A stretch of 64,000 nucleotides of DNA from Puniceicoccaceae bacterium. GTDB taxonomy: Bacteria; Verrucomicrobiota; Verrucomicrobiia; Opitutales; Coraliomargaritaceae. The DNA lies in the NCBI GenBank assembly GCA_902587165.1, contig CACIKF010000001.1, forward strand, positions 124,001 through 188,000, in the 5' to 3' direction. Positions 1 to 64,000 of the stretch are shown here, piece after piece. Position numbers and translations under genes: made by a program. Position 1 is the stretch's first letter, and the number at the start of each line of letters is the position of its first letter. The notes beneath the pieces were generated by a model. The model was not told the origin of the DNA. It worked only from the letters and a program-made list of their open reading frames with translations, and did not search any database.

Positions 1-140
1 AAAGTGGCATCCGCGGCAGCGGCAGTGGCGACCAATCTGGCAAGCTCATGCAACTCTCCGCCCAAGTCCTCCCCGATGAACAAGCGATGAAAGACGTCGC
101 AGCTTATATTTTGAGCTTAAGCAATGAAACCGCTAAATAA
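1..140 (+). CDS. c-type cytochrome, C-terminal fragment (gene starts before the window)
   Basis: The reading frame is open from base 3 to the TAA at 138-140 and has no start inside the window. It encodes about 45 residues rich in Gly/Ser, then the segment LMQLSAQVLPDEQAMKDVAAY and a final ILSL. A Met or hydrophobic stretch followed by D-E-x-x-M-x-D-V-A-A-Y-I-L-S-L is the usual C-terminal helix of class I c-type cytochromes (family knowledge). The haem-binding CxxCH lies outside the window, so the assignment rests on the C-terminal helix alone. Its last 17 bases overlap the start of the next gene, suggesting one transcript. Confidence 0.6.
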   Translation, partial: SGIRGSGSGDQSGKLMQLSAQVLPDEQAMKDVAAYILSLSNETAK

Positions 141-756
141 GAACAGTTTGAAAACTTCAATGATGGTTCTGTGCGCAGGCCTGCTTTTTGCCTGCTCATG
201 CCATGCACACCCGTCTCCCGCAGCTTCACTTGACGGCTATCGCTGGGAATTCCCGAGTGCTGATCCGATGGAATCCAAACTTAAGCCTGGAGCGGTATGT
301 AACTCGGCGCTCGTGACAGGAGATCCACACGAGACAGACAACTTTACTGAGCAAAAGGTGTTCGGAGGAGAGGCCGGCTTTCGTTATAAAGTGACTCTGC
401 GCTTTCGCGGTGTCGTTGAACCAATGGTCTACAAAAACGGAAAAAAGGATGGCGAGTATTTCTATATCGGAGGAGAGCCGGTTGCGAACGGATATAATAT
501 TTACAAGCTCGAAGTGTCTTCGCCGAAGTCACACTATTTCCTGAATCGCTGCGACAAGACGGGGCATCAGATATTTACCGTTGATTATACGAAAACAATC
601 GAGATAGACGGTGGTGCGACCCTGACAATGTCCGGTGATGGGCAAAACGGGAAGTTGATCGCCAACTTTAAGCAGCTTACGGTATCGGGGCTGGATGATA
701 AACCCTATAATGGGCAATATATTCAAGTTGATGTTCTGAGTGTGGAGAAGAAGTAA
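124..756 (+). CDS. putative lipoprotein of unknown function
   Basis: 210 residues. The N-terminus has two lysines and a hydrophobic stretch ending LLFAC, which fits a lipobox with Cys at about residue 24, so the product is probably a lipid-anchored or secreted periplasmic protein. The rest is predicted extracellular, with beta-strand-like alternation and a few scattered Cys residues. I do not recognise the family. The ATG overlaps the stop of the upstream cytochrome gene by 17 bases, so the two are probably translationally coupled and may act together in electron transfer or in a periplasmic complex. That link is inference from position only. It is followed by a convergent gene, so the + strand unit ends here. 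Confidence 0.6.
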   Translation: MKPLNKNSLKTSMMVLCAGLLFACSCHAHPSPAASLDGYRWEFPSADPMESKLKPGAVCNSALVTGDPHETDNFTEQKVFGGEAGFRYKVTLRFRGVVEPMVYKNGKKDGEYFYIGGEPVANGYNIYKLEVSSPKSHYFLNRCDKTGHQIFTVDYTKTIEIDGGATLTMSGDGQNGKLIANFKQLTVSGLDDKPYNGQYIQVDVLSVEKK

Positions 757-963
757 TACCTACGCCTGACTTTACTGGGGAGTGTAGCAAGTTTCGACTT
801 AAGGGAGGGCAGCCGTCCCTGCCTAAATTACCCAAAAGTCGTAGAGTGGTATAATGCCGTCCTAAAAAATTTGGCCTAGTGGGTCCTGCTTCGCAGGGCG
901 ATTTTCATGATGTAGATCATTCAGTGTCGTTGTGGAAACGCACCGTCCCCCTCTTGATATCAT
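757..963. other. convergent intergenic region with weak stem-loops
   Basis: About 207 bases between two convergent genes. I see no coding potential. There is a small hairpin CCTGC/GCAGG at 885-897, followed by a short T run (GCGATTTTC). A looser fold pairs a CGACTT near 796 with AAGTCG near 835 and has a GGCAG/CTGCC stem inside. These could serve as transcription terminators for the two converging units. Confidence 0.3.
885..897. terminator. possible bidirectional terminator hairpin
   Basis: A perfect 5-bp stem (CCTGC at 885-889, GCAGG at 893-897) with a 3-base loop, followed on the + strand by GGCGATTTTC. The stem is short and the T run modest. The main support is its location between convergent genes. 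Confidence 0.25.
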
Positions 964-2433
964 TTATTTTGATAGCCTGGATTTTTGTTGATGACGTTTA
1001 ATTTCCTCTTCCAGTCCCTCTGTGCCAATAAGGTTACCTTTCCCGTCTTTACGGTGAATCCAATAGTCTTGAGCATCCACAGCTTCGAGGTAATTTTCTA
1101 GACCTCGCTTCAATTCTTCGGCGCGTTCAGGCATACTCGCGATGAGATTGTTGGCCTCTTCAATATCGTTTTCGACATCGAATAATTCATAGTTTCGCGT
1201 GTAGTAACTATAGTAGAGCTTATAGCTAGCTCGGCGGATGGCTACGGCTGGATGCACAGGATCATGAGCGAAGCCCTCCCATTTCAAGAATCGCCAAATG
1301 AAGTCGGGCGTGCCGCGCTCGATCGTGACGCTGTCATTGCCTTCGAGGTAGGGGCGAAAGCTACCACCATCGAGCTCGAGATCTGCGCTGAGTGGATCTT
1401 TGCCGCCAGCAAGATCGTAGAAGGTGGGTAGAAAGTCCCAGTTGACCACTGGCTGATTACAATAAGTGCCCTTCGGGACGCCCGGCCCTTGCACCACGAA
1501 TGGAACCCGAATGCCGCCTTCATAGGTCCAGCGTTTACCACCAATCAATGGGGTGTTTGAGTCGGAAGTATTCCCACTCACAAATCCACCGTTGTCAGAG
1601 GTGAAGATGATGTAGGTATTATCTCTGATTCCCTGCTTTTCGACTTCGTCCAGAACCATACCTAAGCCAGTATCTAAGTCTTCTACCATGGCCGCGAATT
1701 CTATAGTGAATTTGTTGGCTTTCGGATAGATTTCTTTAAGCCGCGCTTTAGTCCTTTCAAGCGTTTCAGGCCGTGAGGCCAGGCGCACATGAACGGCGTA
1801 ATGCGAAATCTGTAAATAGAACGGCTTCTTCGCCTGGGCTTGTTCGGCAATAAATTCACAGGCTCGCTGAGAAAGAGTGAAAATTTGCTTTGGGTCCTCT
1901 GACGGATTTTCCATTTTGCCCGGGAGGTGTTGGTAATATTCGCCTCCGCCATTTGCAGTATTGCCATCACTCACCTCGAAGCCAGCTTTGCTCGGTAGAT
2001 GTTTTGGGATGTGCCACTTTCCAAGGTGTGCCGCCGCATAGTTTGGATTGGCCAAGCGAATGGCTTGCGGAATCGTCAACAGATGGGTGCGATCTTTCAC
2101 CAAATAGTCACCGGCATTCGTCGTATGCGCGAGGCGGGTTGGGGTCTTGCCAAATTGGAGTGCACCTCGACTCGGCGCACATTGTGGACCACCTGCATAG
2201 CCCTGGGAAAAGATCATCCCCTGAGCAGCCATACGCTCGAGGTTCGGGGTGCGGTAGATACCTTTACGGCTATCTTCACGATCCGGATGCATCTTGACCG
2301 AGGTATCGGCCCATCCCTGATCATCGGTGAGCACTAAAATAATGTTTGGACTTTCCGCCAAACTCGCAAGCGGCAGCATTACTACGAATGCCATCAAGCA
2401 GTGTGTTAAATTCCTTACAATTCCTTCATGCAT
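964..2433 (-). CDS. exported type I sulfatase (paralogue group of four)
   Basis: 489 residues with a hydrophobic N-terminal signal (about residues 10-27). The formylglycine site is C-A-P-S-R at Cys85, followed by GALQFGK where most sulfatases have LLTGR. The metal site is T-D-D-Q-G near residue 37. Other sulfatase marks are GKWH, H-Y-A-V-H, S-D-N-G-G and GGKRWTYEGG. It is predicted to hydrolyse a sulfate ester of a polysaccharide in the periplasm or outside the cell. It shares the signature (D/Q)GWADTSVxM and a downstream WDFLPTFYDLAGG block with the genes at 3356, 7951 and 9663, so these four form one expanded subfamily. It is the last gene of the - strand run, 22 bases after the esterase gene. 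Confidence 0.93.
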   Translation of the reverse strand: MHEGIVRNLTHCLMAFVVMLPLASLAESPNIILVLTDDQGWADTSVKMHPDREDSRKGIYRTPNLERMAAQGMIFSQGYAGGPQCAPSRGALQFGKTPTRLAHTTNAGDYLVKDRTHLLTIPQAIRLANPNYAAAHLGKWHIPKHLPSKAGFEVSDGNTANGGGEYYQHLPGKMENPSEDPKQIFTLSQRACEFIAEQAQAKKPFYLQISHYAVHVRLASRPETLERTKARLKEIYPKANKFTIEFAAMVEDLDTGLGMVLDEVEKQGIRDNTYIIFTSDNGGFVSGNTSDSNTPLIGGKRWTYEGGIRVPFVVQGPGVPKGTYCNQPVVNWDFLPTFYDLAGGKDPLSADLELDGGSFRPYLEGNDSVTIERGTPDFIWRFLKWEGFAHDPVHPAVAIRRASYKLYYSYYTRNYELFDVENDIEEANNLIASMPERAEELKRGLENYLEAVDAQDYWIHRKDGKGNLIGTEGLEEEIKRHQQKSRLSK

Positions 2434-2455
2434 AATAAATTGCGGGCGCTAGTCA

Positions 2456-3343
2456 TTATTTCTGAATCAGTATCGAATTCACAAAAACGTGCAAAGGCTT
2501 CTCCGCAGTCACGTCTTGACCGATTTGAAGGTATACTTGAGCTCCGACCTCATCGGCTCTTTCTTTTAGAATAAGTCCGAAGATCCCATGATGGATGCCA
2601 TGCCCTGTATCTCGTGCAGGATAATCGGCATCTTTATAGCGCAAAAACAACGGGGGATCATCTGCACTCAAATGCTTCAAGGCCGTGTATTCATTGGAGA
2701 AATCCCGATACTTTTCTTCCCAATGACCTTTCAGTTCCTCAATCGATTCGACCCCAAATGGCTTAAAGAGCATACCAGACTTTATGGCTTCAGGCCCAAT
2801 TCGTTTTTCAATTAGAAAGGGATCCAAGGTGGTTTGCCCGGCACCAACATGCGCACCCGCCACTCTGGTCGATAGCCGGGCAATGGGATCCACGCTGCCC
2901 GGATCCGCCATATCATCATGCGTGGCTAACCACATGCTCGAAGCGGCTCCCGCAGAACTTCCCGTCAGCATAATTCGCGACGGGTCGATATTCCACTCCT
3001 CTGCCTTATAACGAATAAATTGAACAGCTCTAGCGGCGGCATGTGCCATCGCTGGTTGAATGTCACCGTACTTGACCAGCGGATAATTAATAGCTGCGGT
3101 ATGGTAGCCGTTTTTAAAAACATTTTCATGCTGCGTCGCAGCTTTCTCGCCACCCATCCAGCCACCACCATGGATATGAATAAGGATTCCTAAAGGTTCC
3201 TCTGAAGCAACTTGCCAGAAGTTCAGAGTGTGCCGCTCATGTGGACCATAGGAAACATCCTTGTGTGTGGGCGCTACTTTCTCTGCGGCAAGTTCCCAAT
3301 TAGAAAGGGCTAGCCCTAGGAAAATAATAAATATTCGTTTCAT
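2456..3343 (-). CDS. exported alpha/beta-hydrolase, probable carbohydrate esterase
   Basis: 295 residues beginning with a signal peptide (FIIFLGLALSNWELAA). The oxyanion-hole motif is H-G-G-G-W and the nucleophile motif G-S-S-A-G, with the Ser in the elbow, as in the BD-FAE/arylformamidase-like esterase group. A candidate catalytic His lies near the C-terminus (GHGIHHG or LHVF). It probably removes acetyl or another acyl ester from the glycan so that sulfatases and glycosidases can reach it; the substrate is inferred from context. It sits 12 bases after the stop of nothing else but directly between two sulfatases of the same subfamily (gaps of 22 and 12 bases), so it is part of the operon. 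Confidence 0.8.
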   Translation of the reverse strand: MKRIFIIFLGLALSNWELAAEKVAPTHKDVSYGPHERHTLNFWQVASEEPLGILIHIHGGGWMGGEKAATQHENVFKNGYHTAAINYPLVKYGDIQPAMAHAAARAVQFIRYKAEEWNIDPSRIMLTGSSAGAASSMWLATHDDMADPGSVDPIARLSTRVAGAHVGAGQTTLDPFLIEKRIGPEAIKSGMLFKPFGVESIEELKGHWEEKYRDFSNEYTALKHLSADDPPLFLRYKDADYPARDTGHGIHHGIFGLILKERADEVGAQVYLQIGQDVTAEKPLHVFVNSILIQK

Positions 3344-3355
3344 GCGATGACTGAT

Positions 3356-4936
3356 TTAATTTGATTCACGAAAATCACCCGTAGGGTTCCCTTCGAAGTT
3401 TGTGCAGATGCGGGACGAATCAATTTTTTCTTCTTTAAACTTCCGCAAAGACTCTAACTGCTTATCACGTGCAAGGGACAGCTTCGCGATCTTCTCCGAA
3501 TCATCGCTACTGGCCTCGATCAGTCCCGCATACTTCATTTCAATTGCAGCCATTTGCTCAGCGATGTGTTTATACTGCGCCTCAAACACATCCTGCACGT
3601 CCTCGGCTCCTACTGTTTCCAAATAGTCATCGAGTTCATTGCTGAGCGTGGCCACCATTTCCGGCATCTGCGCGGCCAGGTCACGCTTTTCACTTAAGTC
3701 ATTTTCCAGATCAAACAACAACTCCTCGCCGGTAATTAATTGACGTATGAGTTTGTAATCCCCTTTACGAATTGCCGACACCGGGGGCATACGCGCATAG
3801 GGCATATGGAATACGAACGCCTCTTCGGTTCGTTCGACTTGGCCTGCATTGCCCTGCTCAAATAGACTCCGCAGACTTCCGCCATCCAAGTCCTCAGGTA
3901 AAGGATCTTTCGCGTCTACCAAGTCATGAAAGGTCGGCAGGAAGTCCCAATGGTTTATCGGAATATCGCATTGCGTGCCCTCAGGAACATTGGGCCCGGC
4001 AACAATCATCGGGACTCGAAGTCCATCCTCAAAAAGATTCCCCTTCTTCCCGCGAAGTTGATCGTGCGCGACCGAGATATAGCCGCCATTATCGGAGGTA
4101 AAAATAATATAGGTGTTGTCGGTCACTCCCGCCTTCTCAAGTGCGTCAAGAACTCGCCCAACACTTCTGTCCATCTCTTCGATCAGGGCAGCCATTTGCT
4201 GCTGCTTCTTTTCAGAACGTGGATCGCCTTTCGGAAAAGCAGCTCCCTTCGCCTCATACTTTTTGAAAACCGCGCTGGTGGACGTTAGCGGCGAATGCAC
4301 GGTATAATGCGAGAGCATCAGAAAAAAGGGCTGTTTGCCTGCGTAGTCGCGTATGAATTGCTCGGATTTCTCAGTCAGCGAATACACCTGCTTGGGATCT
4401 TCAGGTGCAACAGGGACGCCTTTTCGATACCATTCGCCCCCTTGATTGCCATTGATACCATGCTGGTCGTCGACCACATCGTAGCCAAAACTTGAAACAG
4501 GTTCATGCACGCCTTTACCAAACAGTGCTGTAATATAGTTTTGACCGGATGCTTTCAACACGTCCGCTAGGGTCGTTTCATCTGCCCACGATTTCCGATT
4601 CTTAATATTTAATGGATTACCGTTATAAGTATATCCAATACGCGCCGGCGACTTACCAATCTGTATCGACTTGCGTGATGGCGTACAGACGGAGGCAGGC
4701 GCATAGGCATTTGAAAAGCGCATCCCCATCTTGGCCAATTCTTCAATATTGGGTGTTTCGTAAAAGCCTTGGAGGTCATTCGGCTGCCGGCTATCCATCA
4801 ACACACTCGTATTGGTCCAGCCAAGATCATCGATATAAATGAGAACAAAATTCGGGGGCGTAGCTGCCAGCAGCCCCTGTTGGTAAATGATACTAAGCAG
4901 AGCGATTGCTACTGCGACAAAGCTTTTTGCTCTCAT
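3356..4936 (-). CDS. exported type I sulfatase with GKG variant
   Basis: 526 residues with a signal peptide (SFVAVAIALLSIIYQQGLLA). The formylglycine site is C-T-P-S-R at Cys84, followed by KSIQIGK. The metal ligands are I-D-D-L-G near 36. Where typical enzymes read G-K-W-H, this one has F-G-K-G-V-H-E-P (Lys141), so the Lys is kept but the His is moved by one position. H-Y-T-V-H and S-D-N-G-G are intact. The C-terminus has a Lys/Glu-rich helical tail (about residues 450-526) beyond the usual fold. It is closely related to the 7951 gene, which has the same GKG feature. It lies between the esterase and the dihaem protein gene. Confidence 0.9.
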   Translation of the reverse strand: MRAKSFVAVAIALLSIIYQQGLLAATPPNFVLIYIDDLGWTNTSVLMDSRQPNDLQGFYETPNIEELAKMGMRFSNAYAPASVCTPSRKSIQIGKSPARIGYTYNGNPLNIKNRKSWADETTLADVLKASGQNYITALFGKGVHEPVSSFGYDVVDDQHGINGNQGGEWYRKGVPVAPEDPKQVYSLTEKSEQFIRDYAGKQPFFLMLSHYTVHSPLTSTSAVFKKYEAKGAAFPKGDPRSEKKQQQMAALIEEMDRSVGRVLDALEKAGVTDNTYIIFTSDNGGYISVAHDQLRGKKGNLFEDGLRVPMIVAGPNVPEGTQCDIPINHWDFLPTFHDLVDAKDPLPEDLDGGSLRSLFEQGNAGQVERTEEAFVFHMPYARMPPVSAIRKGDYKLIRQLITGEELLFDLENDLSEKRDLAAQMPEMVATLSNELDDYLETVGAEDVQDVFEAQYKHIAEQMAAIEMKYAGLIEASSDDSEKIAKLSLARDKQLESLRKFKEEKIDSSRICTNFEGNPTGDFRESN

Positions 4937-5007
4937 TTGCCTGCACCTAGATGTTTCGTGTTACGATCCATAAATACATCGATAAAATAACACTAGTAAA
5001 GCTACAA

Positions 5008-7908
5008 CTACTCTTTAGGACCAAGGGCGTAGCGGTGTCTTCGATAACCTGCATTCGAAGGGAGTTCCTCGAAACGCACGCCCAACGCTTCCACGATCGT
5101 TAAATTCACACCATCAACTGTGCTCTCAATAAAGCTATTTCCTGTGTGAATCGGCTGGTGAAAGCGAATGGTAAGCGTCTCACCCGGTTGTAGATTGACT
5201 CCTTTATGGGTTTTATTGCTATCTATATCACGCACGCGCAAATGTACGCGCTCGGTAGCATCACTGCGAAAGGTCAAGGTTTCGAGTAGCGCGACCTCGC
5301 CCTCAAAGCTGTAATGCCCTTGGTCATTAGGGCTCAATGTCGCTTCAGTAAACATGCTTCTGTAGTAGCCCCGCGTGAACGGTTCTGTGCTGTCACACTC
5401 CAGGGGATGCTCTCCAGATTGTGCTAGATAATCGACGATGTTCTGCTCTTCTTCAGCATGTTGTGCCTTGCGCTTACTTTCATAATAATCATAAAAAGCC
5501 ATTTCATCTTCATTCCATGCGTGTCCCTCTCGGTGGTCTCCAGAAAACGGTACTAACAGGTCAATCCACGCAAAGAGCTTGTGGTAATCTTCCTCCGTTA
5601 GCGTCACATCATGGTGGCCTTCCTCAAGCATCTTGACCATAGGACTCTTTGCCGAGCCTGCAAAATACGGTGGAATTTCATCCGGCACCGACATCATGTT
5701 AATCCATGACACAAAGCCTTTCTCTGGACGCCTAGTGAGATAGCTACCCCTATCATCCTGCTCTGCTTCGGTTAAATTCAAATACGAACGCGTCCACTTG
5801 CGCTTATTTTTATTCGCGCCATCGACGGCGATGCCGCGCAAGTCCATGCACTCGTCCTGACTGCCATCATGACAGTCGATACAGTTACGATCCAGAATCG
5901 GCTGAATCTCTTTGATAAAGCTAAAGCCACGGGCTTCACCATAGAACGCTTTCAGTTTTTGCGGTTCTCGGCTCCAAGCGATCGTATCCTCCTCTTGGTA
6001 AGGGTAGAAATTAGCATCCTCCTTTACATGGCAGCCCATGCAGGACTTTTGCTCGCCAGGACGAATGGTATCCCATGTGCGCGTGGTCTGAATAACCTGA
6101 CCCTTCGCATTCAATACTTGGTGATACTGCGACACCATAGCTGGAACTTCGAAACGTACGGAGCCATCTTCATGGATTTCCGCATCTCCCAAAATGCGTT
6201 TCACATCCCATGTCGCGTTACCGATGCTCACAGGTGTGCTATTCATAGACCCCCCTCCAGGGCCACCATTCGTTTTTGCACCGACGGGTGCAGCACGGTA
6301 ATCGAGTTCAACCACACGCAAGGTTTTCGCTTCACCGCGTGGAATGTCTTTTAGGCCAAGTCCCGCATACACATCATGCACGTAATAAATACCTGTATCC
6401 TTGGTGTAATCGACAGTATCAGGAATAGTTTTGGTTGGTGCTTTCTGCCTCATTGAAACCATGCGTTGCACCCCAAGATCAGGCGCACGCCAGAGCAACT
6501 CCCGCTCACCGTCGGCATTCATCCAATAAAGGCCATAGTGATTCGAAGAGCGGTAGCCTTGGTAGAGCTCAAAATGCCAATGCGGGTCGAATCCATAGTC
6601 TGGTTGATAGCTAATTAAAAACTCCTCTTCACTAAGCGGATATGGGAAGCGGAACTGTGCGCCCTCCTGCCCCCAGCGGTCTTTCACCACCGGTGACGCT
6701 CGCCCCGCGCCGACCTCGTAACCATGTTCTCGTCTAGGAGCGATCAAGTGAAGCCCCACCCCTTCGTCACGGCCTTCGTTCACATCGATGATCACAAGCT
6801 TACCATTTTGGTGCGTGTGATGCCCAGCAGCGATAGCCATAGTTTTATGCGAACCAGGGATTGGGCGCATGTGTAACAAAGAAGTCGGGAACCATGAGTT
6901 GCCCCCATAATAAACTCGCTGCCCCTGCCCGTCGGGGTTCATGGAAAATATCGGATGCGGGAATACCTGGCCACGATCACTATAATCCCAGCGTGTATAA
7001 CTGAGTCGACCATTGGTCAGCAACTGCGGATAGATAGTGTGCACCTGATCGATTGCAAGACGACGCACATAGCGACCTTCCCCATCCATTCGGTAGAGAT
7101 TACTTATTTCAGATTTCCAACAGGGCACGCTCTGCTCTGGGCGAGTCGATACGAAAACCAAATCACCATCCGGCAAATAGATCGGCTCGTAATCGGCACG
7201 TCCTAAGCCAAAGGTGAGTTGCTTGGTATCACCCGTTGCCAGGTAGTATTCATAAACATGATAGTCATCCAGTCTGTCTGATTTCTTCCATGCAAAGGCC
7301 AGCCTCTCTTGATCAAACGAGATATCCACATCACGCATCATACCATGTGGGTCCTCAATCAGCGGGCGCGCACTGCCGTAGAGTGAGCCCTCATCAAAGG
7401 CAAATATTGACAGGCGTGCTCCTGCTTTAAAATAGCGCTCAGCACGAGCATCTGAAAGACCTTCGGTATAGCCAAAGAAACTGTTCCGAATCGTCTCGCC
7501 CTCAGTAAAGCTGAATGGAGCCCAGTCCTGAATTACAGATGCAAGGCGTGTTGCACGGCGCTGCTCACAAAGCTGCAGATAGTCCTTAAGCGACGAAGAC
7601 TCACTGCGCCCATGCGCATGAAAAAGCTGTCGCACGATTGTAGCACGTCGCTCGGGAAGGACGATTTGCCAAGCGTCTGCACCTGCATCCTGAAGTATCC
7701 AGTCTGTCAATACAGGGAACTCAACACTCAAGTTGAAGAATGTTTTTTGAAAGGCCTCAGTGCGTGCTTCGTCCTTCAGTTCCTTATGCATACTCGTCGT
7801 AGCAGATAGAGCATCTGCGAATGCCTCAACATCAGGAGACGCATCAAGGACTGGAGAAGTCACTACAAATGCTACAAGCACACAAACGATTTGGATCAAG
7901 TTTTTCAT
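5008..7908 (-). CDS. hydrazine-synthase-alpha-like dihaem beta-propeller protein
   Basis: 966 residues with a signal peptide (residues 1-23). The middle (about 190-480) has TolB/WD-like propeller blades such as DVDISFDQERLAFAWKK and EPIYLPDGDLVFVSTRP. Two haem c sites follow: CMGCH at 623-627 and CIDCH at 676-680, the second in the context QPILDRNCIDCHDG seen in planctomycete-type cytochromes. The C-terminal 200 residues look beta-rich. This order matches the hydrazine synthase alpha-subunit-like family, which is widespread in Planctomycetota and Verrucomicrobiota far from anammox. There is no sign of the other hydrazine synthase subunits, so hydrazine chemistry is unlikely. Its position between sulfatases suggests a periplasmic redox or glycan-binding role in the locus; its true role is unknown. 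Confidence 0.75.
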   Translation of the reverse strand: MKNLIQIVCVLVAFVVTSPVLDASPDVEAFADALSATTSMHKELKDEARTEAFQKTFFNLSVEFPVLTDWILQDAGADAWQIVLPERRATIVRQLFHAHGRSESSSLKDYLQLCEQRRATRLASVIQDWAPFSFTEGETIRNSFFGYTEGLSDARAERYFKAGARLSIFAFDEGSLYGSARPLIEDPHGMMRDVDISFDQERLAFAWKKSDRLDDYHVYEYYLATGDTKQLTFGLGRADYEPIYLPDGDLVFVSTRPEQSVPCWKSEISNLYRMDGEGRYVRRLAIDQVHTIYPQLLTNGRLSYTRWDYSDRGQVFPHPIFSMNPDGQGQRVYYGGNSWFPTSLLHMRPIPGSHKTMAIAAGHHTHQNGKLVIIDVNEGRDEGVGLHLIAPRREHGYEVGAGRASPVVKDRWGQEGAQFRFPYPLSEEEFLISYQPDYGFDPHWHFELYQGYRSSNHYGLYWMNADGERELLWRAPDLGVQRMVSMRQKAPTKTIPDTVDYTKDTGIYYVHDVYAGLGLKDIPRGEAKTLRVVELDYRAAPVGAKTNGGPGGGSMNSTPVSIGNATWDVKRILGDAEIHEDGSVRFEVPAMVSQYHQVLNAKGQVIQTTRTWDTIRPGEQKSCMGCHVKEDANFYPYQEEDTIAWSREPQKLKAFYGEARGFSFIKEIQPILDRNCIDCHDGSQDECMDLRGIAVDGANKNKRKWTRSYLNLTEAEQDDRGSYLTRRPEKGFVSWINMMSVPDEIPPYFAGSAKSPMVKMLEEGHHDVTLTEEDYHKLFAWIDLLVPFSGDHREGHAWNEDEMAFYDYYESKRKAQHAEEEQNIVDYLAQSGEHPLECDSTEPFTRGYYRSMFTEATLSPNDQGHYSFEGEVALLETLTFRSDATERVHLRVRDIDSNKTHKGVNLQPGETLTIRFHQPIHTGNSFIESTVDGVNLTIVEALGVRFEELPSNAGYRRHRYALGPKE

Positions 7909-7950
7909 TTTTTTAACAAGTTAACATTATAGCACAAAACGCTAGACGAC

Positions 7951-9645
7951 TCAATAAGATTGATCTGGAACCACATCCACCCAGGTCTCATCGATAATCT
8001 TGCGAGCCTGATTACCGAGAGTCGCCTCTTTCCATAGGTCAGACTCTTCGAATAACTCAGTCTTGATCTTATTCATCGCATTTCGTTTCAGCGTCTCATT
8101 TAGGGATTTCAGCAGCACGGTTTTCTGTGAATCGAAATCGGTAGGATTCTTGGCCTGCAGCGCGGCAAGGTCGCGTTGATATGTCTCGTGCGCACGCCGT
8201 GAGAACTCATCCATCAAGTCATACAAGGCTTGATAGACCTCAGCGATCTGGCCGCCATCAACGTCCTTAATATACTGCTCACGGATCGCGTCCATGCTCG
8301 CAACTTTCTCCGGCATCTGAGCGGCGAGGTTATTCTCCTCGCCATAGTCTTTCTGAATATTGAAAAGCTTATACTCACCGGAGACAAGATGCTTCATCAG
8401 TTTATAATCACCGATCACAATCGAGCTAATCGGCGGGTGATAGTGACATGTGTAGTGATGAATGATACCCGGCGCCGCACGCTCAACCGTGCCTGTGTTG
8501 CCCTTCTCAAATACATCGCGTAAGCTGCCACCATCATTATTCTCGGGCAATGGCGCTTGGCTGCCGCTCAAGTCATGAAAGGTCGCCAACAAATCCCACT
8601 GGACTATGGGCACATGACACTCGGAACCGGGTTCAATACCCGGCCCTGAAATAAGCGTGGGCACACGCAACCCTCCCTCAAACATGGAGCGTTTGCCTCC
8701 CTGAAGCGGCCCATTGTATCGGACTCGCTTGCCGTTTACATCGCGCCATCTTGCGAAGCCACCGCCATTGTCGGAACTGAAAAAAATGTAGGTGCTATCC
8801 AGCTCTCCCTTCGCTTCAAGCGCATCGATGATGCTGCCGACCGTCAGATCCATTTCCTCAATCATGGCCGCGTAGGTAATGGCTTTATTCACACTCGATT
8901 TGGGCGATTCGATATCTTTTGTATCACGCCCTTCTGCAATCCATCGCGCCTTATTACGCTCAAAGGCTTCGTCGGTACACATGAATGGAATATGTGGCGC
9001 GTAGTGCGAGACCATCACATAAAAGGGCTGCTTGCCAGCATACTCATTAATGAAGGCAACGGAATCGTCGCGCAGCGAATACAAGCGCTTTGGATTGTCG
9101 GGCGGAAATGATGTTTTTTTGGAAATGGGGTCCCAATATGAGCCGTGACCGTTGCCATTTCCCCCGGGCTCATCGGGGTTTTCATCCGTTACATCATACC
9201 CCGATTCATCGGCACGCCCCATTGGGCCACTGCCCTTGCCAAACATCGCTGTGATATAACCACGACCTGCAGCCTTTAACATTTCTGCGATCGTGATCTC
9301 ATCAGCATAGCCATTCGGACGCTGGATTGGTGAGAGCACATCAAAGACATTGCGATAATGCATGCGCGCTGACGATTGACCATGCTGAATGCTCATGCGC
9401 GAGCCAGTACATGTCGGCGTCGGCGCGTAGGCGACGGTATAACGTGCGCCCAGATCCGCCAAACGATCCAAGCCAGGCGTCTGGATGAAGTCGTGCTTGG
9501 TGCTCGAGTCGTCGTCCATCATTTGCACAGAGGTATCGGCATAGCCTAAGTCATCGGCGTAAATGATAATAAAATTGGGTGCCTTGTCAGCCGATAAGGT
9601 GACACTGCTGAGGACGAGAGGTAGAAAAAGCAATAGCTGTTTCAT
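7951..9645 (-). CDS. sulfatase-like protein with atypical C-T-G-S-R active site
   Basis: 564 residues with a signal peptide (QLLLFLPLVLSSVTLSA). The fold is clearly type I sulfatase: A-D-D-L-G, H-Y-A-P-H, S-D-N-G-G and GGKRSMFEGGLRVP. The maturation site, however, reads C-T-G-S-R (Cys79 to Arg83), with Gly where Pro or Ala is expected. The usual G-K-W-H reads G-K-G-S-G (Lys137), so the active-site His is missing. Formylglycine formation or catalysis may therefore be altered or lost. A long helical tail follows the core. It is related to 3356 and 9663. Alternatives are an inactive glycan-binding protein or an enzyme using a different mechanism. Confidence 0.85.
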   Translation of the reverse strand: MKQLLLFLPLVLSSVTLSADKAPNFIIIYADDLGYADTSVQMMDDDSSTKHDFIQTPGLDRLADLGARYTVAYAPTPTCTGSRMSIQHGQSSARMHYRNVFDVLSPIQRPNGYADEITIAEMLKAAGRGYITAMFGKGSGPMGRADESGYDVTDENPDEPGGNGNGHGSYWDPISKKTSFPPDNPKRLYSLRDDSVAFINEYAGKQPFYVMVSHYAPHIPFMCTDEAFERNKARWIAEGRDTKDIESPKSSVNKAITYAAMIEEMDLTVGSIIDALEAKGELDSTYIFFSSDNGGGFARWRDVNGKRVRYNGPLQGGKRSMFEGGLRVPTLISGPGIEPGSECHVPIVQWDLLATFHDLSGSQAPLPENNDGGSLRDVFEKGNTGTVERAAPGIIHHYTCHYHPPISSIVIGDYKLMKHLVSGEYKLFNIQKDYGEENNLAAQMPEKVASMDAIREQYIKDVDGGQIAEVYQALYDLMDEFSRRAHETYQRDLAALQAKNPTDFDSQKTVLLKSLNETLKRNAMNKIKTELFEESDLWKEATLGNQARKIIDETWVDVVPDQSY

Positions 9646-9662
9646 AACAAATAGATGATCAA

Positions 9663-11240
9663 TTAGTTTGTATCAGCGGTTCCGCGCTCCTCATGGAGGC
9701 GAATCATTCGAATACATTTTTCCTCCTGTGAGGACTGGAAGTTTACATGGTTTTGTGAGACATCCACAGCATAAGCTTTTTGCTTATTGGTAGGATCGGC
9801 TGCAAGTTCGTCCTTAAGCTTGACCAAGCGCTTTTCTCCGCTCTCGAGCCAGCCGCCCTGCAACTGGGCGAGATAATTACGACGCGTCGTGGTCACAGTT
9901 TCGGCGTTCACTCGGTTGAGATAGTCTGCACGGCGCTTATCTAAACTTGCCACAAGCTCCGGCATCTGCTTCGCAAGGTTGGTCTTTTCGCTCAGATCAT
10001 TGGCCACATTGTAGAGCTCATACTCGAGCGTATCCAGATTCTTGCGCAACTTAAAATCGCCAACGCGGATCATAGATTCAGGCTCACCGGTATGCCAAGG
10101 GAAGTGGAAGACTAGTTCCTCAGTATTGCGCATAACTTTGCCCTCGTCGCCATTAAACCATACATCCTTGAGGCTACCGCCATCCAGGTCAGCTGGCAGC
10201 GGCTCGGTGCCGCCGGCGAGATCATAAAAGGTCTGCAAGAAATCCCACTGCACCATCGGCACAGATGTGTAAGTCCCCGGATCAATACCCGGACCACGGA
10301 CGATGGATGGCATTCGCAAGCCACCTTCGAGAAGGTTGCCCTTACCTCCTCGCAGCGGATTATTGCCACGGAAACCGCCGCCATTGTCGGAGGTAAAGAG
10401 GACATAAGTATTATCTGCAATGCCAAGCTCATCCAAGGTATCAAGGATCATGCCAAACGCGCGGTCGGTATCATCTAACATCGCCGCATAATTAATCAAC
10501 CAACCATTGGTATACATGCCGACCGGAATTTCTTCTTCAGGGGCGTAGTCCTTATCTTCACCTTTCTTAGGGCGCGGAAGTTTCTTGTATTTGTCGCGAG
10601 TCGCTTGAAGCGAGTCGTGCCAGATATGCATCGCGTAGTGTGAAAGCTGCACATAGAAGGGTTTACCCGCATTGACTTGTTCGCGCATAAATTCATTAGT
10701 TAATTCCGTCAGTGAAAAAATACGCTTGGGGTCATCGTCAGGTAGCGGTGTCTTGCCGTCATCCATGAAGTCACCTGGGCCATTGCCGTTATTGTCTCCA
10801 TCAAGTATGTCGTAACCCGCAGCGGCTGGTTTGATACATTCATTATGCCACTTACCGAAGTGCGCCGTCACATACTGTGGGTCCACCTGCTTTAGAGCCT
10901 GTGGGATCGTGATCTGGCCGCGATAGTCCTTCTTCACTTCAACCGCAGATAGTGTGGTCAAGCGCATGCGAGCCGGCGTCATACCGTGCAATAAGCTGTT
11001 ACGCGACGGCGCGCAAAGTGGCGCAGGCGAGTAACATGCAGACAAGACACGGCCACCAGCAGCGAGACGCTCAAGGCTGGGCGTCTGGAAGTAGTCGCTA
11101 CGCGTTTCTGGATTGCCCTCAATCATCTCAACTGAGGTCTGAGCCCAACCGAGGTCATCTATGTAGATTAGGACAAAGTTAGGTACTTTGGCAGCCAGTG
11201 TAGTCGCGAAAAATAAAGTCAATAAGAGCGATACCTTCAT
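9663..11240 (-). CDS. exported type I sulfatase (paralogue group of four)
   Basis: 525 residues with a signal peptide (VSLLLTLFFATTLAA). The formylglycine site is C-A-P-S-R at Cys76, followed by NSLLHGM. Metal ligands I-D-D-L-G, then G-K-W-H, H-Y-A-M-H, S-D-N-G-G and GGKGNLLEGG are all present, so this is the most canonical of the four related paralogues together with the 964 gene. It has the shared QWDFLQTFYDLAGG block and a C-terminal tail with Lys/Glu-rich helices. It is predicted to desulfate the glycan outside the cytoplasm. It begins 26 bases after the GH127 stop and ends 17 bases before the next sulfatase start. Confidence 0.93.
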   Translation of the reverse strand: MKVSLLLTLFFATTLAAKVPNFVLIYIDDLGWAQTSVEMIEGNPETRSDYFQTPSLERLAAGGRVLSACYSPAPLCAPSRNSLLHGMTPARMRLTTLSAVEVKKDYRGQITIPQALKQVDPQYVTAHFGKWHNECIKPAAAGYDILDGDNNGNGPGDFMDDGKTPLPDDDPKRIFSLTELTNEFMREQVNAGKPFYVQLSHYAMHIWHDSLQATRDKYKKLPRPKKGEDKDYAPEEEIPVGMYTNGWLINYAAMLDDTDRAFGMILDTLDELGIADNTYVLFTSDNGGGFRGNNPLRGGKGNLLEGGLRMPSIVRGPGIDPGTYTSVPMVQWDFLQTFYDLAGGTEPLPADLDGGSLKDVWFNGDEGKVMRNTEELVFHFPWHTGEPESMIRVGDFKLRKNLDTLEYELYNVANDLSEKTNLAKQMPELVASLDKRRADYLNRVNAETVTTTRRNYLAQLQGGWLESGEKRLVKLKDELAADPTNKQKAYAVDVSQNHVNFQSSQEEKCIRMIRLHEERGTADTN

Positions 11241-11266
11241 CGATTATATAATTATTTAAATATAAA

Positions 11267-13828
11267 TTAAAAATGCCTTGCTTGACGGAGATTCAATTCC
11301 AGATCAAACAACCCGACTGACTTACCCGCTTGCGCTTCTATATTGATACGCAGTCCCCCACAGGTCAGCTCGGCTGCTGGGTGGATCGTATTGAAACGAT
11401 CCTTCGTGACTCCGTAAGCATCGGTGATATATTTCTCAAAAGGATACCAACTGCCATCGAGCAAATACTCAATTTTCCAATCCGCCGGCACATCGACTTG
11501 ATCGTTACTCACCCAGAAGAGGCCTAGGCGCTCCACTGTCTGAGGTTGGTCAAATATCATCTGGATCCACTCTTTAGAAGACTCCCCGGAGCTAATCCAT
11601 GCCTCGATCGTCGTGTCTGCAGACGAGTCTGGGCGACGGCCATCCTTGACCGCCTCAATAACACCATTCGCTGCGCAACTAGAAGCCGTGACAGTGCCAT
11701 ACTTAGACGGGTCGAAATGCACGCGGGAGAGTTGCGCTTGCGCACCTTCAATCGCGTCAGGCAACCAGACTACCATCGTCGCATTGCCACGGTTGTTCCA
11801 GTTCAGATATGGGACAAACTTTAGGCCCGCACTACGTGACTCACCATTCACAAGCTCGGCTGCGGGCACAGTTACAATGGGTGTGCCCTGTAAAATGCCG
11901 TCTTCGAATTGAGTCACTGTGCAGCTATCACTCGAAGGGAGTTCGGGTAGATAGAAACGCTGCACTACACCATCATTATCTGCTTCCTCAGCACACATAA
12001 CAAGAGGTCCACGAGTCAGAGACACACGACCACGGTTGTCGACAACCCTGTCATCACAAGTGTTAAAGCGTAAGTCCATCGGTAAATCTAACTCGATCAC
12101 ATCGCCGGTAACCCAAATACGGTTAATTTCAACAAAGCCCTTTATCACTTCAGCTTGAACCACTTCTCCGTTGACCTTCAAAGTCCATTTGGGTGCGGTT
12201 TGCTTGGTGTAGCTGTAAAGCTTACCTGGCACAAATTGCTCGCCTAAGGCCCAAGTAGGGATACGGAGCTTGATGGCAAACTGAGCAGGATACAGCAGGT
12301 CCGTTTCGATACGAATAGCACCTTCATATGGATACTCAGTTTCCTGCCTGAGAGTGAGCTCGGTATCGGCGACGGGAACTGTGACTTCATTACCTGAGTA
12401 GAGCAAAGCATACACAGTGTCGTCCTCTACCGCATACATATACCCTCCCACATGATTTATAACTCGTGCAATATTCGATGGGCAGCACGCACAGTCGAAC
12501 CACGGCGAACGACCCGCTGATCCATGATTAAACAACTGGTGGCCATCCGCCTCCAGCGGATTGACATAGAAGAACTTATTACCCTCCACGTTGATACCGG
12601 CAAGTGAGTTATTAAAAAGCGCAACTTCCGCAACATCGAAATATTTCGCGTCTTTGTGCAGCAGTGTCATCCGATGGTTGAAGAATAAATTGCCAATCGC
12701 CGCACAAGTTTCGTTGTAGGCATCGAGATTTGGCAGATCGTAATTTTCGCCAAAACCTTCGATGCCATGAATCGCTCCGAGACCGCCAGTGATATGCATC
12801 TTGGCATCAACAATATTTGTCCAAATTGCCTCCAATGCGTGGTTGTAAGTATCGTCTCCGGTGAGTGCACTGACGTCAGTCATCGCAGCATACATGTAGG
12901 CTGCACGCACTGCGTGGCCGACGGCAGTGGTCTGCTCCGCAACTGGCGCATGCTGCTGAGCATAAGTGGGAGACATGGTGCCCTTGCCATCTGGGCGATA
13001 TGTAACACCACGAATATCAAGAAACTTTTTGGCCATGTTCAGATAGAGCTCATTACCAGTGGCACGATAGAGACGGCACAATGCTAGCTCTGGCTCTTGA
13101 TGACCAGGCGCTTGATTGATCGGCACACCACCGTTGTAATTCGGGTCTCCGACGAAAAAGGCCTTGTTGACGTGCTGTGCACTCTTCTCGGCTATGTCCA
13201 GCCAAGCACGTTTGCCAGTGGCTTCAAAATAGGCAACTGCACCCTCGTAAAGGTGCCCCACATTGTAAAGTTCGTGGCTATGCACGACCCAGGAATATGG
13301 CTTCAGCCCCATTTCGGCCTCATCAGCGATTCCGCAGGTATGAGAAACATAGAGATAACCATCCTCTTGCTGAGCCATACCAATAATATTAATCAGCTCA
13401 TCCATCTGGGCTTCCAAGTTCGGATCGGCCTCTAGGTTGAGTAGGTAGGCTGCGCCCTCCATTACTTTATATAAATCTGAACTTACAAAGCGATGGGTGA
13501 ATGGCATTTCATCTTTTTCACCGCGTAAATAGGATCCACAACGGCGTAAATTCTCTGCAGCGCGCTCGGTCTTTCTCAAGGCAAAAGGCACTGTTTCATT
13601 CTTTTGCAGCTGCAAGCGTGGTAGCCAAAATGCATCGTTCAAAGCCACTTTGCAAAATGCAATAGGCGCTAAGGAGTAGTCCTGTTTTAGTTCTAGTGTA
13701 TTCATCGTATCGAAGTTATTGCCGAACTCGGCGGTAAATTTGGCCTGGTTGTACGAAAACTTTGTCTCCTTCGTCAACGCTAGGACTAGCACTACTGCGC
13801 CAGCCAGTGCCACCAATAAACCCAGCAT
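11267..13828 (-). CDS. GH127-type glycosidase (beta-L-arabinofuranosidase family)
   Basis: 853 residues. The N-terminus (1-19) is a hydrophobic anchor or signal (LLVALAGAVVLVLAL). An (alpha/alpha)6 domain starts near residue 60 with VALNDAFWLPRL, a GH127 hallmark. The Zn/catalytic residues of the characterised family are visible: E373-x-C375 in YNETCAA and the Cys pair C448-C449 in CACCPSN. One of the pair is the nucleophile in HypBA1 (family knowledge). Beta-sandwich domains follow to the C-terminus. The predicted activity is release of beta-linked L-arabinofuranose or a related sugar. If the second Met (residue 42) were the start, the protein would be cytosolic; the first is preferred because a hydrophobic anchor follows it. 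Confidence 0.87.
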   Translation of the reverse strand: MLGLLVALAGAVVLVLALTKETKFSYNQAKFTAEFGNNFDTMNTLELKQDYSLAPIAFCKVALNDAFWLPRLQLQKNETVPFALRKTERAAENLRRCGSYLRGEKDEMPFTHRFVSSDLYKVMEGAAYLLNLEADPNLEAQMDELINIIGMAQQEDGYLYVSHTCGIADEAEMGLKPYSWVVHSHELYNVGHLYEGAVAYFEATGKRAWLDIAEKSAQHVNKAFFVGDPNYNGGVPINQAPGHQEPELALCRLYRATGNELYLNMAKKFLDIRGVTYRPDGKGTMSPTYAQQHAPVAEQTTAVGHAVRAAYMYAAMTDVSALTGDDTYNHALEAIWTNIVDAKMHITGGLGAIHGIEGFGENYDLPNLDAYNETCAAIGNLFFNHRMTLLHKDAKYFDVAEVALFNNSLAGINVEGNKFFYVNPLEADGHQLFNHGSAGRSPWFDCACCPSNIARVINHVGGYMYAVEDDTVYALLYSGNEVTVPVADTELTLRQETEYPYEGAIRIETDLLYPAQFAIKLRIPTWALGEQFVPGKLYSYTKQTAPKWTLKVNGEVVQAEVIKGFVEINRIWVTGDVIELDLPMDLRFNTCDDRVVDNRGRVSLTRGPLVMCAEEADNDGVVQRFYLPELPSSDSCTVTQFEDGILQGTPIVTVPAAELVNGESRSAGLKFVPYLNWNNRGNATMVVWLPDAIEGAQAQLSRVHFDPSKYGTVTASSCAANGVIEAVKDGRRPDSSADTTIEAWISSGESSKEWIQMIFDQPQTVERLGLFWVSNDQVDVPADWKIEYLLDGSWYPFEKYITDAYGVTKDRFNTIHPAAELTCGGLRINIEAQAGKSVGLFDLELNLRQARHF

Positions 13829-13933
13829 TTTTGTAGTAATTTATAATTGTATTATGAGCGATTAAAATAGTAGGGGTGTCGAAATGCAGGTATTAAGCCA
13901 TTCGTCGAATCAGCATATTTTGAAAAGCCATAT

Positions 13934-16900
13934 CTATTTAGGCCGTCGCCACGATTCAGGCGAAATAAATTGATACTCTGGCTCATCGCCCTTCTTCGAC
14001 TTAACGGTCAGTCGTGTGCGATGCCCATCTTGATAGTAGTAGAGATCCACTCGGTGTAAGCCCTGCTTTAGCCCGACACTCCCTTCCGCTTCCCATGCAT
14101 CCACATAGGAGTGCGTATCTAAATCAACTAGCACTTGCCCATCAATCACAATCCTCGCGCCATCATCCGCATGTAGGTGGAAGTGATACACTTCATCGAC
14201 TGGCACACTGAGATAGCTGGTTAGGTGTAAAGCATAACTCTCTGAGCGATCGCCAGCAATCGCTGCGACTTGAATATTTTGATTGAACTGATCGATTGAT
14301 AAAGTCCCGGTTCGCGTAGGTTCTAAATTTTCAAAATCAGGTAGTCTCGTGCTCTTATTGCCTAATTCATAATAACGATAGAACATGCCAGGCTGAGTCG
14401 TTGCTAAATCCACTTCCGATGGCTTCAATTCGGTTGCCGTGTAGACCATATCATACGGCGTGTAGTTCGACCCATCCTCAGCAAAGGCGAGCAGCTTGAA
14501 GTTTGTCGTTGCATCGATTGAGATCGCTGTATCCCAAATCGTTGAGTCTGAAGTCGGCACGGAGCCATCGGTGGTGTAACGTATGGCGGTGCCAGGAAGT
14601 AAATTCTCTATATCAACTGTTACGGACCCATGGAAAATGCGTGCGCGTGGCGTCGACCACACAAGGGTCTCATAGGATTTAAGTTTTTCGCCTAGAGTCA
14701 ATTCAACCTGTGCAGATGATTGATCACTAGTGAATTCGACTGCGGTGCTACGTGAAACCGCTTCACCTGGACCACTCGCCGCGATCAGGGAGCGATCCTC
14801 AGTGTAGGGCGCAATGATCGTCTCCTTCAATGGGTTGCCGTTTACTTCAGCAAGCAAGGTCACTTGATCTCCCTCAAATTGACGGTCTACGCGTGCATGA
14901 ACCCACTGAGTCTTCCCTTCGATAACAACGGGTGTAAACGTTTCGATATAATCCCAAGTAGATGGCAAGTGTGGTGCGAAAGTAAACTGCTGATCGGGAA
15001 TGCTGTAATCCAGTCCAGCCAACCACTCGATCATAGGCAACACATGCGCTAGGTCCCAGTTGTAGTAACGTGAACCCCATGCCTTGTGATTCTCTTCCCA
15101 TGCTTCGGGTGCAACAGGATAGCCCCACTCTCGATGCATCGCATTGGTATGGTTTAAAGTCGTCAAAATGCCCGCGTAAGCTTGATCCTGGCGAAACATT
15201 CCATCGATCGCTAGCCATGTGCTGATCGTCGAACATCGGAAGATGCCATTAGGAGGACTGTCAGCCGCGCGAGTATTGACACCAACTGGCGAGGCAAAAC
15301 CCTTATCCGTATCGAGGACATACTCTTCGACCATCTGCTCACCCCACTCTTTTGGCATCGCCACGGACTGAAGTGCGGAGAGGGCCCAGATATCTTTCCA
15401 CGGCACTCCGCGTCCGCCGTAAAAACCATCCCAACGCCCCGACCATTGATGTTTGAAACTTTTAACCATCTGAGGGCGGAAGGACTGCCAGTGCTCGGCG
15501 TCGTTTGTTTCGCCAAGTGCTGATGCCATGTTCGAAAGCGCATCGACTGCGTTTACTTCGGTGCCGAAACTCTTAGTGGGCCCATTGCCGTCCCAATAAA
15601 GCGGTTTGAAGACCTTGCCATAAACCTCTTCCAAATACTTTTTGTCACCTGAGCGACGATACTGTTGCCATGCCGGCTCGGTCGCACCGACGAAGACCAT
15701 CCGCACCAAGGGAGAATACCAGCCCTTACCAAAATTATCGGGCATGTTGTTGGCCTTATTTTTAAACGGTACCATGAATTGCCACGATAGCGCATTGCCA
15801 TGTCCATACTGCCACTTATCGGCGACCCATGAGCCGGCTTGAATGTAGGCCCATGAATCCCACAGGTGCAGCCCCATGAAGTTGTTGACCGCCGTCTGCG
15901 TGTGCGGGTATTTCAGCCAACCCTCGCCAATATCGCGGAAATACATAAAATTGAGCGCCCAAAGATAGTAGTATGTTTCAACTGCCTTCTCGTCCGAACA
16001 GCGAAAATAAGGAATCTGTTCGTTGAGCAGATTATTGATCCACTCAGTCTTTACTGCCATTGCTGGCATCGCTTCGGCATTGCCTTGCTGTGTGCGAGAA
16101 AGTGCATCGGAATATTCATCCGCAACCGCTAGCGTAAGCGATACGGGCTGATCTGCTGGCAAGTTCAAGACAAAGGAGTAGCCGAGATTACCTTTCGGCC
16201 GCTTGGACCACTTAACATCCTCCATCGGCACGCTGGAACTGTAGACAAAGCTCAGGCCGTCATACATCATGCGCCCAAGCTTCGTAGGTTCGCCGTAGAG
16301 GGGCTTGGCGATTGCCGTGCCAGCCTCTAGTAAGCGCAGCGCATTGGCCGACTCGTCAAATGTGATTTCAGATTCACAAGTGCGTGAAAAACTACCTTCT
16401 ACGTCGTCACCATCAAATCTTGGAACCTTACTAGGCTCCCAAAAGCTTTCACCCTCAAAACGAATGGATACATCCTTATCGGACACGATCACCGTCGTGA
16501 GCACATCATCGCGGCTAATGAATTTATCTTCGTTAATGTTCACTCCAGCAATTTCGTAGTTGGCAACCATCTTATCTGGGCGCCAGTTCAAAGTCTTTGG
16601 TTTTGGGTGCTTATGTTCGCTGCCGTCAACGATCAAGGTCCCATATGCAGAACGCGTCTTGCGCCAAAATTCCCAACCCCAGGAGTCGTGGCCATCACCG
16701 CCGACCTCAGACTGCACAATCGCATTGCCACGTGCACGACCATCACGAAAGAGCGGGTGAGTGAAACCAAGTGTTTCTGACTCCAAATATTCTTCCCAGT
16801 CGGCACCAAACGAGCCCGCCACATAGTAGAGCTTATTACCCGCGATGAAGCCATAGTGCTCCCCCTGAATATCACGCTCAAGCATTTCGCAATAATCAGC

Positions 16901-17050
16901 GCGTGGTGGAATACTAGTAGACTCTACACTATCAGCAGATTGACCCACAGAGTGCGGATCGTCCTGAGGAGCATTGTCGTGAGGCGCACTGCAGCCATTA
17001 GAAAAAGCAGCTAAAAAACTAAGGCTCAGAAATGAAATAAGAAAACGCAT
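13934..17050 (-). CDS. MGH1/GH63-like glycosidase lipoprotein with FN3-associated and PA14 domains
   Basis: 1038 residues from the ATG at 17050. I prefer this start to an upstream TTG because it is followed by a lipoprotein signal ending FSNGC. An N-terminal beta-sandwich (about 50-330) precedes an (alpha/alpha)6 barrel with LHLWDSWAY (Asp near 398) and a later region NWDLAHVLPMIEWLAG, resembling the clan containing GH63 and YgjK, where the W-D-S Asp is the general acid. A chitobiase-C/FN3-associated repeat (AIRYTTDGSVPTSDST) follows. The last about 150 residues are a PA14 domain (LHADDGARIVIDG), often glycan binding. It is probably an outer-surface exo-glycosidase; the linkage is unknown. 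Confidence 0.78.
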   Translation of the reverse strand: MRFLISFLSLSFLAAFSNGCSAPHDNAPQDDPHSVGQSADSVESTSIPPRADYCEMLERDIQGEHYGFIAGNKLYYVAGSFGADWEEYLESETLGFTHPLFRDGRARGNAIVQSEVGGDGHDSWGWEFWRKTRSAYGTLIVDGSEHKHPKPKTLNWRPDKMVANYEIAGVNINEDKFISRDDVLTTVIVSDKDVSIRFEGESFWEPSKVPRFDGDDVEGSFSRTCESEITFDESANALRLLEAGTAIAKPLYGEPTKLGRMMYDGLSFVYSSSVPMEDVKWSKRPKGNLGYSFVLNLPADQPVSLTLAVADEYSDALSRTQQGNAEAMPAMAVKTEWINNLLNEQIPYFRCSDEKAVETYYYLWALNFMYFRDIGEGWLKYPHTQTAVNNFMGLHLWDSWAYIQAGSWVADKWQYGHGNALSWQFMVPFKNKANNMPDNFGKGWYSPLVRMVFVGATEPAWQQYRRSGDKKYLEEVYGKVFKPLYWDGNGPTKSFGTEVNAVDALSNMASALGETNDAEHWQSFRPQMVKSFKHQWSGRWDGFYGGRGVPWKDIWALSALQSVAMPKEWGEQMVEEYVLDTDKGFASPVGVNTRAADSPPNGIFRCSTISTWLAIDGMFRQDQAYAGILTTLNHTNAMHREWGYPVAPEAWEENHKAWGSRYYNWDLAHVLPMIEWLAGLDYSIPDQQFTFAPHLPSTWDYIETFTPVVIEGKTQWVHARVDRQFEGDQVTLLAEVNGNPLKETIIAPYTEDRSLIAASGPGEAVSRSTAVEFTSDQSSAQVELTLGEKLKSYETLVWSTPRARIFHGSVTVDIENLLPGTAIRYTTDGSVPTSDSTIWDTAISIDATTNFKLLAFAEDGSNYTPYDMVYTATELKPSEVDLATTQPGMFYRYYELGNKSTRLPDFENLEPTRTGTLSIDQFNQNIQVAAIAGDRSESYALHLTSYLSVPVDEVYHFHLHADDGARIVIDGQVLVDLDTHSYVDAWEAEGSVGLKQGLHRVDLYYYQDGHRTRLTVKSKKGDEPEYQFISPESWRRPK

Positions 17051-17201
17051 GATTGATAAAGGATGGCATCCCAAAAACAGGATGTCTGTATAATACATGA
17101 TCCAGAAAGTATTACCATTGGTGAACACGACCAAAAACTGTCATATTGCGCCAATTTTGTAGAAAATACTATTTAAATATATTCGGATTTTCTCAGATCG
17201 C

Positions 17202-18845
17202 TCATGAAGGTGGCCACGGAATCCTACGCAGCGAATCACGCGTTTCTGGGTAAGGTAAAACATCCGATGACTTTGCCCATGCACGCCATTTAGCCTTCAA
17301 CTCTTTGAGCTTTTCTGGGTAAAGCTGACTCAAGTCCTCTGATTCACTGCGGTCAGCGCTCAAATCATACAATTCCCAGGCATTCGGATCGCGGTCATCC
17401 GATGTCACAAGCTTCCAATTTCCGTCCCGAATTGCCGCATTGATCTCATGCTGCCAATACAAGGTACGCTCCATCGGCGGAGCGGTTCCGTTGAACCATG
17501 GCAGCAAACTCATGCCTTCCCCCGGCGTAATCGAACGCCCTTGGTAGTTAATAGGATACTGAGCCCCAGCGACCTCGCATAATGTCGGCATAATATCTAT
17601 TAAATGGAAAGTCTGATCCATGCAAAGCTGCCCTGATTCTGCAATACCCTGCGGCCAGTGTGCAATCAAGGGCGACGCAATACCGCCTTCGTGCACAAAA
17701 ATCTTATACTTTCGCAGCGGCGTATTGGAGAGACTCGCCCAGCATTGTCCTTGAGCCGTAGCCCATCCCCCCTCAGTACGCCATTCTGGGTAATTACCAG
17801 AATGGTAGTTCGACCAATTCATTCCAAAGGGACCTAATTCTCCAGAACAGCCATTATCCGACATGAACAAAATTAGTGTCTCGTCCAAAATACCCCGCTC
17901 GGCCAAATCATCAATCACCCGTCCCACATTCAAATCCATGTGTTCGACCTGCGCCGCATAGAGTGAGCGGCGAAAATCTAGTTCTTCCTGATCGGAATCG
18001 GACAAACTATCCCAAGCCGGCAACCCGCAGGAATCAACCGAGGGTTTAAAATCAAAGCCCTCACGTTCCTCTTGATCAAATCCAACCACTTCCGGTAAAG
18101 TCTGACTCGTCGGCACAATCCCCATGGCCTGCATGCGCTCCAACTTTTCCGCGCGAAGTTGATCCCATCCTTTACGATAGCGGCCTCGATATTTATTAAT
18201 CAACTCATCTGGAGCTTCTAAGGGGAAGTGCGGTGCATTGTAGCATAAATGTAAGTAAAACGGATCGTCCGGTTCGCGGCAGGCCTGATCGATATAATCC
18301 AATGCGACATTAGTGAAAAATTCAGTCGTATGGAATTCTTGATCCGGCGCATAGGGGTCAGTAGGCACAGCATCCGACCCAATAAAGAGTTCGCCATCGC
18401 GATAGATCTCACAGCCCGGGAGCACTTTCCAGTAACTATCAATGTGCGTATAGATTCCAGTGAATTTATCAAAGCCGCGCAGCTCTGGACGAAACTGCGG
18501 CTCATGCCCAACATGCCATTTACCAGACAGCATCGTCTGATAGCCGGCAGAACGAAGCACTTCTGCGGTTGTCACACAGCGATCATTCAAGCCTCCCTGA
18601 TAGCCGTCACCAAAATCTCGATATACCATCATGCCCACACCGGCTTGATGCGGATACAACCCTGTCAACAAACAGGCACGCGAAGGACAGCAGCGCGGCG
18701 TGTTGTAAAACTGGCTCGCCCTGAAACCGCTCGCCCCCAGGCGATCTAAATTCGGCGTATCAATTTCCCCTCCAAAACAACCGAGGTCAGAAAACCCCAT
18801 ATCATCGACCAGAATAGTAATTATATTGGGCCTTTTCGCGCTCAT
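17202..18845 (-). CDS. cytosolic arylsulfatase, AtsA-like
   Basis: 547 residues and no signal peptide; the protein begins directly with RPNIITILVDDMGFSDLGCF. The formylglycine site is C-C-P-S-R (Cys52), followed by ACLLTGLYPHQAG. G-K-W-H-V-G, Y-N-A-P-H and S-D-N-G-C are intact, as is K-I-F-V-H-E-G-G near the C-terminal half. Length and the opening block resemble Pseudomonas arylsulfatase AtsA (about 536 residues), which is also cytoplasmic. It probably removes sulfate from imported oligosaccharides or their products. It is paralogous to the 31581 and 35679 genes but, unlike them, not exported. It follows the epimerase gene by 40 bases, downstream of the transporter genes. Confidence 0.92.
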   Translation of the reverse strand: MSAKRPNIITILVDDMGFSDLGCFGGEIDTPNLDRLGASGFRASQFYNTPRCCPSRACLLTGLYPHQAGVGMMVYRDFGDGYQGGLNDRCVTTAEVLRSAGYQTMLSGKWHVGHEPQFRPELRGFDKFTGIYTHIDSYWKVLPGCEIYRDGELFIGSDAVPTDPYAPDQEFHTTEFFTNVALDYIDQACREPDDPFYLHLCYNAPHFPLEAPDELINKYRGRYRKGWDQLRAEKLERMQAMGIVPTSQTLPEVVGFDQEEREGFDFKPSVDSCGLPAWDSLSDSDQEELDFRRSLYAAQVEHMDLNVGRVIDDLAERGILDETLILFMSDNGCSGELGPFGMNWSNYHSGNYPEWRTEGGWATAQGQCWASLSNTPLRKYKIFVHEGGIASPLIAHWPQGIAESGQLCMDQTFHLIDIMPTLCEVAGAQYPINYQGRSITPGEGMSLLPWFNGTAPPMERTLYWQHEINAAIRDGNWKLVTSDDRDPNAWELYDLSADRSESEDLSQLYPEKLKELKAKWRAWAKSSDVLPYPETRDSLRRIPWPPS

Positions 18846-18885
18846 CAGGACTATACGCTAAAGAAATCAATACCACTGGGATCGA

Positions 18886-20061
18886 CTATTCAGCTGAAAA
18901 ATGATAGAGCATACGGTGCTCATAAGTCTCGCCAGGGCGCAACACAGTGCTCGGGAAATTTGCTTGATTAGGGGCATCAGGAAAGCCTTCTGTTTCTAGA
19001 CATAGCGCAGTGCGAAACTCATAGGCAAGTCCACCCTTACCGGATGCAAACTCACCTTGAAAGTCTTCTGGACTAAGAAAATTACCCCCATAGAATTGCA
19101 CACCAACTTGATTCGTATGTACCTCCATCGTGCGCCCCGATTTCGGATCTTTCACGCGCGCTGCCAAGGCCAAACCATTGACATTCGGTTGCTCCAGCAC
19201 CCAGCAATGATCGTAACCACCAGCGAATTCGAGCGCTTCGAATTGATCGTTCACACGCAGCCCGATTTGTGTCGGTTGCGTAAAATCCATCGGCGTCCCA
19301 GTGACTGAGGCTAGCTCTCCTGTTGGAATTAAGCCTACGTTAGTTGGCAAGTAGCGATCACATGGTAGCATGAGAATGTGGTCGTTAATCGACGTGGAGT
19401 GGTCGCCTGATAGATTCCAATACGGATGGTGCACCATGTTCAAAACAGTCGGCGCATCTGTCGTCGCGACTGCAGTCCACGTTAGCTCGTTATTATCATT
19501 GAGCTGATATGTAATCTCGGCGCTCAAAGTTCCGGGGTAGCCCTCTTCGCCATCCACTGAAACATAGGTAAAGGTGATTGCGTTGCTTTCAGGGTGTAGA
19601 GTCGCCGTCCAAATACGGCGATTAAAGCCGTCGACACCACCATGAAGATGGCAAGGAATACCGCCTGGATCGTTATTGGTTGCGAGGATATAGTCTTTGC
19701 AATCAAGCGTGAATTTACCATCTTTGATACGATTGCCGAAACGGCCTACACTGGCACCGAAATATGGATTCTTTGAACCCGCGTAACCATCCACTGAATC
19801 GTAACCATGCAGCAAATCCTCGATCGTGCCGTCACGATCGGGCGCCTTGAGTGACACCAGTGTTGCACCGTAGTTAGTAATTTTTGCAGTGACACCATTC
19901 GCATTACTCAGCGTATAGATCAGCGCTTCGCGCCCGTCTTCGAGATGTCCAAAGGTCGCAGTCAGAATTTCATATGGGTCAGATTTCATAGAATTGTTTC
20001 CACAACCACAAAGTGCAGCAGTTGCAAGTGTCAGTAGTAGGGTTGAGGTGTTTTTCACCAT
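18886..20061 (-). CDS. galM: aldose 1-epimerase (galactose mutarotase), lipoprotein
   Basis: 391 residues. The N-terminal signal ends in LCGC, a lipobox with Cys20, so it is predicted to be lipid anchored in the periplasm or outer membrane. The mutarotase core shows NPYFGASVGRFGNRI, CHLHGG (first catalytic His), VHHPYWNLSG (second His), DHCWVL, and CLETEGFPDAPN with the catalytic Glu. It interconverts alpha and beta anomers of free sugars such as galactose released by the glycosidases, so that the right anomer is imported. It lies 38 bases after the VWA-like gene and 40 before the cytosolic sulfatase. Confidence 0.9.
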   Translation of the reverse strand: MVKNTSTLLLTLATAALCGCGNNSMKSDPYEILTATFGHLEDGREALIYTLSNANGVTAKITNYGATLVSLKAPDRDGTIEDLLHGYDSVDGYAGSKNPYFGASVGRFGNRIKDGKFTLDCKDYILATNNDPGGIPCHLHGGVDGFNRRIWTATLHPESNAITFTYVSVDGEEGYPGTLSAEITYQLNDNNELTWTAVATTDAPTVLNMVHHPYWNLSGDHSTSINDHILMLPCDRYLPTNVGLIPTGELASVTGTPMDFTQPTQIGLRVNDQFEALEFAGGYDHCWVLEQPNVNGLALAARVKDPKSGRTMEVHTNQVGVQFYGGNFLSPEDFQGEFASGKGGLAYEFRTALCLETEGFPDAPNQANFPSTVLRPGETYEHRMLYHFSAE

Positions 20062-20099
20062 GTTTATAGAGTTATCAAAAAGTTAAGATGAGGTGAGAA

Positions 20100-21482
20100 T
20101 CAGTTCATCTTTTCCGACGCACTCCGAGCACTAATGATTTCGTTCTTCCCACGGATGATCCGGCTTCTTCCTTCAAAAAAGCGCACATAAGACTTTAGCT
20201 CGTCCTCCCAGCTCTTTTCATATTTCTCATCCCCCGCTAGGAACAATATAACATTCAAAGATGGGGGCTGTTGCCCTCTGCTAATATACAACTTTTCGAT
20301 CACTTCTGTGAAGTGTTTTTCAACGCGTCTCGGGTCAATGTCCGTATGGCCAGGGCCACCCCCAGGGTGGAGGTTCTTCCATTTTAGTCCCAACTCTTTG
20401 GCTGCGCTACGGACGTCATCGATCTTACGGGCAAGCACACGGGGCGGTTCCCCGCGACTGGCACGAGCTTTGTTGATTTTAGCCAATTCATTGGCAACCC
20501 GTTGCTTCATCTCTAGCTCTTCTTGGTAAAATGCAGCAGCCTGGTCTTGATAAGCTTGGGAAGATCTAAGTTCTTCCCAAGCTAATAGCTGCGCCTCACT
20601 CGGTGGAGCCACCACCTTACCAAAACCACGGTGGTCGCCTGTAATCATAAAGATCGCGTCTGCACTTTGCTCAATGACAAGCTGAGTCATAAATGCAGTG
20701 TGGTTGTGCCCATTATTCCACGAAACCGCAGCTTGCATCTCGCTCTCTGGCAATGCTCTGAGCAGTGGCACAAAAGAGTCGTAAACACCCTCGAGGCCGG
20801 GTCTAGTCGCATCATCATTCACCGCTGAGATCCATTTAATCAACTCCTGATGCACCTCCGCTCCTGATGGCACTAGCCGTGGTTTGAAGAGCTTAATACG
20901 TCTAATATCCGTTAGCATAACGTTAAACAGGGTACCCGCAGAAAGGTTGCCTACCATATCAGAAATCTCATCTTTGATCACACGGTAACTATCCAAGCCA
21001 CCCTTTTTATCTGTTACCATTCGGCGATTTGTATCAATCACAAACAGGATACGCTCTGCCCGCGTCTTCAGGCCAAACACACTAATATCCGAGATCCCCA
21101 TGCCGATACTTCCGCGCGTGCCTCCGAGTAATCGACCCCCGCCAACTCCACCCAATCCTGCACTCACGGTAAAGCTCTGGTCCATATCAGGCAAATTTAC
21201 ATCCACATCAGCCACTGCAATATTTGCAACAGGGCGCATGCTTAAGCGCTGCGTTTGCGGGACTTTCGCCTGCTCCGGTCGAATGACTACCTTCACCTCT
21301 CGCGGTGGCTCTTCTTCAACGACCGATGGCGGAACCTCAAATTGCGCATCGTCCTGAATCACAATTGTAGCAATCGTCACGACTCCCGCGATAAAAGCTC
21401 CTACTACGTGCACCAAAACACTGGCGACGATCACCTTCATCAGCATCGGGTTCATCTTCTTCTTCAATTCGGCTGGTATCAT
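20100..21482 (-). CDS. membrane-anchored VWA-like protein with degenerate MIDAS
   Basis: 460 residues. A transmembrane helix (about 16-42) is followed by a Pro/Glu-rich linker with EEEPPREV, a Gly-rich segment (GGVGGGRLLGG near 110-121) and a VWA-like domain from about 144. Where VWA domains have D-x-S-x-S, it reads ILFVIDTNRRM (Asp150, Asn152, Arg154), so the metal site is probably lost. A charged helical region (about 290-350) may be coiled coil. It sits between the permease and epimerase genes in the transporter operon (27 and 38 bases apart). It may scaffold a glycan uptake complex; I cannot name the function. Confidence 0.6.
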   Translation of the reverse strand: MIPAELKKKMNPMLMKVIVASVLVHVVGAFIAGVVTIATIVIQDDAQFEVPPSVVEEEPPREVKVVIRPEQAKVPQTQRLSMRPVANIAVADVDVNLPDMDQSFTVSAGLGGVGGGRLLGGTRGSIGMGISDISVFGLKTRAERILFVIDTNRRMVTDKKGGLDSYRVIKDEISDMVGNLSAGTLFNVMLTDIRRIKLFKPRLVPSGAEVHQELIKWISAVNDDATRPGLEGVYDSFVPLLRALPESEMQAAVSWNNGHNHTAFMTQLVIEQSADAIFMITGDHRGFGKVVAPPSEAQLLAWEELRSSQAYQDQAAAFYQEELEMKQRVANELAKINKARASRGEPPRVLARKIDDVRSAAKELGLKWKNLHPGGGPGHTDIDPRRVEKHFTEVIEKLYISRGQQPPSLNVILFLAGDEKYEKSWEDELKSYVRFFEGRSRIIRGKNEIISARSASEKMN

Positions 21483-21509
21483 AGATGGTAAACTTACTGG
21501 GTTAAGCTA

Positions 21510-23321
21510 TTATTTCTCTGTCGGGACAACGATTCCCTGAATGATGACTTTTTGGCAAAGTATGAAAATCAATAAAGTTGGCACCGCCGCAATCATGAGC
21601 GATGCAAAGACGACGCCCTGCGAGGAAAACTGCTGCAATTGGTAGAGCCACACGGTCAGTGTCCACATGTCTTTATCCTGACACAAAATGAATGCATACA
21701 TGAAATTAGCATAAGCCCCATTGAAAGCCCCCAGCGCGATCACTGCAAGAATCGGCTTAGATAAATTCATAGTTATCATCCAGAACTTCTGCCACTCACT
21801 CGCCCCATCGATGTCGGCCGCTTCAAATAACTCTTGCGGCAAGCTATCAAAGAAGCCCTTGAGCAAGAAGATCGAGTAACCATTCGCCATAGTCGGCAGC
21901 AGTAATGCTGCAAAAGTATTCAACAAGCCCAAATCGCGCAGCAATAGGAAATTCGGGATCATCGTCACCACCCCCGGAAATGCCATCGTCGCAATGAGAA
22001 ATAGAAGCACCTTGAATTGCCCTGGTAGCTTGTAGCGCGACAAGGCATATGCTGCAAGGGGATTAACCAGCAGCGCTAGTGCGATTGCCGCCAAGCAATA
22101 GATCAAAGTATTCTCAATGCCGCTACCGTAGAAGAAGATATACTCCAGCACCATGCGGTAATTGTTGCCTACGAAGTAAACCCTTAAATCGCTCGCGTTA
22201 GCTTCTACATACTTAAGATCCGCTTCGACTTGCGGCATATGCACCTCCGAAAAAGATTCGTAATGGCGCTCATGCGCTGAGGCTGTGGCACTAATAGAAC
22301 CGTATTTATTTTCCAAATACGCCTGCCAGCGGAGCTCTGGAGTGTCCAAGGATAGGGCCCCCAATTCACAGAGGTCTGGGTTCGAAATAAATTGCAAAAA
22401 ATCAGACAGCTGAACCGAAGCTGTCATTTTATTTTCAGGCATTACAACTGAATCAAAAGTTGAATAGTCAGTTGCATAAAGTTTGTTAAGATGCACCACG
22501 ACTCCATACTTACTTTCTAGGTATGCTACCCAAGCTTCCTTCTGCGACGCATCCACCCTGATGAACTGCGGATGTAAGAATCCGCGCACATACGCTTCCC
22601 ATTCCGGTAAATTAGAGCGAACAGTCAGATGAGAATCTGCCCCTCCCAATTGGGCTAGCTTCAAATATCGAAGATAGGACGCATTACAGGATACGTATAT
22701 CTGATCTTCCAGTGGCAGGGTCTGCTTAAATGCGTAAAATGCCTCTATTAAAGGAGACGAGCTCAATTGATACTTGCGGTCCGTTAGGCGCTCCGGCGGA
22801 AACTTTAAAAAGAACCAGCTTTCAATCGGTTCGTCAAAACGCTCATGGAAGACTTCGAGATCGTTACCGCACAAGTCACTTACATACTGACGAAATGCGC
22901 GTTCGTTACGTTGAATTATTTTACCCTCCTGTGTTGGCCCGAACGCTGTGAGGAACCAGCTAGTTGGCATCTTCGCAGAACTGACGAATTCCGTCCAGTC
23001 TGCCACTAATACTGGATTATGATAGGGTAATGTGACCGCTCTGAAGTTGGGCGCATCGTCTCCCGTCGCAGAGCGAAATTCTACAATTCGTTCACTATAC
23101 TTCGCTTCCACATACTTACGAAAAAGCATCGTGTCATCGTGAATAAAGCGCGGCACAAGATCCAGTTCTTGTACGTCTACTCGGCTCTTAAACGAACCAG
23201 ACGCCATCAACAAAAAGGGATAGACCATGCTGAGCGAGCCCAAGGCCAACGAGGCATATAAAGCAAAATAAACGAGGCGCGAACGAAATTGCCTTTTCTC
23301 AGATGGTAAAATAACAGGCAT
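21510..23321 (-). CDS. sugar ABC transporter permease (MalG-like) with repeat-containing periplasmic insert
   Basis: 603 residues, about twice the usual 280. TM1 (about 17-40) is normal. An insert of about 330 residues then separates it from the remaining helices (from about 403), which carry the EAA loop QELFEAADIDGASEWQKFW. The insert has recurring units: FRKYVEAKYSE (67), WVAYLESKYGV (264) and WQAYLENKYGS (332), each followed about 20 residues later by F-x-x-V-x-x-P. Weaker copies lie near 143 and 241. It faces the periplasm by topology. It is coupled to the upstream fused permease gene (4-base gap). With it and the ATPase it should import an oligosaccharide. The insert may bind the ligand or the fused binding domain. 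Confidence 0.88.
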   Translation of the reverse strand: MPVILPSEKRQFRSRLVYFALYASLALGSLSMVYPFLLMASGSFKSRVDVQELDLVPRFIHDDTMLFRKYVEAKYSERIVEFRSATGDDAPNFRAVTLPYHNPVLVADWTEFVSSAKMPTSWFLTAFGPTQEGKIIQRNERAFRQYVSDLCGNDLEVFHERFDEPIESWFFLKFPPERLTDRKYQLSSSPLIEAFYAFKQTLPLEDQIYVSCNASYLRYLKLAQLGGADSHLTVRSNLPEWEAYVRGFLHPQFIRVDASQKEAWVAYLESKYGVVVHLNKLYATDYSTFDSVVMPENKMTASVQLSDFLQFISNPDLCELGALSLDTPELRWQAYLENKYGSISATASAHERHYESFSEVHMPQVEADLKYVEANASDLRVYFVGNNYRMVLEYIFFYGSGIENTLIYCLAAIALALLVNPLAAYALSRYKLPGQFKVLLFLIATMAFPGVVTMIPNFLLLRDLGLLNTFAALLLPTMANGYSIFLLKGFFDSLPQELFEAADIDGASEWQKFWMITMNLSKPILAVIALGAFNGAYANFMYAFILCQDKDMWTLTVWLYQLQQFSSQGVVFASLMIAAVPTLLIFILCQKVIIQGIVVPTEK

Positions 23322-23325
23322 CAGC

Positions 23326-25821
23326 TTAACTCTTAGCAGTGGTGAAAGTCATGCGAGATATCCGCTTCATTTGGAACATCGTTAATCCAATCAAGAAGAA
23401 GCCCAAAATCCATGCTATCGCGATCGCAACGCCAAAGCGCAGATATACATATGCATCGTAGAAAATCTCAAGCCCGATCACATGCGTCGCGTGGTCAGGT
23501 CCGCCAGCGGTCATGACCAACACATTATCGGCCGACTGAAAAGCACCGATCAATACAAAGATCAATTGAATCATTACTAAAGGCCGAATCGTCGGTAGCG
23601 TAATATGCCAGATGCGCCCCAAGAAACCAGCCCCATCAATTGCGGATGCCTCGTAGAGATCTTCTGGCACAGTCTTGAGTGCCGCGAGATAAATTAAACA
23701 GCCTGGACCCATGCCCGCCCATGCCAGCGGTATAATAATCGAAACCATTGCCTGTGACTTATCTTGTAGCCATTTTTGCGGGCCAAAATCTAAAATGGCC
23801 AGCACTTGATTGAGCGCACCCGCCTCTGATGGATCAAAGAACATTTTCCACATCAACATCACGATCAGGCCCGAGACTAAGGCAGGCAAATAATACAATA
23901 CGCGGAACAAGACACTCGCGCGCGGTAATTCGCTCAAACAAAGCGCTAATATGATCGGTGGTAGAAATACCAATAAGAGGCTCCAGAAAACATACTCTGC
24001 CGTGCGTATAATTGATACCCAGAAGACACTATCAAACAATACGGCTGCAAAATTATCAACACCCACAAAGGTGGATTCGCCTATCACATTATAGTCCAAA
24101 AATGCCATCCGAGCACCCACCACTAAGGGGTAATAATTAAATACAAAAATCGAAGCAAGCGCTGGGGCAAGTAATACATACGCGAGCCAATATTTCTTCA
24201 GCCACCCCCAAAAACCGCGCTTCACTTCACCTTCTGGTCCAGAGAACAGGCGCCAAATATACGTAAACATTAACCCAAATGATACCGCGACTAGGAGCAT
24301 CACCGCGGAGGCCACCTTACGCCGAAATACCATCACATCCTCAGGAATTTGCCCAAGCATCTTCTCATTAATTTCCTGCACCGCCGTATCATACAACGCC
24401 TGCAACCGAGCTAGGCGTGTCCCATCATCCGCAATACGCGGCACGCCCTCAGAAAATGCGCTCTGCAAGGGCTTACTAGCCCGTTCAATGTACACTTGGC
24501 AATTCTCGCCATACGGCTCGGGTAATGAATTCTCCAAAGCGAATTCAAGGGTATGCTTCCACTGCGCGGGCACGGTAGCTGCGTATTCAGTATAGCCATG
24601 CTGTGCCAGTTTCTCTGGATTGATGAAACTAGCGTATCCATTTTCCACATACGTTTGTACGATTACACGCTCCGCCGCCGGACTTCCCACAAATCGTAGA
24701 AATTTCCAAGACGCGGCAATCTTTTCGGGATCTTCCGTGGTCGCGCAGACCCCCAAGCCACGTACATGTAACTCAGTAATGGATTTCCCGGAAGGCGCAA
24801 ACGGAACAGGCACCAAGCCAAGCTCTCCTGGGCTCATACTGGAAATGTGATCATCCGCATTGATCAAAATATCGTTTATGTAGAGCAAGCTCATCCCGAT
24901 ACGGCCACGGTCCCAGATTGACCAAGCCTCACCGCTACTCATTCCAACGCCATAGCGCTGCTCCCCATCCTCATCGGTCCAGGGAGCATCTACGAGCTTG
25001 GAGTAAAAGTCAGCCGCCTGCACCGCGCCCGCATCGTTGAAACGAGCGACCCAATTGCCTGTATTTTCCTCGCGCTCGACAATTTTTGAACCCATAGAGA
25101 AGAAGAAAGGCAGCGAGGTCCAACCAGCTCCACCCTCTTTCCCTAGAATAATACCATAACGGTCCTCACCGGGGTCTTGAATCTGTTGCGCAACCGCCGC
25201 AAGTTCATCCCATGTTTTTGGATAATCCTTATCCGGATCAAGGCCCGCCTCTTGAAAGACAGTCTTATTATATGCCATCACGCGGACAAAATAACTAAAC
25301 GGTAAAAAATAAAAATGTCGCTTACCGTCAGAATCAACGCGCGACACCGCGTCCCAAATTTGAGGCCGTACCCGCTCCTCCAACTCATCACGATACATGA
25401 TGTTTTCATCGTATTCACCTAACTTCTTTGCTTCGGCGGCGGTCTGCTCCGAATTAATGTATTCATCCAAAGGCAGCAAAAAGTTACGCCCAATGTAGCT
25501 CCCCGACTGCCTTGTATTCACATGTATCACATCCGGCGCAGTGCGCCCGGCAATGGACATCAAAAGTGGCGCTTCACCTGCTGGTCCTTCCAGCTTCAGC
25601 GACAATGAATTGCCCTCTGGGCGGATGTTCGGATATTTTTCACGAAAGGCACGATATACAGCCATCTCTGCCTTACCAGCTATGCTAAAAAGCGCATCGG
25701 GGCTAGGCGCGAAATCGGTCGTCCGAATCGACACAGTTGATTCGGCAGTCACTGTTACTGAAAAAAACGCTATTTTACAAAGCAGAAGAGCTAAGAAAAA
25801 ATGTAATCGCGAGGCACACAT
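23326..25821 (-). CDS. fused sugar-binding protein and ABC permease (MalE-MalF-like)
   Basis: 831 residues from the ATG at 25821; an in-frame TTG 12 bases upstream is less likely. After a signal peptide, residues about 27-490 form a family 1 extracellular solute-binding protein (RTAPDVIHVNTRQS, PKTWDELAAVAQQI, WSIWDRGRIGMS). A helix near 505-525 and then a full MalF-like permease follow (from about 545), with the EAA loop EDLYEASAIDGAGFLGRIW. So binding protein and permease are one polypeptide. The frame is continuous, with no stop or frameshift between the two parts. It precedes the second permease by 4 bases. The predicted role is oligosaccharide capture and import. Confidence 0.92.
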   Translation of the reverse strand: MCASRLHFFLALLLCKIAFFSVTVTAESTVSIRTTDFAPSPDALFSIAGKAEMAVYRAFREKYPNIRPEGNSLSLKLEGPAGEAPLLMSIAGRTAPDVIHVNTRQSGSYIGRNFLLPLDEYINSEQTAAEAKKLGEYDENIMYRDELEERVRPQIWDAVSRVDSDGKRHFYFLPFSYFVRVMAYNKTVFQEAGLDPDKDYPKTWDELAAVAQQIQDPGEDRYGIILGKEGGAGWTSLPFFFSMGSKIVEREENTGNWVARFNDAGAVQAADFYSKLVDAPWTDEDGEQRYGVGMSSGEAWSIWDRGRIGMSLLYINDILINADDHISSMSPGELGLVPVPFAPSGKSITELHVRGLGVCATTEDPEKIAASWKFLRFVGSPAAERVIVQTYVENGYASFINPEKLAQHGYTEYAATVPAQWKHTLEFALENSLPEPYGENCQVYIERASKPLQSAFSEGVPRIADDGTRLARLQALYDTAVQEINEKMLGQIPEDVMVFRRKVASAVMLLVAVSFGLMFTYIWRLFSGPEGEVKRGFWGWLKKYWLAYVLLAPALASIFVFNYYPLVVGARMAFLDYNVIGESTFVGVDNFAAVLFDSVFWVSIIRTAEYVFWSLLLVFLPPIILALCLSELPRASVLFRVLYYLPALVSGLIVMLMWKMFFDPSEAGALNQVLAILDFGPQKWLQDKSQAMVSIIIPLAWAGMGPGCLIYLAALKTVPEDLYEASAIDGAGFLGRIWHITLPTIRPLVMIQLIFVLIGAFQSADNVLVMTAGGPDHATHVIGLEIFYDAYVYLRFGVAIAIAWILGFFLIGLTMFQMKRISRMTFTTAKS

Positions 25822-25907
25822 AAACAAAAACAAGAAGGCAAATTAAAACTGAAAGGTAATCGTTTCCGGCAAATCTGACTATAGCAAGAGGCGTCAAATA
25901 TATGTCT

Positions 25908-26810
25908 CTACACGACATCATGAGGTATCGTGCCTTTATTGACCGCTTTACGATATGCACCCGGAGGCATACCAAAGTGCCGTCTAAATCCTTTAGAAAA
26001 CGCAAAAACACATTGATAGCCAATACGGTCCGCGACCATTACCATCGTCATATCGGTCGAACTAAGCAACTCGCGCGCATGCTCCATACGGATGCGCATT
26101 AATAAGCCCTCAGCTGTCACATCATAATTCTCCTTCATGATCCGCTGAAACTGCCTCACGGACACATGCATACGCTTCGCCAGTGCGGGCAAGTTCCACC
26201 CTTCACCCGGATTTGCATTCACCTCTTCCCAGACATGAGTGAGACGTAAGCGCACGCGATTGCCTCCTGTAAATTGCCCATCTTTCAAATCGCGCACGAT
26301 CGCCTCTGAAATATAGGTCGCCAAACCGACCGGAGCAGTCGCTCCCGGGCCTTTAGTGGCCGCGGACTCTTGTAAATATGCCTCCATGGCGAATATGATG
26401 GGCTCTACGCTATGGGATAAATCACGGTGTAGCATCTTTCCCTCAAGATGCACGAATTCATGCGTGCGATACAAAGCCGCAGAGATAAATTTCCAATCAT
26501 CCTGCGCCTTATATTGATAAGCCGTCTCGAGAGGGCCGACCCAAATCTGTCCAGGCTCCATCACACCCACTTCACCTAAACATTCAAATTCTGCATGTCC
26601 TGAAACGGTGATCAAAGCAAGGTGCCAAGGAAAAGTCAGGCGGCGCACTTCATAGGGCGGTGCTACTTCGTGCAAGCCAAGCCCACGAATCCCATGATCG
26701 CGAAACGGCGACGCATAGCGAGGCGCCATTGGGAGGTGCTGATCGCGACATGCATCAGGTATGCAATGATACTCCTTAGTGAAGCTCGTCTGAATTGATT
26801 TGCTGGGCAT
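25908..26810 (-). CDS. AraC-family transcriptional regulator
   Basis: 300 residues. The N-terminal about 180 residues form a cupin-like sensor (PPYEVRRLTFPWHLALITVSG, MEPGQIWVGP). The C-terminal about 100 residues are the double helix-turn-helix: NLPALAKRMHVSVRQFQRIM and then VADRIGYQCVFAFSKGFRRHFG, a standard AraC signature. It is probably the local activator of the transporter and sulfatase genes in response to a sugar or glycan fragment. It lies between the ATPase gene (41-base gap) and the fused permease gene (86-base gap), in the same direction, so it may be autoregulated. A purine-rich run lies just before the ATG. Confidence 0.9.
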   Translation of the reverse strand: MPSKSIQTSFTKEYHCIPDACRDQHLPMAPRYASPFRDHGIRGLGLHEVAPPYEVRRLTFPWHLALITVSGHAEFECLGEVGVMEPGQIWVGPLETAYQYKAQDDWKFISAALYRTHEFVHLEGKMLHRDLSHSVEPIIFAMEAYLQESAATKGPGATAPVGLATYISEAIVRDLKDGQFTGGNRVRLRLTHVWEEVNANPGEGWNLPALAKRMHVSVRQFQRIMKENYDVTAEGLLMRIRMEHARELLSSTDMTMVMVADRIGYQCVFAFSKGFRRHFGMPPGAYRKAVNKGTIPHDVV

Positions 26811-26851
26811 CGGCTTCTTCTTTCAAGTTGATTTGTCGTATACGCACAAAA

Positions 26852-27985
26852 TCAGGCTATCACGCAAGGCGCCTCTAGCCTCAATTCACTCTCAGCATCA
26901 AACAAATGCACCTCATCCAAATTCGGCTTCACGCTTAATGACTGGCCGATGTTCGATTGCACAATTCCAACTAATCGCACAACCAGCTTATCTCCATTTG
27001 AAACCGAAAGGTGGATAAAGCTTTCCGCACCCAAGGGCTCCCCAACCTCAACCTCTGCATGAATCGCCTGCGGGTCATCTGCCTCGCAAGCGGAAAAATG
27101 CTCAGGTCGCACTCCCAGCACTAGCGGTTTGCCTAGGTACGCTCGAGCGATCTCGCCCAAGCGGGCGGTGAGTTCTATCCGATTCGCTCCTGTTGCTTGA
27201 CTCACAAAATAATAGCCGCCATCGGCTTCCAGCACGGAGCCATGCAAAAAATTCATCTGCGGAAGACCGATAAAGCCCGCAGTAAACATATTGGCGGGAT
27301 TCTGATAAATGTTAATCGGTTCATCAACCTGCATGATTTCACCGTCCTTCATCACGCAGATCCGATCCCCCATAGTCATCGCCTCCGTCTGATCATGCGT
27401 CACATAAATCATGGTCGCGTTCAAACGCGCATGCAGCTTGGAGATTTCTGCACGCATCTGCACACGCATTTTAGCGTCTAAATTAGACAGCGGCTCATCG
27501 AACAGAAAGACATCTGGCTTACGGACGATCGCGCGGCCCAGCGCTACGCGTTGCCGCTGACCGCCAGAAAGCGCTTTTGGCTTACGGTTCAACATCGAGG
27601 TCAGTCCCAGAATGTCCGCGGCTTCTTCGACGCGTTGTTGAATCTCCGCTTTTGGAGTCTTCCGCAGCTTCAGCCCAAATGCCATATTGTCGGCAACCGT
27701 CATGTGTGGGTACAGTGCGTAATTCTGAAACACCATTGCGACACCACGATTCTTCGGCAGCACATCGTTCACAATGCGATCTCCAATACAAAGATCTCCT
27801 GAGGACGCTTCCTCTAAACCAGCAATCATACGCAAGGTGGTTGACTTACCGCAGCCCGAAGGGCCAACAAGCACCATGAATTCCTTGTCGCGTATTTCTA
27901 AATCAATCCCCTTCACCGCATAAAAGTTATCCTTTGTGCCGGGATTGTAGGTTTTTTTTAAATATTTAAGCGTGACGCCAGACAT
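26852..27985 (-). CDS. ABC transporter ATPase, MalK/UgpC/MsmX-like
   Basis: 377 residues. Walker A is GPSGCGKST (41-49), the signature is LSGGQRQRVALGRA (about 138), Walker B is VFLFDEPLSNLDA and the switch His is in YVTHDQTEAMT. A C-terminal TOBE-like regulatory domain follows (VLGVRPEHFS, HLFDAES). Length and order match the sugar-importer ATPases that serve two different permeases, so it should power the transporter formed by the two permease genes downstream. It is the first gene of the - strand run, facing the intergenic region at 27986-28356, which should hold its promoter. Confidence 0.95.
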   Translation of the reverse strand: MSGVTLKYLKKTYNPGTKDNFYAVKGIDLEIRDKEFMVLVGPSGCGKSTTLRMIAGLEEASSGDLCIGDRIVNDVLPKNRGVAMVFQNYALYPHMTVADNMAFGLKLRKTPKAEIQQRVEEAADILGLTSMLNRKPKALSGGQRQRVALGRAIVRKPDVFLFDEPLSNLDAKMRVQMRAEISKLHARLNATMIYVTHDQTEAMTMGDRICVMKDGEIMQVDEPINIYQNPANMFTAGFIGLPQMNFLHGSVLEADGGYYFVSQATGANRIELTARLGEIARAYLGKPLVLGVRPEHFSACEADDPQAIHAEVEVGEPLGAESFIHLSVSNGDKLVVRLVGIVQSNIGQSLSVKPNLDEVHLFDAESELRLEAPCVIA

Positions 27986-28356
27986 GAAACTAAAGGGATG
28001 TATTATTAAACAATGGTGTAAGGGGAGCAGGCCGCAGATCCAGGAAAAGTCTGCCTATCTGGATGATCATGGGTGTAGGCTAATTCTCAAACAAGCCGTC
28101 ACGAGTGATGGCAGATTCAGACATATTACAATGGGAACAGATGCCCAGCCCTGTCAAGTTCGATACACCTTTAACTGTGACACTAGGACATACGCTGCTG
28201 CCTAAAGATGGCTCATTCAAAACAACTATTATGACTCATAAAGATATGTATATGAGGTATAAAGCTAAACCTAGATTAAGAAAAATTAAATTTTAGATCA
28301 GTATCCAGATAGTCGTAATAAGACACAATATAGGCGCAAGATGACATTCTTAAATA
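27986..28356. other. divergent intergenic region, promoter region of the - strand run
   Basis: About 370 bases between the ATPase start (- strand) and the duplicated leader in front of the + strand sulfatases. It holds only short ORFs without recognisable domains; the longest, near 28105-28296, gives a 63-residue peptide rich in Lys/Met. An imperfect inverted repeat (TATGACTCAT and ATGAGGTATA) lies near 28230-28261 and could be a regulator site. I cannot place a convincing -35/-10 pair for the - strand. Confidence 0.35.
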
Positions 28357-28490
28357 GCACAATGCTCAAGCGCAACTTGACAGCGTCTAGCTAGTTTTAT
28401 TAAAGGGAGCAGCTTCCAGATTAAATTTATAAGACAAAGCGTAACAAATATGCATACTAAGCGCGTCATGAAATCCATTTTTCGCCGCCC
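28357..28490 (+). repeat. duplicated leader, copy A (upstream of sulfatase at 28516)
   Basis: This segment aligns with 30006-30135, with similar order throughout: GCAC(A/G)ATGCTC, then an AACTTGAC- or ATCTTACC-like block, then AGCTTCCA, TAAGACAA, CATACT, and finally ATGAAAT(C/T)CATTTTTC. The two copies differ by many substitutions and small indels, so the duplication is old. Both sit directly before a sulfatase gene, so the unit contains a promoter and the 5' end of a coding sequence. Confidence 0.65.
28377..28403 (+). promoter_or_regulatory. candidate promoter in leader copy A
   Basis: TTGACA at 28377-28382 matches the sigma70 -35 consensus. A TATTAA at 28398-28403, 15 bases further on, could be the -10. 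Copy B keeps a weaker version (CTTACC with GATTAA). Spacing is shorter than ideal and no experiment supports it. Confidence 0.35.
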
Positions 28491-28500
28491 TGCATCCTAA
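28468..28500 (+). pseudogene. truncated 10-codon sulfatase leader ORF
   Basis: ATG at 28468 begins an 11-codon frame (MKSIFRRPAS then TAA at 28498-28500). Its sequence matches the first codons of the sulfatase at 30111 (MKFIFHPLP). It is therefore best read as the broken 5' end of a duplicated sulfatase gene. It stops just before the real start of the 28516 gene. It could also act as a short translated leader. Confidence 0.5.
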
Positions 28501-28515
28501 GTGGTGACCTTATCT

Positions 28516-29997
28516 ATGAAATTACACTTAGTTTCTGTTCTCATTATCCTTACTAGCTGCGCTCTAATACGCGCTGAGCAACCGAATATCCTTTGGTTGT
28601 TTTGCGACGATATGGCAGTGAATGGCATCAGTGCATACGACAGCCGGTTCAGTGACATGAAGATCACGCCAAATATCGACCGCATCGCGGAAGAAGGTGT
28701 GCGTTTCGAACGCTGTTATGTCTCCAATTCAGTATGCGCGCCGAGTCGTGCGACCTTATTGACGGGTAAACACAGTCACAAGAACGGTAAGTATGGTAAT
28801 ATCGAGCCCTATAATCATGACCAGATGCAGTTCCAAAAGCTAATCGGGCAGGGCGGTTATCAATCAGCGATTATCGGTAAGACACACCTTCCGGGTTCGA
28901 TTCAGGGCTTCGACTATTGGGAAACGCTACCGGGACACGGACTATATGAGAATCCCGCATTTATTACGGCGGAGGGTAAGGTAAGGTTCGAAGGTCACTC
29001 TTCCGACGTCATCGCGGATCGTGCATTGAACTGGTATAACACGAAGCGTGACCCAGAGAAACCTTTCATTTTGATGGTGCATTTTAAGGCGCCGCACCGC
29101 GACTGGACTCCGGCGCCCCGGTTTGTCGAAGCGTTCAAGGAGGCAAGTTTCCCCGAGCCAGATACACTCTTTGATAATTATGCTACGCGTGAGCGCGCAG
29201 CTGCGCACGCGATGGGCATAGGAGCGCACATGAAGATCGGTTCCGACTTGAAAGCCGACCATTGGCCGCATCGCAGCTATTTGTTGGATGAGAACCTTAA
29301 AGGCGAAGCGCTCGTACGCGCTAAGTATCAAGCCTACATGCGCGACTACTTTGCCTGTGTAGCGGGTGTGGACGAAAATGTGGGTCGTTTGGTTCAGCAG
29401 CTCAAGGATGATGGACTGTATGACAATACCATCGTCATGTTTTCGTCCGACCAGGGCTTTTATCTAGGCGAGCACGGATGGTTCGATAAGCGCTGGATGT
29501 ATGAGGAATCCTTTCGCACTCCCTTTGTTGCCAAGTGGAAGGGTGTGATTGAGCCGAGTACAGTGAACGAAGACCTCGCGCAGAACATCGACTTTGCCCC
29601 GACCTTCCTCGATATCGCAGGTGTCGCTGCTCCCGAGGATATGCAAGGCGAGAGCCTAGTGCCACTCTTTGGAGGACAAACTCCAGACGACTGGAGAACG
29701 AGCCTTTATTATCACTACTACATGGAAGGACATGGCACGACACGCCATGAAGGTGTTAGCGATGGCAACTATAAGTTTATCCGCTTCTATGGACGGAAAA
29801 CCAAGGGCGAAGATGTGTTTGAGCTATATGATTTAAACAAGGATCCCGCCGAGATGAACAATGTCTATGGTAATCCCGAAATGGCTGGAAAGCTTGCAAA
29901 AATGAAGGCGGAACTCGCTCTGCTAAGAGACTATTACGATGTTCCTGACGAGGAAGTCGTGATGATGAAGCGCGAGAAAAAAGAAAAAAGTAAGTAA
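28516..29997 (+). CDS. exported type I sulfatase
   Basis: 493 residues from the ATG at 28516; an in-frame GTG at 28501 is possible but the ATG is followed directly by a good signal peptide (LHLVSVLIILTSCALIRA). The formylglycine site is C-A-P-S-R (Cys74), followed by ATLLTGKHSHKNG. The metal site is C-D-D-M. G-K-T-H, F-K-A-P-H-R and S-S-D-Q-G-F-Y-L-G-E-H-G complete the active site; the last block, with FDKRWMYEES, is typical of a subgroup of polysaccharide sulfatases. It is one of only two + strand sulfatases, transcribed away from the transporter operon, behind the duplicated leader. Confidence 0.92.
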   Translation: MKLHLVSVLIILTSCALIRAEQPNILWLFCDDMAVNGISAYDSRFSDMKITPNIDRIAEEGVRFERCYVSNSVCAPSRATLLTGKHSHKNGKYGNIEPYNHDQMQFQKLIGQGGYQSAIIGKTHLPGSIQGFDYWETLPGHGLYENPAFITAEGKVRFEGHSSDVIADRALNWYNTKRDPEKPFILMVHFKAPHRDWTPAPRFVEAFKEASFPEPDTLFDNYATRERAAAHAMGIGAHMKIGSDLKADHWPHRSYLLDENLKGEALVRAKYQAYMRDYFACVAGVDENVGRLVQQLKDDGLYDNTIVMFSSDQGFYLGEHGWFDKRWMYEESFRTPFVAKWKGVIEPSTVNEDLAQNIDFAPTFLDIAGVAAPEDMQGESLVPLFGGQTPDDWRTSLYYHYYMEGHGTTRHEGVSDGNYKFIRFYGRKTKGEDVFELYDLNKDPAEMNNVYGNPEMAGKLAKMKAELALLRDYYDVPDEEVVMMKREKKEKSK

Positions 29998-30005
29998 AGA
30001 AATTG

Positions 30006-30135
30006 GCACGATGCTCCTGCGAATCTTACCCGCCTGTAGTTAGATTAAAACTTGTAGCTTCCAAATCAAATTGTAAGACAAGCGTAGTAGATTTACATAC
30101 TTAATGCGTTATGAAATTCATTTTTCACCCACTGC
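30006..30135 (+). repeat. duplicated leader, copy B (upstream of sulfatase at 30111)
   Basis: Second copy of the segment at 28357-28490. It starts 9 bases after the stop of the preceding sulfatase and runs through the start codon and about the first 8 codons of the next one. The AGCTTCCA (30056), TAAGACAA and ATGAAATTCATTTTTC blocks match copy A. Here the start codon opens a full-length gene. Confidence 0.65.
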
Positions 30136-31463
30136 CCCTAGCCCTCCTGTTTATCTTCTCTCTGCAAACAGTTGACGCAGGCCCACCTGCGGTAAGCTTG
30201 CCGAAACCAAACATCGTCCTAATCATGGCCGACGACCTCGGTCTTGAAACGATGGGGTCTTACGAGGGCACCTCCTATAAAACACCCAACCTAGACCGTC
30301 TAGCCGCCAACGGCGCTCGGTTTGAACATTGTTACTCACAGCCCATATGCACCCCCTCGCGTGTGCAACTCATGACTGGTCAATATAATGTCCGAAACTA
30401 CATAAAGTTCGCCCTACTACCTCGCGATGAGGTCACTTTCGCCCACAAACTGAAAGCGGAAGGTTACGCCACATGTATCGCAGGCAAATGGCAATTAGGC
30501 AGGGAGAAAGATGCACCCCAGCACTTCGGTTTCGACGAAGCATTGCTCTGGCAACACACTCGTGATGGGCGCATGAAAATTGATGGCAGACGTATCGATA
30601 AGCGCTATGAAAATCCGATCCTTGAGAAGAACGGCGAGCCCTTGGCATACAATGATGGTGAATTTGCCCCCGACCTAATGGTCGACTTCATCCTCGACTT
30701 CATTGAGCGTAAAGCGAAACAACCCTTCTTAGTTTATTACCCAATGATACTCACTCACTGCCCTTTCGTGCCGACCCCACACTCCGAGGACTGGGACCCC
30801 ACTAGTGCCGGATCCCCCACCCATAAAGGCGACAAAACGTACTTCGCCGATATGGTCGAATATGTCGATCACCTCGTTGGTAAAATTGAAGCAGGACTCG
30901 AGCGGCATGGACTCCTCGAAAACACCTACCTGATTTTCACGGGCGACAACGGCACAGACCGTACTGTCGTTTCGATGCTCAAGGGCGAGCCCTTTCCAGG
31001 GCGTAAAGGTACCTTAACCAATGGCGGCACCCACGTCCCTCTGATCGTCTCCCGCCCAGATACAGTCCCAGCAAAAGTGCACAATGACCTGATCGACTTC
31101 AGCGACTTTCTGCCGACCTTCTGCGAGATTGCAAATAGCAGCACAGATGGACTCACCCTTGACGGAAATAGTTTCTTGCCACAGCTACACGGCGAAACGG
31201 GTAACCCACGAGAATTCGTCTATTGCTGGTATAACCGGGATATGGAGCCTGGCAAAACGCAAGTCACCGCCCGTAACCAGCGTTACAAGCTCTACAAAGG
31301 CGGCAAGTTCTACGATGTCCCGAACGACCTACAAGAAAAGCAACCACTCGGCACTAATAGTCTGACGCCCAAACAAGTCGCGATCAAAGGAGAATTACAG
31401 GATGTGTTGGATCATTACGAACAGTTTGATCGCCTAGCCCAGGTCATTGACGGGCGCCAATAG
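30111..31463 (+). CDS. exported type I sulfatase (GKWQ type)
   Basis: 450 residues with a signal peptide (FHPLPLALLFIFSLQTVDA). The formylglycine site is C-T-P-S-R (Cys80), followed by VQLMTGQYN. A-D-D-L-G and T-G-D-N-G supply metal ligands. The Lys motif reads G-K-W-Q-L-G, with Gln in place of the common His, a variant seen in some sulfatase subgroups. The opposite His is in LTHCPFVP, and K-G-T-L-T-N-G-G is present. It is shorter than its neighbours and not closely similar to the 28516 gene even though their leaders are duplicates. It is probably exported to act on the polysaccharide. Confidence 0.92.
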   Translation: MKFIFHPLPLALLFIFSLQTVDAGPPAVSLPKPNIVLIMADDLGLETMGSYEGTSYKTPNLDRLAANGARFEHCYSQPICTPSRVQLMTGQYNVRNYIKFALLPRDEVTFAHKLKAEGYATCIAGKWQLGREKDAPQHFGFDEALLWQHTRDGRMKIDGRRIDKRYENPILEKNGEPLAYNDGEFAPDLMVDFILDFIERKAKQPFLVYYPMILTHCPFVPTPHSEDWDPTSAGSPTHKGDKTYFADMVEYVDHLVGKIEAGLERHGLLENTYLIFTGDNGTDRTVVSMLKGEPFPGRKGTLTNGGTHVPLIVSRPDTVPAKVHNDLIDFSDFLPTFCEIANSSTDGLTLDGNSFLPQLHGETGNPREFVYCWYNRDMEPGKTQVTARNQRYKLYKGGKFYDVPNDLQEKQPLGTNSLTPKQVAIKGELQDVLDHYEQFDRLAQVIDGRQ

Positions 31464-31488
31464 AATATTCGAATCTTATGAGCATCCA

Positions 31489-31523
31489 GCACAACTTGCC
31501 CGCGCCTGGCTATTTTGATTAAT
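31489..31523. repeat. third, partial copy of the leader element
   Basis: GCACAACTTGCCCGCGCC, then TGGCTATTTTGATTAA, aligns with GCGCAACTTGACAGCGTC, then TAGCTAGTTTTATTAA, at 28370-28404 of copy A. It has about six differences and one gap. It lies downstream of the second + strand sulfatase and runs into the esterase fragment on the other strand. This marks the right edge of the duplication mosaic. Confidence 0.55.
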
Positions 31524-31571
31524 CCAAAATATCGAGCAGCATCACTTCTATGAAGGCACCGCCTGCATTGT
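31519..31571 (-). pseudogene. esterase 3' remnant (copy of the end of the gene at 33125)
   Basis: Read on the - strand this gives NAGGAFIEVMLLDILD followed by TAA at 31519-31521. The intact esterase at 33125-34027 ends NAGGALTEVMLLEFLNQSNP. At DNA level 31532-31571 matches 33150-33189 at 36 of 40 positions. The rest of the esterase gene is absent here, so this is a decayed 3' end left after duplication and deletion. It lies just after the stop of the sulfatase at 31581. Confidence 0.8.
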
Positions 31572-31580
31572 TTGTGTCAG

Positions 31581-33128
31581 TTATTTATTTTTGTCCACCT
31601 CCAGTTTTTTCATCGCCCTGCCTTGATTCAGTTCAGAGTCGAGACGTGCAAATTCCGAGCGCATGAGCTCTAACTTATCCGGCAAACTTGTGCTCAATTC
31701 CTGACTTTCAATGCGGTCTTCCTTAAGATTATAAAGCTTGTTGAAGTTGACCAATTTCCAATCCCCCCGCACCAGTGCGGTTTTATCATTAGTAAAATTC
31801 TGGTAGAAGTATTTGTGCTCTGCACGTGGCTTACCTGTGAATGAAGGGACTAGACTAATGCCTCGGGCAGGGCCAAGTGCTGGTCCTGACAATTGCTGGG
31901 TCTTCGGGTCATATTCCTTAGGATACTCAATACCAGCAAGTTCACGAAAAGTCGCATGAATGTCCACAAGATGACCGCGCTGGCGATTGAACGTCGCTGG
32001 AACGGTGATCCCATTCGGCCAATGCACAATCATCGGAGTCGCGATGCCGCCCTCGAACTGGCTTTGTTTATACCCTTGAAACGGCGTATTACAAGCCTTT
32101 GCCCAGGCTGCCGGATAGCACCAATATGAGCGTTCATCCCAAGGCATGTAGTTATTTTTCTTAGTCGGCCCACGTGTGCGATCAAAGGGGCAGGCGCCGT
32201 TGTCACTTAAGAAGATGATCAAGGTATCCTCGTAGATGCCTTGGTCTTTTAGTGTTTCGACTAAGCGACCGACTTGCTGATCCACGACATCAATCATCGC
32301 CGCATAGGTTGCCATTCGCAGATCCATATCGATCTTTTTCGCTTCGCTCAATTGATCCCAGCCGCCAATGACTTTCTCGCTATTGGAAAATTCCACGTCG
32401 GCATCGATGATTCCGAGTTCTTTCATGCGGGCAAAGCGGTCGTCACGCACTTTCTGCCAACCATCCATGTACTTACCCTGGTACTTCAACACCTCTTCTC
32501 TCGGCGCGTGCAAGGGATAGTGCGGCGCATTGTAGGCCATATACATGAAGAAAGGCTTCGCCCTATCTCGCTCCTCAATAAATTGTATGCCGTAATCGGT
32601 AAAGGAATGGGTGCTATAGAAATCGTCCGGTAAGTCCGACGGCTCCAAGGCGACTTCATCGAGATGGTAAGAGAAGCCCCCCTTGGTGCCTTCGCCATTA
32701 AAAAAATTAGTCGCGCCTTCATGGAACCCGAAGTAGCGATCGAAGCCGCGCTGCATCGGCGAACCGAATAAGTGCCACTTTCCCAATGCAAAATTCTGAT
32801 ACCCAGCCAATGCCAGATTTTCTGGAATCGTAATCACACCCTTACCTTGAAACACACCGTCCTCGACATGAAAGCGACCAGTCATTAATGCCGTGCGTGA
32901 GGTTTCACACTTCGCGTTGTTTGAAAACTGCGTAAATAAAACCCCCTCGGAGGCGAGCCTATCAATATTCGGCGTGTTGATCTCGCCGCCGAAGCAGCCA
33001 AGATCGGAGTAGCCCATATCATCCACGAGCACCAATAGGATATTGGGCTTCGTCGCAGCGGATGTGACCGAGAGCAGTGCTGCGGCTAGTAACAGAAAGC
33101 CGGATAGAATTCGCGTGGTATCAATCAT
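31581..33128 (-). CDS. sulfatase-like protein with C-E-T-S-R active site
   Basis: 515 residues with a signal peptide (ILSGFLLLAAALLSVTSA). The opening VDDMGYSDLGCFGGEI, G-K-W-H-L, Y-N-A-P-H and S-D-N-G-A are intact and resemble the AtsA-like group (also at 17202 and 35679). The maturation site reads C-E-T-S-R (Cys74 to Arg78), with Thr where Pro or Ala is required by known formylglycine-generating systems. Cys itself is kept. The protein is otherwise complete, so maturation by a relaxed enzyme is possible. The ATG overlaps the TGA of the upstream esterase (ATGA), so the two are translationally coupled. A fragment of a second esterase copy follows it. Confidence 0.87.
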   Translation of the reverse strand: MIDTTRILSGFLLLAAALLSVTSAATKPNILLVLVDDMGYSDLGCFGGEINTPNIDRLASEGVLFTQFSNNAKCETSRTALMTGRFHVEDGVFQGKGVITIPENLALAGYQNFALGKWHLFGSPMQRGFDRYFGFHEGATNFFNGEGTKGGFSYHLDEVALEPSDLPDDFYSTHSFTDYGIQFIEERDRAKPFFMYMAYNAPHYPLHAPREEVLKYQGKYMDGWQKVRDDRFARMKELGIIDADVEFSNSEKVIGGWDQLSEAKKIDMDLRMATYAAMIDVVDQQVGRLVETLKDQGIYEDTLIIFLSDNGACPFDRTRGPTKKNNYMPWDERSYWCYPAAWAKACNTPFQGYKQSQFEGGIATPMIVHWPNGITVPATFNRQRGHLVDIHATFRELAGIEYPKEYDPKTQQLSGPALGPARGISLVPSFTGKPRAEHKYFYQNFTNDKTALVRGDWKLVNFNKLYNLKEDRIESQELSTSLPDKLELMRSEFARLDSELNQGRAMKKLEVDKNK

Positions 33129-34027
33129 GGGTTCGATTGGTTCAGAAATTCAAGCAGCATCACTTCTGTGAGGGCACCGCCTGCATTATGCGCACGTGTC
33201 TTCATATTATAATGAACCACTGCACCGTCGAGGTAGCTGAAGACATTCATCTCCTCGCTCGATTCGCTAGGCTGGTTCAATTGCTCACCTTTATAGCCAT
33301 AGTGCTGCGCCCAAAGAAAGGCGGAGCGCTCTGCATCCACGAAAGCCAGTTTTCCATCCTTGGCACGAATCCCCTTCGATGGACCACCCGCATAGGGCAC
33401 AAGCTTATCATTGGCACCTGAAACATTCATCAGGCACTTTCCTTTCAAGGGAACGACAGATTCGGTATAATTGTTATCAAGCCCCTTCGCTTTGAAAGCA
33501 GTGCCATCATGCTGCCAAGCATTCAACTGGCTGACAACCGTGATGTAATGACTAAAATGATCTAGCTTCGTCTCGATCGCGAATTGATTGACTAAAGCCG
33601 CGCCGTTGGAGCTGCCCATCAATACCGCATCACTGTCTTTCACATTCGAATACTCCGTAAGCTTAGTAACGATCGCCTCAATAAACTCGCGATCTGGTGC
33701 CTGTGAGCGCTCCGATACAATATTCCAACTCTTCAAATAGCCCTGCGCAAAGACCATGTTATAGCGTTTGGATAGTTTCTTATGCCGCTTTATAAAGCCT
33801 TGCATCGACCTCTCTGCGTTGCCGCCGTTGCCATGCAAGAAGATGAACAGCGGCAAGGGCTCCACACTATCAGGCGCATGCACAAAATAGCTGCGCTCAT
33901 AATCCTGCTCCTGCGACCAATCTTGATTGATCGTATAAGATCCCGACTGCAATTCCGAAGCTAAGCCGACTAAGTGGCTCCCAATTAATAGGGCGATAAA
34001 ATGAAATGTACGTGAGGATTTAGACAT
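33125..34027 (-). CDS. exported alpha/beta-hydrolase, feruloyl/acetyl esterase-like
   Basis: 300 residues from the ATG at 34027. The frame stays open upstream to 34216, but that would overlap the preceding sulfatase gene; the ATG chosen is followed by a signal peptide (FHFIALLIGSHLVGLA). The fold motifs are F-L-H-G-N-G-G-N (oxyanion) and G-S-S-N-G (nucleophile Ser). A catalytic Asp/His pair is likely in SGANDKLVPYAGG and VVHYNM. It resembles the PHB-depolymerase/feruloyl esterase group (LpqC-like). It probably strips acyl groups from the glycan. It is coupled to the next gene through an ATGA overlap at 33125-33128. Confidence 0.78.
   Translation of the reverse strand: MSKSSRTFHFIALLIGSHLVGLASELQSGSYTINQDWSQEQDYERSYFVHAPDSVEPLPLFIFLHGNGGNAERSMQGFIKRHKKLSKRYNMVFAQGYLKSWNIVSERSQAPDREFIEAIVTKLTEYSNVKDSDAVLMGSSNGAALVNQFAIETKLDHFSHYITVVSQLNAWQHDGTAFKAKGLDNNYTESVVPLKGKCLMNVSGANDKLVPYAGGPSKGIRAKDGKLAFVDAERSAFLWAQHYGYKGEQLNQPSESSEEMNVFSYLDGAVVHYNMKTRAHNAGGALTEVMLLEFLNQSNP
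33150..33189 (-). repeat. intact partner of the 40-bp direct repeat inside the esterase gene
   Basis: These 40 bases, within the esterase C-terminal codons, match 31532-31571 at 36 positions. The two copies lie 1618 bases apart in the same orientation and flank the C-E-T-S-R sulfatase gene. Confidence 0.8.
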
Positions 34028-34118
34028 AAGAATAGGCAATAGTAATATTATCAGTAGGGCATACAGACAACTAATCATAGTTGTAAAGAATAGGTCAATG
34101 GCTTCTAATGCTAGCTCA

Positions 34119-35630
34119 CTATTTTTTCTTTTGCCCTTTGGAGGCATTCTGTGGGATGACATTACCCTTATGGTCAAGCCTGCTAGAGGTTTTAAATTGC
34201 CAGCTATCCAGATCAAAATCCGGATTGATCACAGGCATTTGCGCGCCGGTTTCCTCGAGCCAAGCATGTAGCTTAGATTTGAGTTCTGCGGTCTTTTCGG
34301 GCATCGCATCAGCCAGATTTTTTTGCTCGGAAATGTCCTTATTAATTCGATACAGCTCATAACGTTCGCCAGGGATCACTGTTTTATAATCACTCTCGTG
34401 CAGGTAATCGCCGTGGAAATAAATCAGTTTATAGTCGTCAGTGCGAATCAGGCTGCTCGGAGTTTTATTATAATGCGGGATATAGAGCGGGGTGTGCATA
34501 TAAATCGCATCGCGATCAAATCCACCGCGCCCATCCATGAGGGACAGGAAACTGGCTCCGTCCAAATAGTGTGAACCGGCATCACCACCTGCGATTTCCA
34601 TAAAGGTCGGATACAGATCAATAATATGAACTGGCTTATCAATCACTTGACCCGCCGCCACTTTACTCGGCCAATGCACAATCAGCGGTACACGAATACC
34701 GCCTTCATATTCAGAACCCTTACCGCGACGTAGTGGTGCCATATCCCAAAGTCGTTCTAGCCCTCCATTATCTGACATGAAGATCACAATCGTCTCGCGC
34801 TCTAGCTGCAACTCTTCGATGCCCTCCATCAAATAGCCGATGCTTTCATCTACATAATCGATCATTGCGAGGAAATCTGCGCAATGGCGCTCACTTATTT
34901 TAGGCTGCTTACTCAGGGCACGCGCATATCCCTTATCCATGTATTTCTGCACTAGGCGTTCAGGTGCTTCAACTCTGGTATGCACCGTATGGTGGGCAAG
35001 GTATGCAAACGCTGGTTGATCACGGTGCGTATCCAAATAATGCAAGGCGGCATTCGTCATTTTCATCACCCCCTTCGCATCATCCTCAAGCTTAAAGTCC
35101 GGGCTGCTTTTCATCTCTTCCCAGCCCCACTGTGCAAGGTAGTCTCGCCCCAACTCTTTCCGTTGGGGGCCTATCTCTGCAAGATCGACGTGCCATTTAC
35201 CCACTTGACCGACGTGGTAGCCGGCCTGCTTGAGCATGCGGCCGACATTGAACAAATTCTTGTCCATACTGCGATTGGACTCTGGTTGAATCATGCGCGC
35301 ATAGGGCATGCAGTGCTTTTCCATGATAACCGCGGTATGGTTCGTGCGGGCAGCATATTGTCCGGTCATGAAGGCAAATCGAGTGGGTGAACACTGCGCC
35401 ATAGCATAGGCCGCGTCAAACTGGGCGCCTCCCCTTGCCAGCTTATCGATGTGCGGCGTTTTCACTAGTTTGTTGCCATAGCTTGCGGTTCCGTTCCAAC
35501 CTAGGTCATCGATGAGCACAAATACAATATTGGGGCGGTCCGACTGGCTCTCAGGTTTGGCTGCTGTGACTAAAGTGGACGAAGCTAGGGTCAGCGTCAC
35601 TAGGGCAGCAATTAATTCGGGTGTCTTCAT
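34119..35630 (-). CDS. exported type I sulfatase (CSPTR)
   Basis: 503 residues with a signal peptide (IAALVTLTLASSTLVTAA). The formylglycine site is C-S-P-T-R (Cys80), followed by FAFMTGQYAARTNH. I-D-D-L-G, G-K-W-H-V, L-A-H-H-T-V-H-T and M-S-D-N-G-G complete the active site, and K-G-S-E-Y-E-G-G is present. The region IMEKHCMPYARMIQPESNR after the active site is an insertion not seen in the neighbouring sulfatases. It probably acts on exported glycan. It lies 48 bases after the sulfatase at 35679 and 91 bases before the esterase start. Confidence 0.92.
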   Translation of the reverse strand: MKTPELIAALVTLTLASSTLVTAAKPESQSDRPNIVFVLIDDLGWNGTASYGNKLVKTPHIDKLARGGAQFDAAYAMAQCSPTRFAFMTGQYAARTNHTAVIMEKHCMPYARMIQPESNRSMDKNLFNVGRMLKQAGYHVGQVGKWHVDLAEIGPQRKELGRDYLAQWGWEEMKSSPDFKLEDDAKGVMKMTNAALHYLDTHRDQPAFAYLAHHTVHTRVEAPERLVQKYMDKGYARALSKQPKISERHCADFLAMIDYVDESIGYLMEGIEELQLERETIVIFMSDNGGLERLWDMAPLRRGKGSEYEGGIRVPLIVHWPSKVAAGQVIDKPVHIIDLYPTFMEIAGGDAGSHYLDGASFLSLMDGRGGFDRDAIYMHTPLYIPHYNKTPSSLIRTDDYKLIYFHGDYLHESDYKTVIPGERYELYRINKDISEQKNLADAMPEKTAELKSKLHAWLEETGAQMPVINPDFDLDSWQFKTSSRLDHKGNVIPQNASKGQKKK

Positions 35631-35678
35631 GAAGTTTTATTGTCTAAAGTTTGGATAATGACCCCCGGAGCTTTATTT

Positions 35679-37271
35679 TTAGTTTTTATTTTCCGTTTTC
35701 TTCTGACCCGAGTTTGCGGCTCTTTTAGCCGCTTCGACATCGGCGTAATCCGCACCTGTGCACTCGGTATACCAAGCGTTCCATTGCTTGAGTAAATCCT
35801 GAGCGAGCTCCGGATACTGGGCTATCAGGTTGGAAGTCTCCGTGCGGTCTTTGGACAAATCATAGAGCTCCCATTTCTTACTTCGAACCAGCTTCATCGC
35901 GCCATCCTGAATCGCAGCCCCTGAGCCATATTCATAAAACAACGGTGCCTTTCGATTGAGTGGTTGACCAGTGAAGGTCGGCACCAGAGTGACGCCATCT
36001 GGACGGTTGACCGCAACGCTTTTCGCCTCTCCCGGGTAGTTCGCACCCGCGAGATCCATGACAGTCGACATGATGTCGATGAAATGGCAGTTCTCGCGAT
36101 TGAACACATTCTTTTCTGAGATCCCCTTGGGCCAATGCGCAATCAAGGGGGTCGTCGTGCCCCCTTCGTAAGATTTCAACTTATAAAAACGGAAGGGGGT
36201 ATTGGAAACGTTCGCCCATGACAGACCCGTACACTCATAGCTATTGACGCCCCCAAACACACCCGAGCGATCTCCGCCCGCAGGTTTGTCGGTGCTCGCG
36301 CAGGCGCCATTATCGGACGCAAACAGGATGAGCGTGTTGTCATAGTCACCCGTGCTTTTTAGATACGAAATGATACGGCCAACATTCTGATCAATGCAGT
36401 CAATCATCCCCGCATAGATCTGCATGCGCAGAATTTCTTTTTCCCGTTCAGTGGCGGCTAAATCCGACCAAGGAGTGGTCTGTTTAGCCTTGGACAATGG
36501 AGCACTCGCGGCATCAAACATGCCCATTTCTAATTGACGCTGATAGCGCGCATCGCGAATCACATCATAGCCAGCGTCGTAAACCCCATCGTATTTAGCA
36601 ATATCCTCTGGTTTTGCATGCAGCGGATAGTGCGGTGCGGTGTAAGCAAGATAGAGGAAAAAGGGCTTCTCCTCCCCCTCATATTCTTTCAACCAATCCA
36701 AAGCAGCGTCAGTCATCGCATCCGTCGAATACCAAGACGTATCCTCGGGGACGAAACCTTTGACCTCCTCGTCGTTAATCATCCATTTACCTTTACCCGC
36801 ACCAGCGGGAATGCCCTCGCCCGGACGAGCTTTGTCACCAGGATTCCAGTGATTACTCGCTCCACCAAGCAGACCATAATAACGGTCGAATCCACGAGTG
36901 ATTGGATTTGTACTCCCATGGCGTTTGCCCGACCACAGGGTCCGATAACCGACCGGGCGAAGCACCTCGCCGAAGGTAGCCGCGTTGATCAATTCACGGT
37001 TAGTCCTTTGAAAATAGAGCCCCGTTACCAATGACGACCGTGAAGGATAGCACTTAGAGGTATTGTGGGCGGCAGTGTAGCGGATGCCTGATTCGGCTAG
37101 GCTGTCTAAGTTCGGCGTCTGAATCTCGCCACCATAGCACCCCAGATCAGAGTAGCCCATATCGTCGACCAGAATCATGATGATATTTGGTCTGCTCTGG
37201 GCAGTCGCCTGCATTAAAGGTAACAGGCAACAGGCCAGCAAGCTAGATAATATAATTTTGGGTTCTAACAT
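35679..37271 (-). CDS. exported AtsA-like sulfatase (CYPSR)
   Basis: 530 residues with a signal peptide (IILSSLLACCLLPLMQATA). The formylglycine site is C-Y-P-S-R (Cys74), followed by SSLVTGLYFQRTN. VDDMGYSDLGCYGGEI, Y-T-A-P-H and S-D-N-G-A match the AtsA-like group. In the usual G-K-W-H position it reads S-G-K-R-H-G, so Lys and His are kept and Trp is lost. It is paralogous to the 31581 and 17202 genes. It is followed downstream by the CSPTR sulfatase, and preceded by the GntR/LacI-type regulator with a hairpin between. Confidence 0.92.
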   Translation of the reverse strand: MLEPKIILSSLLACCLLPLMQATAQSRPNIIMILVDDMGYSDLGCYGGEIQTPNLDSLAESGIRYTAAHNTSKCYPSRSSLVTGLYFQRTNRELINAATFGEVLRPVGYRTLWSGKRHGSTNPITRGFDRYYGLLGGASNHWNPGDKARPGEGIPAGAGKGKWMINDEEVKGFVPEDTSWYSTDAMTDAALDWLKEYEGEEKPFFLYLAYTAPHYPLHAKPEDIAKYDGVYDAGYDVIRDARYQRQLEMGMFDAASAPLSKAKQTTPWSDLAATEREKEILRMQIYAGMIDCIDQNVGRIISYLKSTGDYDNTLILFASDNGACASTDKPAGGDRSGVFGGVNSYECTGLSWANVSNTPFRFYKLKSYEGGTTTPLIAHWPKGISEKNVFNRENCHFIDIMSTVMDLAGANYPGEAKSVAVNRPDGVTLVPTFTGQPLNRKAPLFYEYGSGAAIQDGAMKLVRSKKWELYDLSKDRTETSNLIAQYPELAQDLLKQWNAWYTECTGADYADVEAAKRAANSGQKKTENKN

Positions 37272-37318
37272 TCTGAATAGATTAACGGGTATACAAGGAT
37301 ACGCGTTAGAGCATGAAC

Positions 37319-37339
37319 AAGACAGTCGATGACTGTCTT
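37319..37339. terminator. perfect 9-bp hairpin after the GntR-type regulator gene
   Basis: AAGACAGTC and GACTGTCTT (9-bp arms, 3-base loop GAT), 12 bases past the regulator's stop codon and 48 bases before the sulfatase start at 37271. It could terminate the regulator transcript. The T run on the - strand side is weak, so a regulator-binding palindrome is an alternative. Confidence 0.45.
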
Positions 37340-37350
37340 AAATTTCAACA

Positions 37351-38451
37351 TCACTCAACGCTAAACATCTTAATCTCAGCAGGGATTTTTTTTATAATCC
37401 CCTCTGTCGACGGATGCTCTGCTAAAAGCACCTGCACAGCTTCTCGCCCGATGGATTCGATGGGCTGGACCACGGAGTAACAAATCATTGGGTTTCGATC
37501 TTGGTCATCGGAGTCGAAGGTCGCGATCGGGAGTCGAATCAATTTCTCCATCTGCGGAGACGGAAACTCATTATAAAATGCATGCACACCCTTGATCATA
37601 TGACTATCCGTCACAAATAACGCATCCGCATCCAGCCGTCGTGCTGCATAAATGCCCGCGCATTCGCCACCCGCTTCATCAACATATAGATCGCTACCCG
37701 GCGAAACAACATAGCGCTCGTCGACTGCAATACCATGTGCCTCCAAGGCCGCCTGGTAGCCTTTATAGCGCAATTGGCGGGCTGTAGTCGTCAAAGCCAT
37801 ACTCAGGAATGCAATCCGTTTAAAACCGTCATTAATAAGATTTTCGGTGAGATCAAAACCAGCCTTGAAGTTATCCACATCCACTCTGTGCTTATGGTCT
37901 CCCTCTTTGATGCTGGAATCCACCCAAACACTCGGACAGCCAATTTTCTCGAGAAATTTGCTCAAGCGCTCGTGAGTTGCGACGTAGGGATCAATCACAA
38001 TCACGCCTTCGCACTTAACGGCATTATACAGATTCAGAATTCGATTGAAATCTTCCTCTTTCGCCTCAGTCGCATGGAAGGCGACATTCACCGTGGTCGC
38101 ACCATTAATTAGAGCCTCCCCGTGCACTGCATACAACAAGCGGGAATAATACCAATTCGCACTGCGCCTCCATTCCGGCCAAGGTGAGATGACTAGTATC
38201 AGACGGGTATCACTTGAAGGCGGCTTCCGCTCGATGGTGGTGCCATACCCTGCACGACGACTGACATAGCCTTCATTCTTCAACCAAGCCAGCGCCTTCG
38301 AAACCGTCAGTCTATTGAGTCCTAATTGCTTGGAAATCTCCAACTCTGTCGGCAGCAAATCCCCAACTTTCCGATCTTCATCACAAATCATCTCCCACAA
38401 ATACTTATAGGCGATGTCTTCTTTATTAATCTTCTTACACGACCTATTCAT
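37351..38451 (-). CDS. GntR-type regulator with LacI-type sugar-sensing domain
   Basis: 366 residues. The first about 75 residues are a GntR winged helix: LLPTELEISKQLGLNRLTVS followed by KALAWLKNEGYVSRRAGYG. The rest is a periplasmic-binding-protein-like sensor as in LacI/AraR (GVIVIDPYVATHERL, RIAFLSMALTTTARQLRYKG, DALFVTDSHMIKG). AraR in Bacillus has the same chimaera and responds to arabinose (family knowledge). It probably represses part of this locus until a sugar or its phosphate binds. It is convergent with nothing, lying between two sulfatase genes on the same strand. Confidence 0.88.
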   Translation of the reverse strand: MNRSCKKINKEDIAYKYLWEMICDEDRKVGDLLPTELEISKQLGLNRLTVSKALAWLKNEGYVSRRAGYGTTIERKPPSSDTRLILVISPWPEWRRSANWYYSRLLYAVHGEALINGATTVNVAFHATEAKEEDFNRILNLYNAVKCEGVIVIDPYVATHERLSKFLEKIGCPSVWVDSSIKEGDHKHRVDVDNFKAGFDLTENLINDGFKRIAFLSMALTTTARQLRYKGYQAALEAHGIAVDERYVVSPGSDLYVDEAGGECAGIYAARRLDADALFVTDSHMIKGVHAFYNEFPSPQMEKLIRLPIATFDSDDQDRNPMICYSVVQPIESIGREAVQVLLAEHPSTEGIIKKIPAEIKMFSVE

Positions 38452-38481
38452 TTCAGCTCAAATTTTTATATTCTAAACGAA

Positions 38482-40014
38482 TTACTCCGAAGTCTCCGAA
38501 AACTCACCAAAAGGTCGACCAATGACCTGCACATAATCAGACAAATGCGCCTGCATCACTTTTAATACTTTTTCATACTCTGGATTCTGCGCCAAATTTT
38601 TGATTTCCCGCGGATCCTTTCGCAGATCGAAAAGCTGATCGGGGTCGACGATCCCGCCGATATTATCACGCGGTTGTCCAAATGGATTCTTCTCCCACAG
38701 AAGGTCAAAGGACCCTTGTGCCAAATGCTCCTTAATTCCACCACTTTTTGGCGGCACAAAACCACGGTCCAAGGCGTCCTGATTATAACGGATCGCAATA
38801 TATTTGTAGTCTTTAGTAATGATTCCCTTAGCAAAGCCACTCTCTGTTAGAATTGCCGACTTCAAGATATCTTTCTCGCCGCGCCACACAGGCGCAATGC
38901 TCAAGCCATCCAACTGCAGTCCCTCAAGCGGTTCAGTCTCGGCGAGATCCAAAAAGGTGGCCGCCATATCCGTCACATCAATCAAGGTGTCATTCTGCGT
39001 ATTCGGATTGATGGCTGCCGGCCAACGGGCAATAAATGGAATGTTCGCACCGCGCTCATAGGGCGACGCCTTGCCAGCATTCTGCTGATCAGATAAGAAG
39101 ATAATTAAGGTATTATCCAACTCACCTTCGGCTTCCAACTTATCAAGAATCACACCAATCCCACCATCCATCCACAGGACCATCTCTTTGACCACATTGC
39201 GCCACTTTGCATTAGCATCAATATATTTGGAACGTTCAGGCATCAGGCCTAGGTGCTTTTCAGTATAACCTTCAGGCGTATGTCGTATATTGCCCGAATC
39301 AATCGGCTCATGAGGGCCATGTGTCGTGGTGAATGCTGTCCACAAGAAAAAGGGTTTACCTTCGGGAACTTGATCGAGGAAATCCAAAGCCCCCTTTACC
39401 GTATACTCAATATTATGGTGCTCTAATGCCTTGGGAAAATGATCCAGATTACCCTCAGTTATATACTCCGCATAATCGAAACCATAGTTGTCTAAACGGA
39501 CACGTAACTCATCCTGAATTACTTTGAGATCGGCAACGACCTGTGGGTCCCTCGGATTTGCATCTTTAGGAATCTTTTTCCACATTTCTTTAAGGTTAAG
39601 ATCATTATGCCACTTGCCAGTCGCTCCAGTGTAATAGCCGGACTGACGCAATGCTTGGACGACCGTCCGCTCATCCGGTCGAAACGCAGCTCCGTTGCGG
39701 ATCGAAGGCTGCCTCGTCAAGGGCCCGAATATAGAATTCGTGCTACGGCTGGCATATAATCCCGTCAGACAACTATAGCGTGTCGGCACACAGAGCGTCG
39801 CCGTAGAATAGGCTCGAGTATGTAAAATGCCCTCCGCTGCAATGCGATCAATATGAGGGGTGGCATACTTTGAACCATAGGAACCGATACTATCCATGTT
39901 CTGATCATCACTAATCAATACGAGGATATTAGGCCGCGAGTCCTTCGCGACTGCCCCCAGCACGAGGAGCACAAGCCCTGCGATCGTCAAAATCTGTATT
40001 TTCATTTGGTTCAT
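38482..40014 (-). CDS. exported type I sulfatase (CVPTR)
   Basis: 510 residues from the ATG at 40014; an ATG 9 bases downstream would give the same signal peptide (IQILTIAGLVLLVLGAVA). The formylglycine site is C-V-P-T-R (Cys75), followed by YSCLTGLYASRSTN. S-D-D-Q-N, G-K-W-H-N and T-T-H-G-P-H-E-P are present. Where S-D-N-G-G is usual it has L-S-D-Q-Q-N, so Gln replaces the Asn metal ligand. The end, RPFGEFSE, resembles that of the 52612 sulfatase (TFGEFGS), suggesting the two share a subfamily. It precedes the regulator gene by 30 bases. Confidence 0.9.
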   Translation of the reverse strand: MNQMKIQILTIAGLVLLVLGAVAKDSRPNILVLISDDQNMDSIGSYGSKYATPHIDRIAAEGILHTRAYSTATLCVPTRYSCLTGLYASRSTNSIFGPLTRQPSIRNGAAFRPDERTVVQALRQSGYYTGATGKWHNDLNLKEMWKKIPKDANPRDPQVVADLKVIQDELRVRLDNYGFDYAEYITEGNLDHFPKALEHHNIEYTVKGALDFLDQVPEGKPFFLWTAFTTTHGPHEPIDSGNIRHTPEGYTEKHLGLMPERSKYIDANAKWRNVVKEMVLWMDGGIGVILDKLEAEGELDNTLIIFLSDQQNAGKASPYERGANIPFIARWPAAINPNTQNDTLIDVTDMAATFLDLAETEPLEGLQLDGLSIAPVWRGEKDILKSAILTESGFAKGIITKDYKYIAIRYNQDALDRGFVPPKSGGIKEHLAQGSFDLLWEKNPFGQPRDNIGGIVDPDQLFDLRKDPREIKNLAQNPEYEKVLKVMQAHLSDYVQVIGRPFGEFSETSE

Positions 40015-40093
40015 TGTAAAAAGATTAAATAGTGCTGGCACTTTGCTTGAGCCGCCGGCCTTGATAGATACTCAATCGCGGAAGCGACTCAGA

Positions 40094-41047
40094 CTAGAGC
40101 CCCTTAAGGCAAGCGTGAACAGTCTCACTCAAGGAACCAGTCGCGAGACAGATCGCGTAATCACAAGCACCGTAATAGAGGCGGATCTGATCCTTCTCAT
40201 GATCGGCAATTGCGCCACAAGGGAAGATCGTATTATCGCAATTACCATGCTGTTCCCAAGGCTCCTCAGGCATCATTAGGTAGCTATTTGTCTTGCCGAT
40301 CACCTTCCATGGTTCGTCAAGATCCAGTAACATAGCACCGATATAGTAGTACGTGCCACCTGCAGGCGTAAACACCCCGTGGATGATATCGAGCCAGCCA
40401 TGCTCAGTTTGGATAGGCGGAGTCGGTCCAATTTTCTGAACGTTCCAGAAACGATATCCCGCAGCCAAGACCGGTTTAAATTCACCCCAGTGTACGAGGT
40501 CTGGCGACGAGCTGATCCAAATATCACCATCGCCACCATCGCCGCCGCCTGGGCGGTCCAGCTTGTAGTATTTACCATTGATCTTTTCAGGAAACAACGA
40601 GGCCCCGCGATTCTTCGGTTGCGTGATCGTTTCAATACGCTCGTAGCTCTTAAAGTCCTTCGTACGACCAAGCATACCAATCGGCGAATCGAAACCCTGC
40701 ACCATCACTGGAGTGACGATGTAATACCAATCGTCAATTTTAGTGACACGGTTGTCGATGAAGTGGTGGTAGCGATCCCAAGGCTCACCAAGCGCTTGCG
40801 TGTCGATGAAGTTCTCCTCAGACAGTTCGAAATTGATACCGTCCTTGGAACGAGCCACACGGGTCTGGCCGACATCGCGACCAAAGCCCTTCGTTGCCGC
40901 GTGCTCCACGACAGAAACAAGTAGAATCGTTTCGTCGCCGCATTGAACTGGCGCCGGATTATAAATCTGAGCTTTACCCGGAAAATCCTTAACATGTAGC
41001 AGTGGACCACCTTCGTGGCGCTTGAATATCTTTGTAGCGTCTTTCAT
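40094..41047 (-). CDS. GH130-like glycosidase/phosphorylase
   Basis: 317 residues, no signal peptide, so cytosolic. It has the five-bladed propeller motifs of GH130: IYNPAPVQCGDETILLV, DNRVTKIDDWYYIV, NRGASLFPEKINGKYYKLDR, DIWISSSPDLVHWGE, and C-D-N-T-I-F-P-C-G-A near the end with IRLYYGACDYAICLATG. GH130 enzymes cleave beta-mannosides by phosphorolysis or hydrolysis; which one cannot be told by eye. It would act on imported oligosaccharides. It lies 13 bases downstream of the sulfatase at 41060, and 80 bases upstream of the next. Confidence 0.85.
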   Translation of the reverse strand: MKDATKIFKRHEGGPLLHVKDFPGKAQIYNPAPVQCGDETILLVSVVEHAATKGFGRDVGQTRVARSKDGINFELSEENFIDTQALGEPWDRYHHFIDNRVTKIDDWYYIVTPVMVQGFDSPIGMLGRTKDFKSYERIETITQPKNRGASLFPEKINGKYYKLDRPGGGDGGDGDIWISSSPDLVHWGEFKPVLAAGYRFWNVQKIGPTPPIQTEHGWLDIIHGVFTPAGGTYYYIGAMLLDLDEPWKVIGKTNSYLMMPEEPWEQHGNCDNTIFPCGAIADHEKDQIRLYYGACDYAICLATGSLSETVHACLKGL

Positions 41048-41059
41048 ATAGTTGATTGA

Positions 41060-42904
41060 TTAGTTAGTTTTCTTTAAACTGAGACTATACAGCCCCATTT
41101 TCCCGACCCCCTTAAGGTCGGCAGTTTCCAAAAGTGTGAATGCAAAAGTCTGCTCGCCGGCGTCTAAGCGCACGCGGCCCATGGGATGAAATTTCTTGCC
41201 CTGAACGAGATCGACTTCGTTGCCAGATGCACCCGCATCAAAACGAATACGTGTTTCCGCAGGTACCCCAAGCGCTCGTAAAGTCACGGCATACTCGCCG
41301 GCTTCAAGCACATCCACCTTCAGCTCCTGCATGGCATTGAGCTCATGAAAATACGTGTTCGCCCAAGTCACCGAATTCTTTCCCTTCACGCGATAGATGC
41401 ACTCCATCTCGATGTATCCCTCACGCCCATCAGTCACATTAAGTTCCTGAACCGGATCCGAGAATGCATGCGGATCACTGAGTATCTCATCAAAGGCTGC
41501 GTAATAGAGCTTCTGCATCGCCGCAAACTTTTCGGGCATTTGATTCTGCAAGTCAGCCCTCTGCTGTGGATCTTCGATGATATTATAGAGCGACCAGTTC
41601 CCCTCATCATTAACAACCACATAGTCCCCGGAATAAAAGCAGCTACTACGCTGATCAAGCGGCAAGGTGTATTCAGTAAACCTATACGACCAATTATCTT
41701 TGTTTCGATGTGATTGGGGCTTTCCTGCTTCTGAAGTAAAGTAGTCTTGCGCCTTCCACTCGTCCTGACCTTCGAGTAGGCTAGCTAGACTTTGTCCATC
41801 AAGATCAGGAACATAAGGTGGACGTATGCCCCCGGCCCACTCAACCAAGGTAGGATAAATATCCATGACTAAAGTGCGTTGCTCCGTGACCACTCGCGGA
41901 GAGTATTTGGCAGGACAATAGACCAAGAGTCGATTTCGCACCGCGCACTCCCAGCCAGTTGCTTTCTTCTCACGGAATCCACTCGGGTTGCGACGCGCCC
42001 ACTCCTCCTCATTCAGCGAATAATACTCGCCAGTCTGTCTAAACCAACCGTCCGCTTGCTGCTCCAGGATACGTGTCGTCGGCGTCGGACCATTATCCCC
42101 CAAGAAAAGCACGATCGTATTTTCTGCAATTTGATTCGCCTCCAGCGTATCCAACACGCGCCCAAGCTGCTCATCAAGCTGTTGCATCATTCCCATAAAC
42201 ATCGCATACTCCGGACCGATCCCTTGATCGATATACTTCTGCTGATATTCCTGCGGGCATAACCACGGCTCGTGCGGTTGCGCATAGGCCAGATACAAAA
42301 AGAAAGGCGCCCCCTTATTCGATTCAATAAACCCAATCGCCTTATCCGTGACACGCTCCACTTGCCAACCTTCTTCAATCCCTGCATAGCGACCATTGTG
42401 AAAGAAAGGTGCATTGAAGTGAGTATAGCGCCCATAACTGCGCACTTCTTTTTGCACGATTGGCCATGCCTCATCAAAGCCACGGCGCGACGGAAGCTCC
42501 GCATCAGACAAGCCAAGATTCCACTTCCCGACCATGCCCGTGGCATAGCCGGCATCCTGCATCGCCTCGCCGAGTAAATACTCATCCATATGAGGACCCT
42601 CGGCACCAAAGCCAACGGCGGCGGTTCCTGTTTTTAAATAGTTACGCCCCGTCATCAAAGCCGAGCGTGTCGGCGCGCAGGCCGGCGCGGTATAGAAGCG
42701 GTCAAAGCGCACGCCTTTCATCGCCATCCTGTCCATGTTCGGCGTTTCAATCGGCGCCTGACGAAATCCATAATCATCATAACCTTGGTCATCGGTCATG
42801 ATCAAAATGATATTCGGCTTCGACTCCGAAGCCTCCGCAACAACGCTTGCAGTCAACAAACAGGCAAGCAAAGCGAGCCCAGAAGTTGTTTTTAATCCGT
42901 TCAT
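41060..42904 (-). CDS. exported sulfatase with extra C-terminal beta domain (CAPTR)
   Basis: 614 residues from the ATG at 42904, preceded by GGAG; an upstream in-frame start at 42928 abuts the previous stop and is less likely. A signal peptide (LALLACLLTASVVA) leads to T-D-D-Q-G. The formylglycine site is C-A-P-T-R (Cys76), followed by SALMTGRNYL. The Lys motif reads G-K-W-N-L-G, with Asn in place of His. L-G-D-N-G is present. About 120 residues follow the normal end (GYIEMECIYRVKG onward), a beta-rich domain that may bind carbohydrate. It is therefore a two-domain enzyme. It is the only sulfatase in the window with such an addition. Confidence 0.9.
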   Translation of the reverse strand: MNGLKTTSGLALLACLLTASVVAEASESKPNIILIMTDDQGYDDYGFRQAPIETPNMDRMAMKGVRFDRFYTAPACAPTRSALMTGRNYLKTGTAAVGFGAEGPHMDEYLLGEAMQDAGYATGMVGKWNLGLSDAELPSRRGFDEAWPIVQKEVRSYGRYTHFNAPFFHNGRYAGIEEGWQVERVTDKAIGFIESNKGAPFFLYLAYAQPHEPWLCPQEYQQKYIDQGIGPEYAMFMGMMQQLDEQLGRVLDTLEANQIAENTIVLFLGDNGPTPTTRILEQQADGWFRQTGEYYSLNEEEWARRNPSGFREKKATGWECAVRNRLLVYCPAKYSPRVVTEQRTLVMDIYPTLVEWAGGIRPPYVPDLDGQSLASLLEGQDEWKAQDYFTSEAGKPQSHRNKDNWSYRFTEYTLPLDQRSSCFYSGDYVVVNDEGNWSLYNIIEDPQQRADLQNQMPEKFAAMQKLYYAAFDEILSDPHAFSDPVQELNVTDGREGYIEMECIYRVKGKNSVTWANTYFHELNAMQELKVDVLEAGEYAVTLRALGVPAETRIRFDAGASGNEVDLVQGKKFHPMGRVRLDAGEQTFAFTLLETADLKGVGKMGLYSLSLKKTN

Positions 42905-42928
42905 AGCGTTATAAGTCTCCAATGGCAT

Positions 42929-44461
42929 TTAATCAAGCGGCGGCTGTAGCCCCTCTTTCTTGTATTGCTTCACGTAGCGCTGATAAGACCGTACATTTTT
43001 GGCCGGCTGATCGGCATCGGCGACGTTGTAGAGTTCACGCCCTGAAGTCACTTGCGGCGCTTCCGTCTTAGGCAACCACTTGTCCGCGAGCTCCTGCATC
43101 ATCGATGCATACTCCGGATTATCAGCGAGGTTGGCCCATTCATTGGGGTCTTCTTTATGCGAATACAGTTCCTCGGAGCCGTCAAAGTAGCGATTATAAC
43201 GCCAGTCTGTGGTGCGTAAGGAGTAATTGCCGCGGCCCCAAGTAATCAAGGCAGGTTGTTGCTTCGGTAAATCCGGATTCTTCAACCAAGGCCCGATGCT
43301 CATGCCATCGACATAGTCCGGTGCAGTGAGACCAGTAAGTTCACAAAGCGTGCGATAGACGTTGATCAAGCCAATCGGCTCCGCACAGGCCTGACCATTC
43401 CCCGAACGATTACGTGGGTCGAAGATGATAAATGGGGTGCGAGTCGCCTCCTCCCAAAGAGAAAATTTGCTAAAGGAACGTTTTTCACCGAGATGAAATC
43501 CATGATCCGACCATAGCATAATAATCGTGTTGTGAGCATAAGGACTCTTTTCAAGCGCCTCCAATACGAGGCCGACATTGTCATCCGTAAAGTTAATCGA
43601 AGCGAGATAACCACGGCGAATGTCCTCCCATGCTTTGTCGCGCCTGACCGGAATTTCAACATAGATCTGAGCATTCGATTGCCCAACTTGCGGTATATCA
43701 GCCAAATCGTCGGCCTTAATCAGTGGCTCAGAAATCGGATCAAGGAAGCGATCCCAATTTGCTTCCGGCATAATGAACGAGGTATGCGGCAAGATGAACC
43801 CCACAGCTAAGAAAAACGGCTTAGGGTGTTCTTTTCCTAAAAAGCGAACCGCATGTTGCGCCGCATTATAATCGCCAAAATCGGTCAGTGGATTACTCGC
43901 GGGGCAAGCGATCGTGCGCTTGTTGTATGGCTCTGGATGATAGCCCTTTTCCTTAATCAGCGCCTTGTTCTTCTTGCCTGTGCCATACATTCTATACTCA
44001 TCCCACTGCTCATCCTGTCGATAGCTGTTGTCAGGATTATGCCAGACCTTGGAAAGCCCCACCGTCGTATAACCATTCTCTCTAAAGAGCAAGGGCAGCG
44101 GCGTAAAGCGCTCAAGCGATCCGGCATCAACGTGATTGAGATTGTAAAATGGATAAAGTCCCGAGTTATGCGGTTCGACCCCCAGTAAGAGCGCATTACG
44201 ACTCGGCGAGCAACCCGGTGCCGTGCAGTGGGCATTAGTAAAATTAACGCCTTTAGCAGCCAGTCCGTCCATATTGGGCGTCTTCGCCTGCGGATGGCCA
44301 CCGAGAAAACCGACCCAGTCGTTCATGTCATCCACGCAGATCATTAACACATTTGGCTGATCGACAGCCGCTGCGTAAGTCTGAATATCGGAAAGACCTA
44401 ACAACACAGCGCAGAGACCGAGCGCAGAGATCGAGGAATTTTTAAGCAATGTATGTGTCAT
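42929..44461 (-). CDS. exported sulfatase, iduronate-2-sulfatase-like (CSPSR)
   Basis: 510 residues from the ATG at 44461; a GTG at 44482 would overlap the upstream gene by 8 bases. The signal peptide is ISALGLCAVLLGLSDIQTYA. The formylglycine site is C-S-P-S-R (Cys84), followed by NALLLGVEPHNSGLYPF. V-D-D-M-N-D-W, S-K-V-W-H, F-I-L-P-H-T-S-F and W-S-D-H-G-F-H-L-G-E-K are as in the iduronate-2-sulfatase-like group, also seen in the 49521 and 51109 genes. It is predicted to desulfate outside the cytoplasm. It follows the GH5-like enzyme gene. Confidence 0.92.
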   Translation of the reverse strand: MTHTLLKNSSISALGLCAVLLGLSDIQTYAAAVDQPNVLMICVDDMNDWVGFLGGHPQAKTPNMDGLAAKGVNFTNAHCTAPGCSPSRNALLLGVEPHNSGLYPFYNLNHVDAGSLERFTPLPLLFRENGYTTVGLSKVWHNPDNSYRQDEQWDEYRMYGTGKKNKALIKEKGYHPEPYNKRTIACPASNPLTDFGDYNAAQHAVRFLGKEHPKPFFLAVGFILPHTSFIMPEANWDRFLDPISEPLIKADDLADIPQVGQSNAQIYVEIPVRRDKAWEDIRRGYLASINFTDDNVGLVLEALEKSPYAHNTIIMLWSDHGFHLGEKRSFSKFSLWEEATRTPFIIFDPRNRSGNGQACAEPIGLINVYRTLCELTGLTAPDYVDGMSIGPWLKNPDLPKQQPALITWGRGNYSLRTTDWRYNRYFDGSEELYSHKEDPNEWANLADNPEYASMMQELADKWLPKTEAPQVTSGRELYNVADADQPAKNVRSYQRYVKQYKKEGLQPPLD

Positions 44462-44474
44462 TCGGTTTCTTGTT

Positions 44475-46202
44475 TTAGTCACCCCATCCCTCGTCGAGTA
44501 ACTTACGTTTGATCCGCAGAGGTTGTTTTTCGATTAAATAGTCACCTGGTATCGCCTCAAAGCGGATGCCGTCTTCGAGCGTTTCCACCAAGTGCCATCG
44601 CCAGCCGTCTTTACGGTAGATCCAGCAAGTGCCTTCAAAACCTGGAAGACTTAGCTCAAAACGATTTTCGGTCGTCGCGTCCAGCTTTACGACGGGTTCA
44701 CCGGTGTGAAGCTCTTTCCAATGCGGGCGGATAAACTCGACATCTGGCATGAGCGTCAGGCGCAACGCACCATTTTCGTTCGGTTCAATAAAATACAACC
44801 CACTCCCCTCGTAGCGCACAAAGGGTGAATCTCCAACACCAATGATCACTGTGGGCGACGCGAAGTCCGATCCAAAAACGGAATCTGACCAGTCATCCGA
44901 TTCTGACCAGCCGGAATAGATCAATTGACGATCCTGCAAGACAGCACTTGAGCGCGACTCAAACGAATAGGTCGTGCCCACATCCTTGAACTGTTGTTTC
45001 GCAACCATAAAGGAAGCGGCCTTACGTGGCGTAGTCTTTAAGTTAAATACATGAGAGCCTCCGAGATATTCAGAATACGCGGTCAATCCATAGGTCCACT
45101 GCGTAGCAATCTGCGCACCAACAGAGCGATAAAATTTCGCCATCGCTGGATACAAATACGCGCTCTGGTTGCAGAAGGTTTCATATTCATACACCAACTT
45201 GGCCTTGCCCTTGAAGGCATCTGATCGCAACCACCCGAGCCAGTCTTCGTTCCCTGAACATTGCTCAATGTAGGGCAAATAATTACGATCGCTTAGATTC
45301 TCGGGATTTTTCCAGAAGGGCGCTTTCAGGTCGCTTTGCCCAGGATACAAACAGAAAGAAACCGCATCCACCTGCGACTCTGCGATTCCACGAAACGCCG
45401 ATCGGTGCTTCTGAATCAAGCGTGCCCAACCGCAGTTCCAAACTACCGGTTGCGTCATCCCTTTCGAACGCAGTAATGACACCATCTCATTGAGGTAGTT
45501 CTTGGTGTGGGTATAGCTCCATTGCTCGAACTGCTCACGGGTGCCGTCTTTATTACGTTCCTGCCATTTCTCAAACCATACATAGGCTGGTTCATTGACT
45601 GGCTCCAAAACTGCAAGTGCGGCATGTGCCTTGTACTGCTGTCCGTTGTAAGGGTTTCGACGATTCAACAATTGCCCCATGTAGCGTTTCGTAGCGGCAA
45701 CCGCATCGTGCTCATACATCCAATCTTCACGCGCATACTTTGCCGCAAAGGATTCACGATTATACGGAAACTGCGTGCCGTGATGATCCAGATGATTCAA
45801 CAAAGTCAGGTAGATATAAAGCCCGCGATTCTGAGCCTGATAAATGGTATAGTCCAACAAGTCCAACCAGATTGTTTCTGTGAGATTACCTTTTGCATCC
45901 GTAAAATCGGCGGGATGCAGGTGGATGCGAATCATTTCAGCACCTAACTGCTCAATTTCATCGAAGCTCGAGTCAGCGGCCTGCTTTAAATCTCGCGCCT
46001 TTAGAGGCATTAATACGCCTTGATTGTGCATGCGCGCAGCGTGCTCCCAACTAAGCATCGGTTGGAAATTCACACCAAATAAATTGACCTCAGATCCGTC
46101 GGCATAAATCAAGCGGCCATCCTTCGCTGTAATCGCTTGAAAGGGTGCAGCTGCCCACACGGCATTCAACAGCAACAGAAGTATTATCCAATATTTGATC
46201 AT
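44475..46202 (-). CDS. exported GH5-like (clan GH-A) glycosidase, paralogue 1
   Basis: 575 residues with a signal peptide (IILLLLLNAVWAAA). A TIM barrel starts VNLFGVNFQPMLSWEH (about 40-53). The acid/base region is E-P-V-N-E-P-A-Y (Glu204). The nucleophile candidate is in LVYEYET (Glu339, or Glu341), and IATQWTYGLTAY follows. About 170 residues of beta-rich C-terminal domain follow. This pattern is that of clan GH-A, closest by eye to GH5, but I cannot assign a subfamily. It has two paralogues in the window (47653, 54409). It is followed by the CSPSR sulfatase gene. Confidence 0.78.
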   Translation of the reverse strand: MIKYWIILLLLLNAVWAAAPFQAITAKDGRLIYADGSEVNLFGVNFQPMLSWEHAARMHNQGVLMPLKARDLKQAADSSFDEIEQLGAEMIRIHLHPADFTDAKGNLTETIWLDLLDYTIYQAQNRGLYIYLTLLNHLDHHGTQFPYNRESFAAKYAREDWMYEHDAVAATKRYMGQLLNRRNPYNGQQYKAHAALAVLEPVNEPAYVWFEKWQERNKDGTREQFEQWSYTHTKNYLNEMVSLLRSKGMTQPVVWNCGWARLIQKHRSAFRGIAESQVDAVSFCLYPGQSDLKAPFWKNPENLSDRNYLPYIEQCSGNEDWLGWLRSDAFKGKAKLVYEYETFCNQSAYLYPAMAKFYRSVGAQIATQWTYGLTAYSEYLGGSHVFNLKTTPRKAASFMVAKQQFKDVGTTYSFESRSSAVLQDRQLIYSGWSESDDWSDSVFGSDFASPTVIIGVGDSPFVRYEGSGLYFIEPNENGALRLTLMPDVEFIRPHWKELHTGEPVVKLDATTENRFELSLPGFEGTCWIYRKDGWRWHLVETLEDGIRFEAIPGDYLIEKQPLRIKRKLLDEGWGD

Positions 46203-46228
46203 TTTTTCAGTCGTTTAAAGCTCTTCTA

Positions 46229-47635
46229 TTATACCTCACCGCGCCTAGCTTCGAGCTCATTACGAATGCCATAGGCACTGTCCTCGGAGATTGTATATAG
46301 TTTAAGGCAGAAAATGGCGAGGATCGGTGCGAGCACCGAAGCACCAACAAAGAACAGGCGCAGCACCGTGATCGTGCCTTCCGGCTGTTCCGCACCGAGC
46401 GCTTCATCGAAGCCACTGAAGTGTAGTGCAATCCCCGACACAAGAAAGGTGAATGAAGTGCCGAACTTGGTGATCCAGGTAAAGACCGAGCTAATAATCC
46501 CTTCACGCCGCTCGCCGAATTTGTGTTCATCCCAATCACATAGATCGGCAATCATCGAAGGCACAATCACCCCAAGTGACACCCAAACCGGCCCATTCAA
46601 CACGGCATCTAACAATAGCAGATGCGGGTAATCGGGCGTGAAAATAAACCATTTGGATATGCCGCCCAGCGCGGTCAACGCCAGCACAAAAAACATCGCT
46701 TGACGCTTGCCGTATCTCAGCGCCAACCAGCGTAGCACAAAAATTCCTACAAACCCGACAATGGCAAAGCCCGTGCCGTTCATCGCATTCAACACCAGAC
46801 CGCCCGCGACGTCACCGGATTTCACATAATAAATCACAATATACATCGCGATACTACCTGCAATCGTACCGCAAAAGTTTAGAGCAAACACAATGCCGAC
46901 CAAACCCATCATTGGTTTCGATGAGGCGGCTTGCCCGATCGCTTTCATAAACCCGATGTCTTTATTTTCTTTCTGTGCGACATCATAGAAACGCTCTTTA
47001 CCAAAAATTGCAGGTAAAATACCCATGCCCATGAACACGACTAGCGCGAGGCCTAAGGCGATCCAACGTGCCCCCACCAGCGGATTTTCAAAACCACTCC
47101 AGTTGGTCGCAGGCACATACCAATTCACACACAAATTACCGATGTTATAAAAGAGCGCCAAATAAAACATTAGACGCGTGCGTTCGTGATAGTCTGGCGT
47201 TTGTTCGTAAACGAGCGCATTGAAAGGCACGGAAAAAACCGTGAATGCGGTAAAAAATAGCACACTGCCAATCGTCAGCCATAGGAAGGTGCCAGTATCG
47301 CCCATGCTTTGCGGGACCATCCAAATGGTCAAAAAGGTCAAGGCCACCGCAAGCGCACCGACAAATACGTATGGGCGACGACGCCCATAGCGTGATTGAG
47401 TGCGGTCCGAAATGCGCCCCATCACTGGATCGGTAAATGCATCCCAAATTCGGGGAATGGTCATCGCCAAGCCAAACAAGGCCGGATTTAAACCGAGAAA
47501 AATCTGGAAGATCGGTTGTGCCATATACTGCACAATCAATCCGCCATTCTGAATCGGGAACCCCCCCGCACCAACCGCTAGCTTCTGCCCGAGGGGCACA
47601 CGGTCTTCAGCTTTAGTGTTATGATATTCGCTCAT
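46229..47635 (-). CDS. GPH-family sugar:cation symporter
   Basis: 468 residues, about 12 transmembrane helices. The cytoplasmic loop motif DAFTDPVMGRISDRTQSRYG, followed by RRRPYVFVG, is a signature of the glycoside-pentoside-hexuronide family. The N-terminus is short and polar (MSEYHNTKAEDRVPLGQK) and starts TM1 directly. It probably imports mono- or disaccharides released by the GH5-like enzymes that flank it (26 bases from the gene at 44475; 17 bases from that at 47653). It is a second uptake route beside the ABC importer. Confidence 0.9.
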   Translation of the reverse strand: MSEYHNTKAEDRVPLGQKLAVGAGGFPIQNGGLIVQYMAQPIFQIFLGLNPALFGLAMTIPRIWDAFTDPVMGRISDRTQSRYGRRRPYVFVGALAVALTFLTIWMVPQSMGDTGTFLWLTIGSVLFFTAFTVFSVPFNALVYEQTPDYHERTRLMFYLALFYNIGNLCVNWYVPATNWSGFENPLVGARWIALGLALVVFMGMGILPAIFGKERFYDVAQKENKDIGFMKAIGQAASSKPMMGLVGIVFALNFCGTIAGSIAMYIVIYYVKSGDVAGGLVLNAMNGTGFAIVGFVGIFVLRWLALRYGKRQAMFFVLALTALGGISKWFIFTPDYPHLLLLDAVLNGPVWVSLGVIVPSMIADLCDWDEHKFGERREGIISSVFTWITKFGTSFTFLVSGIALHFSGFDEALGAEQPEGTITVLRLFFVGASVLAPILAIFCLKLYTISEDSAYGIRNELEARRGEV

Positions 47636-47652
47636 GTTCTTAGTCTAAAAGG

Positions 47653-49323
47653 CTACTTGTCTACGAGGTGCTCTGTCTCGACCGTGACTGCCTCAGCAAT
47701 CAGCGGAAAGCAATAATGCCCTGATTTCTTCTTAAAAGAAACTGCCTCAAAGCCAGGAAGTTTCAGCTCAAACCGTAGTGCAGTCGTATCATCCAATTCG
47801 ACAATCGGCTCAGCATCGGTGTGCCACTCCCACCAATTGCGCACAAATTTCGAATGAGGCAACAGTTCTACCTGCAACGAGCCCTCCCCAATTTCGATAA
47901 AATAAAGTCCGGTGCCCGCGTAATGGACCAGAGCGGAATTGCCATAGCCAACAATTCTCTTTAGTGTTTTAGGCAGCTCCAAGGGACACCATCTGGCATC
48001 ACCTGAGTGCATGAAGGTATCATTTGCGCAGCTAATCGACAGGTCGCGATCATAGGAGAGCGCAAAATCATCAAACACATCCTCAGTCTCAGCCTCTAGG
48101 CTAAAATCAAAACCACGCGGCAATCCACGGAAGACCTCGCCGGCAATCATGTAGCTGGCAGCTTTCTTTGGCGTTGTCTGCAGGTTCAGCACATGCGAGC
48201 CCCCCTGATACGGCGCATAAACATTGAATGTATGGGTCCACATCGTCGCCATCTGTACTCCCAGAGATCGAAACAACTTGGCAATAGCCGGGTGCAAATA
48301 CGAACCCGTAGCGTTATACATCGTTTCAAATTCATAAACCAACTTGGCCTTATGAGCAAACTGCTTGGATCGAAGCCACCCGAGGTGCAGGTAATCGTCA
48401 AAGCAATGCTTCAGAAAGGGTAAATAATTCTTACCACTCATATCCGCCGCATTCTTCACAAAGGGATCGCCAATATCGTCCTGCCCAGGATACAGGCAAA
48501 AAGAAACCGCCTCGGCCTTCGACTCAGCAACCGCGCGAAAGACATCACTGCGACCGTCAATCATGCGTGGCCAATTGCAATTCCACACAACCGGTTGCTC
48601 GGCACCTGCTTCGCGCAGGATGTCGTGCAGATCATCGATGTAGGCGCGTACCACTGCTTCGCGGTATTTGCCATAATACACATCGTTCCAAGGATGATCA
48701 TTCGCCTCCAACCACGCAGCAAAAGTCGCCTTCTGCTTGGCATCCACCATCATCTGACGGTAGGTCGAATATTCCGGCTCGTTGATCAGGCCCCACACGG
48801 CAATCGTCGCGTCGTCCTTGTAACAGATTCCAGTATAGGGATTCCTCAGATTGATTAACTGGCGCACGTAGTTCTGCGTCGCCTGCACCGCATCTGGATC
48901 AAAGATCCACTCCTCGCGGGTCGCATTCGCCACGAAGGATTCTTCGATCAAGGTGAAATCCATGTGGTTGATAAAAGTGATATAGACATAGATACCGTGC
49001 TCACGTGCCTTTCCAATCATGTAACCCAGCATATCCAACCACATCGTTTCGACCAAATTCCCCTCAGCATCCGTAAAGTCCGCGGGAGTCAAATGGCAGC
49101 GAATCACATCACAGCGCATCCGCTTCATGTCTTCAAAGCCGTCGTCGCACATCGCCTGCATAGTCTCTAAGTTCATGGATAGCCCCACATGCTCCATGCG
49201 GAATTTATACTCCCAATAGAGATTCGGCTGAAAATTACTGCCCCAGAGATTGACTTCGACACCGTCGGCAGTGCGCAAGACCCCCTCGTCCACGTGCATT
49301 TTCTGTGGGAATTCCTGTGTCAT
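47653..49323 (-). CDS. cytosolic GH5-like (clan GH-A) glycosidase, paralogue 2
   Basis: 556 residues with no signal peptide. The barrel opens VNLWGSNFQPNLYWEY (about 25-39). The acid/base is in G-L-I-N-E-P-E-Y (Glu182) and the nucleophile in LVYEFET. ADFTDAEGNLVETMWLDML is shared with the exported paralogue at 44475, so the two are recent relatives in different compartments. It is the first gene of the unit with the symporter and paralogue 1, behind a palindrome at 49438. It probably cleaves imported oligosaccharides. Confidence 0.78.
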   Translation of the reverse strand: MTQEFPQKMHVDEGVLRTADGVEVNLWGSNFQPNLYWEYKFRMEHVGLSMNLETMQAMCDDGFEDMKRMRCDVIRCHLTPADFTDAEGNLVETMWLDMLGYMIGKAREHGIYVYITFINHMDFTLIEESFVANATREEWIFDPDAVQATQNYVRQLINLRNPYTGICYKDDATIAVWGLINEPEYSTYRQMMVDAKQKATFAAWLEANDHPWNDVYYGKYREAVVRAYIDDLHDILREAGAEQPVVWNCNWPRMIDGRSDVFRAVAESKAEAVSFCLYPGQDDIGDPFVKNAADMSGKNYLPFLKHCFDDYLHLGWLRSKQFAHKAKLVYEFETMYNATGSYLHPAIAKLFRSLGVQMATMWTHTFNVYAPYQGGSHVLNLQTTPKKAASYMIAGEVFRGLPRGFDFSLEAETEDVFDDFALSYDRDLSISCANDTFMHSGDARWCPLELPKTLKRIVGYGNSALVHYAGTGLYFIEIGEGSLQVELLPHSKFVRNWWEWHTDAEPIVELDDTTALRFELKLPGFEAVSFKKKSGHYCFPLIAEAVTVETEHLVDK

Positions 49324-49437
49324 ACAATTTTAATTTAGATACTTACGCTAGCAGAATACCGCGGAATTAGTAAACTCGCCGATGCATGATTTGGGATAAA
49401 ACAAGCGATAGAGACACACAAAATAGGGCCTAAGCTT

Positions 49438-49450
49438 AATGTTCAACATT
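49438..49450. promoter_or_regulatory. candidate operator, palindrome 1
   Basis: A perfect palindrome AATGTT-C-AACATT (6-bp arms, 1-base centre), extended with one mismatch to 8 bp on each side, 115 bases upstream of the start codon at 49323. Its core matches the palindrome at 54248-54274. It lies in a 197-base intergenic region that otherwise holds nothing I recognise. Confidence 0.55.
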
Positions 49451-49520
49451 TAAAATTAAATAGCTTACATTCTGATTTCCGACACCTCAAAAGTAAAAAT
49501 GCCTGACACACGACCATCGA

Positions 49521-51092
49521 TCAATCTTCGACCGTTTGAAACTGCTTCCTCTGCGTATAGGCCACATGTTCGCGGCTTAGGCCCATCATCCGCGCTTCAA
49601 TCGCCTCATACTCCGGGTGTCCAGAAAGATTTTTCGTTTCCAGTGGATCGTTCACATAGTCGTACAACTCGACGAATTTCGGCTCGTCTTGATAGCGGTT
49701 TCCGCACCAGCCAGGCTTCCTCCAACCTTTATACCATGCCACGTAACGGTGGTCTTTTGTTCGAACTGCAATACCTATGTAACCATTAATTGGATACAAG
49801 CTGGCCGCATATTTTTGAACACTCGCCGCCGCATCCTTCAAAATCGGCACCAAACTCACACCATCGAGCCCATATGGCGTTACCACTCCAGCCAAGTCAC
49901 AAAGCGTCGGAAAAAGATCGATTAAATTAACTGGAGCGGCGCTGGCAGTCCCCGTCTGCAGACCGGCGTTCGCGATTATCAGCGGCGAGCGTGTCGCTTC
50001 TTCATAATTGGTATGCTTACCAAAGAGATGCTTATCTCCGAGGTGAAAACCATGATCGCCCCACAGCACGATCAGCGTGTCTTCATACTGCCCGGTCTCT
50101 TTCAACTTCGCAATCAGCTTGCCAATTTGCGCGTCCACATAAGAGACACAAGCCAAGTAGCCATGAATGAGTTCGCGTTGCGTCCTGTCTGAAATCGTCC
50201 CATCCGCAGGCACACCGCCATAAGTGCGCGCCTCAACATAGTCACCAATCGCGCAGTCTGGAGCACCATTCGGAGCATGCTGAAAGGGCGCGAGCGGCAA
50301 GGACGCACGATCATACAGATCCCAATATTTTTTCGGCGCTACAAAGGGCAAATGCGGCTTGAGAAAACCCACCGCTAAGAAGAACGGCTGCTCCGAATCC
50401 TTCAATTGATCAAGTTGCTCCACCCCGCGATTGGCGACAGCACCATCTTTGTAAGCATCGTCCGGCACGTCGTAACACTCTATCGCAGGACCCGCCCCAC
50501 GATCACGCATAAAATTACGCAGCGGTTTTCCTTTCAATCCCTTGGCCTTCCCCTCGGTTTCGACCAACTTTGCTAAGGCCAGCACCTCGGGGTCATGATA
50601 ATGTCCTGCCCTCGGTCCACCCGTCTGTGCATTGTAGGGGTTTTTCCCAAAAAATTTAGTCCATGAGATCGCATCCTGCGGGCCGTGCCAGTCATCCTCG
50701 ACATTGCGTGGATCAAAAATCTTGCCCGTGCCGATGGTCGCATAACCATTATTTTTAAAATGCTGAGGCAAGGTCAGAATGTCCGGATGCATTTCGCGTA
50801 GCTTATATTTGCCTCCACCCATGCCATAAATTCCAGTCGTATCTGGATAGTACCCAGTCAACAAACTCACTCGCGAGGGTCCGCACACCGCTTGCTGGCA
50901 ATGCGCATTCTGAAACACAGTCCCGGCTTCTGCTAGCTTATCGATATTCGGTGTCACTGCAAAGTCGTCGCCATAACAATTCAGCAAGGGCTTCAAATCA
51001 TCCACCGCGATGAAGAGTACATTCTTCTGTTTCGCAGAAACGGCAAGACAGCCAAGCGCTAGTAAGATCGATACATATTTAATTAATTTCAT
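49521..51092 (-). CDS. exported sulfatase, iduronate-2-sulfatase-like (CGPSR)
   Basis: 523 residues from the ATG at 51092, preceded by GGGAAG (a good ribosome binding site 8 bases away). The frame is open further upstream, but that overlaps the previous gene. The signal peptide is IKYVSILLALGCLAVSA. The formylglycine site is C-G-P-S-R (Cys70), followed by VSLLTGYYPDTTG. V-D-D-L-K-P-L, G-K-I-F-D, F-L-K-P-H-L-P-F and W-G-D-H-G-F-H-L-G-D-K complete the site. It is closely related to the 51109 gene, 17 bases away, so the pair probably arose by tandem duplication. Confidence 0.93.
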   Translation of the reverse strand: MKLIKYVSILLALGCLAVSAKQKNVLFIAVDDLKPLLNCYGDDFAVTPNIDKLAEAGTVFQNAHCQQAVCGPSRVSLLTGYYPDTTGIYGMGGGKYKLREMHPDILTLPQHFKNNGYATIGTGKIFDPRNVEDDWHGPQDAISWTKFFGKNPYNAQTGGPRAGHYHDPEVLALAKLVETEGKAKGLKGKPLRNFMRDRGAGPAIECYDVPDDAYKDGAVANRGVEQLDQLKDSEQPFFLAVGFLKPHLPFVAPKKYWDLYDRASLPLAPFQHAPNGAPDCAIGDYVEARTYGGVPADGTISDRTQRELIHGYLACVSYVDAQIGKLIAKLKETGQYEDTLIVLWGDHGFHLGDKHLFGKHTNYEEATRSPLIIANAGLQTGTASAAPVNLIDLFPTLCDLAGVVTPYGLDGVSLVPILKDAAASVQKYAASLYPINGYIGIAVRTKDHRYVAWYKGWRKPGWCGNRYQDEPKFVELYDYVNDPLETKNLSGHPEYEAIEARMMGLSREHVAYTQRKQFQTVED

Positions 51093-51108
51093 ACAATTAC
51101 TTCCCTTT

Positions 51109-52602
51109 CTACTTCGCATAAGGCCCAAACATCGCCTCTTTCCCCCAAGGCACAAAATCTGGTGCGGGGATATTGTTGGAGTGATTTTCAATCCCTTCCG
51201 GCAAGGCCGCCTTCCAACCAGCATCCAACTGTGCCTTCAAGCCTTCGACCACCGCTTGATACTCCGGGTTCCCGACCACGTTGATCGACTCAATCGGATC
51301 CGTCTTGTGATCGTAAAGTTCATGCCCCTTGAAGGATCCATCGAGCTCGCGCCATTGAACATAATGATAGCGATCCGTTCGAATGGAGTAGCCTTCGAAT
51401 TTCGCCCGCGGCCAGCCGCGCGGATATTGACTGAAGGCGGCACTTTTCCAGTCACGCGCCGGATCTTTGAGTAAGGGGGTCACACTGTTGCCTTCCAAAT
51501 AATCCGGCAGCTCAATGCCTGCGAGCTCGCAGAGAGTTGGGTAGATATCCACGTATTCCACCAAAGCACTACTGCGTTGATCGGTCTGGAACCCCGGCGT
51601 AGAAAGAATCATCGGCGCGCGAGTAGAGTTCTCAAAATTCGTGGACTTGCCCCAATGATCTTGATCTCCCAAATGCCAGCCGTGATCTGAAATCAGCAAC
51701 ACTACAGTGCGATCGCGCAGTCCGAGTGCCTCTAGCTCATCCAACACTTTCCCTACCTGAGCATCCATATAAGACACGCACGCGGCATAAGCATGCTTCA
51801 TTGTTCGAGCAACATTTTCGTCGCCTACCAAAAGTTCATCGGGGGATTCAGGCAGCTTGTATTTCTGTAGGTTACACCAGTCCGTTGAATACTTTGGTGA
51901 ATTCTGTGGATGCTCTGGATTTGGCGACAACGGAATTTCCTGTCGCTCGTAGAGGTCCCAGTATTTTTTCGGGGCATTCCACGGCAAGTGTGGCTTCCAA
52001 TACCCCATCGCCAACATGAAGGGCTTCGCCTGCGTTGCCATGCGGCGAAGAGTTACAATCGCCTCAAGCGTGTTTTTTCCGTCGTCGTAAAACTCGTCTT
52101 CCACATTTGCACATTCATACGGAGGCCGCTCACTCTTTTTTGCTTTTTTTAAGGTCGGATCGGCATAGCTCGTGCCATAGCCCGCACTGTAAGACTTCTC
52201 AGTGAAGTCTTCCTGATAACCATGATGAATCTTACCCACACCACGCACATAATAGCCTTGGTTCATGAAATGACGCAACAAGGAGGGGCGATCCCCCTCC
52301 AAAAGATTTTCAACAGTATGGATCGAATACGGATAATCACTCCCCGTGGTGTCAGGCCGCAAGCCAGTTAAAAAGCTGGCACGCGATGCCGTGCATACCG
52401 GCTGCTGAACATAGGCCCGCTCAAACAGAGTGCCCTCCTTCGCAAGCTGATCGATGTTCGGCGTTACCATGTACTCCGCCCCGTAGCAGCCCAACTCAGG
52501 GCGCAGATCATCCGCAATAATCAGCAACACATTCATTTGCTCCGCTGCCGATAGGCCGCAGGCAAGGCATGCGAAGAACGAAGGAATAATTTTCTTAAAC
52601 AT
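51109..52602 (-). CDS. exported sulfatase, iduronate-2-sulfatase-like (CTASR)
   Basis: 497 residues with a signal peptide (IIPSFFACLACGLSAA). The formylglycine site is C-T-A-S-R (Cys70), with Ala in place of Pro; this variant is accepted by known maturing enzymes (family knowledge). A-D-D-L-R-P-E-L-G, G-K-I-H-H, W-K-P-H-L-P-W and I-S-D-H-G-W-H-L-G-D-Q complete the active site. It is a tandem paralogue of the 49521 gene. It ends 17 bases before that gene's start and follows the 52612 sulfatase by 10 bases, so all three form one transcript. Confidence 0.92.
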   Translation of the reverse strand: MFKKIIPSFFACLACGLSAAEQMNVLLIIADDLRPELGCYGAEYMVTPNIDQLAKEGTLFERAYVQQPVCTASRASFLTGLRPDTTGSDYPYSIHTVENLLEGDRPSLLRHFMNQGYYVRGVGKIHHGYQEDFTEKSYSAGYGTSYADPTLKKAKKSERPPYECANVEDEFYDDGKNTLEAIVTLRRMATQAKPFMLAMGYWKPHLPWNAPKKYWDLYERQEIPLSPNPEHPQNSPKYSTDWCNLQKYKLPESPDELLVGDENVARTMKHAYAACVSYMDAQVGKVLDELEALGLRDRTVVLLISDHGWHLGDQDHWGKSTNFENSTRAPMILSTPGFQTDQRSSALVEYVDIYPTLCELAGIELPDYLEGNSVTPLLKDPARDWKSAAFSQYPRGWPRAKFEGYSIRTDRYHYVQWRELDGSFKGHELYDHKTDPIESINVVGNPEYQAVVEGLKAQLDAGWKAALPEGIENHSNNIPAPDFVPWGKEAMFGPYAK

Positions 52603-52611
52603 CTTTTCTGC

Positions 52612-54186
52612 CTATTGGGAGCTTCCGAACTCACCAAAGGTGTGCGGCAGATCAGAGACCATTCCTTCCAAGCCCAGCTGCATACGCTCCAACTGCGCAC
52701 GATACTCCGGATTATTAGCCAAGTTCTGCTGCTCATACAAATCCTTATTCAAATCATAGAGCTGATCCGCATCCCAATAGGCTGGATACATCTCCTCGGT
52801 CTGATAGTTATGGTGATCCACCCCTGTCCAAAACACCTCGCCTGGACGCGCCTTCATCTTGGCCTCAATCTCCGACGGCACACGGTTGGCAACATACTTC
52901 CAATCCCGCGTGACAATCGCACGCGAATTGCCCGCTTCGATCAACATATGTGTACGCCAGTCCTTCGGCTCTGGTTGCCCATAAAGCTGCGAGGTAAAAC
53001 TGCGACCATCCTGGACCATATCCGCTGGCGCGCTGCCACCAGCCACTTCGATCAAGCTTGCCGCAATATCCACATTGCCAATCAAACTGTCATTCTCTGC
53101 CCCCGGCTGAATGCGCTGGGGCCACGCCACCATCATGGGCACTTTTGCACCGCCCTCGAAGACACTGTTCTTACCACGGCTGCCGTGATCGCTCGTGAAA
53201 ATAACCATGGTATTTTCACGCAAGCCGAGCGCATCGAGTTGGTCCAAGACCGCGCCCACGTAATCATCCATACGCGTCGCCATTGCATTCTTTTCAGGGA
53301 TACCTGCGGCCTTGGTCCGGCGCAGCACATCCTCCACCGTTGGTAGCACAACAATCGGTTCTTCGACAACACCTGCAGAAGTCACACGTTGATCGTAGGA
53401 CGTCACATCATTATAACTGAAGTAATACTGACCATGTGGAACCGGCAGCGCGCAATAGAGAAAGAAGGGCTGTTCCTGACTCTCTTCGATAAATTTCAAT
53501 GCACCTGCGCATTGCCAATCGAGATTTACGATCGAGTTCCCCCACTCCATGCGATCCACGACATCCCAACCATAGCCATCGCTCAAATAGTCGACCCCAG
53601 CCTCATAATATTCCCGAATGGATTTCTCAAATTTCTTGGTCGTCTCATAAGTCGCATTGGGCTCATGCGCCTTTTTGTTGCGCTTCGGCAGCACCTTATC
53701 CGGCATGTTATGCCACTTCCCGATGATCCCCGTACGATAGCCCAGCTTTTGTAGTTCCTTCGCCAAATTGGTCTCCTCGCGCATAATCGCAGGGCGCCAT
53801 TCCAAGGTCGCATGCGTGCCTACTGGATAGTCCTCTTGCAGCTCGATGCCTCGCGTTGCATAGCGTCCAGTCAATAAGCAATAGCGACTAGAAGTGCACA
53901 CCGTGCCATTTACATAAAAACGGGTAAACAGTAGGCCCTCCTCGGCCAATGAATCGATATGTGGCGTCAGTACTTTTGGCACTCCTGCCTTGCGCCCCTT
54001 GCCGGCCACGCGACGAGCTCCATGCGGCGAAGCCCAAGTCTCGACACGATCCATAGTAATATTTAGCTCATCGGCATCCAAATCATCCGCATAGATAAAT
54101 ACGATATTCGGCTGTAATGCCGCAGATAAAAAACTTCCAGAAACTAGCCATAGTAGTCCCAGCAACATTCCTTTAGTGTTCATCAT
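52612..54186 (-). CDS. sulfatase-like protein with C-T-S-S-R active site
   Basis: 524 residues with a signal peptide (GMLLGLLWLVSGSFLSAA). The maturation site reads C-T-S-S-R (Cys97 to Arg101), followed by YCLLTGRYATRG. Ser stands where Pro or Ala is expected. Other marks are intact: A-D-D-L-D, G-K-W-H-N, S-D-H-G-S and FEGGAKVP. A long insertion (about 45-75, RVETWASPHGARRVAGKGRK) sits between the metal site and the active-site Cys and is unlike the other sulfatases here. It is predicted to be exported. It is the first gene of the three-sulfatase unit and lies 62 bases downstream of the 13-bp palindrome at 54248. Confidence 0.87.
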   Translation of the reverse strand: MMNTKGMLLGLLWLVSGSFLSAALQPNIVFIYADDLDADELNITMDRVETWASPHGARRVAGKGRKAGVPKVLTPHIDSLAEEGLLFTRFYVNGTVCTSSRYCLLTGRYATRGIELQEDYPVGTHATLEWRPAIMREETNLAKELQKLGYRTGIIGKWHNMPDKVLPKRNKKAHEPNATYETTKKFEKSIREYYEAGVDYLSDGYGWDVVDRMEWGNSIVNLDWQCAGALKFIEESQEQPFFLYCALPVPHGQYYFSYNDVTSYDQRVTSAGVVEEPIVVLPTVEDVLRRTKAAGIPEKNAMATRMDDYVGAVLDQLDALGLRENTMVIFTSDHGSRGKNSVFEGGAKVPMMVAWPQRIQPGAENDSLIGNVDIAASLIEVAGGSAPADMVQDGRSFTSQLYGQPEPKDWRTHMLIEAGNSRAIVTRDWKYVANRVPSEIEAKMKARPGEVFWTGVDHHNYQTEEMYPAYWDADQLYDLNKDLYEQQNLANNPEYRAQLERMQLGLEGMVSDLPHTFGEFGSSQ

Positions 54187-54247
54187 TCTCGAGGAGTAGC
54201 TATCAAAAAGTAGAATGTGAGCACAATGAATATACCGACTAAAGAGT

Positions 54248-54274
54248 CAATTTAAATGTTAAACATTTAAATTG
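54248..54274. promoter_or_regulatory. candidate operator, palindrome 2
   Basis: A perfect 13-bp inverted repeat, CAATTTAAATGTT-A-AACATTTAAATTG, with a 1-base centre. It lies 62 bases before the start at 54186. Its core (AATGTT, one base, AACATT) is the same as at 49438. The surrounding 54187-54408 region also has a small GGCC-ATGT-GGCC hairpin near 54358 and no recognisable gene. Confidence 0.6.
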
Positions 54275-54408
54275 GGCGGGCCAATCACTGCACTAGAGTC
54301 AATACACCTGAAGCAGAACCGTCACACTGATCTTGGTCAGGTAGATCCCTGCTAATGGGCCACATGGCCGCTCGCTAGCAAGCTTAACGTAAGCACCTGC
54401 GCGGAGGC

Positions 54409-56328
54409 TTATTGAATCCTGTAGCTCCCGGGCTTGGCCGTGAAACGAAGCGGCGAAGTGCCGAGCAAGTCAATCGGACGAAACTCGGCACCTTCGATGC
54501 GATAGACCTTTGGACTAATCGGTAAATTTGGGGCGGCAATGGTCATGACGTGCTCCACGTCAGTGATATAGCGATTCGACACTTGCTTCTGATATTTCCT
54601 AGCGATCGCATAGTAATCCTGCGGACTCGCATAGGGCAGGTCATCACTCACAGGGGCTTCACCATTCGCATCCAGCATCTTACCTCCAGTCACCGGCGAA
54701 CGAAGCCATTCGCAATCTGGCAGAATCTCTACCCATACTTCACCAGACGGCTTGAAATCCACAAAATAAAGCCCCGTGCCATCATACTTAACTAATGGCG
54801 AATCGCCCACCCCTCTTATGAGCTCAAAGCCACGAGCCAAGCGTTTTGGCGTCAGCAACTGCTCGACATAGCGCGGCGGCATATCACCCGAATAGACCAA
54901 TGTTGTATCATCCGCATACGCGGAGATTTGCTCCTTAAAATCCAATGCGACGTTTCGAGAATAATCCTCATCCCGCCCACTGGTCGTATAAGGATCATAG
55001 AGCGAGGTCTTGCGAAAGACTTCCCCCGCCGCAATAAAGGAAGCTGATTTCCCCGGCGTGGATTTCAGATTCAACAAGTGTTGCGCTGCAATGTAATTGG
55101 ACAGCTTCGGCAGGATGTAGGTCCACATCGTTGCAATCTGAGCTCCTTGCGCGCGAAAGTATTTCGCCATCGCGGGATACATGTAGGAACTCATATTGGC
55201 ATGCGTCTCCCACTCATAAACATAATGGGCCTTATTGCGAAACGCAGCTTCGTTCGCCCAGCCCTGCAAATCGCGCTGCTCATAGGCATCCTGCAAATAC
55301 GGTAACGAATTGTGCTCCATGCCCAACTTGCGCAGATCCTTTTGAGCATCACGCACATAATTATACACCGTACCTTGAGTCGGATAAGTTGAAAAACACA
55401 CCGCAGGCACCTTCGATGCAAGCGAAGCAAGCCACTCGGCATCACCTCCATTATGGCGTATCGCCATCGACCACTTATGCGACCAAGCGACAGGTGCCCG
55501 ACACCCCAGTCGCTCGAGGAAATCACACATCTGATTGATATATTCTAGCGTATATTCCTTGCGCCAAAGCTGGAAATTTTCAGCCGTATCCGACAGCGCC
55601 ATGGTCTTTAACCAATGTATATAGTATTGATGAAACGGCTCCTCCGGATCATCCACATTCGGCGTATGCGGCTCATTGACTAATTCCGCGATACAAAATG
55701 CGGGATCATCAATCATTCGTATTCCATCATAGCGATTCTCATGCGTCAGCAGGTTGCCAATATAAACCTGTGAACGCTGGATAAAATCAGGATCGAGCAG
55801 CCAACTATAATAATCGATCTTCCTGCCACCATCTGGATGCTCCATCAAAGTCCCGGCCACATTCTTATCATTGGCTCCGAGCTCGTTGATAAACGCGAAA
55901 TAGTAATAAATCCGGCGCTGCCGACACTGCGCCATCAAATAATCCAGCGTGTGCAAATTTGGTGTATCGCGCAGCGAGCCATCAAAATTGGCCAACTCAT
56001 GCGGTGACAAAGTCACCCGAATCACATCGCACCCAAGCCGCTGAATTTCATCCAAGCCCGCGTCAACAAGATTAAAATAACTCGCCGGATTGAAGCTGCC
56101 CCGCGGGATCAAACCAGCCTTCACAAATCGATCATACTCCCACCCAACCGAAGGTTGGAAATTTACTCCCCATAAAATGACCTCGCTGCCGTCTGGATAC
56201 ACATAACGCCCGTCTTTGACCGAGATACGCTGCTGCGCATCCGAAGCTGCAAATATGCGAACGGAAAGCAGCGCGAGCCAGAGAAGGATGAATGGTAAGC
56301 GTTTCTGTATCATCAGTCGCATCGGCAT
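54409..56328 (-). CDS. exported GH5-like (clan GH-A) glycosidase, paralogue 3
   Basis: 639 residues with a signal peptide (LPFILLWLALLSVRIFAA). The barrel opens VILWGVNFQPSVGWEY (about 44-59). The acid/base is in A-E-L-V-N-E-P-H-T-P and the nucleophile in YVYEWET. The MYPAMAKYFRAQGAQIATMW block is shared with paralogues 1 and 2 (44475, 47653). A C-terminal beta domain ends the protein. It is the first gene of the - strand accessory block, 68 bases from the tRNA-Pro gene. Its specificity is unknown; the conserved [VY]YE(Y/F/W)ET motif marks the three as one subfamily. Confidence 0.76.
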   Translation of the reverse strand: MPMRLMIQKRLPFILLWLALLSVRIFAASDAQQRISVKDGRYVYPDGSEVILWGVNFQPSVGWEYDRFVKAGLIPRGSFNPASYFNLVDAGLDEIQRLGCDVIRVTLSPHELANFDGSLRDTPNLHTLDYLMAQCRQRRIYYYFAFINELGANDKNVAGTLMEHPDGGRKIDYYSWLLDPDFIQRSQVYIGNLLTHENRYDGIRMIDDPAFCIAELVNEPHTPNVDDPEEPFHQYYIHWLKTMALSDTAENFQLWRKEYTLEYINQMCDFLERLGCRAPVAWSHKWSMAIRHNGGDAEWLASLASKVPAVCFSTYPTQGTVYNYVRDAQKDLRKLGMEHNSLPYLQDAYEQRDLQGWANEAAFRNKAHYVYEWETHANMSSYMYPAMAKYFRAQGAQIATMWTYILPKLSNYIAAQHLLNLKSTPGKSASFIAAGEVFRKTSLYDPYTTSGRDEDYSRNVALDFKEQISAYADDTTLVYSGDMPPRYVEQLLTPKRLARGFELIRGVGDSPLVKYDGTGLYFVDFKPSGEVWVEILPDCEWLRSPVTGGKMLDANGEAPVSDDLPYASPQDYYAIARKYQKQVSNRYITDVEHVMTIAAPNLPISPKVYRIEGAEFRPIDLLGTSPLRFTAKPGSYRIQ

Positions 56329-56395
56329 ATCTTAAATTCGCTGCACATCTGCCCAAGCATGAATGAGGGCGATATTCGCAGATTATTCATTTTGG

Positions 56396-56470
56396 TCGGG
56401 GCAGAGGGATTCGAACCCCCGACCCCCTGCTCCCAAAGCAGGTGCGCTAGCCAGACTGCGCTATGCCCCG
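56396..56470 (-). tRNA. tRNA-Pro (anticodon TGG)
   Basis: 75 bases on the - strand fold into a complete cloverleaf. The acceptor arms are CGGGGCA and TGCCCCG with discriminator A. The anticodon stem is CCTGC/GCAGG with loop TTTGGGA, giving anticodon TGG (Pro). The T arm contains GGTTCGAAT. The 3' end faces the accessory block at lower coordinates. CCA is not encoded (the next bases do not match). Confidence 0.95.
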
Positions 56471-56608
56471 ATACCAATTGAAGATCGGAAGCACATCCAA
56501 TTTAGCCCCTCTGTCAATCTACATTTTACCAATAAAGTGCGCCACTTACAGGCACTCCCACAAGCTGGAGTCTCTGATGTCTCTGCACTTCTACCCGAAA
56601 CAACAAGC

Positions 56609-56634
56609 TAGGGTATCTCTGCGCTAATACCCTA
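56609..56634. terminator. possible terminator stem overlapping the glcD stop
   Basis: TAGGGTAT and ATACCCTA form a perfect 8-bp stem with a 10-base loop, overlapping the stop codon of the oxidase gene. There is little T run on the - strand, so this is a weak terminator candidate. Confidence 0.3.
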
Positions 56635-58089
56635 TCGGTGATCCCAAGGAAGTTGCACGTCGACTAATTCATGATCCCAGACTTCAAATGGTTCAAAGAT
56701 TTTACCAGGGTTCAATATGCCGAGTGGATCGAGGGCTTTTTTGACAGAGTGCATCGCGGCGATCTCTGCTTGGCTATGCTGCATCCCCATGAAGGGAGCT
56801 TTGGCCAAACCGATGCCGTGTTCACCAGTAATAACGCCACCCAGATCAATAACTTTTTGCATCAGCTTATGAATGCCCGCTTTGGCTTTTTTTGCGTCGG
56901 CTTTGTTTGCGCGGTTATACATGATATGCACGTGGAGATTACCATCCCCAGCGTGGCCAAAGGTGGGCGTGGCGAGGCCGATCTCTTTTTTGAGCGCTAT
57001 TGTGTAGCGAATCAATGCGGTCTGCTTATTAAGCGGCACGACGACATCTTCATTGAGCTTCGTATCCGCAAGCGAAAACATCGACTGTGAGCAGGTCCGG
57101 CGGACTTGCCATAATTTTTCAGCTTGCGCCTCAGTGCGGGCTTCGCGTTGGGAAGCGGCAAGGCCTGTCATGTAGTCGAGCAGACGCTTACGCTGCTGGC
57201 GGACCTCGGCAAAACACCCGTCGAGCTCGATTAGGAGGATCGAGCTGCGAGGCTGGCCTTCGAAAATCGCTTGGCCTGTGAATTTTTCCGCACAGCTCAC
57301 AGACTGGCGATCAAGAAACTCTAATATGGAGGGGCTCACGCCGACTTTGAAAAGTCCGACCACGGCCTTAAGCGCGGCAGCTTCGCTTTTGAAAGCGAAC
57401 ATGCCTGTCCAGCGTTTTTCTGGCTTGGGAATGAGCTTGAGATTGGCCGAAGTGATGACACCGAGTGTGCCCTCGGATCCGATCAAAAGGTCGCGAAGAT
57501 TGAGGCCTGATACGTACTTCTTAATGGGCAGTCCTAATTTAAATGGGCTGCCATCCGCCAGGAAGCCGTTCAGGCCTAAGACATAGTCGCGGGTGACGCC
57601 GTATTTGACACAGCGCATACCTCCTGCGTTACAAGCGATGTTACCCCCGAGCGTAGAATAGCTTTTAGAGGAAGGGTCAGGCGGATAAAAGAGGCCGAGC
57701 GCTTCAGCTTGTTCTTGAAGATTAGCCGTAACAGCGCCAGCGCCAACCTTGGCGATGCGTGCGACAGGATCAATTTCGATCTGATTGAGCGCAGAGAGGT
57801 CGAGCACCCAGCCGCCTTGAATCGGGACAGCAGAGCCCGTGGCGGAAGAGCCCGCACCTCGCGTGGTGACTGGGACGCCATACTTGCTAGCAATCTTGAG
57901 CACGACTCCTACGTCAGCGGGGTCTTTAATCGCAATGACAGCACGTGGCAGCGACGAAAGCCTCAGATTATCTAAAGAAGCACGAAAACAGCTAGCATCA
58001 TCCTCTAATACAGAGTCCGCCAAATGCTTGCGCAGCTGTCTCATAGCATTGGCTGCCTTGTTTATCTTCTTCTGCATCTTAGATTTCAT
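56632..58089 (-). CDS. glcD: FAD-linked oxidase, glycolate oxidase GlcD-like
   Basis: 485 residues, no signal peptide. The N-terminal half is a PCMH-type FAD-binding domain: VPVTTRGAGSSATGSAVPIQ, ARIAKVGAGAVTANL and LGGNIACNAGGMRCVKYGV. The C-terminal half is the FAD-oxidase C domain, with FGHAGDGNLHVHIM and GEHGIGLAK near the end. It oxidises glycolate or D-lactate, feeding electrons to the respiratory chain; D-lactate dehydrogenase is the alternative. It lies outside the sulfatase block and is divergent from ychF, with about 217 bases of shared upstream sequence. Confidence 0.88.
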   Translation of the reverse strand: MKSKMQKKINKAANAMRQLRKHLADSVLEDDASCFRASLDNLRLSSLPRAVIAIKDPADVGVVLKIASKYGVPVTTRGAGSSATGSAVPIQGGWVLDLSALNQIEIDPVARIAKVGAGAVTANLQEQAEALGLFYPPDPSSKSYSTLGGNIACNAGGMRCVKYGVTRDYVLGLNGFLADGSPFKLGLPIKKYVSGLNLRDLLIGSEGTLGVITSANLKLIPKPEKRWTGMFAFKSEAAALKAVVGLFKVGVSPSILEFLDRQSVSCAEKFTGQAIFEGQPRSSILLIELDGCFAEVRQQRKRLLDYMTGLAASQREARTEAQAEKLWQVRRTCSQSMFSLADTKLNEDVVVPLNKQTALIRYTIALKKEIGLATPTFGHAGDGNLHVHIMYNRANKADAKKAKAGIHKLMQKVIDLGGVITGEHGIGLAKAPFMGMQHSQAEIAAMHSVKKALDPLGILNPGKIFEPFEVWDHELVDVQLPWDHR

Positions 58090-58306
58090 TCACTGCACCA
58101 TAGATTTATACTCGTGATAGAAAAGAAAAAGCCACTCGATCTTAAAATCGCAATTCTATGAATTGTTTTAGTTAGTATTTTCTACGGCAAGGACTCCGCA
58201 AGACTCTCAGCCATGGCACTCGCCCGCAGATCGAGTGGCCAAGCCTCATTTCGCTATTTCCATTTTTCATTGCACTGTGGGGCTAGGAAGGCATCTTTTC
58301 GCGACT

Positions 58307-59410
58307 ATGCTTCAAGCTGGTATTGTAGGTCTCCCCAATGTGGGCAAAAGTACACTTTTCAACGCTCTCACGCGTACACGCAAGGCGGAGTCAGCAAACT
58401 ATCCGTTTTGTACGATCGATCCCAACGTGGGCGTCGTCCAAGTGCCGGACGCTCGATTGGAACCTCTGCGAGAGATCGCAAAGACGGACAAGGTCATCCC
58501 TGCAGCCATCGAATTTGTAGATATCGCGGGCCTCGTTGAAGGCGCGAGTAAGGGCGAAGGACTCGGCAACAAGTTCCTCGCCAACATTCGCGAGGTAGAT
58601 GCCATCGTGCACGTAGTGCGCTGCTTCGATAATGACGATATCATCCACAGCATGGGCTCAATCGACCCGATCCGCGACATCGATGTGATTAACACCGAAC
58701 TCATTCTCTCCGACATCAGCTCGCTGGAGAGCCAGCAGGAAAAACTAGTCAAAAAGGCCCGCGGCGGCGACAAAGAGGCTGCTGAGAATTTGGCGCTTAT
58801 TGAACGTTTATTGCCTCACCTCAACGCGACGAAGCCCGCCATCACACTCGACATGAACGAGGACGAGCACACCGTGCTCAAGCGCCTTTGTTTGCTCTCC
58901 GCTAAGCGCGTACTCTATGCCTGCAATGTCGCAGAAAGCAATCTGGCTGACACTTCTGGCAATCAATACGTCGCCCTCGTCGAAAAGTTTGCCGAAGAAC
59001 ACCACGGCGCAGGCACCTGCATCGTTTCCGCAGCCGTCGAGGCCGAACTGATTGATTTCGATGGTGAAGAAGCGGCCGAATATCTGGAGTCCCTTGGGGT
59101 CAAAGACTCCGGCGTCTCGCTCCTCATCCGAGCGACTTATGACCTACTCGGTCTGGCCTCCTATTTTACTGCAGGCGTCCAAGAAGTGCGCGCTTGGACA
59201 TTTAAAAGTGGCATGAAAGCACCGCAGTGCGCAGGCGTCATTCATACCGACTTTGAGCATGGCTTTATCAAAGCAGAAGTAGTCGCCTACGATGATTTGA
59301 TTGCTGCCGGTAACGTGGCCAAAGCACGCGATGCGGGTAAATACCGCCTCGAAGGTAAGGAATACGAGTTTAAAGACGGCGACGTCGCCCTCTTCCGCTT
59401 CGCTAACTAA
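58307..59410 (+). CDS. ychF: Obg-like GTP/ATPase YchF
   Basis: 367 residues from the ATG at 58307, which gives the standard family start [16 protein letters not shown]; an ATG at 58235 adds 24 residues that the family lacks. Walker A is GLPNVGKS, then [20 protein letters not shown] (G3), and the C-terminus is a TGS domain ([25 protein letters not shown] at the end). The N-K-x-D motif is replaced, as in YchF, which prefers ATP. The protein is a ribosome-associated stress regulator. Length fits Escherichia coli YchF (363). Confidence 0.95.
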
Positions 59411-59484
59411 TCGGCTTCATAAGTTGCAGGAATACAAAAACTAGATCGATTGACCTTTTTTGTTAACAGAGCCCACTGATATTT

Positions 59485-60168
59485 ATGCGGCAGACTGCGC
59501 ACACCACCAAATCCACCCGATCTGCGACCGCTCTCAAGCACCGCCTGCGAATTTGCTGCTTGAGTGTATTTTGTCTGCTTGGATTTGTCGCTTGCGAACA
59601 AGCTGAGCCCACCAGTTATCTCATCCCAAAGGAAGATCGCAGCCTTACGATGCCAGCACCCGCGGCTGATTCTGCCAAAACAAAAGCTTCCGCGCCCACC
59701 AATGGTTCTATGCGCATTCTCCCTGGCATGCAAGCGGCCGCCGACGAAGCTGGCGGGGTCACCTATACGGTGCCCGAAGGATGGGAAGATCTCCCTGCAA
59801 GCGGCATCCGTAAGGCGAATCTGAAGGTAAGCGATGAAAACGGCAATGCCGAACTGACCGTTCTCGTCTTCCCAGGAGACGTGGGCGGACGCCTTGCCAA
59901 CATAAATCGCTGGCGAGGACAAGTTGGGCTCGATAATGCCACAACCGACGACCTATCTAAGTTCACCGAAACTTATTCGATCTCGCAACATCCCGGTCTC
60001 TATGTGCGCCTCGAAGGAGGGGCTCAAAGCATCCTCGGTGGCCTGCTCCCTTTTCACGGCAGTACTTGGTTTTTCAAGTTCCTCGGTAGTAGCGGCACTG
60101 TGCTGGGCAACGAAGGCAAAATGAAAGCCTTCCTTGATTCCGTGCAACTAGAGGACAGTCATCACTAA
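59485..60168 (+). CDS. putative lipoprotein next to cytochrome c biogenesis genes
   Basis: 227 residues. After a basic start, the hydrophobic stretch CCLSVFCLLGFVAC ends in a lipobox (Cys37), so it is predicted to be lipid anchored. The central domain has VTYTVPEGWEDLPASGIRKA and ELTVLVFPGDVGG; the end has STWFFKFLGSSGTVL. I do not recognise the family. It ends 3 bases before resB and is probably in the same transcript, so a role linked to cytochrome c maturation or respiration is likely but unproved. Confidence 0.7.
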   Translation: MRQTAHTTKSTRSATALKHRLRICCLSVFCLLGFVACEQAEPTSYLIPKEDRSLTMPAPAADSAKTKASAPTNGSMRILPGMQAAADEAGGVTYTVPEGWEDLPASGIRKANLKVSDENGNAELTVLVFPGDVGGRLANINRWRGQVGLDNATTDDLSKFTETYSISQHPGLYVRLEGGAQSILGGLLPFHGSTWFFKFLGSSGTVLGNEGKMKAFLDSVQLEDSHH

Positions 60169-60171
60169 TCG

Positions 60172-61347
60172 ATGAAGTCTCTCTTCCAGTTTTTCAGTTC
60201 GCTCAAACTGACGGTGGTATTACTCAGTCTCTCGCTAATACTCATATTTTTTGGCACACTCGATCAAGTTCAATATGGGATTTGGCACACGCAAGAACTC
60301 TACTTCGAGAGTTTTTTGGTAGTATGGACATTTCCTGAGCATGCTCCGCTTGGTCAACATCTACACTGGATTCGTATCCCAATGCCAGGTGGCTATCTGC
60401 TGGGAGGCATGTTGTTAATCAATCTGCTCGCCGCTCATTTTAACCGCTTTAAGTTATCTTGGGCGAAGTGCGGTATCTTCCTCATTCACTCCGGCCTCAT
60501 CTTGCTGCTCATCAGTGAGCTGATGACGGATATTCTCGCTGTCGAAAGCCAAATGCCTGTCGATGAAGGAGGCACCAGCAATTACTCTCAAGGTTTTCGC
60601 GAGAACGAGCTTGTCTTTATCGACCGTAGTCACCCAGAGCACGACAGCGTCCACGCCATTCCCGCGAGCTTGCTCAAACCTGGCAAGCGTATCAACGTTC
60701 CGAATACGCCGCTGAGCATTCGCACAGTTCGCTATCACGGTAATGCGGAAATCGGACGAGCGACCAGCGGTTCGCCCGCCGAGTCGATCGCTACGCGCGG
60801 CGCAGCAGTGCGTATGGGCATCATTGTAAATCCAAAGCCGGAGACTTACTCCGAAGACGAGATCAATACTGTCACCGCGTTTGTTGAAGTAATCAAAGGC
60901 GAGGACTCGCTCGGCACATGGCTCGTCTCAAACGTGATGGACGAACGATTCCCCCCGCAAATGGTGGACGCTGGGGACCGCTCCTTCGAGATCGCCCTAC
61001 GTTTCACTCGCCATTACTACCCCTTCGAGATAGAGCTGATCGACTTTAAGCACGAAAAGTATCCAGGCACTGAAGTGCCCTTCAACTTCTCCAGCGAAGT
61101 CAAAGTTACCCATCAAGATAGCACCAAAAATCAAAAGGCGCTGATCTACATGAACCACCCACTCCGCTACGAAGGGCTCACCTTTTTTCAAGCTTCCTTT
61201 GCCAATCAGGACAAAACCTCCATCTTCCAAGTCGTGCGTAACCCAGGTTGGCTACTCCCCTACCTGAGTGTGCTCCTGATGGGGCTCGGCATGTGCGCCC
61301 AATTCGGCATGCACTTCTTTAAATTCCTTGGGAAACAGCGTAGATGA
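60172..61347 (+). CDS. resB: cytochrome c biogenesis protein ResB
   Basis: 391 residues. The N-terminus has a transmembrane helix (LKLTVVLLSLSLILIFFGTL) and further helices near 80-120, followed by a large periplasmic domain and a last helix near the C-terminus (LLPYLSVLLMGLGM). ResB hallmarks include LIHSGLILLLISEL and NHPLRYEGLTFFQASF. With CcsA it forms system II, which delivers haem to apocytochromes c. Its TGA overlaps the ATG of ccsA (bases 61344-61347), so the two are translationally coupled. Confidence 0.92.
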   Translation: MKSLFQFFSSLKLTVVLLSLSLILIFFGTLDQVQYGIWHTQELYFESFLVVWTFPEHAPLGQHLHWIRIPMPGGYLLGGMLLINLLAAHFNRFKLSWAKCGIFLIHSGLILLLISELMTDILAVESQMPVDEGGTSNYSQGFRENELVFIDRSHPEHDSVHAIPASLLKPGKRINVPNTPLSIRTVRYHGNAEIGRATSGSPAESIATRGAAVRMGIIVNPKPETYSEDEINTVTAFVEVIKGEDSLGTWLVSNVMDERFPPQMVDAGDRSFEIALRFTRHYYPFEIELIDFKHEKYPGTEVPFNFSSEVKVTHQDSTKNQKALIYMNHPLRYEGLTFFQASFANQDKTSIFQVVRNPGWLLPYLSVLLMGLGMCAQFGMHFFKFLGKQRR

Positions 61348-63248
61348 AGAAAATAATCTACCTCATCGTTTTTGGTATCGCGGCGCTTGTCTTGCTAGGT
61401 GGGTTGCGTTCATCAAAAGTCGATTCAGATTTCGATCTGGAAGCCTTCGCCGAGCTGCCCGTTCAAGTCGGCGGACGGATCAAGCCGCTCGATTCGGTCG
61501 CGCGTAACACGCTGCTAATTCTCTCTGGTCGGCAAAAAGTCGTGACCGACGAGGGCGTCACACTCTCACCGATTGAGTGGTTCCTTGATCTGACCATGCG
61601 CCCCGAGCTGGCAGACACTTACCCTGTTTTTAAAATCGAGTTCCCCGACGATCTCGGGCTCGTCGGCCTAGCGGAGCAAGGACAGCGCTACTACTCCTTC
61701 AACGAGCTACTGCCCTACTCCGAAGAGCTGAGCCGCCTCCACGGAGAGATCAACCCCGCCCCCGAATTACGCAGCCCCTACGAAAAACAAATCGCCGATA
61801 TCAACAACGGCCTCATACGCTACCACCGCGTGATGCACTCGCTCCACCCAATTGGTGGGGCTGAGAGGCTTGATCGCCTCGTCGACGAATATCAAAGTTA
61901 CCTAGCAACGATCCAAGCAGGTATGGTCGAGCTACGTAAGCAACAAGCAGGCCAAGAATTCGACCCTGCTTTGCTAAAACGCTTTATCACCTTTGCCGAC
62001 GACTATTTAAAACTATCGACCACCGCACACCTGCGCGTGGTGCCCCCACCACCGCCCGTCGACCCACTCGAAGATTGGAAAAATATTGGTCTAGAGTTGC
62101 TCGACGTGATGAAAGGTGACCCGCTCAGCCCATACGTGACCAGCTACGCTAGCTTGACCATGGCCTATCGCTCGGACGATGCGGAGCAGTTCAACAGCGA
62201 AGTCAATGAACTACGCGAACGCTTCATTGCCGACTTCCCGGGCGATATTTCGCGCGTACACTACGAACGCGTCTTCAATGCCCTACAGCCATTCTACATT
62301 TCGATGCAGCTCTATGTGCTGATCTTTCTAGCCGTCTGCATCTCTTGGCTACGCTGGCCAAAAGAACTCGCTAAGGCCGCCTTCTGGGTGCTTGTATTGG
62401 CATTTTTAATACACACTTTTGGACTACTCTCGCGGATGTATATTCAAGGGCGCCCACCGATTACAAATCTATACTCATCCGCCGTCTTCGTAGGTTGGGG
62501 AGCTGTATTGCTCGGTATATTGATAGAAAAATTCTTTAAAAATGGGATCGGTGCGGCCATGGCATCACTGGTTGGCTTTTGCACACTGATCATTGCGCAC
62601 CACCTCGCCATGACGGGCGATACGCTGGAAATGATGCGTGCCGTACTAGACTCTAACTTCTGGTTAGCAACGCATGTGGTCATCATCACCTTCGGTTATT
62701 CAGCCATTTTCCTGGCGGGCGCACTGGCGATACTGTTCGTCTTACTGGGCGTCTTCGGCAGTCGCTTCAATAAGGACACCGCGCGCTCACTCAGCGCGAT
62801 GGTCTACGGTATTATTTGCTTCGGTACGCTCTTTAGCCTGGTCGGCACGATCCTTGGTGGCATCTGGGCCGACCAGAGTTGGGGTCGTTTCTGGGGTTGG
62901 GATCCGAAGGAGAACGGTGCTCTCATGATCGTAATCATGGGCGCCATTTATTTACATGCCCGCTGGGGTGGTATCTGCAAAGAACGCGGCCTCATGGCGC
63001 TCGCAATTTGTGGCAACATCATTACCGCTTGGTCCTGGTTCGGCACAAACATGCTACCAGTTGGGCTACACAGTTATGGCCGTATGGATAGTGCTTACGC
63101 ATGGCTAATCGGCTTTGTAATTCTGCAACTTGTCTTGACCGCGACAGCACTACTCCCATGGCGCTTCTGGCGTAGCGAGTTTGGGCAAGCTAATTATCGT
63201 AAAGAGAAGAAGCCTAGCCTGATCGCCGCGGAAGACTCCGAAGCTTAG
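61344..63248 (+). CDS. ccsA: cytochrome c biogenesis protein CcsA (ResC-like)
   Basis: 634 residues. The first about 310 residues are a periplasmic extension after a signal anchor (KIIYLIVFGIAALVLL). The remainder has 8 or so helices. The haem-handling motif WGRFWGWDPKENGAL (near 515-529) is the WWD-type loop of CcsA/ResC. Conserved His residues lie in ATHVVIITFG and GLHSYG. It works with ResB in system II. It is coupled to resB by an overlap of 4 bases. The N-terminal extension is longer than in typical CcsA (about 300-400). Confidence 0.92.
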   Translation: MKKIIYLIVFGIAALVLLGGLRSSKVDSDFDLEAFAELPVQVGGRIKPLDSVARNTLLILSGRQKVVTDEGVTLSPIEWFLDLTMRPELADTYPVFKIEFPDDLGLVGLAEQGQRYYSFNELLPYSEELSRLHGEINPAPELRSPYEKQIADINNGLIRYHRVMHSLHPIGGAERLDRLVDEYQSYLATIQAGMVELRKQQAGQEFDPALLKRFITFADDYLKLSTTAHLRVVPPPPPVDPLEDWKNIGLELLDVMKGDPLSPYVTSYASLTMAYRSDDAEQFNSEVNELRERFIADFPGDISRVHYERVFNALQPFYISMQLYVLIFLAVCISWLRWPKELAKAAFWVLVLAFLIHTFGLLSRMYIQGRPPITNLYSSAVFVGWGAVLLGILIEKFFKNGIGAAMASLVGFCTLIIAHHLAMTGDTLEMMRAVLDSNFWLATHVVIITFGYSAIFLAGALAILFVLLGVFGSRFNKDTARSLSAMVYGIICFGTLFSLVGTILGGIWADQSWGRFWGWDPKENGALMIVIMGAIYLHARWGGICKERGLMALAICGNIITAWSWFGTNMLPVGLHSYGRMDSAYAWLIGFVILQLVLTATALLPWRFWRSEFGQANYRKEKKPSLIAAEDSEA

Positions 63249-63321
63249 ACTTTAGATGGAGTCCATGGCTTTAGCTCCAAACACCAGATTACAAGCTTTA
63301 ACCCTAGGATTAAGAAACGTA

Positions 63322-64000
63322 TTAGGCTCTTGGGTGGGCTTGTTTGTGTGCTTCCTTAAGCCGAGCGATAGAAACGTGGGTGTAAATTTGTGTGGTCGAC
63401 AGATTCGCGTGTCCGAGTAGCTCCTGCACGGCACGAAGGTCAGCGCCGCCGTCAAGCATATGGGTGGCGAAAGAGTGCCGCAGCTTGTGAGGCGTCATAT
63501 CGAGGGGCAGCCCGGCAGCAGCGAGGTGGATCTTGAGCAGCTTCTGAATCTGTCGTGGCTCCATACGCTTACCTTTGCGCGTGCAGGCTAGGGGCGCATT
63601 GAGGGCGGTTTCTAGGTCAAAGCGCTGCACGAAAGTGCGTAGGCATTGCACCGCAACGGGGCCTAATGGGCAGAGCCGTTCCTTGCGGCCTTTACCAAGT
63701 ACCCTGGCAACGCCCTGCCCGAGATCGACTTGCCCATGATTCAGCCCACAGAGTTCGCTCACGCGCAGACCACCGCCATAGAGCAACTCTAAGATGAGGC
63801 TGTCGCGAAAGGCTTCAAACTCGCTGATCTGGCCGTCTTTCCAGAGCAAGATGGGCGCGTTGAGCAAAGTCCGCATTTGGGTTTCGGTTAGAAACTTTGG
63901 CAGTGGTTTATCCAGTTTTGGTAGAGTCAGGCCAGTGAAAGGATTATTCTCAACAATGCTCTGCTTGCGCAGGTAGAGATAAAAAGCGCGCAAGCCGGAG
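63322..64000 (-). CDS. Xer-type tyrosine recombinase (5' end beyond the window)
   Basis: 226 residues are visible; the frame is open through the window end (SGLRAFYLYLRK at the edge), so the first about 70 residues are outside. The catalytic residues are all present: Arg in GGGLRVSEL, Lys in GKGRKERLCP, H-K-L-R-H-S-F-A-T-H, His in LLGHANLSTTQIYTH and the Tyr in QIYTH. It should be XerC or XerD, resolving chromosome dimers. It is too far from the tRNA and too ordinary to be taken as an island integrase. Confidence 0.9.
   Translation of the reverse strand, partial: SGLRAFYLYLRKQSIVENNPFTGLTLPKLDKPLPKFLTETQMRTLLNAPILLWKDGQISEFEAFRDSLILELLYGGGLRVSELCGLNHGQVDLGQGVARVLGKGRKERLCPLGPVAVQCLRTFVQRFDLETALNAPLACTRKGKRMEPRQIQKLLKIHLAAAGLPLDMTPHKLRHSFATHMLDGGADLRAVQELLGHANLSTTQIYTHVSIARLKEAHKQAHPRA

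Follow-up and report, generated by a model that had tools for sequence, protein, structure and literature searches.

A putative sugar importer encoded in a marine Puniceicoccaceae genome raises the question of why its MalG-like permease carries some 340 residues between TM1 and TM2, next to a MalF-like partner that is itself fused to the binding protein (SBP). The window, meaning the whole 64,000-nucleotide stretch of DNA analysed here, is part of a 1.85-Mb genome assembly whose nearest relatives are marine Puniceicoccaceae/Opitutales MAGs. On its minus strand the importer genes run in the order MalK/UgpC-type ATPase (26852..27985; ABC_tran E 3.6e-32, with OB_MalK and TOBE_2), AraC-type regulator (25908..26810; HTH_18 E 2.4e-21), SBP-MalF fusion (23326..25833; 835 aa, P0002), MalG-like permease (21510..23321; 603 aa, P0001), a membrane-anchored protein of 460 aa (20100..21482), aldose epimerase and sulfatase. 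Many sulfatases and GH127 surround these genes in the window. The sulfatase-rich locus suggests that the imported compound is a fragment of sulfated polysaccharide, with which the lifestyle of related bloom bacteria is consistent (PMC8857213). A sulfatase locus in the window encodes a 966-aa protein (5008-7908, minus strand) that matches the hydrazine synthase alpha middle domain (PF18582, E 1.1e-31).

Enlarged permease subunits of the importer

The original prediction that both permeases carry large additions was borne out: the MalG-like subunit has a repeated, ordered module and the MalF-like subunit a fused SBP. In the single P0002 chain SBP_bac_1 (61-387, E 1e-28) and BPD_transp_1 (641-817, E 3.4e-14) are joined in a layout of signal peptide, SBP (~31-490), TM (~505-528) and MalF/UgpA-like TM domain (~545-830). 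Residues 546-826 match positions 9-289 of the 295 in the UgpA model, and there is no loop of P2 size; a search of this protein for the unit repeats described below found none. Its listed start is a TTG, and an ATG four codons on (25821), still ahead of the signal peptide, is the likelier start.

P0001 contains a BPD_transp_1 domain (438-591, E 4.5e-14; PF00528, 53 bits against a cut-off of 26.4, starting at residue 438) and a cytoplasmic coupling segment of the EAA type, EAADIDGA, at residues 500-507. The MalG model NF008231 matches residues 409-598 at E 1.2e-23, a score under its equivalog cut-off, and the AlphaFold2 model aligns with MalG (3rlf_G) over 230 residues at Z 14.9 and 3.6 Å, parts of the TM core having pLDDT <50. 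The domain, the EAA-type segment and the TM fold thus place it in the CUT1/MalG type, and the MalF-type partner, SBP and MalK-type ATPase of such an importer are all present, the SBP being fused to the MalF-type partner. In the model TM1 is a helix of residues 12-42 (23196..23288) and TM2 one of residues 401-429. The TM2-TM6 core comprises residues 400-603 (21513..22124), and the insert comprises about residues 57-398 (some 340 residues; 22128..23153), all on the minus strand. The insert is predicted to be extracytoplasmic because the N-terminus ahead of TM1 is rich in K and R (positive-inside rule).

The 460-aa protein (orf460), directly 3' of the permease, had zero matches in a Pfam search. 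It displays a single N-terminal TM, a TonB-like proline-rich stretch and then a vWA-like start (ILFVIDTNRRM), and it is conserved in this place beside the permease/fusion pair in the seven nearest loci (L018-L024). In two Lentisphaeria/Verrucomicrobia MAGs (L030, L032) the position immediately 3' of the permease is taken by proteins of ~680 aa with C-terminal TPR-like matches.

The repeat unit and its kinship with glycosidases

Tandem repeats had been proposed between TM1 and TM2 on the basis of three similar stretches, LFRKYVEAKYSE at residue 66, WVAYLESKYGV at 264 and WQAYLENKYGS at 332, each followed by an F-x-x-V-x-x-P motif. All three are present, with the motif as NFRAVTLP, FDSVVMP and FSEVHMP, respectively. 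A core HMM of 33 residues (consensus LFRDYLKAKYGSIEALNRAYGTSYASWDDVPLP), from whose training set P0001 and its closest relatives had been left out, recovered them at E 1e-2, 2e-8 and 1.7e-9, and gave 194 matches in 51 real proteins against 0 in 20x shuffles. A 65-residue unit HMM, again with the closest relatives excluded from training, recovered four units in P0001; the shuffles yielded 4 matches at the looser cut-off of this HMM. Neither disorder nor an absent internal repeat score, the two observations named beforehand as telling against the repeats, was seen: the repeats score significantly when close relatives are withheld from training, and AlphaFold2 predicts an ordered insert.

The units, spaced by ~70 residues, can be placed as follows: 1) unit 1 at residues 58-113 (22983..23150; unit HMM E 3e-9, genome search with profile A3 E 4.1e-6). 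2) Unit 2 at 134-198 (22728..22922; unit HMM E 3e-4; helices 138-150 and 155-162), which makes the weaker copy suspected near 143 a real one. 3) Unit 3 at ~199-250 (22572..22727; strand 207-209, helices 212-222 and 239-247), which is degenerate in its hairpin and has lost its second helix, whereas relatives show a clear hairpin and a complete unit at this place (e.g. L030, 204-270, unit HMM E 7e-25). 4) Unit 4 at 251-314 (22380..22571), the clearest copy (unit HMM E 1e-13; A3 E 1.1e-10). 5) Unit 5 at 327-375 (22197..22343; unit HMM E 1e-11; A3 E 6e-12). The other weak copy suspected, near 241 (WEAYVRGFL), does not begin a unit but matches the third helix (DWxxFVR) of unit 3.

As the permease core dominated fold searches with the whole model, the insert was modelled separately. 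AlphaFold2 of residues 50-398 gave a pLDDT of 92.0 and a pTM of 0.88, with five units of a strand and three helices. In the full-length model the block means of pLDDT across the insert are mostly 84-95, the lowest being 74. Each unit is laid out as a short strand, a helix FxxYLxxKYG, a helix IxxLNxxYGT, a turn SFxxV, a P and a helix DWxxF.

A profile made from permease units only matched, in the PDB, the GH42 enzyme 1kwg (152-200, E 2.1e-9), the beta-amylase 3voc (4.2e-8) and the exo-carrageenase 6ptm (4.3e-8); the remaining matches were nearly all GH42, GH14 or agarase-type, with one stretch per chain. Foldseek with the insert gave zero matches under E 0.001, its top ranks being GH42-, agarase-, carrageenase- and beta-amylase-type enzymes, and a viral structure library gave nothing below E 0.68. 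A second-look structural aligner superposed 64 residues on 6ptm at 1.6 Å and 67 on 5gsm at 1.8 Å, with 60-70 residues at 1.6-2.7 Å in several rows and a VIA Z <8. This kinship, the basis of which is ~40-65 residues per single unit, becomes visible only with the family consensus and profile, not with the single P0001 insert: a phmmer search of the PDB with that insert had a best E of 0.25, to an unrelated anti-sigma factor. Within its own genome the A3 search confined the units to P0001, apart from a single copy in a complete GH42 enzyme, where it sits after the NEY acid/base motif (WHVGNEYSG); direct pairwise alignments of the P0001 units with this enzyme score an uninformative 22-39.

The unit is thus the counterpart of the segment that follows strand beta4 in the GH42-type glycosidase barrel, and common ancestry of this segment is likely, though not proven. 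Compared with GH42 beta-galactosidases (PF02449), the permease repeats this one stretch five times and has no whole barrel, acid/base Glu or GH42M/C domains. No complete GH42 catalytic barrel was found in P0001, PF02449 being matched only at 150-210 of its 376 positions (E 6e-4, under the cut-off); relatives match this 150-210 segment several times each. None of the five P0001 units is preceded by the acid/base Glu, which in GH42 belongs to an NE motif where beta4 ends, and in the alignment with 1kwg a five-residue gap of the profile falls on AFWSQ, the Trp-bearing tip. The insert would then have arisen by borrowing and amplifying a glycosidase segment.

The insert family and its pairing with a fused binding protein

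Searches of a genome collection recovered 54 relatives from Opitutales, Lentisphaeria, Kiritimatiellae, Phycisphaerales, other Planctomycetota, Armatimonadota and single MAGs labelled otherwise; one of them (L071) is a standard permease of 316 aa. The insert forms a conserved family that spans Verrucomicrobiota, Planctomycetota and Armatimonadota, and almost every full-length relative, in several phyla, has kept it. It ranges from 340 to 889 residues and mostly has 4 to 6 units; the longest seen belongs to a 1150-aa permease of a Planctomycetota MAG (L067, 5862-9311), in which the HMM finds the maximum of eight. The median identity to relatives is 68% in the TM2-TM6 core versus 25% in the insert. 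One further match (G114:C16) has four units in a 407-aa ORF that stops at the contig end. A search of viral contigs found no relatives; 2003 plasmid records match, 0 of them covering >80% of the query, and among the matches listed only the TM core is covered. Three relatives in Phycisphaerales/Planctomycetota and Hydrogenedentota MAGs (L053, L061, L070) have an extra hydrophobic stretch of ~56 residues within the MalG TM core, after IP(S/N)FLLLK. The SBP-MalF fusion is known already; the likeness of the MalG insert unit to a GH42 segment is new here, and a search of open papers found no report of a MalG insert of this kind.

Where the available sequence of a relative extends far enough, the gene immediately upstream of the long MalG is nearly always an SBP-MalF fusion. 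Long and standard MalGs are clearly separate in a sweep of 195 genomes of the phylum. Among the matches listed whose neighbour could be classed clearly, 53 long MalGs adjoin a fusion (six of them of the second lineage described below), while 0 of 18 standard MalGs do so, all 18 adjoining a standard MalF (Fisher p 4.6e-16, for rows that share descent; 14 long and 41 standard matches had no listed neighbour). The sole long MalG beside a standard MalF (G153:C98) proved to be an ORF run-through, the real gene starting near residue 380. Four candidate exceptions with a standard MalG and a mid-length MalF ORF (G127:C65, G053:C1, G125:C2, G201:C29) have no SBP fusion as far as reading frames show. 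Genuine departures from the pairing are L060, with 3.8 kb upstream lacking an SBP-MalF partner, several genomes of family f21, in which the long MalG and the fusion are both present and unlinked, and G153:C37, where no MalG directly follows a fusion of the second-lineage type.

This second lineage (L072-L077) combines an SBP-MalF fusion with a MalG bearing ~300 residues in the same TM1-TM2 loop, unrelated to the repeat insert: the sequence, apparently beta-rich as judged by eye, has no repeat unit and no Pfam match. In a tree of the TM core these proteins are nested among standard MalGs with good support, and a single clade uniting them with the repeat family is rejected (p-AU 0.0126 with four long branches left out, a somewhat generous value since the first tree had already been seen when the grouping was chosen). 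Insert and fusion therefore probably arose twice. Across 26 non-redundant pairs the identities of insert and SBP show a partial correlation of 0.60 (rank 0.53) with both TM domains controlled and non-linear terms, while the partial correlation of the insert with the MalF TM domain is 0.13 and with the MalG TM domain 0.27. This is suggestive of insert divergence tracking SBP divergence, the pairs not being independent between species. Co-occurrence, the parallel lineage and co-divergence together lend indirect support to the view that the insert belongs with the fused SBP, and as insert-bearing relatives almost always adjoin an SBP-carrying partner, the insert may be an unrecognised docking arm.

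Possible roles of the insert

Our best explanation, to which we give an even likelihood of being right as a whole, importer type and GH42-equivalent units included, is that the insert serves the tethered SBP as a docking arm and has no catalytic function. The system would be a CUT1-type (MalFGK2-like) sugar importer with its binding protein permanently tethered through fusion to the MalF-like subunit. The MalG-like TM1-TM2 loop would hold an ordered non-catalytic arm of five strand-plus-three-helix units, and this arm would most likely serve to dock the SBP above the path of translocation, so that its task would resemble that of E. coli MalF-P2. We favor docking because the MalF part has no room for a P2, the SBP is tethered and MalG has a large module. 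Moreover, the unit lacks the catalytic Glu and, in the profile, the sugar-touching tip, making protein docking at least as likely as ligand recruiting.

The E. coli MalFGK2-MalE system likewise combines a MalG-type TM fold, a MalF/UgpA-type partner, a MalK-type ATPase and, next to the SBP, a large extracytoplasmic loop domain. The latter, MalF-P2 (residues 91-271), is a large periplasmic region, which in simulations moves jointly with MalE (PMC3150292). It lies in MalF, whereas the present loop domain lies in TM1-TM2 of the MalG-like subunit and consists of repeated alpha/beta units, and the SBP, free in E. coli, is fused here. A natural MalE-MalF fusion, which shares the joining of SBP to MalF subunit, is transport-competent by the account that PMC7756565 gives of Licht et al. 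2019. OpuA and GlnPQ (PMC11065425, PMC8025302) also have binding domains tethered to the TM domain of an ABC importer, in other importer families and with other substrates.

The pairing exceptions listed above speak against docking, and two further observations that do so favor its main rival, which we consider possible and on the whole rather unlikely: that the insert is a glycan-binding module, the units or inter-unit grooves of which hold oligosaccharide and pass it to the fused SBP. First, a shared ligand would also produce the co-divergence of insert and SBP. Second, in GH42 enzymes the corresponding region serves to complete the sugar site of a neighbour: in BiBga42A the substrate site of the neighbouring subunit is made complete by Trp-200 and Phe-221, which sit at the tips of long helices (PMC10688820), and the unit profile matches residues 171-199 there, ending just before Trp-200. 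The kinship with GH42, agarase, carrageenase and beta-amylase segments and the wealth of sulfatases in the window, with GH127 and epimerase, fit such a module too. However, the profile gap falls on the very tip that holds the Trp in 1kwg, and the few neighbourhoods inspected outside Opitutales contain no glycan locus, so that the insert does not seem to go with any one glycan. An unlikely scenario is that tandem amplification turned a glycosidase fragment into a glycan-gripping, non-catalytic arm within the permease itself, importer, tethered SBP and arm forming a self-contained capture machine for polysaccharide fragments.

It is improbable that the insert ties the importer to another part of the envelope, be it peptidoglycan, the outer membrane or some partner in the periplasm (for example, the membrane-anchored or TPR proteins encoded downstream): the downstream genes are conserved within clades (orf460 and the TPR-tailed proteins), but they vary between clades while the SBP fusion is constant, and such a tie does not predict co-divergence with the SBP. 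Still less probable is a passive structural addition with no transport role that pairs with the fusion by shared descent only, since the insert, though the least conserved part of the permease and variable in length, is kept across phyla, and the second lineage gained another insert in that loop, likewise together with an SBP-MalF fusion.

The large loop beside the SBP belongs to MalF in the best-known sugar importer, whereas in the present tethered-SBP family of several phyla a large module sits in MalG. A large MalG module has seemingly joined a tethered SBP twice, with unrelated domains, which makes it directly testable what a permease must gain once its SBP is tethered. The repeat unit in turn suggests the reuse of a segment of a glycosidase barrel. 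For marine Verrucomicrobiota that eat sulfated polysaccharides, one study noted only putative transporters in place of SusCD (PMC8857213), and the SBP-MalF/long-MalG system is a candidate importer for them. In another importer, whose SBP is free and whose MalF is standard, the MalG has a smaller loop insert of ~100 residues (L121, 2232-3419); hence, some loop enlargement happens without fusion.

Follow-up and report, generated by a model that had tools for sequence, protein, structure and literature searches.

The window, the 64,000-nucleotide stretch of Puniceicoccaceae DNA analysed here, contains a gene in which a family 1 solute-binding protein runs on into a sugar permease, and raises the questions of whether such a chain is genuine, which partners it has and how an importer built on it would operate. 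The importers MalFGK2-E (Escherichia coli maltose) and UgpBAEC, both of the CUT1 type, resemble the encoded system in their OB/TOBE ATPase, MalF-like and MalG-like permeases and family 1 binding protein, but here the binding protein is covalently joined to MalF through an added helix.

The fusion gene and its cassette

The fusion gene lies on the minus strand in a single open frame (23326-25833; 835 codons from a TTG start) that contains no stop or frameshift; read on the plus strand, 23326-25821 is interrupted by stops throughout. The likely start codon is the ATG at 25821, from which the product would have 831 residues. The first-pass annotation had delimited the gene as 23326-25821, an interval whose upper end coincides with this ATG, and had left out the strand, which is minus. 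The genes of the cassette and the parts of the fusion are as follows.

20100..21482, minus strand: 460-residue protein with no Pfam match and an N-terminal hydrophobic segment; a conserved neighbour of the partner permease in close relatives
21510..23321, minus strand: partner MalG-like permease, 603 aa, with an extracytoplasmic insertion (Pfam, NCBIfam)
23326..25833, minus strand: fusion of binding protein and permease (open frame with Pfam and NCBIfam matches)
23356..24198, minus strand: MalF/UgpA-like permease domain, residues 546-826 of the fusion (NCBIfam UgpA)
24256..24312, minus strand: putative transmembrane helix of the tether, residues 508-526; a basic linker continues to about residue 548 (hydropathy, alignment)
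24673..25653, minus strand: family 1 solute-binding domain, residues 61-387 (Pfam SBP_bac_1)
25744..25800, minus strand: signal-like hydrophobic segment, residues 12-30 (hydropathy)
25908..26810, minus strand: AraC-family regulator inside the cassette (HTH_18, E 2.4e-21)
26852..27985, minus strand: MalK/UgpC-type ATPase of the importer (NCBIfam PRK11650, 473.6 bits over a cut-off of 432; OB_MalK and TOBE_2 over cut-off)

Both halves were recognised on the one minus-strand frame, as the first-pass annotation had proposed with residue numbers that are correct to within a few residues. SBP_bac_1 matched with E 1e-28 (101.7 bits, cut-off 26) and SBP_bac_8 also matched (Pfam), while BPD_transp_1 covered residues 641-817 (Pfam, E 3.4e-14) and UgpA scored E 3.1e-27 (NCBIfam). 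BPD_transp_1 reached 53.4 and 53.0 bits in the MalF-like and MalG-like permeases, respectively (Pfam cut-off 26.4), and their top equivalogs were UgpA and MalG, both under the NCBIfam equivalog cut-offs. The solved relatives of the fusion's permease half were AlgM1 and MalF. CUT1 importers are defined in part by a separate secreted binding protein, which is not what the fusion encodes. No second SBP_bac_1 or SBP_bac_8 domain was found in the source genome (79% complete), and that the sole match is the fused domain favours the absence of a free binding protein. Inspection by eye found no lipobox in the signal-like segment. Prediction of the fusion as a single chain gave a poor model (mean pLDDT 39.5), which was set aside as evidence.

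By hydropathy, a signal-like segment comes first, then the single helix (508-526) and finally six permease helices, beginning at residue 553. The helix is followed by WRLFSGPEGEVKRGFWGWLKKYW, which is basic, as a cytoplasmic flank should be. A conventional CUT1 permease has its N-terminus in the cytoplasm, so that a secreted binding domain attached there needs exactly one extra crossing, and one extra helix is present. The predicted topology thus supports a binding domain tethered to the permease via one added helix. The same joint layout was common to 68 fused proteins, a set that includes near-duplicates (L007 matches L069 exactly, and several further rows are near-copies): an N-E-K-M-L-G-like stretch, R-R and the helix, and then, after a basic linker some 20-40 residues long, the permease's first helix. 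In the most divergent of these rows the layout was kept and the letters were not. The tether that had been proposed near residues 505-525 agrees well with this helix, its basic flank and its retention in the aligned fused proteins. Conservation was lowest at the junction (residues 491-548) in every one of five relatives (49-74% identity, compared with 59-83% for the binding domain and 74-91% for the permease), and third-codon-position differences dominated there, as in both domains, in all five. A stop or frameshift between the halves had been named as grounds for rejecting the fusion; instead, the frame is intact and coding constraint extends across the junction.

The order ATPase, AraC regulator, fusion and partner, with the regulator gene between ATPase and fusion, was kept in close relatives; far relatives lacked the ATPase-AraC-fusion order. 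Whether the 460-residue protein belongs to the importer system is uncertain, and a homologue was not seen beside the partner permease at two loci (L005 and L007). The best solved relative of the binding domain, found with the profile of alignment A1 over residues 58-484 at about 50 bits, was the arabino-oligosaccharide-binding protein 6rjy (AbnE). AbnE was solved as its own chain of 427 aa, whereas here the binding domain is fused. At a similarity of about 50 bits the ligand may differ. Together with one neighbouring GH127 beta-L-arabinofuranosidase-type gene (11267-13828, on the same strand as the fusion), this relationship makes an arabinose-containing oligosaccharide our best, weakly held guess for the substrate.

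The surrounding intervals 964-18845 and 28501-54186 hold many sulfatase-like genes, named by eye, and the same region includes, besides the GH127 gene, a GH130 gene (40094-41047) and an MFS_2 sugar transporter (46229-47635). Judged from its gene content, this is a putative region for sulfated-glycan use. Among the sulfatase-like genes, 5008-7908 (minus strand) encodes a 966-residue protein with a Pfam match to HZS_alpha, the hydrazine synthase alpha middle domain (E 1.1e-31).

Distribution of the fusion in Verrucomicrobiota

A search of genome contigs found nine fused loci among close relatives, including the cultivated Lentisphaera marina (63-99% identical, the L. marina copy, L007, standing at 63%; the L006 locus is broken by a run of N), and both domains were present in all nine members of alignment A1 (the source stretch and eight relatives). 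Within the source's genus presence was patchy (5 of 14 genomes). At the level of the order, some part of the fusion was matched in 66 of 177 genomes, mostly by ordinary permeases. Twenty order-level regions were inspected, and 19 carried a fused ORF (that of L048 truncated by the contig end); the remaining one, L052, was rejected as a fusion locus, its binding protein and permease being separate genes. Across the phylum all 40 inspected regions, which were picked for looking fused, carried a fused ORF, and 14 of 14 distant fused proteins matched both SBP_bac_1 and BPD_transp_1 (Pfam), with L096 and L103 below the BPD_transp_1 cut-off. A junction profile (A3, 37 rows; E <= 1e-8), which misses two divergent fused groups, detected the fusion in 129 of 387 genomes across the phylum, including two weak matches (G339 and G388) that may be ordinary permeases. 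Recurrence in Verrucomicrobiota, which the first-pass annotation had named as support, is therefore strongly borne out by the junction profile and by the close relatives. To look beyond the phylum, a plasmid collection was searched: most of its best-scoring places carried annotations of two distinct genes, and four unannotated places that were examined (H1, H13, H20 and H21) all had separate ORFs.

The distant fused proteins L040, L041, L042, L043, L045, L046, L047 and others (914-985 aa) carry a permease insertion between the positions that match residues ~679 and ~684 of the source's fusion. It contributes one or two further hydrophobic segments and may add a pair of helices to the translocation domain. 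L096, L101 and L103 appeared to be extended at the N-terminus by several hundred residues, but these extensions were dismissed: they contained no Pfam domain and by eye were out-of-frame read-through in GC-rich DNA ahead of a plausible signal segment.

A 92-row permease tree placed the fused proteins in three groups of 58 (including the source's), 6 and 4 rows. A single origin was not rejected (AU test, p = 0.293), so the three groups do not establish independent fusion events. The source's clade sits with Lentisphaera marina on this tree, which, together with the patchy presence in the genus, suggests horizontal transfer.

An insertion-bearing MalG paired with the fusion

The partner MalG-like gene begins 4 bp downstream of the fusion gene. 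Its first helix starts at residue 16 and its second at 406, compared with starts about 64-66 residues apart in the ordinary MalGs among the loci examined. The loop between these helices of MalG lies outside the inner membrane. The partner's loop holds the following features.

22128..23186, minus strand: insertion between the first and second helices, residues 46-398 of the partner (hydropathy, alignment)
22425..22544, minus strand: GH42-like module, residues 260-299 (repeat model E 3e-17, this copy being among the seeds; Pfam)
22221..22340, minus strand: second GH42-like module, residues 328-367 (repeat model E 2e-10)

The insertion is ~350 residues long and consists of tandem modules that resemble a segment of GH42 beta-galactosidases. 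We found 54 partner ORFs, the source's included, with at least 570 aa in 43 of them; 36 of these long partners, near-duplicates left out, formed alignment A4. All 36 matched BPD_transp_1 and 26 matched GH42 at E <= 0.01 (Pfam). The source's own GH42 match fell below the Pfam cut-off of 21 (19.7 bits, E 6e-4), and other partners exceeded it (L097 57.5 bits; L070 74.5 bits, the best match at E 1.3e-20). A model of the repeat, for which 33 motif matches from these very partner proteins served as seeds, gave 108 matches at E < 0.01 in the 36 insertions and none in each of 10 shuffled sets, and two or more matches occurred in 35 of the 36. The longest arrays were observed in the partners of L070, L071, L076 and L097 (768-844 aa; insertions of 518-594 residues), with up to seven repeat matches at E < 1.

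When an insertion profile (27 of the 36 rows) was compared with solved structures, GH42 beta-galactosidases came top (9ta3, 9.7e-8; 1kwg, 8e-6), above weaker matches to agarases, a GH167 enzyme and beta-amylases. The insertion repeats the W..YL..KYG...LN..Y segment of these GH42 enzymes with its surroundings, but as tandem copies in a permease loop, and no complete catalytic barrel was found. Among the matches listed, those to GH42 covered only profile positions 136-264 of 376, and since they span only a segment of the enzyme we take the insertion to be probably non-catalytic. A phmmer search with the L070 insertion alone returned no GH42 structure, despite its strong Pfam match. The partner's predicted structure had a mean pLDDT of 54.0 and was fair only in the repeat region (10-residue blocks 250-380 at 73-90), with the permease part modelled without confidence; Foldseek with this model gave nothing at E <= 0.001, and the GH50, GH42, GH167 and GH14 enzymes that fill most top rows were not counted as evidence.

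The fused MalF and the insertion-bearing MalG co-occur almost perfectly, even where they are unlinked. Among 288 phylum genomes, 98 had both, one had the fusion only (G413, which lacked a strong partner match), four had the partner only and 185 had neither; these are raw counts that ignore kinship, taken with cut-offs of E <= 1e-20 (joint) and E <= 1e-60 (partner), with G339, G388 (weak) and genomes above G431 dropped and the joint search assumed to span all 288. Thirteen genomes had no linked partner in the fetched region, and in each the A4 profile matched elsewhere or at another copy (the permease part was included in 12 of these matches, G269 being matched only over the N-terminal 276 positions). 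Among 14 close relatives, the partner was present in all eight with the fusion and in none of the six without it. With a distinct MalG-like gene 4 bp away and this co-occurrence, the transmembrane part is likely a MalF-MalG heterodimer.

The pairing differed in the smaller groups of the permease tree. The 6-row fused group had ordinary MalGs of 283-303 aa (one listed as 378 aa from an early start), and the 4-row group had MalGs of 383-391 aa with a shorter loop than in the source's partner. Fusion therefore does not strictly require the MalG insertion, as these two divergent fused groups have short MalGs. In L054, L055, L057 and L058, fused proteins of 948-1003 aa that make up a group of their own, the first helix of the MalG-like partner is followed by a loop of intermediate length, roughly 130-150 residues.

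Proposed mechanism, alternatives and significance

ATP-driven sugar uptake is the most likely function predicted for the cassette. We consider it probable, from the gene content and topology, that it encodes a CUT1-type (maltose/UgpA-like) ABC sugar importer in which one binding protein per complex is permanently tethered and MalG carries an array for docking or for handling glycans. The extra helix would cross the membrane once and keep the binding domain above the pore at high local concentration, and the heterodimer would imply one binding domain per MalF-MalG-MalK2 complex. In E. coli the MalF P2 loop is the large extracytoplasmic loop that docks MalE; here the large extracytoplasmic loop is instead on MalG and carries GH42-like repeats, and by analogy this array may fill the role of P2, docking the tethered domain, holding glycan or both. 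The substrate would be an oligosaccharide, possibly arabinose-containing, that the sulfatases and glycosidases encoded around the cassette set free. A more specific version, in which the tethered domain is permanently docked over the pore and the GH42-derived, non-catalytic array is its obligate counterpart, forming a vestibule that passes oligosaccharides into it, is a tentative idea that we think rather doubtful as a whole.

The simplest rival to a genuine fusion is an assembly or frameshift error that merged two neighbouring genes. Sugar importers usually have the SBP and MalF genes side by side, and these were separate ORFs in four of four plasmid places checked, so that one lost stop would make a fusion; the same junction is present in many genomes, however, and coding constraint runs through it, and we regard an artefact as ruled out by recurrence and codon pattern, with a negligible residual chance. 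If the chain is real, it could still be cut near the tether after secretion, freeing the binding protein and leaving co-production as the only effect of fusion. The low conservation of the junction in all five relatives would fit cleavage, but the extra helix and the N-E-K-M-L-G/R-R stretch are kept across the aligned fused proteins, and a freed binding domain would need no helix, which makes this reading unlikely.

Two other alternatives assign the complex a different activity. The insertion might be an active glycosidase coupled to import that trims entering glycans, as the strength of the GH42 match in the L070 partner could suggest, but the matches listed are confined to profile positions 136-264, the acid/base residue of GH42 lies upstream of that segment, and the same segment is repeated in place of one complete barrel; we judge an active enzyme very unlikely. 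A complex that, rather than transporting, chiefly senses sugar on behalf of the AraC regulator encoded next to it would fit the position of the regulator gene between ATPase and fusion, yet the ATPase is a complete MalK type, both permeases have loops that by eye look EAA-like, and far relatives do not share the AraC gene order. This sensor role seems to us the more improbable of the two activities. A tethered importer remains the preferred reading.

Tethering of a binding domain is already known from other importers. In OpuA (Lactococcus lactis), the binding domain is tethered to the permease by a hydrophobic anchoring sequence together with a short linker (PMC11065425). Each of the two TMDs of OpuA is linked to a binding domain, two in all, GlnPQ has four sites on a homodimer, and their substrates are glycine betaine and amino acids (PMC11065425, PMC8025302). 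Compared with OpuA and GlnPQ as described there, the fusion is alike in that a binding domain is covalently joined to the permease chain, but it would place one family 1 domain at the N-terminus of one of two different sugar permeases. The accessible parts of a study of marine Verrucomicrobiota mention putative sugar transporters as possible substitutes for SusCD and do not describe this architecture (PMC8857213). In the open full-text literature, which includes few subscription journals, we found no description of a MalF permease that carries a fused family 1 binding protein and no described sugar (CUT1) case of tethering. Sequence databases surely contain such proteins, and this statement concerns functional descriptions only.

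For annotation, a ~900-residue 'solute-binding protein' in these bacteria may be half a transporter. The large MalG repeat insertion, which the first-pass annotation did not include, nearly always accompanies the source's type of fusion, and the paired GH42-like array is a candidate co-evolved docking surface. If the vestibule were real, a whole phylum of polysaccharide degraders would have turned pieces of an enzyme into a transporter module. Sugar import that depends on a binding protein is modelled on MalFGK2-E, for which the kinetic importance of having the binding protein free is a standing question. A naturally tethered sugar system that is common in this phylum, with a probable 1:1 stoichiometry, would offer a direct comparison with it.
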